From contig JAHLMM010000003.1 in NCBI GenBank assembly GCA_018920365.1, forward strand, positions 1 through 56,169: a DNA stretch of 56,169 bases, in the 5' to 3' direction. The DNA comes from Candidatus Aenigmatarchaeota archaeon (GTDB taxonomy: Archaea > Aenigmatarchaeota > Aenigmatarchaeia > CG10238-14). Positions 1 to 56,169 of this stretch are shown piece by piece (position 1 is the first letter of the stretch; each line of letters begins with the position of its first letter). Below the pieces are notes generated by a model that was not told the origin of the DNA, did no database searches, and saw only the letters and a list, made by a program, of their open reading frames with translations. The position numbers were made by a program, and so were the translations under genes.

Positions 1-1
1 G

Positions 2-3000
2 CATGGGCAGCGAGTGGATTATCACCGAAGTGTTTCAGATGATTATGGTTTCAAAGATGAAGTTAGCAGCACTTTCACTTTGCAAGAAGATGATACAGAA
101 ATTTTCATATCATCAACAACTGGTTATGAGCTTAACAGAGAAGGATTGGATCAAATTCTTCTAAGTGCACTTGTCACAGATTTGGATAGATATTCTATAC
201 CCGTAGGACAAGATGTGTCTGCTAGAATAAGAGTAACGTACAATTCAAGCGATCCAAATAGTTGGAATGATTTTAATTTACAAACAAACAGCAGCGGTTA
301 TATAAATTATTATTTGGATCCAGACTGCACATATTCAGTTGGCGTTCAGCAATGGAGAGCACAAGTTTATAATGATGTCTGCTATAAAACAACAGCAGAG
401 CAAGATTCATTCATTGTGAAAGGCAGCATTTACAATAATCTTGAGTTGCCTGATTATTTGTCATCTTACCCAACAGGCTCATCAATAGAAATAAGGTACA
501 ACACAACAAGCGATTGTACATATACAAGGGCAGATGAAGCACCATTGATAAATGTGACGCCAACAATAGAGTTAAGCTTAAACGGAGCATCATGGGAAGC
601 TTGTACACCTATAAACTCAACTTATGGCGTTTACAATTGCTCATGGAACAGCTCATTCAAACAGCCAGGATTTTGGGACATAAAATTCACAAGCTCAAAG
701 CAATACTTCAACACAAAACAAACAGTATTCCCAGATTGGTTTGAAATATACAATGCAAATCCAACAAACACAACCATACCAACAGTAACACCAACAATGG
801 GCGGATGGGGAGATGTTTACAACTATTCTGTCTATTTGACAGATTCTGATGGCGATCCTATAACATGTGTTTTGTATACATCAACAGATGATGGTAATAC
901 ATGGAGGAAACAAGGGCAGAAAACAATAGGCAGCTCTGGCTTGTGCAGTTTTGTTGTTTCAAACTTCAATTGCAACGCAACATACACAGATGTTGGCAGT
1001 GATAACTGGTTTAAATTTGAAATAACAGACGGTTATCACACACCATTCAACATTTCAAGTGAAGAAGGACCTATAATAGAAAGAAATAACATAACCATAA
1101 CGCTGCTTTCAGGCAACAACAGTGTTGTAAACAGAACTGGAAATGAATTCACAACACTTAGGGTTTTTGTAAATGATACAACAAAAGGATGGCCTGCAGG
1201 CAATGGTACATCTGGAAATGCAACTGTATATTTCAACATTACAATTGACGGTGTTTCTTACATTATAGATGGATCAAATACAACTGTTAAAGGAAATGTC
1301 ACATATAGATTCAATCCAAGCTGTTCATATGGCGTAGGCGATCAAAAGTGGTTTGCTTACAAATCAGGGTTTATAGGTGGCGATCAATGCTATAATGATG
1401 CTTCATCATCTATTTACAATTTAACAATATTTGGTAATCTTATAAATTATATTGCAATACCAAATGGAGAAAAATACAACAGAGATGAACAAAATGTTAC
1501 AATAAGAGCAAATGTAACAACAGATTGTCCATCAAATGAAGGATTAATAAATAATGCACTAGTCAACTTTACAATAATTCACATAGGCACATCAAATCAA
1601 TATTCATGTACGCTTGGCTCATTCACAAACGAAGGAAATGGTTATTATAATTGCAGTTTTGATACGACATCAAAACCAACACAATGGTACAACATAAGAA
1701 TGAACTCGTCCGGCTTCCAGTACTTTACTCCAAATAATACAATAAAGACTCAAGCATTCTTTGTGTCAACAAGACCTGTTTTAACGAATCCAACAACATC
1801 TCCATTAACAGGTGGCTGGGGTGCACCTCACACATTCAGTGTTTATGTAAGAGATGATGATAATGATGTCAACAATGTCAGTTTATGGATAAGATGTGTT
1901 GGCGGCGGTTGTACTCCAACAAACTTTTGGTTGGCTAAAACATCTTTAATTTCAGCATCATCATCTCCACAACAAGTTCAATTTGTGAAAACAGATTTTA
2001 CAGCTTTAGATATAGGCAACTGGGAATATTTCTTCAATTCAACAGATGGATTGAATTCAGCTAATACAAGCATCAACACATTTACTATAGACAAAGACAC
2101 AATAAACATAACTCTAATAGATGGAGACAATGTTGTAATAAACAGAAGCACAACACAAACAGTTACATTAAGAGTAAAAGTTTTTGACGAAGATAGGAAT
2201 GTAGCAATTTCCCCAGGCGAACCTGGTACAGGTTATTTCTATGTCACAACAGATCCAAACAATCCTAACAGCTATGTCATAGATAAAACATTATCATCAA
2301 TAGAAGGCGGCAGTTATTTGACAGACACATTCCCAACACTTTCAAGATGTACATATGGAATTGGGCCGCAAAAATGGAAGGTTGAATTTGGATCTTACGC
2401 ATACAAAACTACAAACAGTTCTGAATTTTCAATAAACATAACAACACACGAAATAGTTTTGCAAATAGTTGGACCAAACAATCAAACTTTCAGAAGAGTA
2501 ATAGATCCAATACCATTGATAGCTTATGCAAGTGATGATTGTGGTGGCTTGATACAAGCAACAACATTCTTCAAAGCATATCCAGAATATTCATGGACAA
2601 CATGCAATTCACCAACCGATAATTTGAATGGCACATACAACTGCACTTTATATTCTCCTCCAACAGCAGGTTTAACATATTATGATTTGGAATTCAACGC
2701 ATCCAAGCAATATTATAACTCATCAAATACAGCTTACAAACAAGATTCATTTGTTCTTGTCACAAACCCAGAAATAACAGCATATGCTCCAACAACATCA
2801 GATTCTTTATTACCATATGGATGGTCTGAAACATGGAATTTCACCGCATCTGTAAGAGATGTCGATCAGAATGTTTACAATTTTGAAAAATTGAACATTA
2901 GCTTGTGGATTGATTTTGGCAGCGGTTATCAGTTAATAAACAGCACTTTATGCTCATCAACAGACAATCCAAATTGCGCAAGTTGGAAGACAATAACATT

Positions 3001-6000
3001 TTTGTACAATAAATTTTCATGCGGCGATATTGGAATAAAATCATATAAATGGAATGTAACAGATCAATGGGGCTACACAAATGAAACATCATCAACATTC
3101 ACAATTGACAAAAGCGATGTAATAATAGAATTTGTTGACCAACCATCATCCATTTACAGGGCGAATTCAACAACAGGCAGATTCATATACAGAGTGTTAG
3201 ATACAGATAACAGCAGTTATGTTAAAAACACATCAACAAATACTGCAATGTGGATAACAGTTGATGGCAGCAATTATGACAATGGAAGATTTGTGCAAAT
3301 AAATTCAAGCGGTTATGCAAACTATGATTTTGATCCAAACTGCAATTATGGCTATGGAATGCAAAAATGGATAGCAGGTGTTTATGAGGACAGTTGCTAT
3401 AAAAATAAAAATTTATCATTTACACCTCAATTTGAAGTTACAGCACAGCTGAGAAACAATATCTATCTACCAAGCTACAATAGCGTTTATAATGTAACAG
3501 ATTTAATAACAATAAGATTCAATACAACAACTGAATGTCTATCTGAGGGTATAATAGCAAATGCTACACCAACTATTTCATTGAAATCTCCATTAGATTC
3601 ATGGGAAACATGTTCGCCTGTTTACAACGAATACAATGGATGGTATAATTGCACCTGGAATTCAACTCACAAAAAAGAAGGATATTGGACAATAATGCTT
3701 AATAGCACAAAGACGCCGTATTTTGCATTTAATTCATCATTATATACAAACTGGTTCTGGCTTGAAAACTTGAATTCAACATATGACAATGTCAGCTTAA
3801 CTCCAGGCATAGGAGGATGGAGCAGATTATATAATTATACAATAGACATAGATGATCCTGAAAGAGAAGATATAAATTGCAGCTTGTTCATAAGCAAAGA
3901 CAATCAGTTGACATGGGAATACAAAGGAAGTTATTTGCTCCAAAATGGTTTAGGTACATGTTTTGTAACAGTTCATGACTTTGACTGCGATGATATAGGA
4001 AAAGGCATTTACTATAAATGGCAAATCGTTAACGGAGAGATTGCAAACGCATACAACACAACTGCGTATGCTGGCCCAAATATAACAGAATCAACTGTTC
4101 AGATACAATTGCATCAAGGAAACAACACATTTGTTAACAGATCATTCCAGACAAGACCTTTGATTGTAAGAATTTACGATACTGAAAATCAAAGTTATGT
4201 TTACAACGCCAATACAAGCTTTTGGATAACTTATGATTATTATAATTATACGCTTGTAAATCAATCAAAATCAGATCTATCAGGATATGCTCTATATAGC
4301 TTTTTACCAAATTGTATGTATATACCAGGTACACAAAAATGGATAGGTGGAGTTGAAAATGACAAATGCTACACTGACATAAACTCTACAGAATATTTAG
4401 TTCACGTAAATGGTACATTATTCAATAATATCATACAACCAAACGGACAGGAATTTTTGAGAGGAAGCAATGTTACTATCAAAGTAAATGTTTCAAGCGA
4501 TTGTTCAAATGAAATAATGAATGAATCTGTTATGATCAACTTTACTAACATAAAAGACTCTACGCAATATTTATGCAATCCTATATTCAACGAAAATACA
4601 GGGCTTTACAATTGCACATTCAACACTTCATCATATGCTGCAAGATGGTGGAATGTCACAGCGTTTAGCGTCAAAACATTATACAATTTCAATTATACAA
4701 CCAAATCAAATGCGTTTTGGGTAGAGACAAAACCAGAGTTAAACAATCCAACAGTTACAGCTTCTGGTGATGGCGGTTGGGGTGAAACATATATATTCAC
4801 CGTCAATTTTACAGATGAAGATTTAGATCCAAATACATTAAGATTGTGGGTTAACAAATCAAGCGGATGGACTAATTCAAATACAACAACCATATCAGGC
4901 ATAAACCAAACAGTGACATTCATTCAAGTAAACTTGTTCAGCTCAAGCGATTATATAAATTCATTGAACAATTTGACAAAGTATTATTTCAGAACACAGG
5001 ATGAAGTCATACCAACAGAAAACGACACAGATCAGACTCAAGAACTTAATATAACATTGTATAAAGATGATGTGTACATAAATCACACTTATGGAAATTC
5101 AACTGTTGTTAACAGGACAGGCGGTAGTCTTTTCTTCAGAGTAAGAATGTGGGATACTGATAGAACACCATGGGATGATTTGCCATCAGGAAGCAGAGGT
5201 AGATTCTGGTTTACAAAGGATGGTTCAACATTTATCAACACTATAGATAAATTTGCAAACAGCAGTGGTGAAATAGCTCACTTACAGTCATTAGACTGCA
5301 CATTCCAAGTCGGACCTCAATATTGGTTTGCTGAATTATACGGTAACACACCTTACAAAGATACAAATTCAAGTATTTTCAATTGGACAATCGTTACTGT
5401 TGGTTTGACAGCTAACATTACAAATCCAGATGGTATTTCAAGATTGAGAGGAATCGATGATATTGTGTTGCGTGCAAGAGTCACAGACGATTGCGGCGGC
5501 GTGCCAAACGCAACTATTGTATTTTATGTTCCATCAGAGAATTACGAATGTAATAATGTTTATTACGAAGGCAATGGATATTACAATTGCACTATACCAT
5601 ACTCTGCAACAGCTACATGGAATACTGGATGGCATGATGTAACAGTTGATGTTTCAAAGCAATATTACAATGGAACATTTGTAGAAAAGACAAATGCATT
5701 TTATTTGGCAACAAAACCAGAAATATTGCTAACACCGCCACCAACAGCAACACCTGAGCAAGATGGAGGATGGGGAGAAAATTGGTTGTTTACAGCAATT
5801 ACACAAGATTTAGATGGCGATTATTACAACGTGTCACTATGGTTTAATTTGACAGGTAGCTGGCAGTTAGCTGATTCAACAATAGTTAGTGGTCCACAGC
5901 AAGTTGATTTTCCAGACAAAACATTTGCTTGTGAAAATATTGGTCAAAGGCAATTTATGTTCAAAGTGACAGATGTTTGGGGCTATTCAAATAATTATAC

Positions 6001-9000
6001 GTCGCCGTTTAACATTGACAAAGACGATACAACAATTGAATATGTGGCAGGCGCTGGAACACAAGTTGATAGAGAATATAATGATTATGAGCTAATAAGA
6101 GTTCAAATAAGAGATTTTGATAGAGATGACTATCTAGTCGGACCTGGTATAAATGGTTCTGTATGGATAACAACCGATGGAGTTAACTATATTTTGAGTG
6201 CAACTAACACAACTGACTCTTCAAGCTATCTAAGCTATTACTTTAATCCAAATTGTACATATAATGTTGGTATACAAAAATGGAGAGCAGGTACATACAA
6301 TGATGTTTGCTACAAAGATAACAATCCTGATTTTGGATTTACTATAGAGATAACAGGACAATTGAAAAATTATATATTGTCTCCATCATACAACACAACA
6401 TTTGCTGTCGGAAATAATGTCAACACAACATTTGAAGTGCTAGATGAATGCTCAGTTCCTGTAAACCAATCAAACGGAAAAATAGAATTTAGATCACCTT
6501 CTGGATTATATGAGACATGCTCGCCATTGGCAGAAACAGGAAACATATACAATTGCACTTGGAATACAACTTTACATCAAGGTGGTTATTGGGATATAAG
6601 ACTAAATTCATCAAAAACATATTATTATTCTAACAGCACATTGCTTGCACAGTGGTTGTATCTTTTCAACACACCACCTTATGTAGAAAACCTTTCGGTT
6701 ACACCAACAGCAGAAGGTTGGGGTAGAACATTTACATTTAGCTTGGATGTAGATGATTTGCAGAAGGATAATGTTACATGCACTTTGCTATTATCAACAA
6801 ACAACGGATTAACTTGGATGAATAAAGGCAACTCAACAGTTTATAATGGATATGGAAGATGTGAAGTTAATGTATCAACATTTGATTGTGGTGATATAGG
6901 AAATGACAACAGGTATATGTTTGAAGTTTATGACGGTACAAATACGTTTAACACAACAAACAACACAAATCTTGTGATCGAACCCAACGATGTTCAACTA
7001 TATTACATTAGTGGAAATCAAAGCTATGTAAATAGAAGTGGTTCTCAATCAACAAATTTTGTCTTGCAAGTTTATGATTTGGATAGCAACTCATACCCAT
7101 CAAATGTTAATATGTCTGTATATGTCACAGTTGATCAGTTAAGTTTTATAGAAAATTCAACGCCAAAAACAACATTCAATGGAACTTTGAATTATTCTTT
7201 CAATCCATCATGTACATTCAACAATCTTGGCTTGCAATATTGGAAAGTTGGTGCCAATAATAATATATGCTACAAAAACATAAACACAACCGAAAACTAT
7301 ACTGTTTACATAATAGGAGACATAATCAACAAATTGACAGGGCCAACAGGCGATAGCTATTTAAGAGGAGAGGAAAACGTTACATTTGCTTTGGAAGAGA
7401 TTGACGATTGCTCTGCACCTGTTGAATATGCAGATATAATTTTGAATTTGACAAGTGAGTATGGAAATGTATATGGATGCGATCCAATAACAACTATAGG
7501 CGGCGGTATTTATTATTGCGAGAAAAACACTACAGGAATGAGGGCAAGATGGTATAATGTAACTATAAACGCGAGCCAGCAATACTACAATTCAAATACA
7601 TCTTTGCATATCAATCCATTCTTTGTAAAGACAATGCCTGTTGTTCAAAATTTAACTATAACACCAGCGCAAGATTGGGGATGGGGTGAAAGATACACAT
7701 TTACAGCAAATGTGACAGATGAAGATTTAGATGATGTCATTGTAAGTTTATATTACAAACCAATAGTTTTTGACGATTGGAACCAGATCAATTTCACACT
7801 TGTTCCATCACCATTAAATACAACAGTAACATTGACATATCAAGGATTTACATGTGCAGATCAGGATTATGAACAACAATTTGAAATAACAGCTTTGGAT
7901 ACAAGATCTTACTTGACTAACAGTTCATGGGTCGAACAATGGAATAAAACATTTAATTTAACAAAGGATGATGTCATGCTTACATTGGAAGCTGGCAATG
8001 GCGATGAGGTTTGGAGAAATGGAACTGACAGTAGAAGGTTGAGCGTAAGAGTTTATGACAGCGATAAAAACACTTATCCAGGAGCAGGTTACAACGGTAT
8101 GTTCTGGGTAACAACTGATTATCTTTCATTTGATATTGGCAAACAAACAACAACAAACATTTCCAGTTACTTGAATTATTTATTCACCTCAGAAGCACCT
8201 CAACCTGAATGTGATTATTTAACAGGACCTCAAAAATGGGTAGCAGGAGTTTATGATGATGCTTGTTACAAAGACAAAAATTCAACAAATTACACTATAA
8301 TAGTCAAGTCAGAATTGAGGCCACAAATAGATTATCCATATGGTCAAGGATTTATAAGACCAAATCCAGTTCCGTTTGTTGGTAGAGTGTATGATGATTG
8401 TGGTTTAGTTTCAGGTGCTACATCGACATGGACATCCTATATAGGAATAAATGAATATGGATGCTTTAACAAAACAGAAGCAAATGGATGGTACAATTGT
8501 ACATGGGTTTCTACCAACAGGCCGTATGGTTATTATGATCTTCTGTTTACAGTAACAAAGAACTATTATGCATTAAATAGCAGCTTTAGAGATGACGCAT
8601 ACTTCTTAGGTACTTTGCCGTCATTAAGCAACCCAAGAATATTGAACAATCATTACAGAGGCGGTTGGGGCGAGACATATGATTTTGCAGTTAGAATAAC
8701 AGATTTTGATCTTAACATAAACAATGTTTCTGTGTGGAAAAGCTTTGACGGTATTAACTGGACTTTGGTTGACTCAAAAAATGTTAGTAACGCTGTCAAC
8801 CAGGATGTAATATTTTCAAAGAAATTCAATTGTAGCGACATGGGATTCAATTATTTCTATTTCACAACAGTCGATCAGTTCGGTTATTCGACAAACACGA
8901 CTGTAATGAACTTTACACTTGAATACGATAATGTAACTTTATCTGTAGGCTTGTCAAATTCAACAGTTAGAAGAATTGGAAACAATTTAGCCTTGCTAAA

Positions 9001-12000
9001 CTTTACAATATATGATTATGATTATGGAAGATATGCTCCTTTGGCTTCAGGAAAAGTCAACATTACACTAGATTATTTGAATTATTCTTACGTAATGAAT
9101 TGCACAACAGATTCAACAGGTCAATGCTATGTCTATTACAACCCTGACTGCTCTTCTCTTGCAGGCATACAGCAATGGATAGGAAAAACAGATGACATGT
9201 GCTATGAATTTGTTCAGACAAACCCAATTCAGTTGACAGTGATAGCTCAGCTAAATACATCAATACAATCACCATACAACCAGCAAATATTGAACAGAAA
9301 TCAAAATGCAAATCTTACAACGTATGTTTTTGATGAGTGCCTAGTTGCTATCAATGATTCGACTGTCAATTGGTACAATGAGACATTTTACAATATTGCA
9401 AATGGATATAGTACAATATGGCAAATACCAACTTTCTATCAATTAGGTCCAGAAACAATCTACGTTAACACAAGCAGAACATACTATGACAAAAACAGCA
9501 ATTTCACAAATGTATACATTTATGGATGGAGCGGAGTTACAACAGAAAATCCATTGAATGCTTCGAATTATCTTGCAGGATTTTCAATTAATGTGAAATG
9601 CAAAGTGACAGATCAAAACACCACAAGTGATTTGCAAGGTTACACAGTTAATTTCTACAAAAATGGCACATTCCAGGATTCGCAAATAACAAACTCAGAG
9701 GGTGAGGCTGTATGGTTGTGGCAGACTTTGGCAGAAACACCAGGATGGTATAACATAACTTGTTCTATAAATGATAACAACGTGCTTTATTACAATGCGT
9801 CGAAACCGCAAGACGAAGTTCAAGTATTGATAAAAAGACCATTGATAATTCAAACAATACAAAAAGATTCGCCGTTTGTTTATAGAAACAATACTTTTGA
9901 TCCGAATAATGTGAATATAACAGTTAAAGTTAGAGATTCCTTGGTCGGTGACGCTAATGGAGCTAATGTCACATTTTACAATTCAACAGCATTAATTGAT
10001 TATTGCTTGACAAATTCAAGCGGTATTTGTAGCATAAACTTTAACCCAAGCGAAACAGTGACGCCAAACGTTTATACAATATATATTAACGCAACCAAAA
10101 CAGGATTAGAAGATTCAGAAACAAATACAACGACAGTTGAAGTAAGAGGCAAACTTTATTTAAACATATCATCACCACAAAACAATAGTTTCTGGGCAAA
10201 AACAGATAATCTTGTTTTGTCTGCTTCAGTTGTCGATGAATCAAACCAACCCACTTCATCTAATGTAAGATGGTTTAATGAAACAGCTCTAGTTGCATCA
10301 GGAGAAAATGCAAACTGGCTTTTGCTTGAGCAGACAACTGGTAACCACACATTGACATCAAATGCAACAAGAGATTATTATGACAAAGCTGAACAAACAT
10401 TAATAATAACCGTAAGCAGTTTAGCTGATGTTCAATGGATTTATCCAGAAGACGGAAGCATAATGCCATATCCTTTACCATTTAACACAGTGTGCAGAGT
10501 TGTTGATTCAAGCACAGGTGTTGGCATAGAAAACTATTTGGTTGATTTTTGGTATAACTATACTCCGGGATACATATACAATGGCACACTGCTTACAAAT
10601 TCATCTGGTCATGCTACAAACACATTTGAGCCTGTACAAAAAGGAACTATAACATTTAGATGCAATATAACAAACGATTATGTCAAACTTTATACACCGA
10701 ACATCCATGAAGCAATAGCAGTAATAACTGTTAGAGATACAAGGCCACCACAAATACATAATCAAACCATAAACCCAATTTATGGAATTGAAGCTAACTT
10801 GAATTATACAAACATATCAGCAGTTGTGATTGACGACATAGGCGTAAGCAGTGTATTTGCTAGAATAGGCATGCCTAACGGAACATTCATGAATTTGTCA
10901 ATGACTCATATGGGTTCAAATCTTTATTCATTATTTTACTTAGCACCTATAGGCGGCATATATAATGTCACAATATTTTCAATCGATAATCCACCTGAAA
11001 ATAATATCAATAGCACATTTGCCGGATATTTCTATGTCAATGGAAAGACAGATGGCATTGTTACTCAGCCTGATGAAATTCAAATAAATGGCATAACATG
11101 GGTTAACTCAGAGTCAGCAGAAATAACAATAAACTTCACAAACATTGGACCAGCTACAGCATATGGTGTTAATTTAACATTTACAGCAGATCCTTTGAAC
11201 TCTCTAATATTCAATGAGACGATGCATCAATGTGGTGTTGTATACAATCAGAGCTCATGCATATTTGGCTTACTTGTCACAGTTCCAGCTGCAACACCGC
11301 CGTCTGTGCTAAAACTGATAACAGATGCTGTTTGGAGAAACCCTGATCAAAGTTTTGGCATAGATTCAGAAGACACAAACTTCATCATAATATCAAACAA
11401 AATCATAGACATAATTGAAGAAAATGTTACAGCAATAACACCACATGACAAGTTGACAGACATACCTAACATAAATGTAAGTTCAATAGGTAATGATTTG
11501 ATAACAGACATTGCTATAACAACAGTAGGTGGCAACATTTCAACATTATGTCCTGAATGCCAGATAATCATAGTTCCAAATGAATGGGGATTACTTGAAG
11601 CAGGCGCAAGTTTTATTTCAGATTTAAAAGTTCAAGTTCCAAGAGCTCAACCACCAGGAACATATTGGACATATATAAGGGCAGCGTCACCAGAAACAGC
11701 ACCTGATTTAATGCCTTTGTATATAACAGTTCCATTAAATGCCTCATGGCAAAGATCACCAGATAGTTTCGGCATAATATTAGCACCACCAAATACAACT
11801 GGTTATATAGGTGATATAACAACAACAAGTTTTGCAAACATAAGAATAATTTTCAACGCATACAAGCAACAGAACGCTTCACAATTATTCAATATTTATC
11901 CATCAGCTTTCAGTTTGGATAATGGTGCAGTAAGAAACGTCAGTGTCAACTATACAATTCCAGCTTCATATGTGTCAGCGCAAGGAATGTATTATGCCGA

Positions 12001-15000
12001 AATAATAATAACTAATACAACAGCCATGCCGCAAGAATACAAGACAAGCTTCTGGCTAAATGTGACAGACATACCGCCTATTATAAGCAACGTTAGCATC
12101 ATGCCTCAAACATTTGAAATGATTTATGAAAATACAAATGTCTCAGCCATAATAACAGACAATTTTGCTGTATCTTATGCATTCATAAATGTAACATTGC
12201 CAAACGGATCTTCTATAGAGCAGACTATGCAAAAGTCAGGCAACTATTATTCAGCTATTTATTCCACAAACATTCATGGCTATCAAAACATAAGCATATG
12301 TGCAAATGATACGCAATCGTTAATGGCATGCACTAATTTCATACCAGTATTGGCTTCAGGTAAAACTCAAATCAATCAATCATTCAACGTATCAAAAATA
12401 TATGTAGCCAACATAACATTATTTGAAGGCAAGCAATATGCAGTGAATGTTTCAACAAACAACATAGGAAATTCAAGAGCATTCAATGTTTCTGTCAACA
12501 TAACATCACCGCAGAATCTTTCAACAAACATTAACAGCAGCTTTTATAGTTTGATATTGAAAGAGCAGTCATACTCAGATTTAGTTTTAGTTAATGTGTC
12601 GCCTGCGGCAAAACCAGGCACATACATGCTTAACTTTAGCAATTATTGGGTTAATCTGGACAATACAACTGACGAATCTTTAAGCCAGCTAGAATTTGAA
12701 GTTTTGTCAAATCCAAAATTGAATTTATCTTCAAATGTTACTGTATATGTTCCAGACGGAACTGAAAACAATGGCACTTTGACTATTCAATCAATAGGTA
12801 ATGATGATGTTACAAACATAACATTTTCATGCTTGTCTGGAACAGTATGTCAAGATTTCAATGTTTCATTCATACCATCATTCATTGACAGGTTGAATGT
12901 ATCAGACATAGCTTATGCAAACATTTCAGTCGCAGTACCTAGACAATATCCTTTAGGCACATACAACGGAACTATACAATTGAATGCAACAAACATTTCA
13001 ATGAATGTGCCAATATATGTAATTGTACCAATGAATTTGTCTTGGACTCAATCGCCTATAGAAATATACAGAAATGTTTTAGGCGATTCTTATGGATATT
13101 ACGGCGGCATTGATTTACAGAATACAGGCAACACTCCACTGCTTTTGAAAGTTGAAAAGACAGGAAATATATCATCATATCTATCATTGACAGAATCATA
13201 CATTACAATCCCAATTGGAGCTGTCTATACAATTAAAATAAATTACACTGTGCCTAACATAGCTCAAATAAGCAACTTTACAGGTTATATAACAACAGGA
13301 AACACAACAGCAGATCAGCAAAAATCAACATTTGTCAGCTTACATGTTACACCATATTATGTTGACATAAAATATCCAACATCAACAAATCCAATAACAG
13401 GAATAACATTTGGCGACACTATATCTGCTAGAGTTAATGTCACATTCGGTCAAGTGCTTACAGATAATGTAACATTCTTTGTCAGAATTTTCAATGAATC
13501 ATTTTCACAGCCAGTTGTAGTTGATTCTGCTATTTATTCAACTTCAGATCAATTATGGATAGTCAATTTCACAGCACCTATGCTTCCAGAAAATAGGGCA
13601 TATGATTTAAATATAACAGCAAATGATACGTTTGATAATTTGATAAGAAGTGATGTAGAATATAGGTCTATAAACTATAGAGATTCAATACCACCTCAAT
13701 TGACTTTGGTAGTGCCAGCTAAAGTTCCAGCTGGCTATGTTGCAACAGTTGATGGCATAGCATATGAAGAAGGCAATTTAAGAAATGTTTCAGCTGTCAT
13801 AACATACCCAGACAACACAACACAACAAGTTTCATTTGTCTTTTTGAATAGGATTAATAATACGTATTATTATCAGTACAATATAACAAACACAACTTTA
13901 CTAGGTGTTTATACAATTAATGCAACAGCTTGTGATTATTCAAATAATTGTGGAAATGCATCATCAGAATTCCAAATATATCCTGCAGCTCTATTTCACG
14001 GTTATTCAAAAGATTATGAGCACGCAGCAGAGCCTGTAACATTTGTTAATTTCACGTTATATCAGCCTGACACAATCCAAATGTTATTCAATATAACACC
14101 AAATATGGCTAACGGTTATTATAATGCTTTGATAGACGCAAGAAGATATGATTTGCAAGCATCAATTTTCAATTCAACAGTGCTTTCAAGAAATGTTGAA
14201 ATAATAACTGATGTTTTTAACCCGATGATATTTGGTGACATACCTTCCGAAAGAGTAAGCATAGGCACATTGCAAGGACTATATGTTGAAACTGTGTTGA
14301 ATACAACAAACACAAGCATAACATTTGATTACAACGATTATATGAGCAAGACAATTTGCAAGATGAATAATGATTGCAGGCCGGCAGCATTCTTTGAAGG
14401 ATCATTAGCTTTATTCAGGTGCGATAATTGGGTAAGAAAAACAGGATGTTTAGGTTCATGGACAAGATTGACAACATCAATCAATTCTACACTACACATA
14501 GCTACTGCACAAGTATCTGGAAATATTTCAGGTGCATATGCACTAGCTCCATACATATGTGGTGATAGCACATGCGATCATGGTTATGGTGAATCAACAT
14601 TTACATGTCCAGCTGATTGTCCATTACCACCACCAGTTACACTACCACCACAAGCAGGTGGAGGAGCAGCAGGAGGTGGTGGAGGCGGCGGTGGAGCTGG
14701 AGGAGCAGGAATAGGGGAGATAACAGTACCAGGTGTACCATTCTCAATTAAATCAACTTTATTATTTGTAACTTTGAAGCCTGGTGAGGAAGAGATACAC
14801 TCAATTGAAATAACAAACAATGAAGAGAGTGAAAAGAAAGGAGAAATTAAAGTAGAAGGTTTTGCATGGGAGATGATAATGCTTGAAGAATCAAGCTTTA
14901 CAGTTGCGCCTAAATCAACCAAAGTAATCAAAGTTAAAGTGTTTGCATTACCATCAAATCAGCCAGGAATATATACAGCTGACCTTGTTACAACAATTGG

Positions 15001-16597
15001 AGACAAGCAACATAGAACACCAATCACAATAAAAGTTGATTATGGACCAGAACCATTACTTGATGTAAAAGTTGAATCATTGACAAAATCAGTTCAACCA
15101 GGACATCAAGCCAAATTCCAAGTAACAGTTTTAAACATGGGTCAAACTGCAAAAGTTGAAGATATTGTTTTGAATTATACATTAAGAAATCTCAAGACAG
15201 AAGAAGTTATTACAAGATCACAAGAAACAGTTGCAGTTGAAGATGTTTTAACATTCATTAAAACATTTGATATACCAGAAAACACACCAACAGAAAGATA
15301 TATATTAGAAGTAACAGCTTCATACTGGTATGGAAAGAAAGTTGCAAGGGCAGCAACAGCATTTGATGTTGTTTATCTTCCGGCACCATTAATAATATTG
15401 AAAGCTTTAGCAACGAGTTGGATAACTTATGCTGTTTTACTATTAATAGCTCCAGCAACCATAATTGGCTATAGAGCTTACAGATATTACACAACAATGA
15501 AGAAGATAAAAGCAAAGTACATATTCCCAGTTGATGTTAAGAAGCTACCACAACCAGGTCCAAACACAGTACTAGTTGGCAAGGTTGCCGAAACTGATAT
15601 AAACGCTTATACAGACATAAACAAACTTGTTATGCACAGCCTAGCTGCGGGTGGTACAGGTTCAGGTAAAACAGTGTCAGCTATGGCGACTGCCGAAGAA
15701 CTATTAAAGAGAGACATACCAGTAATTGTTTTCGATCCTACTGCACAATGGACTGGTTTCATAAGGCCTTGCAAGGATGAAGAAATGTTCAAGTTATATC
15801 CACAATTTGGCTTGAAGAGAGAGGATGCAAGAGGATTCAAAACAAACATAATAATAGTGAAAGATCCTAATATGAAGTTGAATTTGAAACAATACATGAA
15901 ACCAGGAGAAATAACAGTCTTTGTAATGAATAAATTGTCTATGGCTGAGATAGATACGCTGATAAGAGCATCTATACAGGAAATATTCGACATGAACTTG
16001 CCAGAATCCAAACAGCTAAAGCTATTAATGGTTTATGATGAAGTTCATAGACTACTTCCAAAATACGGCGGTAAAGGTGGCTTTGTAGCTTTAGAAAGAG
16101 GTGCAAGAGAATTTAGAAAGTGGGGTATTGGTTTATTCATGATATCTCAAGTCCTTATGGATTTCAGAGGTGCTATTAGAGCTAACATCGGAACAGAAAT
16201 ACAGTTGAGAACAAAGTATGAAGGCGATATCAACAGAGTAAAGACAAAGTATGGTGCTGATTATGCAGCTAGAATAACAAAACTAACAACAGGTACAGGT
16301 TTAGTTCAGAACCCAGAATACAATGAAGGTAAACCATGGTTCTTATCATTTAGACCGCTATTGCATGATACGCACAGATTGACAGATGAGGAGTTGGCTG
16401 AATATGACGCTACTCAACAAAAGATAAATGAAGCAGATCAAAGAATAGAGAAGTTGAAAGCAAGAAAGATTGATACATACGATGTTGAATTGGAATTGAA
16501 CATAGCAAAAGATAAAATGAAGCAAGGGATGTTCAAGATGGCTCAGACATATCTTGAATCAGTTGACAGCAGGCTAAAGGCTTTGGAAAGGAGGTAG
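2..16597 (+). CDS. Giant surface protein (5' partial): extracellular Cys/Asn-rich super-repeats + Ig/NEW3-like domains + one TM helix + C-terminal HerA/FtsK-like (DUF87-type) ATPase
   Basis: Uninterrupted ORF, 5527 aa from the GTG at 14; the frame is open to the window edge, so the start lies outside. Repeated GGWG...TDxDxD and QKWxAGVYNDxCYKD motifs; very many NxS/T sequons; TM segment ITYAVLLLIAPATIIGYRAY; Walker A GGTGSGKT; Walker B LLMVYDEVHRL; GAREFRKWGIGLFMISQ (HerA/DUF87-like). Confidence 0.9.
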   Translation, partial: HGQRVDYHRSVSDDYGFKDEVSSTFTLQEDDTEIFISSTTGYELNREGLDQILLSALVTDLDRYSIPVGQDVSARIRVTYNSSDPNSWNDFNLQTNSSGYINYYLDPDCTYSVGVQQWRAQVYNDVCYKTTAEQDSFIVKGSIYNNLELPDYLSSYPTGSSIEIRYNTTSDCTYTRADEAPLINVTPTIELSLNGASWEACTPINSTYGVYNCSWNSSFKQPGFWDIKFTSSKQYFNTKQTVFPDWFEIYNANPTNTTIPTVTPTMGGWGDVYNYSVYLTDSDGDPITCVLYTSTDDGNTWRKQGQKTIGSSGLCSFVVSNFNCNATYTDVGSDNWFKFEITDGYHTPFNISSEEGPIIERNNITITLLSGNNSVVNRTGNEFTTLRVFVNDTTKGWPAGNGTSGNATVYFNITIDGVSYIIDGSNTTVKGNVTYRFNPSCSYGVGDQKWFAYKSGFIGGDQCYNDASSSIYNLTIFGNLINYIAIPNGEKYNRDEQNVTIRANVTTDCPSNEGLINNALVNFTIIHIGTSNQYSCTLGSFTNEGNGYYNCSFDTTSKPTQWYNIRMNSSGFQYFTPNNTIKTQAFFVSTRPVLTNPTTSPLTGGWGAPHTFSVYVRDDDNDVNNVSLWIRCVGGGCTPTNFWLAKTSLISASSSPQQVQFVKTDFTALDIGNWEYFFNSTDGLNSANTSINTFTIDKDTINITLIDGDNVVINRSTTQTVTLRVKVFDEDRNVAISPGEPGTGYFYVTTDPNNPNSYVIDKTLSSIEGGSYLTDTFPTLSRCTYGIGPQKWKVEFGSYAYKTTNSSEFSINITTHEIVLQIVGPNNQTFRRVIDPIPLIAYASDDCGGLIQATTFFKAYPEYSWTTCNSPTDNLNGTYNCTLYSPPTAGLTYYDLEFNASKQYYNSSNTAYKQDSFVLVTNPEITAYAPTTSDSLLPYGWSETWNFTASVRDVDQNVYNFEKLNISLWIDFGSGYQLINSTLCSSTDNPNCASWKTITFLYNKFSCGDIGIKSYKWNVTDQWGYTNETSSTFTIDKSDVIIEFVDQPSSIYRANSTTGRFIYRVLDTDNSSYVKNTSTNTAMWITVDGSNYDNGRFVQINSSGYANYDFDPNCNYGYGMQKWIAGVYEDSCYKNKNLSFTPQFEVTAQLRNNIYLPSYNSVYNVTDLITIRFNTTTECLSEGIIANATPTISLKSPLDSWETCSPVYNEYNGWYNCTWNSTHKKEGYWTIMLNSTKTPYFAFNSSLYTNWFWLENLNSTYDNVSLTPGIGGWSRLYNYTIDIDDPEREDINCSLFISKDNQLTWEYKGSYLLQNGLGTCFVTVHDFDCDDIGKGIYYKWQIVNGEIANAYNTTAYAGPNITESTVQIQLHQGNNTFVNRSFQTRPLIVRIYDTENQSYVYNANTSFWITYDYYNYTLVNQSKSDLSGYALYSFLPNCMYIPGTQKWIGGVENDKCYTDINSTEYLVHVNGTLFNNIIQPNGQEFLRGSNVTIKVNVSSDCSNEIMNESVMINFTNIKDSTQYLCNPIFNENTGLYNCTFNTSSYAARWWNVTAFSVKTLYNFNYTTKSNAFWVETKPELNNPTVTASGDGGWGETYIFTVNFTDEDLDPNTLRLWVNKSSGWTNSNTTTISGINQTVTFIQVNLFSSSDYINSLNNLTKYYFRTQDEVIPTENDTDQTQELNITLYKDDVYINHTYGNSTVVNRTGGSLFFRVRMWDTDRTPWDDLPSGSRGRFWFTKDGSTFINTIDKFANSSGEIAHLQSLDCTFQVGPQYWFAELYGNTPYKDTNSSIFNWTIVTVGLTANITNPDGISRLRGIDDIVLRARVTDDCGGVPNATIVFYVPSENYECNNVYYEGNGYYNCTIPYSATATWNTGWHDVTVDVSKQYYNGTFVEKTNAFYLATKPEILLTPPPTATPEQDGGWGENWLFTAITQDLDGDYYNVSLWFNLTGSWQLADSTIVSGPQQVDFPDKTFACENIGQRQFMFKVTDVWGYSNNYTSPFNIDKDDTTIEYVAGAGTQVDREYNDYELIRVQIRDFDRDDYLVGPGINGSVWITTDGVNYILSATNTTDSSSYLSYYFNPNCTYNVGIQKWRAGTYNDVCYKDNNPDFGFTIEITGQLKNYILSPSYNTTFAVGNNVNTTFEVLDECSVPVNQSNGKIEFRSPSGLYETCSPLAETGNIYNCTWNTTLHQGGYWDIRLNSSKTYYYSNSTLLAQWLYLFNTPPYVENLSVTPTAEGWGRTFTFSLDVDDLQKDNVTCTLLLSTNNGLTWMNKGNSTVYNGYGRCEVNVSTFDCGDIGNDNRYMFEVYDGTNTFNTTNNTNLVIEPNDVQLYYISGNQSYVNRSGSQSTNFVLQVYDLDSNSYPSNVNMSVYVTVDQLSFIENSTPKTTFNGTLNYSFNPSCTFNNLGLQYWKVGANNNICYKNINTTENYTVYIIGDIINKLTGPTGDSYLRGEENVTFALEEIDDCSAPVEYADIILNLTSEYGNVYGCDPITTIGGGIYYCEKNTTGMRARWYNVTINASQQYYNSNTSLHINPFFVKTMPVVQNLTITPAQDWGWGERYTFTANVTDEDLDDVIVSLYYKPIVFDDWNQINFTLVPSPLNTTVTLTYQGFTCADQDYEQQFEITALDTRSYLTNSSWVEQWNKTFNLTKDDVMLTLEAGNGDEVWRNGTDSRRLSVRVYDSDKNTYPGAGYNGMFWVTTDYLSFDIGKQTTTNISSYLNYLFTSEAPQPECDYLTGPQKWVAGVYDDACYKDKNSTNYTIIVKSELRPQIDYPYGQGFIRPNPVPFVGRVYDDCGLVSGATSTWTSYIGINEYGCFNKTEANGWYNCTWVSTNRPYGYYDLLFTVTKNYYALNSSFRDDAYFLGTLPSLSNPRILNNHYRGGWGETYDFAVRITDFDLNINNVSVWKSFDGINWTLVDSKNVSNAVNQDVIFSKKFNCSDMGFNYFYFTTVDQFGYSTNTTVMNFTLEYDNVTLSVGLSNSTVRRIGNNLALLNFTIYDYDYGRYAPLASGKVNITLDYLNYSYVMNCTTDSTGQCYVYYNPDCSSLAGIQQWIGKTDDMCYEFVQTNPIQLTVIAQLNTSIQSPYNQQILNRNQNANLTTYVFDECLVAINDSTVNWYNETFYNIANGYSTIWQIPTFYQLGPETIYVNTSRTYYDKNSNFTNVYIYGWSGVTTENPLNASNYLAGFSINVKCKVTDQNTTSDLQGYTVNFYKNGTFQDSQITNSEGEAVWLWQTLAETPGWYNITCSINDNNVLYYNASKPQDEVQVLIKRPLIIQTIQKDSPFVYRNNTFDPNNVNITVKVRDSLVGDANGANVTFYNSTALIDYCLTNSSGICSINFNPSETVTPNVYTIYINATKTGLEDSETNTTTVEVRGKLYLNISSPQNNSFWAKTDNLVLSASVVDESNQPTSSNVRWFNETALVASGENANWLLLEQTTGNHTLTSNATRDYYDKAEQTLIITVSSLADVQWIYPEDGSIMPYPLPFNTVCRVVDSSTGVGIENYLVDFWYNYTPGYIYNGTLLTNSSGHATNTFEPVQKGTITFRCNITNDYVKLYTPNIHEAIAVITVRDTRPPQIHNQTINPIYGIEANLNYTNISAVVIDDIGVSSVFARIGMPNGTFMNLSMTHMGSNLYSLFYLAPIGGIYNVTIFSIDNPPENNINSTFAGYFYVNGKTDGIVTQPDEIQINGITWVNSESAEITINFTNIGPATAYGVNLTFTADPLNSLIFNETMHQCGVVYNQSSCIFGLLVTVPAATPPSVLKLITDAVWRNPDQSFGIDSEDTNFIIISNKIIDIIEENVTAITPHDKLTDIPNINVSSIGNDLITDIAITTVGGNISTLCPECQIIIVPNEWGLLEAGASFISDLKVQVPRAQPPGTYWTYIRAASPETAPDLMPLYITVPLNASWQRSPDSFGIILAPPNTTGYIGDITTTSFANIRIIFNAYKQQNASQLFNIYPSAFSLDNGAVRNVSVNYTIPASYVSAQGMYYAEIIITNTTAMPQEYKTSFWLNVTDIPPIISNVSIMPQTFEMIYENTNVSAIITDNFAVSYAFINVTLPNGSSIEQTMQKSGNYYSAIYSTNIHGYQNISICANDTQSLMACTNFIPVLASGKTQINQSFNVSKIYVANITLFEGKQYAVNVSTNNIGNSRAFNVSVNITSPQNLSTNINSSFYSLILKEQSYSDLVLVNVSPAAKPGTYMLNFSNYWVNLDNTTDESLSQLEFEVLSNPKLNLSSNVTVYVPDGTENNGTLTIQSIGNDDVTNITFSCLSGTVCQDFNVSFIPSFIDRLNVSDIAYANISVAVPRQYPLGTYNGTIQLNATNISMNVPIYVIVPMNLSWTQSPIEIYRNVLGDSYGYYGGIDLQNTGNTPLLLKVEKTGNISSYLSLTESYITIPIGAVYTIKINYTVPNIAQISNFTGYITTGNTTADQQKSTFVSLHVTPYYVDIKYPTSTNPITGITFGDTISARVNVTFGQVLTDNVTFFVRIFNESFSQPVVVDSAIYSTSDQLWIVNFTAPMLPENRAYDLNITANDTFDNLIRSDVEYRSINYRDSIPPQLTLVVPAKVPAGYVATVDGIAYEEGNLRNVSAVITYPDNTTQQVSFVFLNRINNTYYYQYNITNTTLLGVYTINATACDYSNNCGNASSEFQIYPAALFHGYSKDYEHAAEPVTFVNFTLYQPDTIQMLFNITPNMANGYYNALIDARRYDLQASIFNSTVLSRNVEIITDVFNPMIFGDIPSERVSIGTLQGLYVETVLNTTNTSITFDYNDYMSKTICKMNNDCRPAAFFEGSLALFRCDNWVRKTGCLGSWTRLTTSINSTLHIATAQVSGNISGAYALAPYICGDSTCDHGYGESTFTCPADCPLPPPVTLPPQAGGGAAGGGGGGGGAGGAGIGEITVPGVPFSIKSTLLFVTLKPGEEEIHSIEITNNEESEKKGEIKVEGFAWEMIMLEESSFTVAPKSTKVIKVKVFALPSNQPGIYTADLVTTIGDKQHRTPITIKVDYGPEPLLDVKVESLTKSVQPGHQAKFQVTVLNMGQTAKVEDIVLNYTLRNLKTEEVITRSQETVAVEDVLTFIKTFDIPENTPTERYILEVTASYWYGKKVARAATAFDVVYLPAPLIILKALATSWITYAVLLLIAPATIIGYRAYRYYTTMKKIKAKYIFPVDVKKLPQPGPNTVLVGKVAETDINAYTDINKLVMHSLAAGGTGSGKTVSAMATAEELLKRDIPVIVFDPTAQWTGFIRPCKDEEMFKLYPQFGLKREDARGFKTNIIIVKDPNMKLNLKQYMKPGEITVFVMNKLSMAEIDTLIRASIQEIFDMNLPESKQLKLLMVYDEVHRLLPKYGGKGGFVALERGAREFRKWGIGLFMISQVLMDFRGAIRANIGTEIQLRTKYEGDINRVKTKYGADYAARITKLTTGTGLVQNPEYNEGKPWFLSFRPLLHDTHRLTDEELAEYDATQQKINEADQRIEKLKARKIDTYDVELELNIAKDKMKQGMFKMAQTYLESVDSRLKALERR
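780..8750 (+). repeat. Nine diverged ~950-1010-bp protein-coding super-repeats, marked by GGWG/GWG motifs at about 800, 1811, 2816, 3812, 4772, 5765, 6712, 7674 and 8660
   Basis: Periodic GGWG-type motif followed by an acidic TDxDxD segment, an NR-(S/T)G...VWITxDG...FNPxCTYxVGxQKW..CYKD block and a DDC...YNCT...YYNS block. Confidence 0.8.
14551..14720 (+). other. Cys motif (CGDSTCDHGYGESTFTCPADCP) followed by a Pro-rich and poly-Gly hinge, inside the giant ORF
   Basis: Translation YICGDSTCDHGYGESTFTCPADCPLPPPVTLPPQAGGGAAGGGGGGGGAGGAGIGEI. Confidence 0.75.
15540..16400 (+). other. HerA/FtsK-superfamily ATPase domain within the giant ORF (Walker A at 15650-15673)
   Basis: VGKVAETDINAYTDINKLVMHSLAAGGTGSGKTVSAM; LKLLMVYDEVHRLLPKYGG; ALERGAREFRKWGIGLFMISQVLMDFRGAIRANIGTEIQLR. 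Confidence 0.85.
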
Positions 16598-16642
16598 AAT
16601 TTCAAATTTAAAAAACAAAATAAATATATAGGTTGTTAAACT

Positions 16643-18037
16643 ATGGCTGACCTGAATGAACTAATTGAACAGAAAAAAGAAATAGAGAATCTTCTTAAAT
16701 CTCTTGAGGATGAGTATGGCAGAGCTCAGATAAGCGATAACACTTATAATGAAATAAAAAATAAAAACAAGGCAAAACTGGCAGCTATAGAAGCAGAGAT
16801 ACAAAAGTTAGGCGGCGAACCTGTGCAGATTCAGCCAGAAGTTGAGCAGCCTGCGCAAACTCAAACTTTGCAACAACCTCAGAGCCAATCTCAACCATCA
16901 GTGCAAGTGGCTAAGACAGCAGATACAGCAAAAATTAAATCAGAAGTAATATCTGAACTCAATAAAAAAATAGAGACAGAAATAAACAAGATAAATGTTG
17001 AAATGGAAAAAATAAAGGCATTTCTTGACGCTCAAAAAGATTTGAGGGTAGCTACGGACGAAAAATTACAAAGACTGACAGAAGGAATAGGCGAGTTAAG
17101 ATCAATGATATTTCAAAAAGAAAGTGAAATTGACAAGATGAATGTTAAAGTGCAAAAAATAGAGGAGGTTTTCAATGATGTAAAGCCAGAGCAATATACA
17201 AGAGAGCTTCAAAAAAGAGATAAGGAATTAGCTAATCAAAATTTAAGGCTTGAAAAATTAGAAAAAGTCTCTTATGACATGGTTAAGGATGTTAATGAGA
17301 TCAGAAATGTATTCAAAGAAATTGGAAGTGTTGAAAATCTTGTAAATGTCAGCAAGAGAATAAATGAAAAATTTGTGAAAATGGAAAACATGTTGAGAGA
17401 TGTTGAAAAGATTTCTGAGAAAATTGAAAAATTGTTTGTAGAATTGAATAAAAAATTGGAAGAGTTTGAGGAATATAAAAATAAACAAATACAAATAGAC
17501 GGTTTGTCAAAAGACTTGCTCAAAGCTGTTGATGATATAAATGTTAAAATCGGCAAATTGGCAACAGAAGAAGAACTATATAAAATGAAAGAGTTATTTA
17601 CTTCATTCACAAAAGATTTGGAAGATGTCAAAAAATCAGTTTCTAGCGGAATACCATTTTTAGGCCCATTGCCAGAAGAGATACAGCAGTTGCAGAAGCA
17701 GAAGCAAGAAATAAGCACACTGTTGAGCAATATTGATGAACAATACAAAAACAGAGCGATAAAAGAACAAGATTACAAGAAAATCAGAGAAGCTAATTTG
17801 GAAAAACTTGCAAACATTGACAAACAAATAAGGGAAAGCATAGAAAGGATAAAAGGAGTTCAAACCCAACCAGTTGTTCAGCCTGTTATTCAAGCTCAGT
17901 CAGAACCCTTACCACAACCAACACCAGTTGAAGAAGATAAAAGTACAAAACTGCTGAATGATTTGAAAGAGTTGTATAAGAAGGGATTGATTAGTGAAAA
18001 AGCATATCAAAAAACGTCAAGAATGCTGGTGAAATAA
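16643..18037 (+). CDS. Coiled-coil protein with duplicated helical hairpins and a SHOCT-like C-terminus
   Basis: 464-aa ORF; heptad-rich centre; Pro/Gln-rich linkers; C-terminal LLNDLKELYKKGLISEKAYQK. Confidence 0.8.
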   Translation: MADLNELIEQKKEIENLLKSLEDEYGRAQISDNTYNEIKNKNKAKLAAIEAEIQKLGGEPVQIQPEVEQPAQTQTLQQPQSQSQPSVQVAKTADTAKIKSEVISELNKKIETEINKINVEMEKIKAFLDAQKDLRVATDEKLQRLTEGIGELRSMIFQKESEIDKMNVKVQKIEEVFNDVKPEQYTRELQKRDKELANQNLRLEKLEKVSYDMVKDVNEIRNVFKEIGSVENLVNVSKRINEKFVKMENMLRDVEKISEKIEKLFVELNKKLEEFEEYKNKQIQIDGLSKDLLKAVDDINVKIGKLATEEELYKMKELFTSFTKDLEDVKKSVSSGIPFLGPLPEEIQQLQKQKQEISTLLSNIDEQYKNRAIKEQDYKKIREANLEKLANIDKQIRESIERIKGVQTQPVVQPVIQAQSEPLPQPTPVEEDKSTKLLNDLKELYKKGLISEKAYQKTSRMLVK

Positions 18038-19151
18038 GTGAAATTAAATCCAAAAATATGGAAAAGACTTTTTGATTTTGCACCAGACATTTATTACATA
18101 CATGATGATAAAGGTACTTTTGTTTATGCTAACAGAATGGCTGAAAAAATCACTGGTTTATCGTCAAAAAAGTTGACATCAAAAAAATTCATAGAGTTAG
18201 GAATTTTCCCTGATTATGAGGTTGCAAAGATAGGTTGTCTTATCAAGTCTGTTTTGAATGGAAAGCAAATAGGCCCTGTTAATGTTGATGTAAAGAATAC
18301 CAAAACTGGAAAGATAACAACAGTTGAAGTTATTGCTAAAAGATGCTATTGTAACATTAATAAAAAATTTTGTCTTGGGGGTTGCGCGAGATGTTACTAA
18401 TAAAGTTAATGCAGAAAAAAAGTTAAAAGATTCTATAAGAAAATTAAAAGAATTAAATAAAGAAAAAAACATGTTTCTTTCGATTGCAGCGCATGAATTA
18501 AAAACACCAATGGCTGCCATAAAAGGTTTTACACAATTACTTAATAACGACGAATTAATTAAAGATAAAGAAAAAAGAAGTAAATATTTGAAAATAATTG
18601 AAAATGAAGTTGATAGACTGTCATTGCTTGTCACAGATTTACTTGATTTAACAAGAATAGATTTGGGAACTATTAAATTAATAATAGAAGATACAAATGT
18701 TTCTGAAATTTTGGACAGGGTTGAAAAAGAAATGCAGCAATTGGCTAAAGAGAAAAATTTACAGTTAAGTTATGAATGCAAAAAAGAGATAAAATTAAAA
18801 ACAGACAAAGAAAAGCTTTACGAAATATTAATTAATCTTGTAAGTAATGCAATAAAATATACAGAAAAAGGTTTTGTCAAGATTGTTGCCGAAAAAGAAG
18901 GGAAACTGATCAAATTTTCTGTAATTGATACAGGAATAGGCATAGACAAAAAATATCGTAAGAAAATATTTGAAAGGTTTTTCCAAATAGATCCAACATA
19001 TACAAGAGAAAACAAAGGCTATGGGTTGGGATTATCTGTTTGCAAAGAACTTGTTAACAAAATGGGAGGAAAAATATGGTTTGATAGCGAAGTTGGCAAA
19101 GGCACAACTTTTTATTTCACCTTACCAATAAATAGTAGAGTGAAAAGATGA
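18038..19151 (+). pseudogene. PAS-domain sensor histidine kinase, split by an apparent frameshift (PAS part 18038-18400; HisKA/HATPase part in another frame to 19151)
   Basis: PAS part FAPDIYYIHDDKGTFVYANRMAEKITGLSSKKL; second frame GVARDVTNKVNAEKKL...SIAAHELKTPMAAIKGF...NLVSNAIKYTEKG...DTGIGIDKKYRKKIFERF...GYGLGLSVCKELVNKMGG. Confidence 0.85.
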
Positions 19152-19900
19152 AATTAAATCCAATAATATTATTTGTTTTAATAGGTTTAGCTGATATAGC
19201 TTTATATATAACAAAGCCATTTGGCGAAAACTTTTATATCATAGCAGACATTCTTCCAGTATTAAATTCATCTTTATTCTTTTTGTTTGCCTTTTTAGCT
19301 TATAAACCATACGGCTTCAACAGCATTCAAGGCAAATCTTTGTTTTTCATGTTTTTAGGTGCTTTATCATGGTTTTTAGGAGAGGCAACATGGTTTTTAT
19401 ATGAATTAAACGGTATAATGTCTCCTAATATATCAATAGCAGACTTTTTCTGGATTTTAGGCTACCCATTTTTTATTATAGGTCTTTTTAATTTGTTTAA
19501 AATTTCAAAATCAAAGATAACAACAACAAAAATTGTTTTTTCAACTACTATTACATTGTTTATTACAATATTTACATATATCCTTATTGAGTTTAGTTAC
19601 AAGAATATTACATTGGTTGAAGAAATTTTAATTCTGAGCTATGTGTTTTTAGATGCTTTACTTCTTATAAAAACTTTTATTGTTGTTTCAAATATTCGCA
19701 AAAGTGAGTTTTTCAAACCTTGGAGTATAATTCTCTTGTCATTTTCGCTAATTTTGATAGCAGATATAATATATTATAACATTGTTGAAATTTATGAGAC
19801 AGGTGAATGGATAGACTTGCTTTGGATTTTATCATATCTAAGCTTGGGTTATGGATTTTATTATCACTTAAAAACAACAAGAAAGATAATAAAATCTTAA
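19148..19900 (+). CDS. Polytopic membrane protein, 7TM-sensor-like
   Basis: 250 aa, about 7-8 hydrophobic segments; ADFFWILGYPFFIIGLFNLF resembles integral-membrane sensory modules; overlaps the end of the kinase gene by 4 bp. Confidence 0.7.
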   Translation: MKLNPIILFVLIGLADIALYITKPFGENFYIIADILPVLNSSLFFLFAFLAYKPYGFNSIQGKSLFFMFLGALSWFLGEATWFLYELNGIMSPNISIADFFWILGYPFFIIGLFNLFKISKSKITTTKIVFSTTITLFITIFTYILIEFSYKNITLVEEILILSYVFLDALLLIKTFIVVSNIRKSEFFKPWSIILLSFSLILIADIIYYNIVEIYETGEWIDLLWILSYLSLGYGFYYHLKTTRKIIKS

Positions 19901-20094
19901 ACATATTTTTTGTATAACTTTGCAAATTTTTCTCTTGCAGCATCTTCGCCTACAAATTTTGCTAAAAAATAGATGCAATCTTCTAAAAATTCTTTTGGAT
20001 ATCTTTTTGGGTCAGAAAATTTATTTACCATTTCAGCTGCTTCATTGCCTACTGCTTGCTTTATTATGTTTTTAGCTTCTTTTGCTATGTCCAT
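19897..20094 (-). CDS. Small hypothetical protein (65 aa)
   Basis: ORF with likely ATG at 20094 preceded by GGTGGTAC; MDIAKEAKNIIKQAVGNEAAEMVNKFSDPKRYPKEFLEDC.... Confidence 0.6.
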   Translation of the reverse strand: MDIAKEAKNIIKQAVGNEAAEMVNKFSDPKRYPKEFLEDCIYFLAKFVGEDAAREKFAKLYKKYV

Positions 20095-20224
20095 TCTTGT
20101 ACCACCGTTTTTTATGTTGTAGACACTTAATGGCAAAATGACCATACTGAAAGTATCTAGGATTCCTAGCATTCAATCGTTTAATTTAAATTTAGGTTTA
20201 TTTAAAATTATGTTTTGAGTAGAA

Positions 20225-20590
20225 ATGACGAGAATAATGGTAGTAGACGACGAAGAAAGTATATTGATATTAGTTAAAGAAGTATTAGAGCAAGAAGGTT
20301 TTCAAGTAGATACAGCATCTGATGGAAAGGAATGCTTGAATAAATTAAAAACTGTAAAACCAGATTTGATAGTTTTGGACATGATGATGCCAGGAATGAC
20401 AGGTAAAGATGTACTTGAGAAGATAAGAGAAAACCCAGAAACTAAAAAAATCAAAGTAATATTTTTGACAGTTGCTAGAATGTCTGAAGTAGGAAAAAAA
20501 GAAGTGGCTAAACTTGGTATATCAGACTATATAACAAAACCATTTGATAACAACGATCTAGTTGATAGAGTAAAAAAGGCTTTAAAATAA
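20225..20590 (+). CDS. Stand-alone CheY-like response regulator receiver
   Basis: MTRIMVVDDEES...DLIVLDMMMPGMTGKDVL...VIFLTVA...DYITKPFDNNDLV. Confidence 0.92.
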   Translation: MTRIMVVDDEESILILVKEVLEQEGFQVDTASDGKECLNKLKTVKPDLIVLDMMMPGMTGKDVLEKIRENPETKKIKVIFLTVARMSEVGKKEVAKLGISDYITKPFDNNDLVDRVKKALK

Positions 20591-20600
20591 GGCGACATTC

Positions 20601-21215
20601 TTGAAGCCTGATATAACTTCAAGCGAAAAAGAATTGATTAAGAAAGCTTTAGCAATAGCTTCAAAAAACTCATTTTCTGCTTTATCTCAAACATTATCTA
20701 AAAAGATAAAGGCATTGAAAACAGATGTTGACATTTTATCGATAAAAGATTTGATAGAAACATTTTATCCTTACACAGAAAAACCCATTGCAACATGGGT
20801 AAAAGTGGAAAATAAACTTCAAAATACAATATTTGTTCTTTCAAGAGAAAATGACATTCTAAGGCTTGCTGATGTAGCGTTGCACAAAGAGTATGGCTTC
20901 TACAAGTCTTTAAGCGATGAAAATGTATCAGTTATAAAACAAATATGCGATTTGATTATAGGATATTTTATAGATGCAGAAATAAAGTTGTTCGCGGACA
21001 ATTTTGAACAAAGTAAACCAGAATTATCCATAAATCCTGCCAGAGCTGTTGAATTTTTTGGATTTAAAGATGTATATAGTCAAAAATTCCTTGTATTAAG
21101 TACTGGCTTTTCTATAGAAAATAGTATAGAGTGTAAAATATTCTTGATTTTCAAAGCAAATGAAAAAAATGAAATAATCAAGCGCATAGAAGAAAATATT
21201 CATTTGATCAGCTGA
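20601..21215 (+). CDS. CheC-like protein (TTG start)
   Basis: Two CheC-like half-repeats (EKELIKKALAIASKNSFSALSQTLSKKI; VSVIKQICDLIIGYFIDAE), directly downstream of a CheY-like gene. Confidence 0.6.
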   Translation: MKPDITSSEKELIKKALAIASKNSFSALSQTLSKKIKALKTDVDILSIKDLIETFYPYTEKPIATWVKVENKLQNTIFVLSRENDILRLADVALHKEYGFYKSLSDENVSVIKQICDLIIGYFIDAEIKLFADNFEQSKPELSINPARAVEFFGFKDVYSQKFLVLSTGFSIENSIECKIFLIFKANEKNEIIKRIEENIHLIS

Positions 21216-21477
21216 AAAAGTATTTCATTATTCTATTTGCTATTTCTTTTGCCCTTTCTTCCTTTATGCCCCTTAAAATTATTTTGTTGTTTTTTGTGAC
21301 AGAAATCTTACCTTCATTTATATCTATAATTGTCAGAAACCCAGAATCTGTAACTATTTTACCATTGAACTCTTTTTGTATGGCCTTTATAAGTAGCTTC
21401 CTGCTTATCTCTTTTTGTGGTATTATCTCAAATACAGAATCAGTTTTGCATGGTTTGAACAAAAAATAAACCTTCAT
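21208..21477 (-). CDS. Hypothetical protein (89 aa)
   Basis: ORF convergent with the CheC-like gene; no recognised family. Confidence 0.5.
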   Translation of the reverse strand: MKVYFLFKPCKTDSVFEIIPQKEISRKLLIKAIQKEFNGKIVTDSGFLTIIDINEGKISVTKNNKIILRGIKEERAKEIANRIMKYFFS

Positions 21478-21521
21478 GTAAATAAATAAGCAGTTTAAAA
21501 TAATAATACATATAATTAATT

Positions 21522-21887
21522 GTGAGGAGAATAGCTTCTGATGATCAGATTAAAAATGCTTTAATGAAAAGCTTACAAAATTCTGTAAAAACTTTGAGCG
21601 AGCTTCACAGAATTGTTAGTAAAAGGCTATACCCTTATGCGGTTTCTTTAAAAAGATTAAAATTGGTAGCCTTGAAAACAAAAGAGATTGACATAAAAAT
21701 AAAGAAGAGAGTTTTGAAAAGTAGATATGTAAAAAACTGCCCTGTATGTGGGAGTGAATTTGAGAAGAAATATGGCATAGATGTTTTTGGTAAAAAGAAT
21801 CATGTTGGTTATGTTTGCAAAGAATGCAAATTTTCAATAGGATTAATGCTTGAAATTCCATATAGGTATATTTTTTCGAGAAAATAG
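21522..21887 (+). CDS. Small protein with a CxxC...CxxC putative zinc-binding module
   Basis: CPVCGSEF...CKECKF in a 121-aa ORF with GTG start. Confidence 0.6.
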   Translation: MRRIASDDQIKNALMKSLQNSVKTLSELHRIVSKRLYPYAVSLKRLKLVALKTKEIDIKIKKRVLKSRYVKNCPVCGSEFEKKYGIDVFGKKNHVGYVCKECKFSIGLMLEIPYRYIFSRK

Positions 21888-21906
21888 AGAAAGTTTTATA
21901 TACTTT
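21885..21906 (+). promoter_or_regulatory. Archaeal BRE/TATA-like promoter upstream of the 74-aa gene
   Basis: AGAGAAAGTTTTATATACTTTA. Confidence 0.5.
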
Positions 21907-21958
21907 ACATTCAAATTAATTGAATTGATTTTTATTGGTACCAATATAGGTGATCATT

Positions 21959-22174
21959 ATGACTGAATACCATGTTTCAAGAGGTAAACTGTACAACGGA
22001 AATCCAAATAAACCTTACACGTTTGGAGGAATTAAGGAAGTAAAAGCAATTATTGGCGATAATGCTGAAAAAATCAAAATTACATATTATCCAAATTCAA
22101 CAGGAATAGTATGTCGTATAGTCAATAATTCATGCTATGAAGCTTTAGAAGATGGTGTTAAGGTTACCTTTTAA
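21959..22174 (+). CDS. Hypothetical small protein
   Basis: ATG at 21959 preceded by an AGGTGAT ribosome-binding site; MTEYHVSRGKLYNGNPNKPYTFGG.... Confidence 0.6.
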   Translation: MTEYHVSRGKLYNGNPNKPYTFGGIKEVKAIIGDNAEKIKITYYPNSTGIVCRIVNNSCYEALEDGVKVTF

Positions 22175-22697
22175 TTAATTCAATTACTTTCTCAAAAACT
22201 TGTCTTTCATTCAAGTTTGTGTTATCTATAACTATATCAGCCATCTTTTTTTGAGTAGTATAATCAATACCATAATCCTTTTTCCATTCTTTTAGCTGCA
22301 GTTTTTCCCTTTGTTTCAAGGCTTTCAAAGCATCTTCAAATCTTATCCCATCCCTTTTTGCCGTTCTTCTTGCCCTTTCTTCTAAATCACATTCAATCCA
22401 AATCTTGTAATCAGCAATATCTTTAAGCATTAATATAGAAAGTTTGCCGCAAATTACAATATTACCTTTTTTTGCTAAATTAATCTGCATTTCATCTATT
22501 TTTTTATGAAAGTCTTTGTCAAGACCCTTTCCACTTTGAAAAACATCCATTACTCGCTCTGTTTCATTTCTCCCACTTGAATGACTTTTAAAATATTCGC
22601 CTGGAGAGAAATATTTCAACCCTAATTTTTCAGCAAGCATTTTAGCAAGAGTTGATGTGCCTGATCCAGCCAAACCTGAAATAGCAATAACAACCAT
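22164..22697 (-). CDS. cmk: Cytidylate kinase (archaeal type)
   Basis: MVVIAISGLAGSGTSTLAKMLAEKLGLKYFSPGEYFK...IWIECDLEERARRTAKRDG.... Confidence 0.85.
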   Translation of the reverse strand: MVVIAISGLAGSGTSTLAKMLAEKLGLKYFSPGEYFKSHSSGRNETERVMDVFQSGKGLDKDFHKKIDEMQINLAKKGNIVICGKLSILMLKDIADYKIWIECDLEERARRTAKRDGIRFEDALKALKQREKLQLKEWKKDYGIDYTTQKKMADIVIDNTNLNERQVFEKVIELIKR

Positions 22698-22895
22698 TCA
22701 ACCACCGCTTATTACTTTGAAAAGTTCAATAACATCCCCATCCTTCAATTTTTCATCTTCAGGAACTATTTTTCCATTAACTCTAACTATATAGTTTGAC
22801 AGCACAATATCATGAGATTTGGCAAGATCTATAATAGTAGATTTTTTTGTATCAATTTTTCTAGCTTTTCCATCAACAACAAGCTTAATTTTCAT
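22698..22895 (-). CDS. ThiS/MoaD/SAMP-like beta-grasp protein ending in GG
   Basis: 65 aa; IVRVNGKIVPEDEKLKDGDVIELFKVISGG; C-terminal Gly-Gly. Confidence 0.85.
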   Translation of the reverse strand: MKIKLVVDGKARKIDTKKSTIIDLAKSHDIVLSNYIVRVNGKIVPEDEKLKDGDVIELFKVISGG

Positions 22896-22923
22896 AAAAA
22901 GAAATTAGTATGAATAGATAAAA

Positions 22924-23301
22924 ATGTTCAAGTTCAGTTTGTTAAGGCAAATTTTTGGATTAATATTAATATTTGCGTCATGGATAGACCCTTTTCAACT
23001 AGGAGAAGAGTTTCAAATAGTTGCATTTATATTAGGGTTTGATATAATGACTATAATACCCAAAGTTATCATATTTGGTATAGATTATTTCTGGGATATA
23101 TCTGGTTACGGATTATTTTTGCTTTTGCAACTAGCAGAAGACCTTGTTTTTCACTTTTTTACCATAGGTAGAATAATAGAACTTGTAGCAAAACCTACAA
23201 TAGTTTTTCTAATAATTTTTGTAAACGGTTTTGGTTTTTGGCTCGCTTTGATAGTTGCACTTATAGATTTAATGCTCAATTTACAAAACAAGGCTATTTA
23301 A
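22924..23301 (+). CDS. Hypothetical membrane protein
   Basis: 125-aa hydrophobic ORF. Confidence 0.55.
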   Translation: MFKFSLLRQIFGLILIFASWIDPFQLGEEFQIVAFILGFDIMTIIPKVIIFGIDYFWDISGYGLFLLLQLAEDLVFHFFTIGRIIELVAKPTIVFLIIFVNGFGFWLALIVALIDLMLNLQNKAI

Positions 23302-23602
23302 TCAAACATAAAGCATTGTTTAATGCTGCTAGTGCTTCTATTAAACCAACAGAATATAAAAAAAGTCTATGTGAATATCTCTGCTTTTTCATATCATAAA
23401 ATAGCAAAGCAGCACCTATTGTTGCTGTTAAACATATGCCAAATATAGTTCTATAAAGAAGATAAGTATCACCATATAAATACAACCCAAGTTTTGTTAA
23501 CGGCCATGCTTCTTCCACTCCTTTATAAATACCAAAAAGTGTAGTCACTCCATCAGCTGCTATAGCTAGTGAGCTGTAAACAAAAGGTTTTAGTCTTTCC
23601 AT
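23294..23602 (-). CDS. Hypothetical membrane protein
   Basis: 102-aa hydrophobic ORF, convergent with the previous gene. Confidence 0.5.
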   Translation of the reverse strand: MERLKPFVYSSLAIAADGVTTLFGIYKGVEEAWPLTKLGLYLYGDTYLLYRTIFGICLTATIGAALLFYDMKKQRYSHRLFLYSVGLIEALAALNNALCLIK

Positions 23603-23647
23603 ATTTTTATAAAAATTAAATCAATTATTAAAGGATATATCATTTAA

Positions 23648-23731
23648 GCTGGAGTCGCCTAATCTGGTATGGCACAGGCCTGGAAAGCCTGCGGGCGCAA
23701 GCCCTTGCGTGTTCAAATCACGCCTCCAGCG
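23648..23731 (+). tRNA. tRNA-Ser(GGA)
   Basis: Acceptor GCTGGAG/CTCCAGC, long variable arm GCGGGCGCAAGCCCTTGC, T-loop GTTCAAATC, anticodon loop TGGAAA, discriminator G. Confidence 0.93.
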
Positions 23732-23744
23732 TTAGAGGGTTTTT

Positions 23745-23894
23745 ATGGTAAACGCTAATGAAGGCAAATTTAATCTTGCTGGTTTTATAATAGAAAATAA
23801 AACTATAGGAAGAATAATTTTAATAAAAAATTCTGGTGCTGACTTTGAAAAAACGCTAGATTTTGTTGAGCATAAAAACATAAAGATGATATGA
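23745..23894 (+). CDS. Possible 49-aa protein between two tRNAs
   Basis: Short ORF MVNANEGKFNLAGFIIENKTIGRIILIKNSGADFEKTLDFVEHKNIKMI preceded by GAGGGT. Confidence 0.35.
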   Translation: MVNANEGKFNLAGFIIENKTIGRIILIKNSGADFEKTLDFVEHKNIKMI

Positions 23895-23911
23895 AATGAT
23901 TTTTAACAAAA

Positions 23912-23986
23912 GGGGCAGTAGTATAGCTTGGTCTAGTATTCCAGCTTGGGGTGCTGGCGACCCGAGTTCAAATCTCGGCTGCCCCA
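23912..23986 (+). tRNA. tRNA-Pro(GGG)
   Basis: Acceptor GGGGCAG/CTGCCCC; anticodon arm CCAGC-TTGGGGT-GCTGG; T-arm CGAGTTCAAATCTCG. Confidence 0.93.
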
Positions 23987-23996
23987 TGGTGATGTC

Positions 23997-24449
23997 ATGT
24001 TAAAAGATTATTTAGAAAGAAATGGTATATGGCATAGATTTATAGAGAAGCCTTTTGAAACTGGTCATACGATAGAATCGGCTTTATCTGTAAACTTAGA
24101 TCCAGAAAGAGTCTCAAAATCTCTTGTTGTTCTTGATAGCAAAAACAATGCTTATGTTATTATAATTCCCGGCAATAAAAAACTGAATTTTACCAAAGTT
24201 AAAAAAACGTTTAACCTAAAAAAAGTTCATCTAGCCTTGCCAGAGAAAGCTAGAAACTATTCGGGTTATGATCCTGGAGAGACGCCGCCTCTAGCATATC
24301 TTAACATAAAATCAGTTGGCTTGGATAAAAACTTCTTAAAATATGATACAATATTTGGGGGAGGTGGCAATAGAAAACTTATAGTAGAATTGAAAGTTGA
24401 AGATGTGATAAGATTGAACAAAGCTATAGTAGACGATTTTTGTGATTAG
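23997..24449 (+). CDS. YbaK/ProX-family aminoacyl-tRNA (Cys-tRNA-Pro type) deacylase
   Basis: MLKDYLERNGIWHRFIEKPFETGHTIESA...KSLVVLDSKNNAYVIIIPGNKKLN...LALPEKARNYSGYDPGETPPLAY...FGGGGNRKLIVEL. Confidence 0.85.
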   Translation: MLKDYLERNGIWHRFIEKPFETGHTIESALSVNLDPERVSKSLVVLDSKNNAYVIIIPGNKKLNFTKVKKTFNLKKVHLALPEKARNYSGYDPGETPPLAYLNIKSVGLDKNFLKYDTIFGGGGNRKLIVELKVEDVIRLNKAIVDDFCD

Positions 24450-25051
24450 CTGTTTATAACATCTAGAATATCTTGAAACTTTATAACACCTTCTCTTATA
24501 AGCTTTGGTGGATATGACGAGACGTCAACAATAGTTGATGGCTTGCCGATTTCGCACGGCCCTTTATCTATAACTAAATCTACTTTGTCTTTGACTTCTT
24601 TGTCTATATCTTCAACTTTTGTGGGGGGATTTTCTCCTGATAAATTGGCAGAAGTCGAGGTTATAGGTCTGTTAAAGTTTGTTATTAGTTTTAGCACAAA
24701 TTCATTTTTAGGTATTCTTATACCAACTTTGATGCCGCCTTGATAGATATTTTCATCAATACTATCATCTTTTATGCTTAACACAAGCGACAGAGGACCA
24801 GGTAAGAATTTGCTAGCAAGCTTATCTGCATACTTGTTCCACCACACATACTTTTTTGCCATTTCTACACCAGAAAAAGCAATCAAAACAGGCTTGAATT
24901 TGTCTCTTCTTTTTATATCAAAAATCTTCTTTACAGCGTTTTTGTTTGTAGCATCTGCACCCAAACCATAAACTGTTTCTGTCGGATAAACTATTACACC
25001 GCCTGAATTAAGGATACGTATAGCTTTATTTATCAATATATCCTCGTTCAT
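24446..25051 (-). CDS. L-threonylcarbamoyladenylate synthase (Sua5/YciO/YrdC family)
   Basis: GGVIVYPTETVYGLGADATN...KRRDKFKPV...ITSTSANLSGENPPT...STIVDVSSYPPKLIREGVI. Confidence 0.93.
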   Translation of the reverse strand: MNEDILINKAIRILNSGGVIVYPTETVYGLGADATNKNAVKKIFDIKRRDKFKPVLIAFSGVEMAKKYVWWNKYADKLASKFLPGPLSLVLSIKDDSIDENIYQGGIKVGIRIPKNEFVLKLITNFNRPITSTSANLSGENPPTKVEDIDKEVKDKVDLVIDKGPCEIGKPSTIVDVSSYPPKLIREGVIKFQDILDVINS

Positions 25052-25063
25052 AATCCCTCAAAA

Positions 25064-25723
25064 TTATCTCTTTTTTTTAACCTTTTTTAACTTATGCTCT
25101 GCAGGTTTTACTTTGGCCATTTGATCAACTAGTTTTTCTGCAGGAGTATGCAATATCTCTTCTATTTTGGCAGGTGTGAATCCTGACTCTTTTATCAATT
25201 CTTCAATATCAATCATTTCCTTTCTTATTTTAGCCAAGCTTTTGCATGCCTTGAACTTGTAAAATGCTGCTGTTTCTTCATCAACACCCCATCCAATGCT
25301 GTCAAATCTGTCTATTTCTTGAGTAAATTCCTTTAGCTTTGTTTTTGCTTTTGAGTATAGATCAAGCAAATCAAATATCTCAGAGCTGCTCAAGCTTATC
25401 TTTGACACAATTGTCTTTATTTCCTTTATCCTTCTTTCAATATCTTCTGCTTCGAGATCTATTTTTATACATAAATTTTCTAGAGTCATGTTTTTACTTG
25501 GTTCTGCTTCTGATTTTGGCATTAATGTCTCTAATGATGCTAACTCGCTTTCAATGCTAGAAATATCTGGTTTTGAAACTTCAACTTTTTCTTCAGTTTT
25601 TGGAAACTCTTCATCTTTTGGAGATTCCTCAATTTGCGGTAGCTGCTCTTCAACTGGTTGATTTTCTACAGGAGGTAATGTATAATCTGAATCCTCCTTT
25701 TTCTTTTTAAATAAGCCAAACAT
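25064..25723 (-). CDS. Hypothetical helical protein
   Basis: 219 aa; acidic/Pro-rich N-terminus then helical region. Confidence 0.6.
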   Translation of the reverse strand: MFGLFKKKKEDSDYTLPPVENQPVEEQLPQIEESPKDEEFPKTEEKVEVSKPDISSIESELASLETLMPKSEAEPSKNMTLENLCIKIDLEAEDIERRIKEIKTIVSKISLSSSEIFDLLDLYSKAKTKLKEFTQEIDRFDSIGWGVDEETAAFYKFKACKSLAKIRKEMIDIEELIKESGFTPAKIEEILHTPAEKLVDQMAKVKPAEHKLKKVKKKR

Positions 25724-25770
25724 AATAATTTTATTCGTTTCCTACTTTAAATAAATTAGAGTTATTTTTG

Positions 25771-26823
25771 CTAGAATTCTTTAAACTCTGAATTGGTTAG
25801 AGCAATGGGTTTTTTTCCTATAAGAAAATCATTTTCTAGTCTGCAGCCACCTATACCAACTTCATAAACCCCAGGTTCCAATGTGACAATCATATTTTTT
25901 TTCAGTCTTTCATTTTTTGCTGATATAGACAAAGAAGGCGGATCGTGTACTTCTAAACCTATACCATGCCCTGCTGCATGCTTGAATTCAAATCCATGTT
26001 TATTTATTGTTTTTTCAGCAACTTTGAAAATCTCGTTGATTGACTGTCTATCTTTCATCATATCTTTACAATTACCATATGCATCTAAAACTGCTTCAAC
26101 TATTGCTTTCTGTTTTTTATTCAAACTATCAACAGAAAAGGGCAGAGTAACATCAGAGCAATATCCTTTATATTTGACGCCAAAATCAATCAACCCCAAA
26201 CCTTTTGATATTTTTTTGTTGCTAAAAGAAGGGTAAGGATGAATAAGAGCAGATCTATTTCCACTAACTATAATTGGATCAAATGAAAAACCATCGCCTT
26301 TTTTCTTTTCAATGACATCTTTTATTTCAAAAAATATTTCTTTTTCATTTCTAAATTTTGAGAATTGTGTTTCTATATGTTTTATGCATTTGTTTGCAAT
26401 TTCACATGCTCTTTTAATATAGCTTATTTCTTTCTTGCTCTTTATAGCTCTGATTGATTGAACTTGCTCTGATATGCTTACAAGTTTGTATCCACGCAAT
26501 GACTTTGCAATTGAATATGGCATTGATGAAAACAATATACCTATTTTCTTTGCTTTTGTTTTTTCTTTGATTATTTTTTTCAAATTATATTTATAATCCT
26601 TTAATTTGATGACGTCCAAACCACTTTCCTCTAACGCTCTTTCATAATCAATTGAGCTAGCTGCAATAAAACTTTTTTTACAAACAATCAAAAATGAAAA
26701 AGTAGGATTTTTAAAATCTGAAAAATAATCAAAATTTACATCTTTACTGTTTTCAGAGCTAAAAAATATGGCTGCATCTAACTTGCTTTGTTTCAATTTT
26801 TTATAAAGAATATCGATGTTCAT
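25771..26823 (-). CDS. M24-family Xaa-Pro aminopeptidase/dipeptidase
   Basis: IDFGVKYKGYCSDVTLPF...HAAGHGIGLEVHDPPS...TLEPGVYEVGIGGCRLEND. Confidence 0.92.
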   Translation of the reverse strand: MNIDILYKKLKQSKLDAAIFFSSENSKDVNFDYFSDFKNPTFSFLIVCKKSFIAASSIDYERALEESGLDVIKLKDYKYNLKKIIKEKTKAKKIGILFSSMPYSIAKSLRGYKLVSISEQVQSIRAIKSKKEISYIKRACEIANKCIKHIETQFSKFRNEKEIFFEIKDVIEKKKGDGFSFDPIIVSGNRSALIHPYPSFSNKKISKGLGLIDFGVKYKGYCSDVTLPFSVDSLNKKQKAIVEAVLDAYGNCKDMMKDRQSINEIFKVAEKTINKHGFEFKHAAGHGIGLEVHDPPSLSISAKNERLKKNMIVTLEPGVYEVGIGGCRLENDFLIGKKPIALTNSEFKEF

Positions 26824-28151
26824 TTCAAACCAACAGGCATTCCATTTTTCATTATCAATTTTCCATCAGCATAGACATTGCCTTGCCTGCCTTTCATTAT
26901 TTTTATCATATCCTGATGACATGATGCTTTGTTTTTTCCTCCAAACCCTGGGCCTCTGTTGTTTCCTATAGCCACATGAATTGTGCCAAAGATTTTTTCA
27001 TCAACTATTGTCTCACCTACAAATTGTGCTTTTGGGTTAGTGCCTATTGCAAACTCTGCTAGCCTATCCTTGTCGCCTGTATTGCTGTCCAAAAATTTCT
27101 GAAATATTTTTTTTCCATTTCCAGGAGCATTAAACCAAACTACTCTGCCTTTTTCAAACTTTAGCTCCAGATTTTTTATAAATCCATATCCGTGTATTGT
27201 CGTGTAATCAAATTTTATATATCCATTTCCTGATGTTTCAACAGGTGCATAATATACTTCACCGTCAGGTATATTCAACCCATTATCACCATTTCTTATA
27301 TCATCTTCAGACATTATTCCATCAGCTACTTTTATCTTCCTACCTTTAATGCTAAGTGAAAAATCAGTGCCATCTTTTGCTGTTACTCTTATATTTTCAA
27401 CACCTTCCAAAGCTTTTTTATAATAATCACATATTTTTTTCACTCTCGGTGTAAACGTTTCTTTTATTGAGTCAAAGAAAACTTTTTTGTATTTTTCAGG
27501 CGACACATAAAGCTGACTTTTCTTTCTCATGACAGGCCATCCAAACAAGCACCAGTTGACTTTGTTTTTATCTAGTATTTCCCTTATTTTCATTGTAGCT
27601 GGAGCACCTATTTTCAATTTATCTTCCAAACCAACAGTCCAATTTATATCCTCATCACCGCCTATGAAAATCCTAAAATCATATGCCTTTGCCATGGCTT
27701 TTGATGATTCAGGTAATTCTGCAGCCGTGTCAATCGGTATCATTTGTAGATGTTTTCTTGAATCAAATGTGTTTGTTGGTATATCAGCAACATGTGCACC
27801 TCTTTTCCAGCATTCTTCTTTCACATATTCAACAAATTTTATACATTCCTTATCGGTATTGGAATAGAGCAATCTAACTGTATGGCCAATTCTTTTTTTG
27901 ACAAAGTATTTTCCCTTCCATTCGACAATTAAAGGACCGAAATCAGGATCTTTCAACTTTTCGACAATTTTCTTCTCTTTTTCATTCAATTTTTTTGCAG
28001 AAAATGATTTTAACTTTATAATTTTCTTAACAAAACTTGGATATAATTTCATTGCTTTTTTTATTCCAGGATTTTCTTTTGTGCCTATGCCCATTGAATT
28101 TACTACAAAATGCTTTGCCATAAATTTCAAATCTTTATCTTTCATAGCCAT
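26820..28151 (-). CDS. M29-family aminopeptidase (start placed at the ATG at 28151; the ORF track extends antisense into a tRNA)
   Basis: NIPDGEVYYAPVETSGNGYIKFDYTTIHGYG...RLAEFAIGTNPKA...DEKIFGTIHVAIGNN...SCHQDMIKIM. Confidence 0.87.
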   Translation of the reverse strand: MAMKDKDLKFMAKHFVVNSMGIGTKENPGIKKAMKLYPSFVKKIIKLKSFSAKKLNEKEKKIVEKLKDPDFGPLIVEWKGKYFVKKRIGHTVRLLYSNTDKECIKFVEYVKEECWKRGAHVADIPTNTFDSRKHLQMIPIDTAAELPESSKAMAKAYDFRIFIGGDEDINWTVGLEDKLKIGAPATMKIREILDKNKVNWCLFGWPVMRKKSQLYVSPEKYKKVFFDSIKETFTPRVKKICDYYKKALEGVENIRVTAKDGTDFSLSIKGRKIKVADGIMSEDDIRNGDNGLNIPDGEVYYAPVETSGNGYIKFDYTTIHGYGFIKNLELKFEKGRVVWFNAPGNGKKIFQKFLDSNTGDKDRLAEFAIGTNPKAQFVGETIVDEKIFGTIHVAIGNNRGPGFGGKNKASCHQDMIKIMKGRQGNVYADGKLIMKNGMPVGLK

Positions 28152-28189
28152 AACTATTAATTTTATTTTTGCTCTTATAAAAGTATAGA

Positions 28190-28264
28190 GCTCCGATAGC
28201 TCAACTTGGATAGAGCAGTGCCCTCCTAAGGCAAAGATTCTGGGTTCAAATCCCAGTCGGAGCA
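28190..28264 (+). tRNA. tRNA-Arg(CCT)
   Basis: Acceptor GCTCCGA/TCGGAGC; anticodon arm TGCC-CTCCTAA-GGCA; T-arm CTGGGTTCAAATCCCAG. Confidence 0.93.
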
Positions 28265-28297
28265 TAAAATTTAGTATTTGCAGATACTACTATTTTT

Positions 28298-28741
28298 ATG
28301 CAATCAATTAGAATAAGCAAAGCAAAAATTTCAGATTCTCAGTTGATTAGAAAACTTGAAAGGAATGTCTGGTCAGAGGATGTCGTTAGTAAATGGGATG
28401 CTTCAGCGTTTGCTAGATTTGGATATGTTTATGTTGCTAAACACAGAGGAAAGATAATAGGCTCGATAGTTGCATTTAAAACAAAAGACGATGAAATATT
28501 TGTCAATGATTGGGTAGTCCATAAAAAGTACAGACGTAAAAAAGTTGGACAAAAACTTTATGAAAGATTGATAAAAGATGTTAAGCAACCGATAATAACT
28601 TTTTTGGATGAGAAAAACACTTTTTTGCTAAAAACACATTTGAAATTAGGGTTTAAATTTGTAAAAAGAATCAAAGGTCCATACAATGTAAACGAATCAT
28701 ATAGGATTTTTGTAAGAAGAAAACCGAAGAAACGCAGATGA
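28298..28741 (+). CDS. GNAT-family N-acetyltransferase
   Basis: FARFGYVYVAKHRGKIIGSIVAFK...VNDWVVHKKYRRKKVGQKLYERLI.... Confidence 0.85.
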   Translation: MQSIRISKAKISDSQLIRKLERNVWSEDVVSKWDASAFARFGYVYVAKHRGKIIGSIVAFKTKDDEIFVNDWVVHKKYRRKKVGQKLYERLIKDVKQPIITFLDEKNTFLLKTHLKLGFKFVKRIKGPYNVNESYRIFVRRKPKKRR

Positions 28742-28745
28742 TCAT

Positions 28746-29203
28746 TTAAGGCACATTATTTTTCTTTATTTTTTCTGTCAACTTTTTCAATTCTTTCATT
28801 TCAACTCTATTCCCTGTGTGTGTTGTTATATATCCAGGATATTTGTCAAACCATACTTTTTCTTTTGTCCATATTTCTGTGAATTTTTTCTTCAATCCAT
28901 GCAATGGATAAAGTTTTATATGCGCATGGTTTATCCCCATACCTTCAATGACGATTGCAACTCTTTTTACTTTCAATCCCTTTTCAAGAATTTTCACAAC
29001 TTTTTTGACAGCAACCATATATTTTTTGTAAAATTCATCATCCATATCAAAAACATAAGAATCATAATGTTTTTTTGTTATAAGCAAAGTCATGCCTTTT
29101 GTATTTGGCATAACATCAAAATTGCTAAAAAGTCATTATCTTCCCAAATTTTCGCACTATCTTCAGATCCATTCACAATTCTGCAAAATATGCATTCTTC
29201 CAT
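28746..29203 (-). pseudogene. HIT-family hydrolase with an apparent 1-nt frameshift
   Basis: Frame from 29203 reads MEECIFCRIVNGSEDSAKIWEDNDFLAI, then the main frame reads MPNTKGMTLLITKKHY...GINHAHIKLYPLHG. Confidence 0.85.
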
Positions 29204-29254
29204 TTTTATAAAATGAATTATTCAGTTTAAAAATTTAATTTACAATTTTGTTTT

Positions 29255-29566
29255 ATGCGTTACATGCTTTTTATTTTGGCATTATCTGATCTTTTTAGCG
29301 CATACTTTCTCATAAAAGGTATAACTCATCCATTGATAGTAGCATTTCTTTGGCTTCATTCAATAAAAGGCATAACATCTTTGATGGGAAGCTTTGCGTC
29401 TGGCTATTATTTTGATTGGATGGGTGTTACAGATGTTCTTGCTGCTTTGTTAATATTGCTTATGACTCTTCCTCTAGTTGGAGTTTTTTTTGCTAAAATT
29501 GCTTTTTATGTAGGTATTTTAATGGCAATCAAAGGAATATACAGCATGCTTTGGGTGTTTATCTAA
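29255..29566 (+). CDS. Hypothetical membrane protein
   Basis: 103-aa hydrophobic ORF. Confidence 0.55.
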   Translation: MRYMLFILALSDLFSAYFLIKGITHPLIVAFLWLHSIKGITSLMGSFASGYYFDWMGVTDVLAALLILLMTLPLVGVFFAKIAFYVGILMAIKGIYSMLWVFI

Positions 29567-29599
29567 ACATTTTTAATACAAAAACACAAATACAATTTA

Positions 29600-30145
29600 A
29601 TGATAAAAAAGATTTTGTTCATAATTTTGCTTTTACTATCTATAAATTCTTCTTATGCTTATTTTTGTTGTAGAGATATTGAAACAAATCAGCAAAGATG
29701 TTATTCTTCAGGAAATTGCTGCAACAATTATTGGTATCAAAATTGTAATGATTTTGAAGTTTGGGTAACTTCAACAAAATTTTGGATAGGTAAACAAACA
29801 CCTGTAAATATTTATGTAAGAAACACAGGTGCTTATACATTTTCCTATCAAATAATAGATTATAGGGTTTTTGGAAATTCACAATTAGTTTTGATAGACC
29901 TTCCAGATTCTGATATTAAATTAGCACCATCAACAACAGGATATCTGCAGCCAAAAATACTATTACTTTCTCAGATAAGAGGTGATCCAATTCAAGTATC
30001 GTTTTGGATATCAAATGGATATGCAATAAAAAGAGTAGATATGTTTGTGACATCAGATGAAATGCTCAATTTAAACGAATTTAGTTTTGTGTTATTGTTT
30101 GTTTTGATGTTTTCTAGTGCGTTTTTGATTTATAGAAAAATTTAA
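29600..30145 (+). CDS. Secreted, C-terminally membrane-anchored protein with an N-terminal Cys cluster
   Basis: Signal peptide MIKKILFIILLLLSINSSYA; FCCRDIETNQQRCYSSGNCCNNYWYQNC; C-terminal TM. Confidence 0.7.
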   Translation: MIKKILFIILLLLSINSSYAYFCCRDIETNQQRCYSSGNCCNNYWYQNCNDFEVWVTSTKFWIGKQTPVNIYVRNTGAYTFSYQIIDYRVFGNSQLVLIDLPDSDIKLAPSTTGYLQPKILLLSQIRGDPIQVSFWISNGYAIKRVDMFVTSDEMLNLNEFSFVLLFVLMFSSAFLIYRKI

Positions 30146-30150
30146 ATTAT

Positions 30151-30167
30151 TTACTATTTGATAGTAA
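30151..30167. promoter_or_regulatory. 17-bp inverted repeat TTACTAT-TTG-ATAGTAA, copy 1
   Basis: Perfect 7+3+7 palindrome ending 3 bp before the ATG at 30171. Confidence 0.6.
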
Positions 30168-30170
30168 CAT

Positions 30171-30605
30171 ATGAAATCTTTATTTAGAAGCATATCTTCA
30201 ATGATATTGATCAATATATTGATTATACTATCAACAATAACTTTACATGAACTAGGTCATGCTTTATCAGGGAAATTATTAGGATGTGCTCAAGCAAAAG
30301 CTGTTATTTATGATACAGAATCGGCAAATCCTTACACAGAATTGGTTTGTTATGATAAAGTTGATAAGATGTATTTGTCAGGGTTAGCATTAACAACACT
30401 TTTTGGTATATCATTTTTGACCTTTGATGACAAGCCTAACAGATATCTATCAATAGTCATCATAGGATTTGGAATTTTTTTGTCATCTTTAGATGTATTT
30501 GACCTCACAGGATACAATTTTTTCAAGTATTTTTTCATGATTTTTGGATTGATAAGTTTTATTATAGGACAAATTCTATATGGGTTGGAAAAATCCTTAG
30601 AGTAA
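30171..30605 (+). CDS. Small multi-TM protein with an HExxH motif (putative M50-like metalloprotease)
   Basis: TLHELGHALSGKLLGCAQA plus several hydrophobic segments; 144 aa. Confidence 0.6.
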   Translation: MKSLFRSISSMILINILIILSTITLHELGHALSGKLLGCAQAKAVIYDTESANPYTELVCYDKVDKMYLSGLALTTLFGISFLTFDDKPNRYLSIVIIGFGIFLSSLDVFDLTGYNFFKYFFMIFGLISFIIGQILYGLEKSLE

Positions 30606-30950
30606 TTGTCTAGCTTTTTCAATTTCAGCATCAGAGGGGCATATAATAACATATTCTGTCAAAATTTCCTCAGATCCTGGTATTTTTGTCTTGTATGACA
30701 CCATACCTTCAATATTTTCAGGTATTATTCCATTAGCACGTTCTTGAGTCTCTTCTTGAGTGATTTCACCTATTCCATCAGGATGCAAACATAATCCGTC
30801 TTTTCTTGTAGAAAATTGTATTGCTACAACTCTTAAAGAATTACCATATTTTTCCACAACTTCTAGCTGTTTACGTGCATCTTCTGGTAATTCATACGGG
30901 ATCTTTGATGCACCTATTGTGTAAACAACAAATCTTACATATAGCGGCAT
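30597..30950 (-). CDS. Hypothetical protein (117 aa)
   Basis: ORF with start at 30950; no recognised family. Confidence 0.5.
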   Translation of the reverse strand: MPLYVRFVVYTIGASKIPYELPEDARKQLEVVEKYGNSLRVVAIQFSTRKDGLCLHPDGIGEITQEETQERANGIIPENIEGMVSYKTKIPGSEEILTEYVIICPSDAEIEKARQLL

Positions 30951-30982
30951 AAAAATAGTTTAATAAAACATATATTTAAATT

Positions 30983-30999
30983 TTACTATTTTATAGTAA
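30983..30999. promoter_or_regulatory. 17-bp inverted repeat TTACTAT-TTT-ATAGTAA, copy 2
   Basis: Same half-sites and spacing as copy 1; lies in the divergent intergenic region between 30950(-) and the MinD-like gene(+). Confidence 0.6.
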
Positions 31000-31084
31000 T
31001 AAATATAATATCAAAGTAAAATTAAACGATTTTCTGTAAAAATGCAAATCTTAAATTAAATTAACGACAAATATATTTCAATTG

Positions 31085-31858
31085 GTGAATATTTTGACTA
31101 GGGTAATAGGGGTAGTTTCTGGAAAAGGTGGTGTAGGCAAAACAACACTTGTTTCTAATTTAGGTGCAGCATTAGCATCAGTGTTTAAGATAAATGTTAC
31201 AATTGTTGATTGTAATATAACCACATCCCATCTAGGATTATATTTGGGCATGTATTATTCCCCTGTTACAATAAACAAAGTTTTAACAGGCGAAGAACCA
31301 ATAGAAAATTCAATGTATGAGCATTTTACAGGCATGAAAATAATACCTGCTTCTCTTTCTCTGAAAGATCTATCAGGCGTGGATATGTTTGCATTGAAAA
31401 ACGCGATAAAAAATTTGTCAGGTAAAACAGACATTGTAATATTAGATTCTGCTCCAGGACTTGGTAGAGAAGCACTTTCTGCTATAAGAGCTTGCGATGA
31501 AGTTATTTTTGTAACTACACCATTTGTACCAGCTGTGATGGATATAGTAAAAATGAAGAGATTGATAGATGAATTAAATGTTAAAACAAATGGTATAGTT
31601 TTAAACATGGTTAAAAGAGAAAAATATGAATTGACAAAAGATGAAGTTGAAAAATTAGCAGAATTGCCTGTTATATCAATAATACCAGAAGATAAAAACG
31701 TTCCGAGAAGTTTGTCTGCAAAAGTACCTACTGTTGTTTTATATCCAAACTCGCCTGCTTCTAGGGAAATGAAATCATTGGCAGCAATGCTTATAGGAGA
31801 GTATTATGAAAAAACAGATCCATTCACAAGCATAATAAACAGGCTGAAATTCTGGTAA
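31085..31858 (+). CDS. MinD/ParA-like P-loop ATPase
   Basis: VIGVVSGKGGVGKTTLVSNLGAALA...VTIVDCNITTSHLGLYLG...IVILDSAPGLGREAL. Confidence 0.93.
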   Translation: MNILTRVIGVVSGKGGVGKTTLVSNLGAALASVFKINVTIVDCNITTSHLGLYLGMYYSPVTINKVLTGEEPIENSMYEHFTGMKIIPASLSLKDLSGVDMFALKNAIKNLSGKTDIVILDSAPGLGREALSAIRACDEVIFVTTPFVPAVMDIVKMKRLIDELNVKTNGIVLNMVKREKYELTKDEVEKLAELPVISIIPEDKNVPRSLSAKVPTVVLYPNSPASREMKSLAAMLIGEYYEKTDPFTSIINRLKFW

Positions 31859-31917
31859 AACCTCATTAAATATTTATTTCAAGATATCAAAATTAGTTTT
31901 AAGTATTAGGTGTAACA

Positions 31918-33171
31918 ATGTCTAAAAAAGCTACTCAAGCAGAGCCGCAACAAAAAACAGAAACAGAAGAGCAATTAAAGAAAAAAGTTGATAGTCTTGT
32001 TGATATAATTGAAGAGTTATCAAGCAATGTTGATAAGAACGGGCTACCTGAAGTTGAAAATTTAATAGACACTAAATTGAAAGAAATGAATGAAAAATTT
32101 GAGCTGAAATTTCAAGATATAAAAACAGTTCTTGATAATATAGAAAAAAAAGCAGGTAGAGGCAAAACAAAAGAAGAAATATCAAGTTTGGTTGATGAGT
32201 TCAAAAAAACATTGGAACCAAGATTAAACACAATAGAGGATAAATTAAAAGCATTAGACACACTTGAAACTATGAATGAAAACAAGGACGATAAAAAAGA
32301 AAAACAGCCAAATCAGAATTTGCAGCCAGGTCAGAATTATGAGATTGAATCAATAAAGAGAAATGTCTCTGAAATAAACCAATCTCTATCATCATTAAAA
32401 GATCAAATGGACACTATAAGAAACGGTGTAAAGGCTCAAGGGTTGCTTGATTCTTCTGATATTCAGAAATTAGAACATATTTTATCATCGCTTGATGAAA
32501 TGATTCCTCAAAAAAATGTTATAGACAATTTCAGAATAACTTTCAGAGAAATCAATGATTTGAGAAATAAAATCAACGAATTCAAATCCGATATGCAGAG
32601 AGTCTTTGAAAAACAAAAAGAATATTATGATGAAATAGATTCTAGAATAGAAACTCTTGTAAAGTTTTTGAATGCTGTTATTGAGGAGAGAGACAGAAAC
32701 TACAATGAATTAAGCAAGACAACTTCTGATACATATGTAAAGTCATTAAATCTGGAGAAATTGTCTCAAAATTTATATTCAGAGATGAGGGAAATAAAAG
32801 AATCTTTGAGAAGACAAAATGAAAAAATAAAGGAGCTTGAAGATACAACAAGAATGCTGGTTAAGTTTTCTGAAAAGGAATTCAAAGAGATCAACGACAA
32901 TATAAGGAGATCTGCTCAAGAAAATAGTAGAAATTTCAAGGATATTTATGCTCATGTTGATAAATTGAACAGTTCAATGAATGGTAGCATTTCTAACATG
33001 AGTAAGAAAATTGATGAACAAATGAAATTGTTGGATAAAACAATTTATGAAGGGTTAGCAAAGAATAATGAGCTAATAAAAATAGTTGCAGAAGAGAAAA
33101 AAGGATTGGAAAAGGCAATTGATTATAGAAAGCAAAAAATAGTTAATATATTAAAGGAGTTGAGGAAGTAA
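31918..33171 (+). CDS. Coiled-coil protein
   Basis: 417 aa, Lys/Glu-rich heptads; stop overlaps the next start (TAATG). Confidence 0.8.
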   Translation: MSKKATQAEPQQKTETEEQLKKKVDSLVDIIEELSSNVDKNGLPEVENLIDTKLKEMNEKFELKFQDIKTVLDNIEKKAGRGKTKEEISSLVDEFKKTLEPRLNTIEDKLKALDTLETMNENKDDKKEKQPNQNLQPGQNYEIESIKRNVSEINQSLSSLKDQMDTIRNGVKAQGLLDSSDIQKLEHILSSLDEMIPQKNVIDNFRITFREINDLRNKINEFKSDMQRVFEKQKEYYDEIDSRIETLVKFLNAVIEERDRNYNELSKTTSDTYVKSLNLEKLSQNLYSEMREIKESLRRQNEKIKELEDTTRMLVKFSEKEFKEINDNIRRSAQENSRNFKDIYAHVDKLNSSMNGSISNMSKKIDEQMKLLDKTIYEGLAKNNELIKIVAEEKKGLEKAIDYRKQKIVNILKELRK

Positions 33172-35225
33172 TGGACGACCTTGACATTTTAAGCAGCGCT
33201 TTGATTGAGTTAAAGAAAAAAATAGATGATCAGAACAAGGTAATAGAAAAACTGAATTTAGAAAAGCTAGATTTGTTAGAAAAATATAATTATTTAGTAC
33301 AAAAAATTAACGACATTTCTTTAAAACAAAAAGAGAGTGAGAAGTATAACGACAATTTAAACAAAGATTTAGAAAAGTACAGAAAATTGCTGAATGATGT
33401 AGAAAAACTTATTGACATGAAATTTAGCGATCTTTCAAAGAAGATAGACGCAGAAAAGATCAAAGAAAAAATCAAAGATTTAGAAGATCTAAAAGACACA
33501 GACAAGAAAATAACTGATATAGCAAATTTTCAGAAACTATTGGAGAAGAAAATAGAAAATAATTATGCTTTAATTAAAGATTTTGAAAAGAACGTTCAAT
33601 CAATAATAAAACAAGAAGATAAAAAACAAAATTCTAAAGCATCAGAAATAGCAAAAGAATATTTTGATAAATTAACTCAAAATCTTTCTGAATTAAAGAG
33701 CGACTTGAAAGATCAAAAATCACAATTATCTCAAGTTTTGAAGGAAAATGAAAAATTGAAACAAATGAATTCAACAAGATTCGAAGCTTTAATGAAAACA
33801 GATATGGCATTAAATCAGATTTTAAAGAAATATGAAAACTATATTTTAGAGCTTGATAAAAAAGTTGATGATAAAATAAAAATAATAAACGATCATATAA
33901 AATCTTACGAGACTAATTTAAACAAAGTAATTGAAGATGAAAAAGATCAAAACAATATATTAAAGTCAAACATAGAGAAGATAAGTCAAGAGATAAAAGA
34001 TCTGAAATCTAAGCTCAAGCAAGGTAAAGATATAGAAGAAAATTATATCAACAAATTAAAAAGCGATTTAGAAAATAAAATCAAACTCGACATTTCCCAG
34101 ATCAAGAATGATATAAACGATTTGTCATCAAAAATAAAGCAGAGCCAATCATCCCAAGATGACTATATCAACAAATTAAAAAGCGATTTAGAAAATAAAA
34201 TCAAACTCGACATTTCTAGTTTAAAGGAGAACATGATTACTGAGATTTCTAATGAGAAAAATGATATTTCAAATAATTTGGATAAAATAAAATTACTAGA
34301 AAAAAAATATTATGATATTGAAAAATATTATAAAACATTAAACGAAGAGATTGCAACTTCACATAAAAAGCTTATGGATGAAGCTAGAAAAATTTCAAAG
34401 AAAGAAATAGAATCGTCAACAGAATCACTTTCAAATGAAAATAAAATTATAAACCAGAAACTTAAACAAATGGAGATAAGTTTCAATTTAATGGTAAAAG
34501 ATTCTAATAATTTTTATGATTCAATGAAAAAAGATATTAATTATATAAGAGATTTTGTTTTTTCTGTAGACAATTCTGTTAAAGACGAAATTGAAAAGAG
34601 ATTAATTGTTCAGGATAAATTAAGCGATTTGGCTTCAAACTTCAGCAGACTTATGGATGATATAGATAATTTTAAACTTAATGTTGAAGATAGAATAAGA
34701 AAAAATATTGATGAAATATCTTCTTTGGAAAAATCAATTTCGAAAAATCAAAAAGAACTTTATAACTATGTTAATTCGGAACAAACAAAACTGTTCGACT
34801 TTACAGATAAAAAATTCAAAGAAATTAGTAAGAAAATTGATGATTTGAATAAAGAAAGAAATTTAAAAGAAGAGAAGAGAATAGAGAAATTGAACATGTT
34901 GTTAAAAGAATTATACCAGGCAAAATCGTCAATTGAAACAAAAATTGATGTACTTTCATCTTACATTAACAAATTCAATGAAATTAAGAACTCATTTATG
35001 AAGGAAATTTCATCTGAAACAAGACATATCGTTAAAGATATTGAAAGTAAACAGAAGATTCATGATAATAAAATACTTTTGGCAGATAGAGATATAAAAG
35101 AAATGGAGAAGAGAATTGATAAATTGGAGAGAACTATATTAGAACTTTCTAAACAAGTAGAGATATGGAAAGAGAGATATAAACTTCAGCTTGGTAGAAT
35201 AGCAGAAGAAGTTGATTTAGAATGA
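33171..35225 (+). CDS. Long coiled-coil protein
   Basis: 684 aa, almost entirely coiled coil. Confidence 0.85.
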   Translation: MDDLDILSSALIELKKKIDDQNKVIEKLNLEKLDLLEKYNYLVQKINDISLKQKESEKYNDNLNKDLEKYRKLLNDVEKLIDMKFSDLSKKIDAEKIKEKIKDLEDLKDTDKKITDIANFQKLLEKKIENNYALIKDFEKNVQSIIKQEDKKQNSKASEIAKEYFDKLTQNLSELKSDLKDQKSQLSQVLKENEKLKQMNSTRFEALMKTDMALNQILKKYENYILELDKKVDDKIKIINDHIKSYETNLNKVIEDEKDQNNILKSNIEKISQEIKDLKSKLKQGKDIEENYINKLKSDLENKIKLDISQIKNDINDLSSKIKQSQSSQDDYINKLKSDLENKIKLDISSLKENMITEISNEKNDISNNLDKIKLLEKKYYDIEKYYKTLNEEIATSHKKLMDEARKISKKEIESSTESLSNENKIINQKLKQMEISFNLMVKDSNNFYDSMKKDINYIRDFVFSVDNSVKDEIEKRLIVQDKLSDLASNFSRLMDDIDNFKLNVEDRIRKNIDEISSLEKSISKNQKELYNYVNSEQTKLFDFTDKKFKEISKKIDDLNKERNLKEEKRIEKLNMLLKELYQAKSSIETKIDVLSSYINKFNEIKNSFMKEISSETRHIVKDIESKQKIHDNKILLADRDIKEMEKRIDKLERTILELSKQVEIWKERYKLQLGRIAEEVDLE
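34044..34216 (+). repeat. 53-nt exact direct repeat (34044-34096 and 34164-34216), offset exactly 120 bp
   Basis: Both copies read TATATCAACAAATTAAAAAGCGATTTAGAAAATAAAATCAAACTCGACATTTC. Confidence 0.9.
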
Positions 35226-36040
35226 ATTTTGTAAACAAAACAGTTAAGGGTATTAATAAAATAAAAAAAGAGAGAGACGAATGGATGAAAAAATATCAGG
35301 ATTTAGTTAACCATTATGCTACTTCAATACAAACTGCAATTAACGAGGCTAAGAATGCAGAAAATATTGTAAAAGATGATAAAAAAGAACATGAAAAAAT
35401 CCAACAAAGATTGGATGAAATATCGTCGTTTGTTGAAGATTTTTATAAAACAGCAAGCAAGAAGATTGAACAAATAGAAAAATTTGACAAGGAATTGGAT
35501 TATAGCAAAAAAGAAATATTTTCAAAACTTGAAACGCAGGTAAAGGTAAATGAAGATATGCATTATGATATACGTCTTTTAAAGGAAAGAATAAAAAAAA
35601 TTGAAGAAATCCAGGATAGACAGGAAAAACTAATAAAGGAAATGAATGACTCCATAAAAGAATTCAAGAATTATGTTGTTTTACACATAAACTCTGCGAA
35701 TATAGAGTATGAAAAAAGGTTTGAAAAGTTTAAGGAAAGATATGAGGATTCTATGCAAATTTCCAATGAATTGAGGAGAGATGCAAAAAAATTAAACAGT
35801 TTTGCACAGATTCTTGAGAATTTTCACAAAAGAATAAAGAATATAGAATTAAAAATAGACAAAATTGAAAATATGTTGTCTGCAAATGAGAAGAGAATAG
35901 ATATTGTTAGGAGAGAAAAGGAAGTTATAAATGATAGGATATATGATGTGAAGGAAGATATAAGTTTAAAACTGAAAGAAATAGAAGATCTTGTTTATAT
36001 GTTAGAAGAAGATATAAAAGAAATAAAAAAATCTAGATAA
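35222..36040 (+). CDS. Coiled-coil protein
   Basis: 272 aa; ATGA overlap with the upstream gene. Confidence 0.8.
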   Translation: MNFVNKTVKGINKIKKERDEWMKKYQDLVNHYATSIQTAINEAKNAENIVKDDKKEHEKIQQRLDEISSFVEDFYKTASKKIEQIEKFDKELDYSKKEIFSKLETQVKVNEDMHYDIRLLKERIKKIEEIQDRQEKLIKEMNDSIKEFKNYVVLHINSANIEYEKRFEKFKERYEDSMQISNELRRDAKKLNSFAQILENFHKRIKNIELKIDKIENMLSANEKRIDIVRREKEVINDRIYDVKEDISLKLKEIEDLVYMLEEDIKEIKKSR

Positions 36041-37265
36041 AGGACCATCTTTTTATTGGAATCAACTCTCTTTCTTTTCTTTTTTTCTTATAAATTATAA
36101 ACAGCAGCAAAGCTAACGCAGTTGTTATAAAAAATATTATAAGGTAATTGTAGCTGACAGTCGGCAATTGAATTTTTTTTGAGTATTTTTCTGCTTTTGA
36201 AATTTCTATTATAGTTTTTTCTATATTATCTTTTACTATGTCTATCTGTTCAATGCATTCTTTAAACCAACCTAACTTGTAATAGTCTTTAGCATCATCA
36301 ATCGATTTTTTAGCTTCATCTAAATATTGTTTTGCTATTGTAACATTCTTTTCTTTCTCTATTATATTGATTTCATTTTCAAGTTTTTTAATTAAATCAG
36401 AATAATAATTCAAAAGTTCTTTTGCCTTTTCTTTCAAACTTAAAACATTTACTCTTACATTTATAGTATCATTGAACTTGATTTGGTTTGAGACAGCTTT
36501 TACATCAACTTTATATTCACCTTCTGGTAACCACAAAGGAGCTTTGATTATTCCAACAAATATTGATGTTTCGCCTGGTTTTAGAATATCCACTTTTTCC
36601 GGATAAATTATTCTTGCATCCAAATCTTTTGATATCAAAATAGCATATATACCAGTTAAATCAGAATCACCAAAATTGCTTATTTTTATAGGAACAACAT
36701 ACTCTTGATCTTGTGTTATGTTTATGTTTTTTTGAAATTCTACATCTATTTTATATCCAGGGCTGAACTGGGATATGCCTGATAATTGATTGACAGGAAA
36801 TTTCTCAGGTATTGTTTCAGGTGCTCTTGTTACAAGAACACTAAAGTTATGTTGCTTGTATTTATCAGCAAAATATGTTTTTGCTATTATAAAATGAACT
36901 CCAGGACTGTTCATAATCCATGAAAATATAAAAACATTCCTGCTACCAGGATTAACATAGCTGTATTTTGTCTGGTTGAATTTTGCTATGTAAAATCCAT
37001 CTTCGTTCAAAACATCTATTTCCTGCCATATATCTAATGTTGTACTCCCACAATTTACGATCTCCAAAGTCATATTTATTTGACTTCTTTGCATTACTAT
37101 TTGTTCTGGCGATTTTATTACATACACACAAACGTCATCATATGCACTATTGCTTAAAAATATCTCGACAACATCTGATATTAAACCAGTGATTTTATTA
37201 AAGAAAATTTTAACTAATGCGACTAGAACTATTAAAATTATCAAAAAAACTATTCTTTTCATCAT
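36033..37265 (-). CDS. Membrane protein with N- and C-terminal TM segments, NEW3/Ig-like extracellular region and a juxtamembrane helical segment
   Basis: MMKRIVFLIILIVLVALVKIFF...; VPIKISNFGDSDLTGIYA; C-terminal YLIIFFITTALALLLFIIYKKKRKE. Confidence 0.75.
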   Translation of the reverse strand: MMKRIVFLIILIVLVALVKIFFNKITGLISDVVEIFLSNSAYDDVCVYVIKSPEQIVMQRSQINMTLEIVNCGSTTLDIWQEIDVLNEDGFYIAKFNQTKYSYVNPGSRNVFIFSWIMNSPGVHFIIAKTYFADKYKQHNFSVLVTRAPETIPEKFPVNQLSGISQFSPGYKIDVEFQKNINITQDQEYVVPIKISNFGDSDLTGIYAILISKDLDARIIYPEKVDILKPGETSIFVGIIKAPLWLPEGEYKVDVKAVSNQIKFNDTINVRVNVLSLKEKAKELLNYYSDLIKKLENEINIIEKEKNVTIAKQYLDEAKKSIDDAKDYYKLGWFKECIEQIDIVKDNIEKTIIEISKAEKYSKKIQLPTVSYNYLIIFFITTALALLLFIIYKKKRKERELIPIKRWSFI

Positions 37266-37298
37266 TAAAAATTATTTATAAAAACGAGATTTTAACCT

Positions 37299-37838
37299 TT
37301 ATTTAAAGACTATAAATGCGGCAATTATTATAGTTATTATTATCAAAGTAGTTATAACTATGTCTCTATCAATTTTTAACACACTTTCATTATCTTCATT
37401 GACTATGTTTGAAGGAACTTTGCCGATGACATTAATTTTTATATTGTTTATTCTTTCCTCTGAAACAGATATACCATTTTTATCGTTTTGAGTTGTTATT
37501 TTAATCTTTACACTATAATTTCCATATTTAATGTTTTCATTCAATTTTAATGCGACTACTACATTACAAGCATGTTTGTAATCATTGTTTATATATACAT
37601 AACTTTTGCAATTTTCATTAATTTGAAAAACACTCTGATTTAATACAACATATATATCTTCAGGCTTTTCATATACATCAACATGAATTTTTGAATTTTC
37701 TTCACCCCAAATTAAAAATTTATAATATATAGACTCGCCAGGATTGGCTTCAAAATAGTTGCTATCTTCAAGTATTCCTAAAGCGCTCACTTCTGAAAAT
37801 ATAAGTATAGTGATTAATGCGAAAATTTTCAACATCAT
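37299..37838 (-). CDS. Secreted beta-sandwich-like protein with a C-terminal TM
   Basis: Signal peptide MMLKIFALITILIFSEVSA; ...VITTLIIITIIIAAFIVFK; ATGA overlap with the upstream gene. Confidence 0.7.
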   Translation of the reverse strand: MMLKIFALITILIFSEVSALGILEDSNYFEANPGESIYYKFLIWGEENSKIHVDVYEKPEDIYVVLNQSVFQINENCKSYVYINNDYKHACNVVVALKLNENIKYGNYSVKIKITTQNDKNGISVSEERINNIKINVIGKVPSNIVNEDNESVLKIDRDIVITTLIIITIIIAAFIVFK

Positions 37839-40135
37839 TCACCTGTTTCATTTGCCATTATTGTTATATTACCAAAATATCTTCCAGCATAAACGATTGG
37901 TGAGTCAATCCAGTAAAATGTTGTAATTATATCATTTTCTTTCACGTTTTTCTTGAGTAGGCTAAAATCATTTTTCATTCTAAATGAATTTGAATAATTC
38001 CTTTCTAAGCTCCATGAAATGTTTTCTGCTTTTATTATACTAGATCCATAAATATCAGTACTTTTTATCCATACATCGCTGTTACAGCTACCACTTGACA
38101 ATGTTATATTATATATAGCATCTGAATTGCCTAAAGCTTCATTTCCAAAAGTATTTGGAAAAATTTCACCAAACTCTATTTCATGCCAACTTAAATATAT
38201 ATCAATTGCACATTCATATATTGTCAAGCTCACATTTTCTGTATGATTTTTTAATTCACTTGACATAAATAAAACACCTATTGAGATACTTTCTTGAATA
38301 TTACCAGTAGCATTCACAACCCATGTAATATTACAAAAATCATCTTTTGCAAGACTATTACAGTATTTTGTTGAATGAGGAGATGGTTCATTAATAAAGA
38401 GGGGCGAGTCACCATAAATCTCGCTTATAGGTGTATCTGGATAATTGGAAGTTACGTTGTACATTATTGTTGCATTGATATCACCACAATTATCTTCTCT
38501 GCAAAAAACAGTAGCATTTACAAAAAAAGTTTTGTTTTGAGCCACATTAAAATTTCCAGGAGGTTTTACTAATTTAACCTCAAGATAAGCCGATGATGTT
38601 GTATTGAATTCAAATGGACTTAAAACAGCACTGTTATTCCAATTACCCTTTTTGTCGCTTGCGTTTACAAACCATTTTATATTGCAATTTTTTGTTTCAT
38701 TTATAATAGCAGTAAAATTGGACCATCCGTTTGAATTGAAACTATTCAAAGGAGTTACATTTACAAAGTATCCTGTACAATTGTCTAACCAGCCTTGCCA
38801 TTGTCCATCTGTTAAATTTATGTTGTCCTGCCATAATAAAGAAAATAAAACGGCTTTACCTGCTATTGTGGAATTTGTCTGGTTTAAATAATATCTAGGA
38901 GGTGTAAAGTCTTCTGAAAAATTTGCCAATAAAAAAATACTATCAACATATAGAAACGCATTGGGCATACCGTCGTTATCCTCTCCTCTAATTCTTATTA
39001 ATATGTTATTAAACTGCGTCACGTTGATGTGAGATATGTTGCAATAGCTTTTTGTTGGTAATGAAGATGCAATTAAACTTTGACAATTTATCCATTCACT
39101 TCCATTCCAATAATCAATATTTATATTGTTAGCACCAAAATCTACATCTGTGTACCACTCTATTACTGCAAGAGATTCTTTAATTTCTTTATCTATATTA
39201 ATATCATTATCCCACAAATTTACTTCTATCCATCCAAAAGGGAATGTCATTATATCTATTGATTCAAAGATATTATCAGTTTTATTTATTCTTTCAACAT
39301 CACAATCACCATCAGAATCTGTACAGTATATTGGTGTTCTCCTAAATTGAATGTAAAAACTCATCATATTAGTTGAATTTTGCTTTCCAGTAGTGTCATT
39401 AAAGTGAATTCTCCATGACACAAAGCCAGATGTTAAATTGGAAAAAATGAAACTTGCATTTGTCCATGTATTTCCAACACCATTTAAATTAATGAAGCTG
39501 TAATTTTGCCATAAGCCACTGTGATTTGTTTCAAGCCATGCATGCGAAAGGCCTATATCGTCAAATAATTCTGCACTTAAATTTATACTTTGATCAGAGT
39601 ATATGTAATCACTGCTAGAAAATTGACTTCTCCATAAAGGCGGTGATGAATAATTCAATTTAAGTACAATACTATCTACATATAAAAATGCATTTGGCAT
39701 TCCATCTAGATCATTTCCTCTAATCCTTGTTTTTAAATTAAGTATTTTTTGTTTTTCAAGTGATGTTATGTTGCATTCATTCTCTTGTATAATATTTGTT
39801 TCTGTCATGCTTTGTGTGCAACTTATCCATTCACTTCCATTCCAATAATCAATATATATGTTGCTGGCGCCATAACCAACATCACTGTACCATGTTACCA
39901 GTATAACACCGTCATCTATTTCTTCTTGATCTTCAAGACTGATATTAAAATCAGCTTGTATAAAACCAAATGGATATGTAAGTATATCAACAGCTTCAAA
40001 ACTACTGTCACTTTCGTTAATCAATGCTATATTACAATCGCCATCTGAATCAATGCAGCTATAAGGTGAAAACGCTTTTACACAACTTAAGCTTAATAAA
40101 AAGGCCAAAAATACATAATTGGTTAATTTTGACAT
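37835..40135 (-). CDS. Secreted surface protein with a tandemly duplicated SDGDC...DYWNGSEWI...RIRGxDxDGMPNAFLYVDSI domain plus an Ig-like domain
   Basis: 766 aa; signal peptide; two clear ~140-aa domain copies; many NxS/T sequons. Confidence 0.82.
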   Translation of the reverse strand: MSKLTNYVFLAFLLSLSCVKAFSPYSCIDSDGDCNIALINESDSSFEAVDILTYPFGFIQADFNISLEDQEEIDDGVILVTWYSDVGYGASNIYIDYWNGSEWISCTQSMTETNIIQENECNITSLEKQKILNLKTRIRGNDLDGMPNAFLYVDSIVLKLNYSSPPLWRSQFSSSDYIYSDQSINLSAELFDDIGLSHAWLETNHSGLWQNYSFINLNGVGNTWTNASFIFSNLTSGFVSWRIHFNDTTGKQNSTNMMSFYIQFRRTPIYCTDSDGDCDVERINKTDNIFESIDIMTFPFGWIEVNLWDNDINIDKEIKESLAVIEWYTDVDFGANNINIDYWNGSEWINCQSLIASSLPTKSYCNISHINVTQFNNILIRIRGEDNDGMPNAFLYVDSIFLLANFSEDFTPPRYYLNQTNSTIAGKAVLFSLLWQDNINLTDGQWQGWLDNCTGYFVNVTPLNSFNSNGWSNFTAIINETKNCNIKWFVNASDKKGNWNNSAVLSPFEFNTTSSAYLEVKLVKPPGNFNVAQNKTFFVNATVFCREDNCGDINATIMYNVTSNYPDTPISEIYGDSPLFINEPSPHSTKYCNSLAKDDFCNITWVVNATGNIQESISIGVLFMSSELKNHTENVSLTIYECAIDIYLSWHEIEFGEIFPNTFGNEALGNSDAIYNITLSSGSCNSDVWIKSTDIYGSSIIKAENISWSLERNYSNSFRMKNDFSLLKKNVKENDIITTFYWIDSPIVYAGRYFGNITIMANETGE
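39088..39855 (-). repeat. 33-nt exact repeat (39088-39120 and 39823-39855) within the duplicated domain
   Basis: TTATCCATTCACTTCCATTCCAATAATCAATAT in both copies, encoding IDYWNGSEWI. Confidence 0.85.
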
Positions 40136-40225
40136 CTATTATTATATTTTCATTAAACTTTTTATTTTGAATTAAAAAGAATCAGATAAATATTTTTATT
40201 TATAATAAATTTAAAGGTATTTTCT

Positions 40226-43200
40226 ATGAATTTAAAAAAGATGGTTACTATAATTCTGTTTTTAATACCCATATCTTACTCAATAAGCATAATAGGCTTT
40301 GATGATACGGAAAACTCATTTTTTATTGAAGCAGATAATATAAGAAATGCTGTTTTTGAAATTGACGGATATAACTACACCGCTGGCAAAATAGACAATC
40401 GTTATTATGTTTTTTTGAACGACTTGAAAGGTGATAAAAACTATAGCTGGTATATAGAAGACGTTAATAAAAGCTTTAAGATAGATGGACTCTACAACGA
40501 CACTAAAATTAAAAAGTTTAGAGAAAGAGGGATTAAAGCAGATTTTTCCGAAGGTGTGTATAGATTATCTATAGATAAATCAACCAAAAAAGTGGAAATA
40601 GAGTCTGAAGAAGTTACAGGAGATGAAAATATAGAGGTATTCGATAATTTTAATGTTAATGATTTTGCCTCTATAAATAAAATTCAAGTAAGGGACATGA
40701 TTTGGGTTGAGGCAAACGATTTTGAAAATTGCAATGGAAAGATTTATCTCCCAAGCGTATATAACAAAGTCTTTTATTGCGAAGGTGATATGAATAATCC
40801 TTATTGTTATTTTATTGACAAATGCGGTGTAGAACCTTGCTTTAAAATAGAAAATTCATCAACAGTGATTTATCTTGACCATTTTTCTGGAGGCGGCGGA
40901 GGCGATCCTGTCTTGCAATTCAATCAGACTCAAACAGCAAATTTAACAGGAAATGCATCAACATTGAATCAAGAAGCAATAGATTCATATCTAAATTTTA
41001 ACGATGGATTGACATGGGATGTCAGCGAATCATCTTATGAAAAAAAATGGATATCTGAAAATCAACTTTCAAGCACTTTGCAGTTAAAACAAATATCCAG
41101 AGAGCAAAAAACAGTTGAATATTATATTTATCAGGGCATGACACAGCAAGCAGCAAACACAGATTTGAATGGTACCTTTACAATTTACATTCCTGAAAAA
41201 AATCCTCAGATAAAAAGTGCTTATGTTGAAGTTAGAAACATTGTTTATAACACACAGATCACTGCTGGGCAGACGATAATAATTTGGAATGGAACTCAAA
41301 ATACAACTCTTTTAACAACAAACACAGGATTTGCTGCAACAGGAGAGCAAATGGTTTATGTAATAACCGCAAATGCTACACCTGCTTTGGATTTTATAAG
41401 CTCTTCAGGTCAGTATACATTTACTTTGTATACAAGATTAAATGCCATAAGACAAGGAGAATCTGCAAAACTTGTTTTAACATATGAATATGATTCTGAC
41501 TCACCAAGACAAATTAAGACAGTCAAATTTTTTGTAGGTCAATTAACATCACCTTTAGCTGTCGGATCATCAACAAATTTTCAAATATCGCCATTAAACT
41601 TGCCTGAAAAGAATGTTCAAATAAGGGATAGTTTTTTTGAGACTTTTATTCATTTGCAGCCCGGTGGGACTGTTGACGAAGGTATAAACATTAACTTGGA
41701 TGGGGTTAACGCTATATCAGGCACACCAATAGACAATGCTGGTGCAACAACTATTGATTATATGTTCTTATACAAAAACATCTTTGATACAAATACTGCG
41801 CACACATTCAATTTTCAGCCAACAGCGGGATATGCTGTTCATGCTGTAGGTACAGAGTTGACATTAACATATGAATATGATGCAGATTCGCCATATCAAC
41901 TTAAAACAGTGAAATATCTTATGGGTCAAAACCCTAATATTTATACAACAGCAAACACTTTTAGTTTTTCAAGAATAATAGACATACCAAATTCCTCAAG
42001 TATAATTTCAGCCTACAACAAAGTAAGGTTTTCCATAGCATATGGAAGTGGCACGGGCACAGCAGCTTATACAACAACTATTGGCGTCAATTCTTCTGTT
42101 CAAGGCCAGAGTCAGCCACAAGCTTCATACACATTGGGCTTGAGGGATGAGCAAGTGAGTGTATCAACTATTTTGTATAATGCGTCTGGTTTGTACAATA
42201 TTGCTGATGGATCAAATGTTATATGCACAATATATAGTAGCGCAACAAACACAAGCTTTTATACTTCATCCAAAGGTTGTGAGTTGACATTGACTTATTT
42301 GCACTCTTTGCCAAGCAGAATAAAAACAGTGAGTTATTTTGGAGATCAAACTTTCAAGAGTGCTTTGAACTTGTCTGCATTGCTAAACTTTTCATTTTAT
42401 TTACCTGAAGAAAATTCTAAAATCAAACAATCATACATTGACATAAAAGGATTTACAGGATATACAACAGCTGCAAATATTTTGTTAAACTCTAGCATAA
42501 ATTTCCCAGGGAGAGTGATTCAATCATGCTATTTTAGAAACACAGGAGAAAATAGATATGACACTTGTTGGGATGATGTTACCGACAATGTGACTTTATC
42601 AGGAAACTATCAAATAATAGCTGGTTCTGGTACAGCAGCCACAGTAACAAGATGGTATAGTGCTTTGACATATTTCACATATAATTATACAGGATCTTTA
42701 GAGAAAAACACAACTTGGCATCAATATAGTTTTTCAGGTGAAGATTATAGCTCTGCAAGTTCTGTTTCAGCCATAGTTGGTATATCTTTTTATAATCCAT
42801 CTGCTTCAAATTCAACTTTCAACAGCAATAACAGACCTGACATAGAAGTTTCATTTTGGAATGGTACAGATTTTACAACCAGCAGCTACTGCAACTTATA
42901 TCAGTTAGGCGATGCTCCATATCAAGGCGATTACAATTGCACAATAAAATCATTAGATGTTTCTATATTAGACGCTTGGAGATTTTCTTCAAACAGAACA
43001 ATTAGAATAAGAGGTGTATGGTTTGATGACTCTGATTATTATTCAGATGAAATAAACATATCATCTATATATGTTGAAATAAACAGGACATTCTATAGGC
43101 TTTCCATAGAGCATAATTCTTCTTTATCTTTTCCTGGCTCGCTTATAAGCATAAACGCGTCAATAAACTTTTCTTCATCAACAGGTGGTATTTACAACAT

Positions 43201-46200
43201 GTCAATTTATAATTTTGCTGAAAGTAGGTGGGATTCTAGTTTTTGCCAGAATATTTCAGCATCACAAAACAACTTCTATGTGATTTCATGCAATGTCACT
43301 TCTAATCCAAACTATTATGTTTCTAGCGGAATAGCTAGAATAAGGATTGAATCCACTTCAGATGACGTTTACAGCACATTGAGGGAAGATTATGTTCAGT
43401 TTTATACAAATTCCATGGAAACAATGCCACCTCAAATATTTTTACATTACCCTGAAAATCAAGCTAGATTTTCTATTCAAGACATTGAATTCAATTTTAC
43501 TGTTAGTGATGATTATACACAACAAATGACATGTGATTTATATTTGGATGGCGAAAACACTAGCACCACACAAGCAAACAACGACACTGTTTCTTCTTTT
43601 TCTTTGACAAACATACCTTTTGGAAATCACACATGGTTTGTTAATTGTAGTGATGGTGAGGTTTACAACTCAAGCGAGCAAAGATTTTTCAATATAGGAA
43701 CGCCGCCATATGTTAAAATAGAGCATCCTATTTTTGAAAGTTTTGATGAGCACTACACAGTTCCTATAATTGCAAACATAACAGACCCAGATGGAATAAA
43801 ATCAGCCTATGCAAAAATTCTGACACCAAACCAATCTTTAATATTCATAGATTTTACAAAAACTCAGCAGAATGATCAATTCAGCAACAACATTGAGTGG
43901 AAGAAAGAAGGCGATAACTTTGACGGTAGAGAGTGTGTTTTTAACATAAACCAGGATTATGCTGGTAAAGCCTTTACAGGATTAAGTGGCAGTGGCCAGC
44001 CAAACACACAAATCAACGGATTTTTGTGCTCAGCCATTTCAAAATCAGTTTTATACAGAGATTTTGACATCAATATTTCATTTGAGGTTTTGCAAGAGCA
44101 AGGAAATGATTACGCAATCAACTTTCAGATAATGGAAAATCCGTCTTCATTGTATGCATCAAAGTTGGCATTCATTTCTTTGTCAAAATGGACTGGCTAT
44201 GATAGAGTTTATGAAGTATACGTAAATGATGGAAGCACAGAAGGATATTTATCTTCAAGACCGACAAATGATACAGAAGGTAAATTCAGAATAAAAAGAA
44301 CAGGCAACAATTTTGAATTTTACACGTGGAATTCAAGCTCGTGGGTTTTGGAAGCATCTTCAACATTAAATTTTCTTGAGACTGTCTACATAGCATTTGA
44401 ATCAGAAACATCATATCCGTCTTGGGGAGTTTTAAACGCCACATGGGATGATTTTGGTGTATTGTCTTCAAACTTTTCTGTTGCTTTTTTCAATTCAACA
44501 GAGATAAATGGTGAATATGAAGCAAATGTTGTTGCAATAGACATTTATGACGCTGTAAATGATACTGAAAAAACAAACTTTACAATTCAGTTTTCAAACG
44601 ACCGACCTTCAGTACCGTTTATTATAAAACCAACTCCAAATGAGATAGTTAGCGGTGTATATGAGATAATTTGGTCTAATGTTTTTGATTATGAAAATGA
44701 CAATCTTAGATATAATATTACATTATTAAATTCTGATTATACATATAATCAAACAATAGTTGAAAATTACGGCAATTCCACAACAACTTCATATTTATGG
44801 AATACTTTGCCTTTTGCAGAAGGAAATTATTCTATTAGAATAGTCGTTTATGAAAATGAAACTTTAGAAATGTACAACAACAGCTTCACTCTGCCAGGAA
44901 TTTTTGTAATAAACAAACCTCCGTCTGTTATAATAAATTCGCCAAAAAATGATAGTTATTGCGGCCAATGTGTCCCAATATCAATAAACGCCACTGATCC
45001 TAATGGCATAGATAAAGCTATAGCTGAAATAACTTTGCCTAATGGCACTGTAGAGAATTTATATTTAGATTATGCAATTTCAGACGATAGTTTTGATGAG
45101 GGAAATAACTGGTTTTTGGAACAAACTATTGATGAACAGCAAAACTGTACTTCATATGTTGATGGAAAGGCGTTTTTATCAATCCAAGGAAACGGAACAT
45201 CTTTAACAAATACTGTTTGTACATTAATCTCTAAAAAAGGTGTTGATGGAGATTTTGATGTTAGCGTTGATTTCAACATAACAAATTATACAAATAACGA
45301 TAGTGCTGTAAATTTTTTAATTTTGCCGAGAAACACGTCGTCAGAATCACCATTTTACATGTTTATTTCTTTATCAGAATGGTCAGGTATGGGTAGGAAT
45401 TATGAAGTTTATGTTAGCAATGGAACATTTAGCGATTATATTTCAACAAGGCCGACAAATGATACAGAAGGTAAATTCAGAATAAAAAGAACAGGCAATA
45501 ATTTTGAATTTTATACGTGGAATTCAAGCTCATGGCTGTTAGAATCATCAGGAGAGTTTGCTTTTCCAAGAATTGTTTTTATAGGACTCGAAGTTGAGAA
45601 TGCTTACCCTATGTGGGGCAGCATAAATGCAACTTTTGACAATTTTATGATTCAAAGAAATGATTTTCTTTTTAATATTTATCATGCTGACTTAGAGGGC
45701 TTGCACAATATAACATTTTTCGTTAATGATACTTTTGGTGGAATAAATAATACCGAAAAAACAAACTTTACATCTTTGCACATAAATATTCCACCTACCC
45801 AACCATTTATTTTGTATCCATCTCCAGGAACGATTGTAGGCAATACAATAACAATAGTGTGGTCAAACGTTTTTGACTTTAACAACAATACTTTAAGATA
45901 CAATATAACTTTGCTTAATTTAGACTATTCTGTTAATGAAACATTGGTGACAGAATATGGAGATGCTTCAATCGCATATTATTCGTGGAATACTCATGGA
46001 GTAAAAGATGGAAAATATCTTCTGAAAATAGATGTTTATGAAAACGAAACCCAGCAAAAATTAAGCAACAACTATACAATGTCAGATTACTTTGTGATAG
46101 ATAACACAAAACCTTTGGTGTTTTTCAATTATCCAACACCACAAAACAATACAATAATCAACAAAACTTTTATTGAGATTAATGTTACGGCTATAGACGA

Positions 46201-49200
46201 AAACATGAATTACATAGACGTTTTTGTTTTCAATCAAAGTGATGATATGATATACGACGATGAAATGTATGGAAAAGATGCGTTTTTCAATGTGACTAAT
46301 TTAGATGAGCAAAATTACAGTTTTTATTTAATCGCATATGATAAATCTGTAAACTCAAATTCAACTGGATATTCAAATGTCGAAATAGATTTAACGCAAC
46401 CATTTATTTCAATTTCAAGCCCACTCAATCAAACATACAATTATCATTTGATTTTACTTAACATAACATCTCAAGACAAGAATTTGAACAAGACATTTTA
46501 CAAATGGAATTCTTCTGGATTTTTCGAATACAGCGGAGAAGCTCAAATAAAATTTGACGAAGGCGTCAATTTTGTCGAAGCTATAAGTTATGATCAATCA
46601 GGGAATTCCAATAAGACAAATGTTACATTCACTGTTGATACTTTGCCGCCGTATATAGTATTTCACAACCCTACACCTTTAAACAATACAATAGTCAACA
46701 AAAACTGGGTATATGTAAATCTAAGCTCTGATGCAACAGATGTATATATGGAGTGGAATGGTTTCAATGAAAGCATGAACTTTGATAATTTTTGGTATAT
46801 AAACAAGACAAATTTATTAGACGGAATATATTATTACAGAATATTTTCAAAAGATCAGTTTGAAAATTGGAATTACACAGGATTCTATTATGTTTTTATA
46901 GACACTAAATCTCCTCAGTGGTATGACAACAAGTCATCGCCTTTGTCGTTTGTTCAATATAATCAAAGAAATTATATTTTCAATGTTACATGGCAAGATG
47001 AGAATCAAATATCTAATGTATTTATAGAAAGCAATTTCACAGGTAATCTTGAAAACAATAGTGTCAATAGCAATATGAATGAGTATTATTATACTATCAA
47101 TGACTTGAAACCTGGATATTATGTATGGAGATTTTATGCGAATGACACTGCGAATAATTGGAATAAGACTGATCAGTGGGTTTATGTTGTTGAAAAAAAC
47201 AATACAGAAATAAAACTTTACATAAACGGTAGCGAATCTGACATAACTTTACCTTTGAATTCTTTTGTCAACATAACCTCGTACATCAGCATAAATGAAT
47301 TGATAAAGATATATTCAAATCTTACAGGTTGGCAGACACAAGAAGGCGTAAGTTTAATTGAAAATATAACCCAACTGTCAGAAAAAAGAAAATATAATAT
47401 TACTGCTGAATTTCTTGGAAATGAAAACTACACATATTCATCAAAAACGTTGTTTTTAACAGTAGAAGATTTTTCATATCCATACTATACATATTTAATT
47501 CAAAACAACAGTTGGGTTGGTGTTGGTCATTCAATATTATTAGCTGCAAATTGGTCAGACAATTATGATTTGGATTATGCGTGGCTTGAAACAAATGAGA
47601 CAGGTTTTTGGAAGGCACGTTCATATATTGACATAAACCTGACAAGTGATCAAACATGGTCAAATTTTTCATGGTCAAATTCATCCATTCCAGCAGGAAC
47701 TGTCATAGCGTGGAGAATATATGCAAATGACACAAGTGGTAATGAAAATTATACAAATGAAATGACATTTGCAGTCAATGCTAGCGAGATATGGAAGTTT
47801 TTGACAAACGGCTTCATCTATTCTTCCCCGGCGATAGGCGATGTTGATGGTGACGGCAATATAGACGTTGTTTTTGCTTCTTATGATAGGAAATTATATT
47901 CATTAATTGGATATAATGGTACGAAACTGCTTGAATTCTTGACAAACAACAGCATAGCGTCATCGCCATCTTTGCTGGCAACTCAAGAATCTTACATGAA
48001 AATAATAACAGCAAGCTATGATGGAAATGTTTATGCAATTAACGGAAGTGATGGTAGCAAGCTGTGGAATTTCACTACGGGAGGTTTGATATTTTCATCC
48101 CCTGCAATATATGACATAAACAATGACAACGTACAAGAAATAATCATAGGCTCTTATGACAAGAACATATATGTCTTGAATTCAACAGATGGGCAAAAGA
48201 TATGGAATTACACAACCGGAGGCAGAATAATATCATCACCTTCTGTCGTCATCTTTAGCGGAGATGTATTAATAATAGTAGGATCACATGACGGAAAATT
48301 GTATGCATTTAATTCAACCGGCGATCTTTTGTGGCACTTTTCAACACAAGACAAGATTGAATCATCACCTGCTATAGATGATTTGGATGGAGATGGAAAT
48401 TATGAGATTGCTTTTGGTTCTTATGACAACAAAACATATCTTATCAATGCAACCAATGGACAGCTAATATGGAGTTATACCACAGGAAATTGGATAACAT
48501 CATCTCCTGTCATAGCAGACATTGCAGGTCATAAAAAAGTAATCATAGCTTCACACGATTCAAAAGTTTACAGCTTAAATTCAGACGGCACATTAAATTG
48601 GACTTTTACAGTTTCAACAGGAGGAAGAATACAATCATCACCATCAATAATTGATTTGAATCTTGACGGCGTAAATGACGTTTTGGTTGGCTGTTCTGAT
48701 TCAAGAATTTATGCGTTAAATGGATTGAATGGGAATGTTATTTGGAGTTATAAAGTGAACGCATATATCTTTTCATCACCAGCAATAGCTGACATCAATT
48801 CAGACGGCACAAATGATTTTTTATTCGGCTCTTTTGATAAATATCAATATTCTCTTGATCCGCCAACATGGTCTGTATTTGGTGGCAATGAAAGAAGGAC
48901 AAGAATATTTGACAATGCTGAACCAGAATTGATTCACTTTGAAATAGACAATGAAACCAACAGTGTTTATAGTTTGTGGAGAGAGAGATTTTCAAATCTT
49001 GATTACGCAATAATTTCTGAAAACTCAACAGGCTATAGCAACGAACATTTTGTAAAATTGAAAGGAACACATGATTGGGTTAATTTTACATTTTATTCAA
49101 AAGGTGTTTATTTTGATATCAAAGTATTTGACGAGTACAACAATAGCAATTTTATTCAAGGTTTCATAGAAGGCGAAGCTGATAAAAAACCACCTCAGTG

Positions 49201-50245
49201 GCATGGCAATCAATCAACTAATTTTGTTTATAGAAAAGGAGCTGAATATAATTTTATTTTGAACTGGACAGATGAATCTGGTGTTGAAACGATTTTGTTT
49301 GAAAACAATTTTACAGGTTTGTTGATCAATCAATCTGATCCAAGCTTCAAAGATCTGGCGGCTGGAGTATATAGATGGAAGAGTTATGCAAAAGACTATT
49401 TGGGTAATTGGAATTCAACTGAAGAATACTATTTGATAATAAGCAAGGCCGATGCTATCATCAATTTTACAGTTGAAAATGTCACATATCCTGCAAAAGT
49501 CAATGCTTCTTGCAAAGGCGATTATTTGTATAGAAATGGCACTATAATTTCAAAAATTGACAATTCATCTCTTCCAGCAGGTGTGTGGAATTATACTTGC
49601 ATTAAAAATGAAGATCAAAATTATACATACATTCCTTCAACATCTTTTGTTTTTGTATCCAAAGGGTCACCTAAATTGGATTTGAATGCAAAATATGATG
49701 AATACTGCCCATCTAATGTTAAGATAAATGCTTATGAGATAAATGTAGGCGACAATGATGTTTACTACAAACTTTCAAACTCAACTCATGAATTTTATGG
49801 AAGCAACATTACTATATCATTCAAATCCTTGTCAGCTAATCATACATTCAGTTATTCATCATCAGGCGGCATGAATTGGACAACTAGCCAAAAATCAATT
49901 AGCTTTGTTGTAAAAGACAATAAACCTCCTGAAAAGGTTTATACAAAAGTCAAATTTACAAACCAAACATTTGTTATTGAATCTCTTTGGAATGACAGAT
50001 GCTCTGCCATAGCAAAATCAATTGTTACAGAAAATTCTTTAGGTTTTTTGAGGAACCACACAATTTATGGAAACGACATAAAATATACTTTTGACAAAGA
50101 TGATTTAAGAGATTTAAGAGGATGTAAAATTATAGCTGGATTGATATGCGTCAAATTGATAAATTATAAAATAACTGCTTTTGACAGCTTTGATAACTTT
50201 AATTCTGACAATGGATATATATTTTACTATTTTTATTTAAGGTGA
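40226..50245 (+). CDS. Giant secreted protein (3339 aa): beta-sandwich modules, two LamG-like modules, Ig-like repeats and an 8-bladed FG-GAP/PQQ-like beta-propeller
   Basis: Signal peptide MNLKKMVTIILFLIPISYSIS; two FRIKRTGNNFEFYTWNSSSW modules; eight SSPxIxDxxxDGxxxxxxGSYDxxxYxLN blades; no obvious C-terminal TM. Confidence 0.88.
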   Translation: MNLKKMVTIILFLIPISYSISIIGFDDTENSFFIEADNIRNAVFEIDGYNYTAGKIDNRYYVFLNDLKGDKNYSWYIEDVNKSFKIDGLYNDTKIKKFRERGIKADFSEGVYRLSIDKSTKKVEIESEEVTGDENIEVFDNFNVNDFASINKIQVRDMIWVEANDFENCNGKIYLPSVYNKVFYCEGDMNNPYCYFIDKCGVEPCFKIENSSTVIYLDHFSGGGGGDPVLQFNQTQTANLTGNASTLNQEAIDSYLNFNDGLTWDVSESSYEKKWISENQLSSTLQLKQISREQKTVEYYIYQGMTQQAANTDLNGTFTIYIPEKNPQIKSAYVEVRNIVYNTQITAGQTIIIWNGTQNTTLLTTNTGFAATGEQMVYVITANATPALDFISSSGQYTFTLYTRLNAIRQGESAKLVLTYEYDSDSPRQIKTVKFFVGQLTSPLAVGSSTNFQISPLNLPEKNVQIRDSFFETFIHLQPGGTVDEGININLDGVNAISGTPIDNAGATTIDYMFLYKNIFDTNTAHTFNFQPTAGYAVHAVGTELTLTYEYDADSPYQLKTVKYLMGQNPNIYTTANTFSFSRIIDIPNSSSIISAYNKVRFSIAYGSGTGTAAYTTTIGVNSSVQGQSQPQASYTLGLRDEQVSVSTILYNASGLYNIADGSNVICTIYSSATNTSFYTSSKGCELTLTYLHSLPSRIKTVSYFGDQTFKSALNLSALLNFSFYLPEENSKIKQSYIDIKGFTGYTTAANILLNSSINFPGRVIQSCYFRNTGENRYDTCWDDVTDNVTLSGNYQIIAGSGTAATVTRWYSALTYFTYNYTGSLEKNTTWHQYSFSGEDYSSASSVSAIVGISFYNPSASNSTFNSNNRPDIEVSFWNGTDFTTSSYCNLYQLGDAPYQGDYNCTIKSLDVSILDAWRFSSNRTIRIRGVWFDDSDYYSDEINISSIYVEINRTFYRLSIEHNSSLSFPGSLISINASINFSSSTGGIYNMSIYNFAESRWDSSFCQNISASQNNFYVISCNVTSNPNYYVSSGIARIRIESTSDDVYSTLREDYVQFYTNSMETMPPQIFLHYPENQARFSIQDIEFNFTVSDDYTQQMTCDLYLDGENTSTTQANNDTVSSFSLTNIPFGNHTWFVNCSDGEVYNSSEQRFFNIGTPPYVKIEHPIFESFDEHYTVPIIANITDPDGIKSAYAKILTPNQSLIFIDFTKTQQNDQFSNNIEWKKEGDNFDGRECVFNINQDYAGKAFTGLSGSGQPNTQINGFLCSAISKSVLYRDFDINISFEVLQEQGNDYAINFQIMENPSSLYASKLAFISLSKWTGYDRVYEVYVNDGSTEGYLSSRPTNDTEGKFRIKRTGNNFEFYTWNSSSWVLEASSTLNFLETVYIAFESETSYPSWGVLNATWDDFGVLSSNFSVAFFNSTEINGEYEANVVAIDIYDAVNDTEKTNFTIQFSNDRPSVPFIIKPTPNEIVSGVYEIIWSNVFDYENDNLRYNITLLNSDYTYNQTIVENYGNSTTTSYLWNTLPFAEGNYSIRIVVYENETLEMYNNSFTLPGIFVINKPPSVIINSPKNDSYCGQCVPISINATDPNGIDKAIAEITLPNGTVENLYLDYAISDDSFDEGNNWFLEQTIDEQQNCTSYVDGKAFLSIQGNGTSLTNTVCTLISKKGVDGDFDVSVDFNITNYTNNDSAVNFLILPRNTSSESPFYMFISLSEWSGMGRNYEVYVSNGTFSDYISTRPTNDTEGKFRIKRTGNNFEFYTWNSSSWLLESSGEFAFPRIVFIGLEVENAYPMWGSINATFDNFMIQRNDFLFNIYHADLEGLHNITFFVNDTFGGINNTEKTNFTSLHINIPPTQPFILYPSPGTIVGNTITIVWSNVFDFNNNTLRYNITLLNLDYSVNETLVTEYGDASIAYYSWNTHGVKDGKYLLKIDVYENETQQKLSNNYTMSDYFVIDNTKPLVFFNYPTPQNNTIINKTFIEINVTAIDENMNYIDVFVFNQSDDMIYDDEMYGKDAFFNVTNLDEQNYSFYLIAYDKSVNSNSTGYSNVEIDLTQPFISISSPLNQTYNYHLILLNITSQDKNLNKTFYKWNSSGFFEYSGEAQIKFDEGVNFVEAISYDQSGNSNKTNVTFTVDTLPPYIVFHNPTPLNNTIVNKNWVYVNLSSDATDVYMEWNGFNESMNFDNFWYINKTNLLDGIYYYRIFSKDQFENWNYTGFYYVFIDTKSPQWYDNKSSPLSFVQYNQRNYIFNVTWQDENQISNVFIESNFTGNLENNSVNSNMNEYYYTINDLKPGYYVWRFYANDTANNWNKTDQWVYVVEKNNTEIKLYINGSESDITLPLNSFVNITSYISINELIKIYSNLTGWQTQEGVSLIENITQLSEKRKYNITAEFLGNENYTYSSKTLFLTVEDFSYPYYTYLIQNNSWVGVGHSILLAANWSDNYDLDYAWLETNETGFWKARSYIDINLTSDQTWSNFSWSNSSIPAGTVIAWRIYANDTSGNENYTNEMTFAVNASEIWKFLTNGFIYSSPAIGDVDGDGNIDVVFASYDRKLYSLIGYNGTKLLEFLTNNSIASSPSLLATQESYMKIITASYDGNVYAINGSDGSKLWNFTTGGLIFSSPAIYDINNDNVQEIIIGSYDKNIYVLNSTDGQKIWNYTTGGRIISSPSVVIFSGDVLIIVGSHDGKLYAFNSTGDLLWHFSTQDKIESSPAIDDLDGDGNYEIAFGSYDNKTYLINATNGQLIWSYTTGNWITSSPVIADIAGHKKVIIASHDSKVYSLNSDGTLNWTFTVSTGGRIQSSPSIIDLNLDGVNDVLVGCSDSRIYALNGLNGNVIWSYKVNAYIFSSPAIADINSDGTNDFLFGSFDKYQYSLDPPTWSVFGGNERRTRIFDNAEPELIHFEIDNETNSVYSLWRERFSNLDYAIISENSTGYSNEHFVKLKGTHDWVNFTFYSKGVYFDIKVFDEYNNSNFIQGFIEGEADKKPPQWHGNQSTNFVYRKGAEYNFILNWTDESGVETILFENNFTGLLINQSDPSFKDLAAGVYRWKSYAKDYLGNWNSTEEYYLIISKADAIINFTVENVTYPAKVNASCKGDYLYRNGTIISKIDNSSLPAGVWNYTCIKNEDQNYTYIPSTSFVFVSKGSPKLDLNAKYDEYCPSNVKINAYEINVGDNDVYYKLSNSTHEFYGSNITISFKSLSANHTFSYSSSGGMNWTTSQKSISFVVKDNKPPEKVYTKVKFTNQTFVIESLWNDRCSAIAKSIVTENSLGFLRNHTIYGNDIKYTFDKDDLRDLRGCKIIAGLICVKLINYKITAFDSFDNFNSDNGYIFYYFYLR
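44261..45535 (+). repeat. 84-nt near-identical direct repeat (44261-44344 and 45452-45535)
   Basis: 3 mismatches in 84 nt, all synonymous (AAC/AAT, TAC/TAT, TCG/TCA). Confidence 0.88.
47785..48880 (+). other. Eight-bladed beta-propeller region within the 3339-aa protein
   Basis: Eight consecutive ~43-48-aa blades of the form WxFTTGGxIxSSPAIxDxxxDGxxEIxxGSYDxxxYxLNxxxG. Confidence 0.8.
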
Positions 50246-50249
50246 ACGA

Positions 50250-50744
50250 ATGAAAAAAGCATATTTGTTCGGCTTGATTATGATTTTCTTTCTTGTGGTT
50301 TTTTTAACTGCAAAAAAAGAAACATATTATTTGAAGCCGCAAAATGCGACAGACTCTGATGGAACTGATGCCGCAGATATAATAAATAATATTGAAAGCG
50401 GCTATGAAATAGTATCTTTAAAAGCAAATCCATATGGTTATGTTGAGGTCAGCAACTTCAAACCAAAATCAATTGTCACCAACGCTTATGCAGAATTTGA
50501 CTGGAAAGCTTACAAGGACACAGGTGCGAGCAACATTTACATAGGTTACAGTTTTGGGAATCAGTATAAGGAAATAGGACCGTTTGATTATTCTACTATG
50601 CAGACAATCAAAATCCCTGTCAACATATTCACAGATTTTTCAAAGCTAAAGCTGAGAATAAGGGGCGAGGATTCTGATTTTGGTGCTGATGCAATAGCAG
50701 AAGTAAGCATTAAATTGCAAGTCACAGAGTTGAAGATTTTGTAA
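50250..50744 (+). CDS. Secreted single-domain protein related to the duplicated domain of the 766-aa protein
   Basis: Signal/TM MKKAYLFGLIMIFFLVVFLTA; SDGTDAADIIN...GASNIYIGYSFGNQY...KLRIRGEDSDFGADAIAEVSIKL. Confidence 0.75.
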   Translation: MKKAYLFGLIMIFFLVVFLTAKKETYYLKPQNATDSDGTDAADIINNIESGYEIVSLKANPYGYVEVSNFKPKSIVTNAYAEFDWKAYKDTGASNIYIGYSFGNQYKEIGPFDYSTMQTIKIPVNIFTDFSKLKLRIRGEDSDFGADAIAEVSIKLQVTELKIL

Positions 50745-50777
50745 GATATTAATATTTGGAATTTATTAAAAAGTTAA

Positions 50778-51404
50778 ATGTACGATGAATTGAAGAAGAT
50801 TCATGAAGAAAAAAAACATGAGATAAGGAAAAGATTGGAAGAGTTTAAATGTATAAGGGACGACAGAGAACTTTTTTCAGAATTGACTTTTTGCTTGTGT
50901 ACACCTCAAAGCAAGGCGGTTGAATGTGACAAGGCTGTTAAAATGCTTTCATCAAACGGGCTTCTTTTTAATGGCAGTGAACGACAAATTCAACCTTTTC
51001 TTAACAAAATAAGGTTTCATGAAAACAAATCAAAGTATATTGTTGAAGCTAGAGAAAAATTTTTCAAGGATAATGTTTTTTCATTAAAAGAAAAAATCTT
51101 TTCAATGCCTGCTGAAAAAGCAAGAGAATGGCTTGTTGATAATGTAAAAGGGTTTGGCTATAAAGAAGCGACACATTTCTTGAGGAACATTGGTTTAGCA
51201 AAGGATTTGGCAATCCTCGATCGCCATGTATTGCGTTGTCTTGTTGATTTCAAAGTAATAGACGAAATACCAAAAGCACTTACACCAAAAAAATACATTG
51301 AAATAGAAAAAAAGATGAAGGAATTTTCAGAAAAGATTGGAATATCAATGGAAGAGCTTGACTTTGTCTTCTTTTACAGACAGACAGGAGAAATTTTCAA
51401 ATGA
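50778..51404 (+). CDS. HhH-GPD DNA N-glycosylase/lyase (Ogg2-like)
   Basis: ELTFCLCTPQSKAVECDKAV...VKGFGYKEATHFLRNIG...AILDRHVLRCLVDF. Confidence 0.87.
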   Translation: MYDELKKIHEEKKHEIRKRLEEFKCIRDDRELFSELTFCLCTPQSKAVECDKAVKMLSSNGLLFNGSERQIQPFLNKIRFHENKSKYIVEAREKFFKDNVFSLKEKIFSMPAEKAREWLVDNVKGFGYKEATHFLRNIGLAKDLAILDRHVLRCLVDFKVIDEIPKALTPKKYIEIEKKMKEFSEKIGISMEELDFVFFYRQTGEIFK

Positions 51405-51415
51405 ATATAACTCTG

Positions 51416-51434
51416 AAAAAGGTTTATAAAAATA
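51416..51434 (+). promoter_or_regulatory. BRE/TATA-like promoter
   Basis: AAAAAGGTTTATAAAAATA about 20-38 bp before the ATG at 51454. Confidence 0.5.
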
Positions 51435-51453
51435 CATTCACAGATAATATTGA

Positions 51454-52041
51454 ATGCCAAATATCAAAGTTCATACATTTTTCATTGCTTTATTTTCATT
51501 GGTATATTTTTCAGTTAAAACATTTGTTGAGCCTCAAAGACAAATAGTGTTTTACGTTAGCACATTCGGTTTTCTTTCGTTGCTTTCAATAATTTTTGTT
51601 ATATCAATTCCAGTGCTTGTGAAGATGAAAAACACGAAATTCACAACATTCTTAATGGTTGAAAGAAGATGGATAGGCATATATACATTTTTTCTAGCAC
51701 TAACACACATGCTTCTTGTCTACAATTTCTTTTTTGGATGGGACATAAACAAGCTTTTAAATCATCCGAACAAAGTGTTTTTGTTTTTAGGCAGTTTAGC
51801 ACTTGTTATATTGGCGCTGCTTGCAATAACATCAAACAATTATTCGGTTAAAAAACTAGGCAAGAATTGGAAAAAGTTGCACGCTTTGATCTATTTGGCT
51901 TTGCTGCTTGTTTTAATTCACTCTTTCAGAATAGGATTGATTTATTTGAAGCTTGATTGGGTAAAGATATTGATTATAGCATTATTAGCTTTAATGCTAT
52001 ATCTCAAATTTATAAAATTCAGAAAGGTTTATAAAAAATAG
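51454..52041 (+). CDS. Ferric-reductase-like (YedZ/MsrQ-like) transmembrane protein
   Basis: 195 aa with six hydrophobic helices; His residues in LALTHMLLVYNFFFGW, WKKLHALIYLALLLVLIHSF. Confidence 0.7.
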   Translation: MPNIKVHTFFIALFSLVYFSVKTFVEPQRQIVFYVSTFGFLSLLSIIFVISIPVLVKMKNTKFTTFLMVERRWIGIYTFFLALTHMLLVYNFFFGWDINKLLNHPNKVFLFLGSLALVILALLAITSNNYSVKKLGKNWKKLHALIYLALLLVLIHSFRIGLIYLKLDWVKILIIALLALMLYLKFIKFRKVYKK

Positions 52042-52059
52042 TTGTTAATATATTTGGCT

Positions 52060-53232
52060 ATGAAAAATTCAAAATACACTATAATATTCATAATAATATT
52101 TCTTGATCTTTTTGGAGCCGGATTAATATTGCCGCTATTGCCTTTTTATGCAGAAAAGTTTACAGCAAGCGCATTGACAATAACAATGCTGGTTTCAGCT
52201 TATTCCTTGATGCAGTTTGTCTTTGCTCCTATATTGGGTCATCTTTCAGATAAGCATGGTAGAAGGCCAATATTGATAATCAGCCAGATTGGCTCGGCAA
52301 TAGGTTATTTGATGTTGGCATTTGCTTCAAGCATTTACATATTATTTGCTTCAAGAATAATTGACGGAATAACAGGGGGCAACATTTCAACAGCTCAGGC
52401 ATACATATCTGATGTAAGCACCAAAAAGGATAGAAAAAAAGCATTCGGCATTGTTGGCGCTGCTTTTGGTTTAGGTTTCATCTTAGGTCCTACTATTGGC
52501 GGGTTACTTGGACACATAAACATAATCTTACCTGGCATATTTGCAGCTTTAGCCGCATTGTCAGCTTCATTGCTTGTCTTTTTCAAACTACCTGAAACAA
52601 GAAGACATAAACAATCAGATCCATTCAAGTTTAAAGAAATGTTCACTGTTTTGAAAAATGATTTTATGTTTTCAATATTTGCAACAGCTTTTCTTTTCAG
52701 CATGGGGTTTGCTTCAATGCAATCTGTTCTGGCATTGTATACTCTAGATCAGCTTAAATTTCAGGAAAGGGAAAATGGCTTGCTTTTCGGCTATATTGGG
52801 TTAATAGCTGTTATAATGCAGCTTGTTGTTTTGAGAAAGTTGGAAAAGAGATTCAATGACAGCCAACTTTTGAAGATATCTATATCTGCAAGCATCATTG
52901 GTTTTATAATACTATCTTTGCTTCCTTTTGTTTTGCTTGATCAACACATGTTTATAACAGAACTCTACATTAAATCAATTTTGCTATCGATTGGTGTAAC
53001 TCTCATAGCATTTTCAAACGGAATCTTTAATCCAGTGATAAGGGCTGTGCTAACAAAAAATGTCAAAAATTACGGCAAATATCTGGGCATATTGTCATCT
53101 TACATAAGCTTGACAATGATAATTTCGCCATTAATAGCAGGATTTTTGTTTGAACATACAACTGTTTACATGCCGTTTTTGGTTTCATGTTTGTTTGGGT
53201 TATTGGCGACAATTGTAATTTGGAAAACTTAA
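52060..53232 (+). CDS. MFS transporter
   Basis: FLDLFGAGLILPLLPFYAEKF...PILGHLSDKHGRRPILI...GAAFGLGFILGPTIGG; 12-TM pattern. Confidence 0.9.
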   Translation: MKNSKYTIIFIIIFLDLFGAGLILPLLPFYAEKFTASALTITMLVSAYSLMQFVFAPILGHLSDKHGRRPILIISQIGSAIGYLMLAFASSIYILFASRIIDGITGGNISTAQAYISDVSTKKDRKKAFGIVGAAFGLGFILGPTIGGLLGHINIILPGIFAALAALSASLLVFFKLPETRRHKQSDPFKFKEMFTVLKNDFMFSIFATAFLFSMGFASMQSVLALYTLDQLKFQERENGLLFGYIGLIAVIMQLVVLRKLEKRFNDSQLLKISISASIIGFIILSLLPFVLLDQHMFITELYIKSILLSIGVTLIAFSNGIFNPVIRAVLTKNVKNYGKYLGILSSYISLTMIISPLIAGFLFEHTTVYMPFLVSCLFGLLATIVIWKT

Positions 53233-54026
53233 TGTTGTTTACTTGGGAATTCGCAACAGATGTAAATTGGAGGTATTTCTGAAGGAGACACTACTAAACC
53301 AACATTAATTTTAACATTAGAAAATGGGTTATTAGGACCCATGACACTATATTCTTTCATCCTTTTGTTGATTTCGTTACAAAGATCAGGATCCATGGCA
53401 CCTACATCAGAATAGTCTTTCATCCTTTCCCTTAAAGAATAAGGTATTATTTTTTTAAATCTTTTCAAAGTAAGATTAATACCTTTTACTACTTTATCTA
53501 ACATTAAATCATATAACTTGCATGCTTCATCATGAAAATCTGATTGATTAGGTAAAGGTGATCTTTCTTCATCAAATAAAAAATCGCAAAAATCGATATA
53601 ATTCATTGCTTCATTTAAAGCGTTAAAAACAAGTTCAGATTGCTGATATTCTTTAACATATTTAATTTGTTGATCTACAAACCTTTTAGCAAGTCTCATC
53701 GCTTCAACTAATAATTCAGGAGATAAACGACCTTCAAAAATACTGCCAATTTTCTTAATTTCTTTGTTTTTATTTTTCATTGATCTGTATAAACCTTCCA
53801 TTTCATCATAATAATCACCATCAATCTCAATTGGACACAGCCACATTATGTAAAATACTCTTAACGCTTTTTGTTTATCTTCACCGCTAAGAGAACAACG
53901 AGATAAATATGATTCGCATGCTCCAACAATTTCTTTTGGCGAAACCGAATTTTCGTATAATTTTAATACACCTTCGTAAGTTACTTGTTCAAAGTATTTA
54001 TTGTGTATGCCGGAGGATTCATGCAT
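53229..54026 (-). CDS. Hypothetical protein (265 aa)
   Basis: ORF convergent with the MFS gene; no recognised family. Confidence 0.5.
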   Translation of the reverse strand: MHESSGIHNKYFEQVTYEGVLKLYENSVSPKEIVGACESYLSRCSLSGEDKQKALRVFYIMWLCPIEIDGDYYDEMEGLYRSMKNKNKEIKKIGSIFEGRLSPELLVEAMRLAKRFVDQQIKYVKEYQQSELVFNALNEAMNYIDFCDFLFDEERSPLPNQSDFHDEACKLYDLMLDKVVKGINLTLKRFKKIIPYSLRERMKDYSDVGAMDPDLCNEINKRMKEYSVMGPNNPFSNVKINVGLVVSPSEIPPIYICCEFPSKQH

Positions 54027-54062
54027 AAAGGTTAAATGAATAGTTAAACATTTAAATATATA

Positions 54063-54899
54063 CTATTTAGTAGTTAAATCTCTATATAATAAAGTTTTGA
54101 AAATCAACCTAGCAGCCAATATCTCTGTATTCCTGTCTTCTAATGGCCTGACTTCAACAACATCCATTCCTAAAACTTTGCCAGCCTTAGCTATCAACTC
54201 AATTAGCGGTAATACAAACTCAGGTATCATTCCAAAAGGTTCTGGCGTCCCTACGCCAGGAGCATAAGCAGGATCAAACACATCCATGTCTATTGTAAGA
54301 TAGACGCTGCTGTCTTTAACAAACTCAGCCAACTCTTCTATTGTTGGATTAACCAGAAGATTTTTACCAAATTCATGTTCAAACTCGTCGCCTGTTCTTA
54401 CACCAATTAAACATATGTTTTTTTCACCTACCAGTTCAGCAGCCCTTCTCAGCCACGTGTTGTGCGTATATTCAGATCCCTCCCACCTCTCTTTCAAATC
54501 ATAATGCGCATCAAAACATACAATCTTTGTATTTTTAGGCAAAGCCTTAACAGCACCTAGAGTTATGCTATGCTCCCCTCCCAGCATCAAAGGAAATTTT
54601 TTAGCGTCAATTATTTGCTTAACCATTTGCTTAACCCTTTTTATTGTATCCTCAGAACTGCCTCTAACAGGCTCAATATCGCCTGTATCAAATATTTTCA
54701 CTTCATCGAGCAAATTCTTCTCAAGCTGAACATCAAACGGCTCTATGAAGCATGCTGCTTCCCTGATTATTTTCGGCCCAAACCTAGTGCCGACAAGAAA
54801 ATCAACAGTTGAATCAAATGGAACGCCAAATACAACTACTTCTGCATCTTCAATTCTTTCAACATTACTAGGAAACCTGTTTGTTATGTGATCTTGCAT
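54063..54899 (-). CDS. speB: Agmatinase/arginase-family ureohydrolase
   Basis: MLGGEHSITLGAVKALP...VCFDAHYDLK...HNTWLRRAAE...LTIDMDVFDPAYAPGVGTPEPFG. Confidence 0.92.
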   Translation of the reverse strand: MQDHITNRFPSNVERIEDAEVVVFGVPFDSTVDFLVGTRFGPKIIREAACFIEPFDVQLEKNLLDEVKIFDTGDIEPVRGSSEDTIKRVKQMVKQIIDAKKFPLMLGGEHSITLGAVKALPKNTKIVCFDAHYDLKERWEGSEYTHNTWLRRAAELVGEKNICLIGVRTGDEFEHEFGKNLLVNPTIEELAEFVKDSSVYLTIDMDVFDPAYAPGVGTPEPFGMIPEFVLPLIELIAKAGKVLGMDVVEVRPLEDRNTEILAARLIFKTLLYRDLTTK

Positions 54900-54924
54900 G
54901 AATTAAAAATTAGAGTAATCTTAT

Positions 54925-55135
54925 TTAAGCATTTATTTCAATTAGCTTTTCTCTTGCTTTCAAACCTTTTACTATTTTTATGCAGCCTTTCTTGACATTA
55001 TAAAAATCAGCCAGCATCTCAATCACAGCTTGATTTGCCTTGCCATCTTCAGCTGGCTTGCTAACGTAAATTTTGACTGTTTCGCCATCAACAACCTTGC
55101 TTTGAATTGGGATAAATTCTTGCTTTTATCATCAT
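54925..55135 (-). pseudogene. DUF167 (YggU-like) protein with an apparent frameshift
   Basis: MMIKARIYPNSKQ in one frame, then KVVDGETVKIYVSKPAEDGKANQAVIEMLADFYNVKKGCIKIVKGLKAREKLIEINA* in another. Confidence 0.75.
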
Positions 55136-55136
55136 C

Positions 55137-56169
55137 TCAATCAGCAATGTTGCCGTAACCAATCAATCTCCATCTGCCCAATATTTGCCTTGATATTACA
55201 GCCCTTTCACCTTTATCAGCATAAACAGGTATTTTCAACTGAAGCTTTATCTTATTCCCTTTTATCATTGTAACAGTGCCAACAGATCTGCATGAGCCGA
55301 CGTTTAGCATAAGCACTTCATTTTGCTTTATGTCCTGCATTCCCTCCATCTCTTTTGTTCCAACAACCCTTTCAAGCAATTTTGTCTCAAGCGTTACCTC
55401 ATATCTCTCTTTCGGATATTTCTCAGGCAAGCTTAATATATTGCCAGCTAAAGAATCTGCCTTTGTCAAATAAGGATCAAGATCTGTCATTACTCCTAGC
55501 AACCCTCCTGGGCCTGCTTGCTTGAGTTTTTTCCCTGCCTTTTCAAGCGACACAATCTTTGTCTTTATCTTTCTATACTGCCCGTCTATTCTTATTCCAG
55601 GAACAATCTCAACTTCTTGACCTACTTCCAATACACCTTGAACAACAGAACCGCCTAATATGCCACCAACAAGCTTTTCAATCTCTGAGCCAGGTTTGTT
55701 TATGTCAAAACTTCTTGCAACAAACATCTTTGGCTGCTTTTCCGTGTCCCTTTTTGGAGTTGGTATATTCTCTTCTATTGCTTCAATTACATATTCTATG
55801 TTTATCTTCTGCTGAGCTGATATTGGTATTATCGGAGCCTTTTCAGCTATAGTCCCTTTGAGAAATGATTTTATCTCATTATAACTTTCTATCACCCTTT
55901 CCTTGCTTACAAGGTCAATCTTGTTTTGCACAACTACAATCTTGTTTATTCCCACAAGCTCAAGAGCTGTGAGATGTTCTCTTGTTTGCGGCAGTGGGCA
56001 TTTTTCTGTTGCTGATATGACTAGCACAGCACCATCCATTAATGAGGAAGCAGTCAAAACAGTGGCCATCAAGCTTTCATGCCCTGGCGCATCCACAAAT
56101 GAAACAGTCCTTGTTGGTTCTGCCTCAGACATGCATTTTATGCATTTATTCATCGCAGAATAGCTTCCG
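55137..56169 (-). CDS. Translation initiation factor aIF2 subunit gamma (N-terminus beyond window)
   Basis: VSFVDAPGHESLMATVLTASSLMDGAVLVISATEKCPLPQTREHLTALELVGI...VVQNKIDLV...GRWRLIGYGNI. Confidence 0.95.
   Translation of the reverse strand, partial: GSYSAMNKCIKCMSEAEPTRTVSFVDAPGHESLMATVLTASSLMDGAVLVISATEKCPLPQTREHLTALELVGINKIVVVQNKIDLVSKERVIESYNEIKSFLKGTIAEKAPIIPISAQQKINIEYVIEAIEENIPTPKRDTEKQPKMFVARSFDINKPGSEIEKLVGGILGGSVVQGVLEVGQEVEIVPGIRIDGQYRKIKTKIVSLEKAGKKLKQAGPGGLLGVMTDLDPYLTKADSLAGNILSLPEKYPKERYEVTLETKLLERVVGTKEMEGMQDIKQNEVLMLNVGSCRSVGTVTMIKGNKIKLQLKIPVYADKGERAVISRQILGRWRLIGYGNIAD

Follow-up and report, generated by a model that had tools for sequence, protein, structure and literature searches.

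Organisation of the locus

The window analysed here is the whole of one contig (C13; 56,169 bp) of a metagenome-derived archaeal genome, which comprises 752 kb in 19 contigs and is 94% complete. The features of the giant gene at its left end and of the gene that follows are listed below.

2..16597 (+): 3' portion (5,531 aa) of a giant gene, almost certainly of the SPEARE family; the 5' end is lost at the contig edge
2..9553 (+): tandem repeats of ~327 aa, a cut copy at the beginning being followed by nine near-complete ones from nt 770
9554..15394 (+): membrane-proximal region of diverged Ig-like/NEW3 type, from Pfam, repeat mapping and alignment with SVXNc_0300
15395..15490 (+): single C-terminal transmembrane (TM) helix, aa 5132-5163
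15497..16384 (+): HerA/DUF87-type ATPase domain, on the cytoplasmic side in the predicted topology
15650..15673 (+): Walker A, GGTGSGKT, aa 5217
16022..16048 (+): Walker B, LLMVYDEVH, aa 5341; DEVHRLL is invariant in 26 relatives
16124..16150 (+): GIGLFMISQ segment with invariant SQ, after an invariant REFRKWG
16385..16594 (+): C-terminal helical/coiled-coil tail in the AlphaFold model
16643..18037 (+): downstream neighbour, a 464-aa coiled-coil protein conserved beside SPEARE genes

The frame at 2..16597 (+) runs through 5,531 stop-free codons. Its opening at the contig edge means that the 5' end is missing and that the GTG at position 14 is not its real start. The N-terminal 4,432 residues of the giant are found on contig C18 of this genome, in an ORF which runs off that contig. 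Two sister species of the same genus, whose genomes we take to be those of the Aenigmatarchaeota isolates SKW179 and DRTY-7_1_bin_34, have intact ORFs of 11,248 and 11,259 aa with no interruption, and the window protein aligns with residues 5723-11248 of the former at 93.8% identity. By difference from the sister length, ~1,290 residues within the repeat region are unassembled between C18 and C13, and the full-length gene of the window species would have about 11,250 codons. The first-pass annotation had described one ORF of more than 5,500 aa; the single giant frame is upheld by the uninterrupted window sequence and the sister ORFs, but the true gene is twice the length seen there.

When the window is compared with its sister, the amino acid and synonymous codon differences are, respectively, 6.8% and 27.9% across the repeats, 6.5% and 25.6% across the membrane-proximal part, 0% and 28.6% for the TM helix, and 0.5% and 22.7% for the ATPase part. 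Amino acid change is thus far below synonymous change, which indicates that the frame is translated and the motor kept; judged from these substitutions, stalk and motor alike are under purifying selection, strong in the ATPase. An assembly artefact, in which a surface-protein gene and an ATPase gene were wrongly joined, might be suspected for a repetitive gene from a metagenome assembly with a contig break inside it. However, purifying selection is continuous across the TM helix, and dozens of independent genomes, the closed chromosomes of cultured nanohaloarchaea among them, have the identical junction; relatives with the same fusion rule out two separate genes for practical purposes. A sigma-70/terminator scan was uninformative, the organism being archaeal.

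Ectodomain

The ~327-residue repeat, mapped by tiling and a repeat HMM (whole-protein self-BLAST was uninformative), is present in ~20 copies in the full protein and about ten in the window. An AlphaFold model of the unit, based on a 48-copy alignment, is all-beta with a pLDDT of 93, and each unit can be read as three Ig-like beta-sandwich domains. Foldseek matches the model to Ig-like and macroglobulin-like proteins and to adhesin extender domains (6xi3, 5irb, 4p99); against a viral library it returned generic Ig-like proteins only. The giant bacterial RTX and ice-binding adhesins represented by these three structures likewise consist of long chains of Ig-like extender domains, but, unlike the window protein, have no covalent cytoplasmic ATPase.

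The membrane-proximal region contains a NEW3 Pfam match (nt ~12425-12637), in line with the NEW3-like juxtamembrane domains noted earlier, and a Cys-rich CGDSTCDHGYGE segment near nt 14573; its juxtamembrane part is alignable with SVXNc_0300. Concerning the N-terminal part, Pfam gives NEW3 and DUF11 matches, together with MG2 and filamin-like ones that stay under their cut-offs; no enzyme domain was seen. No beta-propeller or protease domain was detected by Pfam in the scanned parts of the window-genus giant; nor was laminin-G found in the pieces scanned, with ~1,290 residues outside the scan and a domain that Pfam may miss. The outer part is sequon-rich, as claimed: the first 5,100 residues contain 255 NxS/T sequons, where ~96 are expected from composition.

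In the window genus, the N-terminus of the full protein carries two hydrophobic segments (~residues 14-40 and 52-70). Should both remain membrane-embedded, the ectodomain may be held at both ends rather than forming a free stalk. The giant stalk of the first-pass annotation therefore stands as an ectodomain of Ig-like repeats, but its freedom is in doubt. The ectodomain would comprise ~10,700 residues and roughly 100 Ig-like domains. Ig domains are ~4 nm long in other proteins, so that such a chain could reach some 400 nm if straight.

TM helix and ATPase

The TM helix, earlier placed at ~15400-15490, lies at nt 15395-15490, and Walker A, Walker B and the SQ segment are all where they had been located. 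Pfam identifies DUF87 (E=3e-9) and HerA_C (1e-6), both passing the cut-off, with weak matches to TraG and TrwB, and a PDB sequence search with the window protein retrieves HerA chains. The single-chain AlphaFold model of the TM and ATPase part has a mean pLDDT of 89; its best Foldseek matches for the ATPase are HerA structures (8woc, 8wiv, 4d2i; E ~1e-12), followed by FtsK and TcpA. In an alignment of 26 relatives the P-loop residues, DPT.QWTGF, DEVHRLL, REFRKWG (R) and SQV are invariant. The proposed HerA/FtsK relationship is borne out by Pfam, PDB and Foldseek together, the catalytic residues by the alignment, and the terminal coiled coil by the modelled tail. By sequence, the domain is a DUF87-core HerA/FtsK superfamily ATPase with all core motifs intact.

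With the HerA translocases (Sulfolobus 4d2i, Thermococcus 9x1m, Sir2-HerA 8wiv) it shares the DUF87 RecA core, Walker A/B, R, SQ and overall fold, whereas it is membrane-tethered and joined to a giant ectodomain. The HAS barrel is not evident in the model, which has only short strands between the TM helix and the P-loop, and NurA was not recognised nearby, where the neighbours are the coiled-coil gene and a kinase gene; the protein is not HerA in the strict sense of a HAS barrel and a NurA partner. The cytoplasmic part was also considered as a restriction endonuclease, of which no domain was found, and as a component of a defence system; the PADLOC matches were to HerA-type ATPases only.

Membership of the SPEARE family

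SPEARE proteins were described as up to 8,553 aa long, with a C-terminal TM helix, a cytoplasmic part termed restriction-enzyme-like and, by definition, at least one laminin-G domain, and similar cytoplasmic sequences were already seen in Aenigmarchaeota (Hamm 2019, PMC6642349). La Cono 2023 reassigned the cytoplasmic part to VirB4/TraG-like ATPases, proposed a secretion straw and disputed other domains that Hamm had named for the original SPEAREs (PMC10266531). Since none of these further domains appeared in our Pfam scans and they are rejected in the original members, we do not treat them as defining. The SPEARE of Nha. antarcticus was seen by proteomics (81 peptides), its cytoplasmic and external parts in different size fractions (PMC6642349), so the two parts may be cleaved apart. 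A literature search for links between HerA and DPANN, NEW3 or Aenigmatarchaeota found nothing relevant.

SVXNc_0300 was recovered with its exact length of 9,409 aa, and BNXNv_0298 with 8,880 aa. The last ~610 residues of the window protein match SVXNc_0300 in BLASTP (36% over 617 aa, E=6e-121), and the SG9 and BNXNv giants match with E=3e-137; membership was thus tested by direct homology. The sister proteins (11,248/11,259 aa) are very long and mostly extracytoplasmic, with adhesion-type Ig-like repeats, a C-terminal TM helix and then a domain which is cytoplasmic in the predicted topology and homologous to the conserved one of SPEAREs. On these sequence grounds the window gene almost certainly encodes a SPEARE-family adhesin-ATPase. 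The fusion of ectodomain, TM helix, HerA-type ATPase and coiled coil was correctly recognised in the first-pass annotation and is conserved in many archaea; its implied novelty does not hold, as this is the published SPEARE architecture (PMC6642349, PMC10266531).

The nanohaloarchaeal SPEAREs (Nha. antarcticus NAR1_1133, SVXNc_0300, BNXNv_0298 and that of Nanopetramus SG9) share with the window protein the giant adhesion-type ectodomain, C-terminal TM helix, homologous cytoplasmic ATPase, coiled-coil tail and a coiled-coil gene nearby. In contrast to them, the window genus has the N-terminal TM helices and the ~327-aa triple-Ig repeat, and no beta-propeller, protease or laminin-G was detected in the parts scanned; no short ATPase paralogue adjoins the window giant, and the protein falls in a separate subfamily.

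Distribution and phylogeny

A scan of GTDB genomes for the same fusion, a search the first-pass annotation had proposed for DPANN genomes, found 319 loci. The best 80 of the 319 are mostly from Aenigmatarchaeota; among the rest are loci of Nanohaloarchaeota, Micrarchaeota, Woesearchaeota, Pacearchaeota, Altiarchaeota, Jingweiarchaeum and Hydrothermarchaeum profundi. Matches recorded under 'Halanaerobiaceae' and 'Heimdallarchaeota' lie on 3-4 kb contigs, are probably misbinned and were set aside. SPEARE genes are carried by 42/107 Aenigmatarchaeota genomes, a minority, so they are not needed for host contact in general. The Hydrothermarchaeum profundi copy (10,835 aa), from a genus outside DPANN according to NCBI, is on a 1.9-Mb contig (L110 / G119:C9); the 23 genomes of that phylum yield no other copy, so that transfer or misassembly has to be kept in mind. 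The largest ORFs seen in the family have 12,145 aa (stop-to-stop) and 12,055 aa. The latter, from Jingweiarchaeum (L182/L181, G122:C23), begins, within residues 1-85, with a winged-helix-like stretch that precedes its TM helix, the start codon being uncertain. At the start of the giant gene in the window genus lies an overlapping, separate HTH gene; a regulatory link through these winged-helix/HTH elements is possible.

The tree was built from 102 ATPase domains with one soluble HerA outgroup on a very long branch; it is read without a resolved root and leaves monophyly against cellular HerAs undecided. The group with the window protein has 44 rows (support 93/91), and the group with the published SPEAREs has 40 (99/99); some rows lie outside both. 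The second group includes another SPEARE of the window genome, a complete protein of 2,210 aa (G000:C11, L006 7345-13977 (-)) that starts with a hydrophobic signal and is likewise accompanied by a coiled-coil neighbour. On this tree there are two SPEARE subfamilies, with the window protein outside the published clade.

Neighbouring genes

The 464-aa partner has no TM helix or signal peptide and ends in a short helical KGLISEKAY motif. Such a protein is among the first two downstream genes at 58/63 distinct loci (first in 45, second in 13), and the same search matched 1/167 other ORFs in SPEARE loci; similarity may be inflated by coiled-coil composition, of which position is independent. TM helices are lacking in 97/98 partners. 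Judged from sequence and position, the partner would be a cytoplasmic coiled-coil protein and the only near-constant SPEARE neighbour.

Between the giant and the partner gene, nanohaloarchaea have a short SPEARE paralogue that shares the TM helix and ATPase. SVXNc_0299 (L206 4339-6210 (-)) is such a protein, with a signal peptide, an Ig-like part, a TM helix and an ATPase with DUF87/HerA_C; it had been described as VirB4 with PF03135 (PMC10266531), a match that our Pfam scan did not reproduce. At some other loci of the subfamily with the published SPEAREs the intervening short protein has a signal peptide and TM helix and no ATPase.

Also, ParA/MinD-like ATPase genes (GKGGVGKTT-type start) are found near several SPEARE operons (L045, L052, L054). 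A PAS-histidine kinase gene of the window (18038-19151 (+)) is split by a frameshift into ORFs of 120 and 275 aa; in the same place, the sister G003 has one intact kinase ORF of 371 aa. A second very large surface-type protein of the window (40226-50245 (+), 3,339 aa) has no HerA domain and contains a PQQ/ACSF4-type beta-propeller near residues 2590-2880.

Proposed function and alternatives

The reading that we favour, at a probability of roughly 0.45, is a contact-site adhesin whose HerA-type ring moves a substrate across the membrane. The ectodomain would be exported, span to another cell and hold it. The ATPase domains would form a ring beneath the membrane, gathered by the coiled-coil partner; six giant chains need not be required, as the short paralogue of nanohaloarchaea could complete the ring. 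ATP hydrolysis would then drive DNA or protein, inward or outward, through the membrane at the contact site. That the ATPase moves a substrate at cell contacts is proposed by analogy with what ATPases of this superfamily are known to do, and secretion at host contact is a role already suggested for SPEAREs (PMC10266531). In its favour are the homology to SPEAREs, the conserved motor with its HerA-type fold, the adhesin-like Ig units, the coiled-coil neighbour, the short nanohaloarchaeal paralogue and the proteomic detection in Nha. antarcticus. Counting against it are the HAS barrel that the model does not show, the empty searches for VirB4 N-terminal and VirB6-type domains in the window genome, the different size fractions of the two parts in Nha. 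antarcticus, and the presence of SPEARE genes in only 42/107 Aenigmatarchaeota genomes.

The gene is mostly adhesin-like, its only near-constant neighbour is a cytoplasmic coiled-coil protein, and the N-terminal helices of the window genus could anchor both ends; these features would also suit an adhesin without cargo, in which ATP hydrolysis would serve to gather, tension, retract or release the adhesin and the coiled-coil protein would be the cytoplasmic link. We consider this less probable, though it is the strongest competitor: the HerA/FtsK ATPases with an established function are polymer pumps, no adhesin retractor is known among them, and we know of no precedent for a folded Ig chain being retracted through a TM-anchored ring. 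HerA enzymes translocate DNA, which counts in favour of an uptake machine resembling the Ced system of archaea, by which host DNA would be brought in to supply nucleotides. CedD is the best NCBIfam match by E-value (E=1.5e-6, far below its cut-off), and uptake and degradation of DNA were part of the speculation of Hamm 2019 (PMC6642349); however, the CedD match is limited to 43 residues of the P-loop region and a nuclease was not recognised adjacent to the giant gene, and we regard uptake as unlikely.

The type IV secretion 'straw', in which effectors would pass into the host through secretion by a VirB4/TraG-like ATPase, has the published argument of La Cono 2023 (PMC10266531), the ATPase superfamily common to VirB4, TraG and TraD, and the weak TraG and TrwB matches on its side. 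However, the best fold matches are HerA and not VirB4, and the neighbour of SVXNc_0300 carries DUF87/HerA_C without PF03135. In the window genome (94% complete) neither PF03135 (VirB4 N-domain; control positive in Caulobacter) nor PF04610 (TrbL/VirB6; controls positive) gave a match, although divergent homologues of the latter could be missed; T2SSE-type pilus ATPases are present. The missing VirB4 N-terminal and VirB6 domains argue against the label, and we judge this the least probable of the functional readings. Somewhat above it, at the same doubtful level as DNA uptake, we place a reading in which the subfamily of the window protein forms an ATP-driven surface machine of its own kind: its giant Ig chain would be fixed in the membrane at both ends, powered by a HerA ring of giant and, where present, short subunits and gated by the dedicated coiled-coil protein, and would actively extend, tension or retract at cell contacts.

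Significance

New here are the two subfamilies, the near-constant coiled-coil neighbour, the Hydrothermarchaeum copy, members of more than 12,000 aa and the lack of a detectable VirB4 N-terminal or VirB6 domain. The published 'type IV secretion VirB4' label is better read as HerA-type, with a putative function. The 319 loci, spread over several DPANN phyla, Altiarchaeota and a single Hydrothermarchaeum genome, show that fusions of a giant adhesin to an ATPase are widespread, and the near-constant coiled-coil partner offers experimenters a small soluble handle on them. The family bears on the means by which DPANN archaea keep hold of a host and exploit it.

Follow-up and report, generated by a model that had tools for sequence, protein, structure and literature searches.

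Finished DPANN genomes are nearly without two-component genes, and most archaeal regulators that consist of a receiver (REC) domain only lack a conserved neighborhood (Galperin et al. 2018, PMC5847659), so that the targets of most stand-alone archaeal receivers are not known. Here, we analyzed a window of 56,169 bases, the whole stretch of DNA under study and the entire contig C13 of a draft genome (G000; 752 kb, 94% complete) of Candidatus Aenigmatarchaeota, hence of a DPANN archaeon. Its signaling cassette resembles the described archaeal stand-alone REC systems in combining a cytosolic PAS-HisKA kinase with a REC-only regulator whose output is presumed to run through protein contact and not DNA binding, but differs from the REC-only regulators of that survey (PMC5847659) in that a conserved neighborhood exists in this DPANN family, at a locus encoding a giant stalk-HerA ATPase and a coiled-coil (CC) protein. 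Given how rarely receivers have a neighborhood and how nearly DPANN genomes lack two-component genes (PMC5847659), we consider this one worth testing. If the link is real, it would offer a first handle on what giant surface ATPase machines respond to, and the CC protein would be the predicted, testable binding partner of the receiver or of the CheC-like protein.

The individual parts also have described relatives. The CheC/CheX/FliY phosphatase family (T. maritima CheC, 1XKR; 2F9Z) is homologous to the window's CheC-fold protein over ~150-200 residues, with the same fold, and the window protein also neighbors a CheY-like receiver; however, both E/N catalytic pairs are replaced in it, and no CheW was found in the window's family, hence no classical chemotaxis array. 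Given the lost catalysis, the FliM middle domain, a noncatalytic CheC-fold switch protein, is closer in spirit. The stalk protein's ATPase domain matches PF01935, the HerA central domain (DUF87/HerA; 42.2 bits against a cut-off of 23.2), and thereby belongs with HerA, but unlike in other ATPases of the HerA/FtsK superfamily, a single membrane segment joins it to a giant stalk of extracellular repeats, and it has a coiled-coil/SHOCT-like protein as its partner. We found no description of such a stalk-HerA fusion in the literature searched.

Gene content of the locus

The window was compared with 12 genomes of its family, G000 itself, G001, G002, G007 and G009 among them, and with 156 genomes of its class. 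All cassette genes are conserved between G000 and its sister species, Candidatus Aenigmatarchaeota archaeon SKW179 (G009), with differences mostly at third codon positions; the cassette therefore consists of real genes under purifying selection and is not a chance run of open reading frames. Positions, strands and gene order (Table 1) agree with those of an earlier note on this DNA, as do the 4-bp overlap between the polytopic gene and the kinase (19148-19151) and the small opposite-strand frame; the kinase, which that note had taken for a single open reading frame, is frameshifted in the window.

Table 1. Features of the stalk/CC locus and its signaling cassette, in window coordinates
Feature	Position	Strand	Remarks
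Giant stalk protein, one transmembrane segment, C-terminal HerA-type ATPase	14..16597	+	ORF; runs off contig start
CC464, coiled-coil partner with three SHOCT-like hairpins (aa 9-56, 352-399, 430-464)	16643..18037	+
PAS sensor half of kinase, frame 1	18038..18400	+	PF00989 31.2 bits; GTG start right after CC464 stop
HisKA + HATPase_c half of kinase, shifted frame	18324..19151	+	PF00512 69.7 bits; PF02518 108.9 bits
A/T run (A-rich) holding the frameshift	18365..18373	+	alignment: window 2 nt shorter than G009 near 18367
TM250, polytopic membrane protein, 250 aa, 8 predicted helices	19148..19900	+	no Pfam family
Small helical protein, 65 aa	19897..20094	-	conserved TM250 neighbor in several families
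Stand-alone CheY-like receiver, 121 aa	20225..20590	+	PF00072 108.6 bits against cut-off 30.2, full length
CheC-fold protein, 204 aa, both catalytic sites degenerate	20601..21215	+

The stalk-HerA gene, cut off in the window, is an open frame of ~11,250 aa in both G009 and G007. The description of its partner CC464 as SHOCT-like stands in part: the SHOCT match (PF09851, 12.9 bits) lies under the Pfam gathering cut-off of 27, but a home-made hairpin profile recovered three related SHOCT-like hairpins in the protein. Such hairpins recur in CC proteins and also in another stalk protein, which lacks the ATPase, is often encoded next to them and carries the hairpins in its cytoplasmic tail.

A single HisKA kinase and a single receiver were detected in the window's genome. 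The kinase shows the H box and ATP-binding boxes expected of its type (AAHELKTP, NLVSNAIKY, DTGIGID and GYGLGLS), and the receiver, which carries no output domain, has all of its phospho-relay residues intact (D8, D9, D52, T82 and K105). The earlier note had regarded two-component parts as unusual in small-genome archaea, a view that needs softening for receivers, which exceed the cut-off in 57 of the 156 class genomes and are thus not that rare.

No Pfam family matches the 204-aa protein, but its designation as CheC-like was borne out by hmmsearch against T. maritima CheC (1xkr), with E=5e-11 for a profile of five close relatives and 9.6e-32 for one of eight, and by an AlphaFold model (pLDDT 88) that matches CheC, FliY and the FliM middle domain (Foldseek against 2f9z, E=3.4e-13, TM 0.73). 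The catalytic D/S-x3-E-x2-N motif is lost at both sites, with K15/A18 at site 1 and Q114/D117 at site 2, while CheC-fold relatives in G039, G037 and G001 keep the E and N of site 2. Because both E-x2-N pairs are lost, the window's protein should bind its partner rather than dephosphorylate it.

TM250 gave nothing significant against PDB folds, the best match being to seven-transmembrane rhodopsins at E ~0.1, from which we draw no retinal function. For the small protein encoded opposite its end, the search returned a death-domain-like lead only (PF14591, E=0.056).

Kinase placement in the window's family

CC464 homologues lie directly 3' of, or near, stalk-HerA in almost all sufficiently long loci of the class, and CC homologues also adjoin a second, paralogous type of stalk-HerA; a MinD-like ATPase gene is frequent near these loci. 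HisKA kinases, by comparison, were found in four of the 12 family genomes, one in each, and all four sit at the CC/stalk locus, with kinase-CC gaps of 0, 0, ~100 and ~180 bp. Three gene arrangements are represented, as are three types of sensor architecture: PAS, two CBS domains, and membrane-anchored. The CC stop is followed immediately by the kinase start in G000 and G009 (0 bp past it for the intact G009 gene). In G002, a kinase with two CBS domains and HisKA shares the interval between stalk-HerA and CC with a receiver, both on the opposite strand. In G001 a kinase, two receivers and CheC are divergent from CC664 and a stalk protein that lacks the ATPase, and stalk-HerA is located on a separate contig. 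What the family's kinases share as a neighbor is hence the CC protein and not the ATPase. Roughly estimated under uniform placement, the chance of random positions all falling within 3 kb of CC is ~1e-6 if the arrangements reflect three independent events and ~1e-4 if they reflect two. The tree places G000/G009 apart from G002, but a tree that joins them is not rejected (AU p=0.097); independent recruitment in G000 and G002 is favored by the tree, though not proven.

The other family genomes that have stalk-HerA/CC, among them G007, a 95%-complete member of the window's genus, showed no HisKA kinase in our search of the 12. G007 has no two-component genes, and its cassette is cleanly missing between CC and the downstream gene. 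The stalk/CC machine therefore does not need the kinase: stalk-HerA and CC form a stable core, and the two-component genes stand outside it.

The module elsewhere in the class and beyond

In three genomes of other families (G129, G141 and G143), homologues of the kinase, TM250, the small protein and the receiver occur in the same order, with differing strands. None of these blocks adjoins a stalk ATPase: stalk-HerA lies tens of kb off, on another contig or is not found (58 kb from the block on the same contig in G143, undetected in G141). The earlier note had held that finding the kinase/receiver set elsewhere without a stalk ATPase would refute a link, and the kinase/polytopic/small/receiver unit does occur in this way, so the stalk ATPase is not the module's only setting. 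Moreover, none of the ~20 loci inspected outside the family has a kinase beside stalk-HerA. In one class genome (G140:C36) a CC protein and a different receiver lie ~5 kb apart with unrelated genes between them, a case that was left out of the counts.

Across the class, a receiver of the window's type (at least 100 bits) was detected in 22 of 156 genomes and stalk-HerA in 55, with 18 genomes holding both. This co-occurrence (Fisher p=1.9e-6) persists under permutation within families inferred from the order of the genome labels (1.2e-5) and when the window's family is excluded (5.4e-5); it could partly reflect genome size or completeness, and supports the link without proving it. Together with the position of all family HisKA kinases at the CC/stalk locus, it answers in the affirmative the question of a conserved neighborhood that the earlier note had posed.

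A scan of 84,980 genomes with a three-row TM250 alignment yielded six relatives. TM250 relatives in G129, G141 and G143 adjoin the kinase/receiver. One relative comes from a Micrarchaeum MAG (L145; DYHY01000006), where it is encoded 7 bp 3' of a CC protein (E 4e-81); a 1514-aa ATPase-less stalk protein and then two MinD-like ATPases come next downstream, and no kinase or receiver homologue was found in the stretch around it. TM250 itself is thus linked to the stalk/CC locus in a second phylum.

A proposed sensory input to the stalk machine and its alternatives

The earlier note had proposed a sensory pathway dedicated to the surface ATPase. The hypothesis is reasonable and, since the adjacency to stalk/CC genes recurs, has more behind it than one locus by itself could provide; its strict form fails, since the units in G129, G141 and G143 remove any exclusivity. 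Our preferred reading, to which we give about even credence, is that a portable two-component relay, working or very recently so, was recruited in this family as an optional accessory of stalk-HerA/CC. We infer that the soluble PAS-HisKA kinase, probably with TM250 as its membrane input, phosphorylates the single-domain receiver, which would then act on the stalk machine by protein-protein contact, the CheC-fold protein serving as a putative noncatalytic binding adaptor. The likeliest contact would be the CC protein, whose gene is immediately beside that of the ATPase. The locus hints that these cells may sense something in order to control a surface machine. A bolder and unlikely version would have a chemotaxis-derived switch moved onto a nonflagellar surface motor, such that the receiver and a catalytically dead, FliM-like CheC-fold protein dock on the CC partner of the giant HerA ATPase that spans the membrane. 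They would switch the ATPase when a membrane or cytosolic signal arrives, such as one raised by contact with a host cell or a partner cell.

The most serious competitor to recruitment by the stalk machine, which we regard as possible though on the whole doubtful, is that the module belongs to a class-wide network of the KaiC/DUF835 type, with receiver output via iKaiC-like proteins, perhaps onto other surface proteins, and that its stalk/CC position is a family-specific rearrangement without functional meaning. KaiC and DUF835 have been described as archaeal two-component output domains (PMC5847659), and in most other families of the class the homologous kinase and receiver are found with KaiC-like ATPases and DUF835-like proteins, joined in several genomes by a 1300-1400-aa LamG/NEW3 surface protein. 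(The idea that these LamG/NEW3 proteins share the stalk hairpin tail was dropped, as the hairpin profile found none.) In contrast to such loci, neither G000 nor G009 has a KaiC or DUF835 gene beside the module, and a single weak KaiC-family match was found in the genome. Furthermore, a rearrangement without meaning sits poorly with every HisKA kinase of the family lying next to CC, and with TM250 at a CC/stalk locus in another phylum.

It is less probable still that the cassette is decaying, the kinase being a true pseudogene and the remainder a remnant in the course of loss that has already disappeared from G007. The frameshift in the window and the clean absence in G007 would fit such a process, but the kinase is intact in the sister species, as one open reading frame of 371 aa, and the receiver and CheC-like genes are intact as well. 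The catalytic half of the kinase carries 96 differences between G000 and G009, of which 74 fall on third codon positions, and the PAS half 73, of which 47 do (the kinase slice begins one base into a codon, so that the middle column of the tally is the third position), and a kinase with differences so concentrated was under selection until recently. The frameshift is thus either a young mutation or an assembly artifact, lone indels in A/T runs being frequent errors of assembly.

A reduced chemotaxis or motility pathway, suggested by the CheY-like receiver and CheC-fold protein and by a class member (G054) that carries CheA, CheC, CheD, CheR and several CheY-like genes, is very improbable and was rejected, given that the CheC catalytic residues are lost, that the kinase is of the HisKA and not the CheA type, and that none of the 12 family genomes, the window's own included, has a match to the CheW domain. 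Judged by the same CheW search, CheA/CheW are absent throughout the window's genome, in line with the earlier note, which had remarked that MCP and CheA are missing from this stretch.

Stalk-HerA in the window and its paralogue

The giant surface stalk protein with a C-terminal HerA-type ATPase (stalk-HerA) runs in an open frame of about 11,250 aa in relatives from the sister species (G009:C12) and the same genus (G007:C2), and the window therefore covers roughly half of the protein. Over the last 1.4 kb of the ORF, at the ATPase end, no second-codon-position changes separate the genome studied here (G000) from G009. This genome encodes a second stalk-HerA (locus L056), whose ATPase region shares about 47% identity with that of the giant protein and which is paired with a coiled-coil protein of its own, an arrangement conserved in the family; no two-component genes lie near it.

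Features of the window and the second stalk-HerA
Feature	Position	Remark
Giant stalk-HerA ORF	14-16597	open at contig start
PAS domain of kinase	18038-18400	
MinD-like ATPase	31082-31858	10 kb downstream of the signalling cassette
Coiled-coil proteins after MinD-like ATPase	31918-33171, 33171-35225, 35222-36040	
Very large ORF	40226-50245	3,339 aa; same strand
Second, shorter stalk-HerA	G000:C11:27359-28693	2,210 aa

A conserved surface-machine locus

Downstream of the coiled-coil gene there often follow a second stalk protein lacking the ATPase (1,200-2,000 aa, with a hairpin tail) and a MinD-like ATPase (loci L108-L118, L054, L015 and, in a Micrarchaeum MAG, L145). This arrangement, found class-wide and in Micrarchaeum, represents a conserved, still nameless surface-machine locus. 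The run of MinD-like ATPase and coiled-coil genes in the window (31082-36040) may have a connection with the MinD genes found at these stalk loci.

Kinase input and class-wide signalling genes

Between G000 and G009, the PAS domain of the cassette kinase (75% amino acid and 78% DNA identity) has diverged faster than the kinase core and the remaining cassette genes (87-92% DNA identity), as if the input of the kinase were changing.

Near class-wide kinase, receiver and DUF835 genes, several families carry a homologous surface protein of 1,270-1,394 aa (L069, L074, L084, L085 and L092); the single member scanned contains LamG and NEW3 domains. A same-class genome, G054, possesses CheA, CheC, CheD, CheR and several CheY-like genes (L077 and L093), a chemotaxis set within an Aenigmatarchaeota genome of the window's own class, and one of its contigs also bears type IV pilus/archaellum-like genes.
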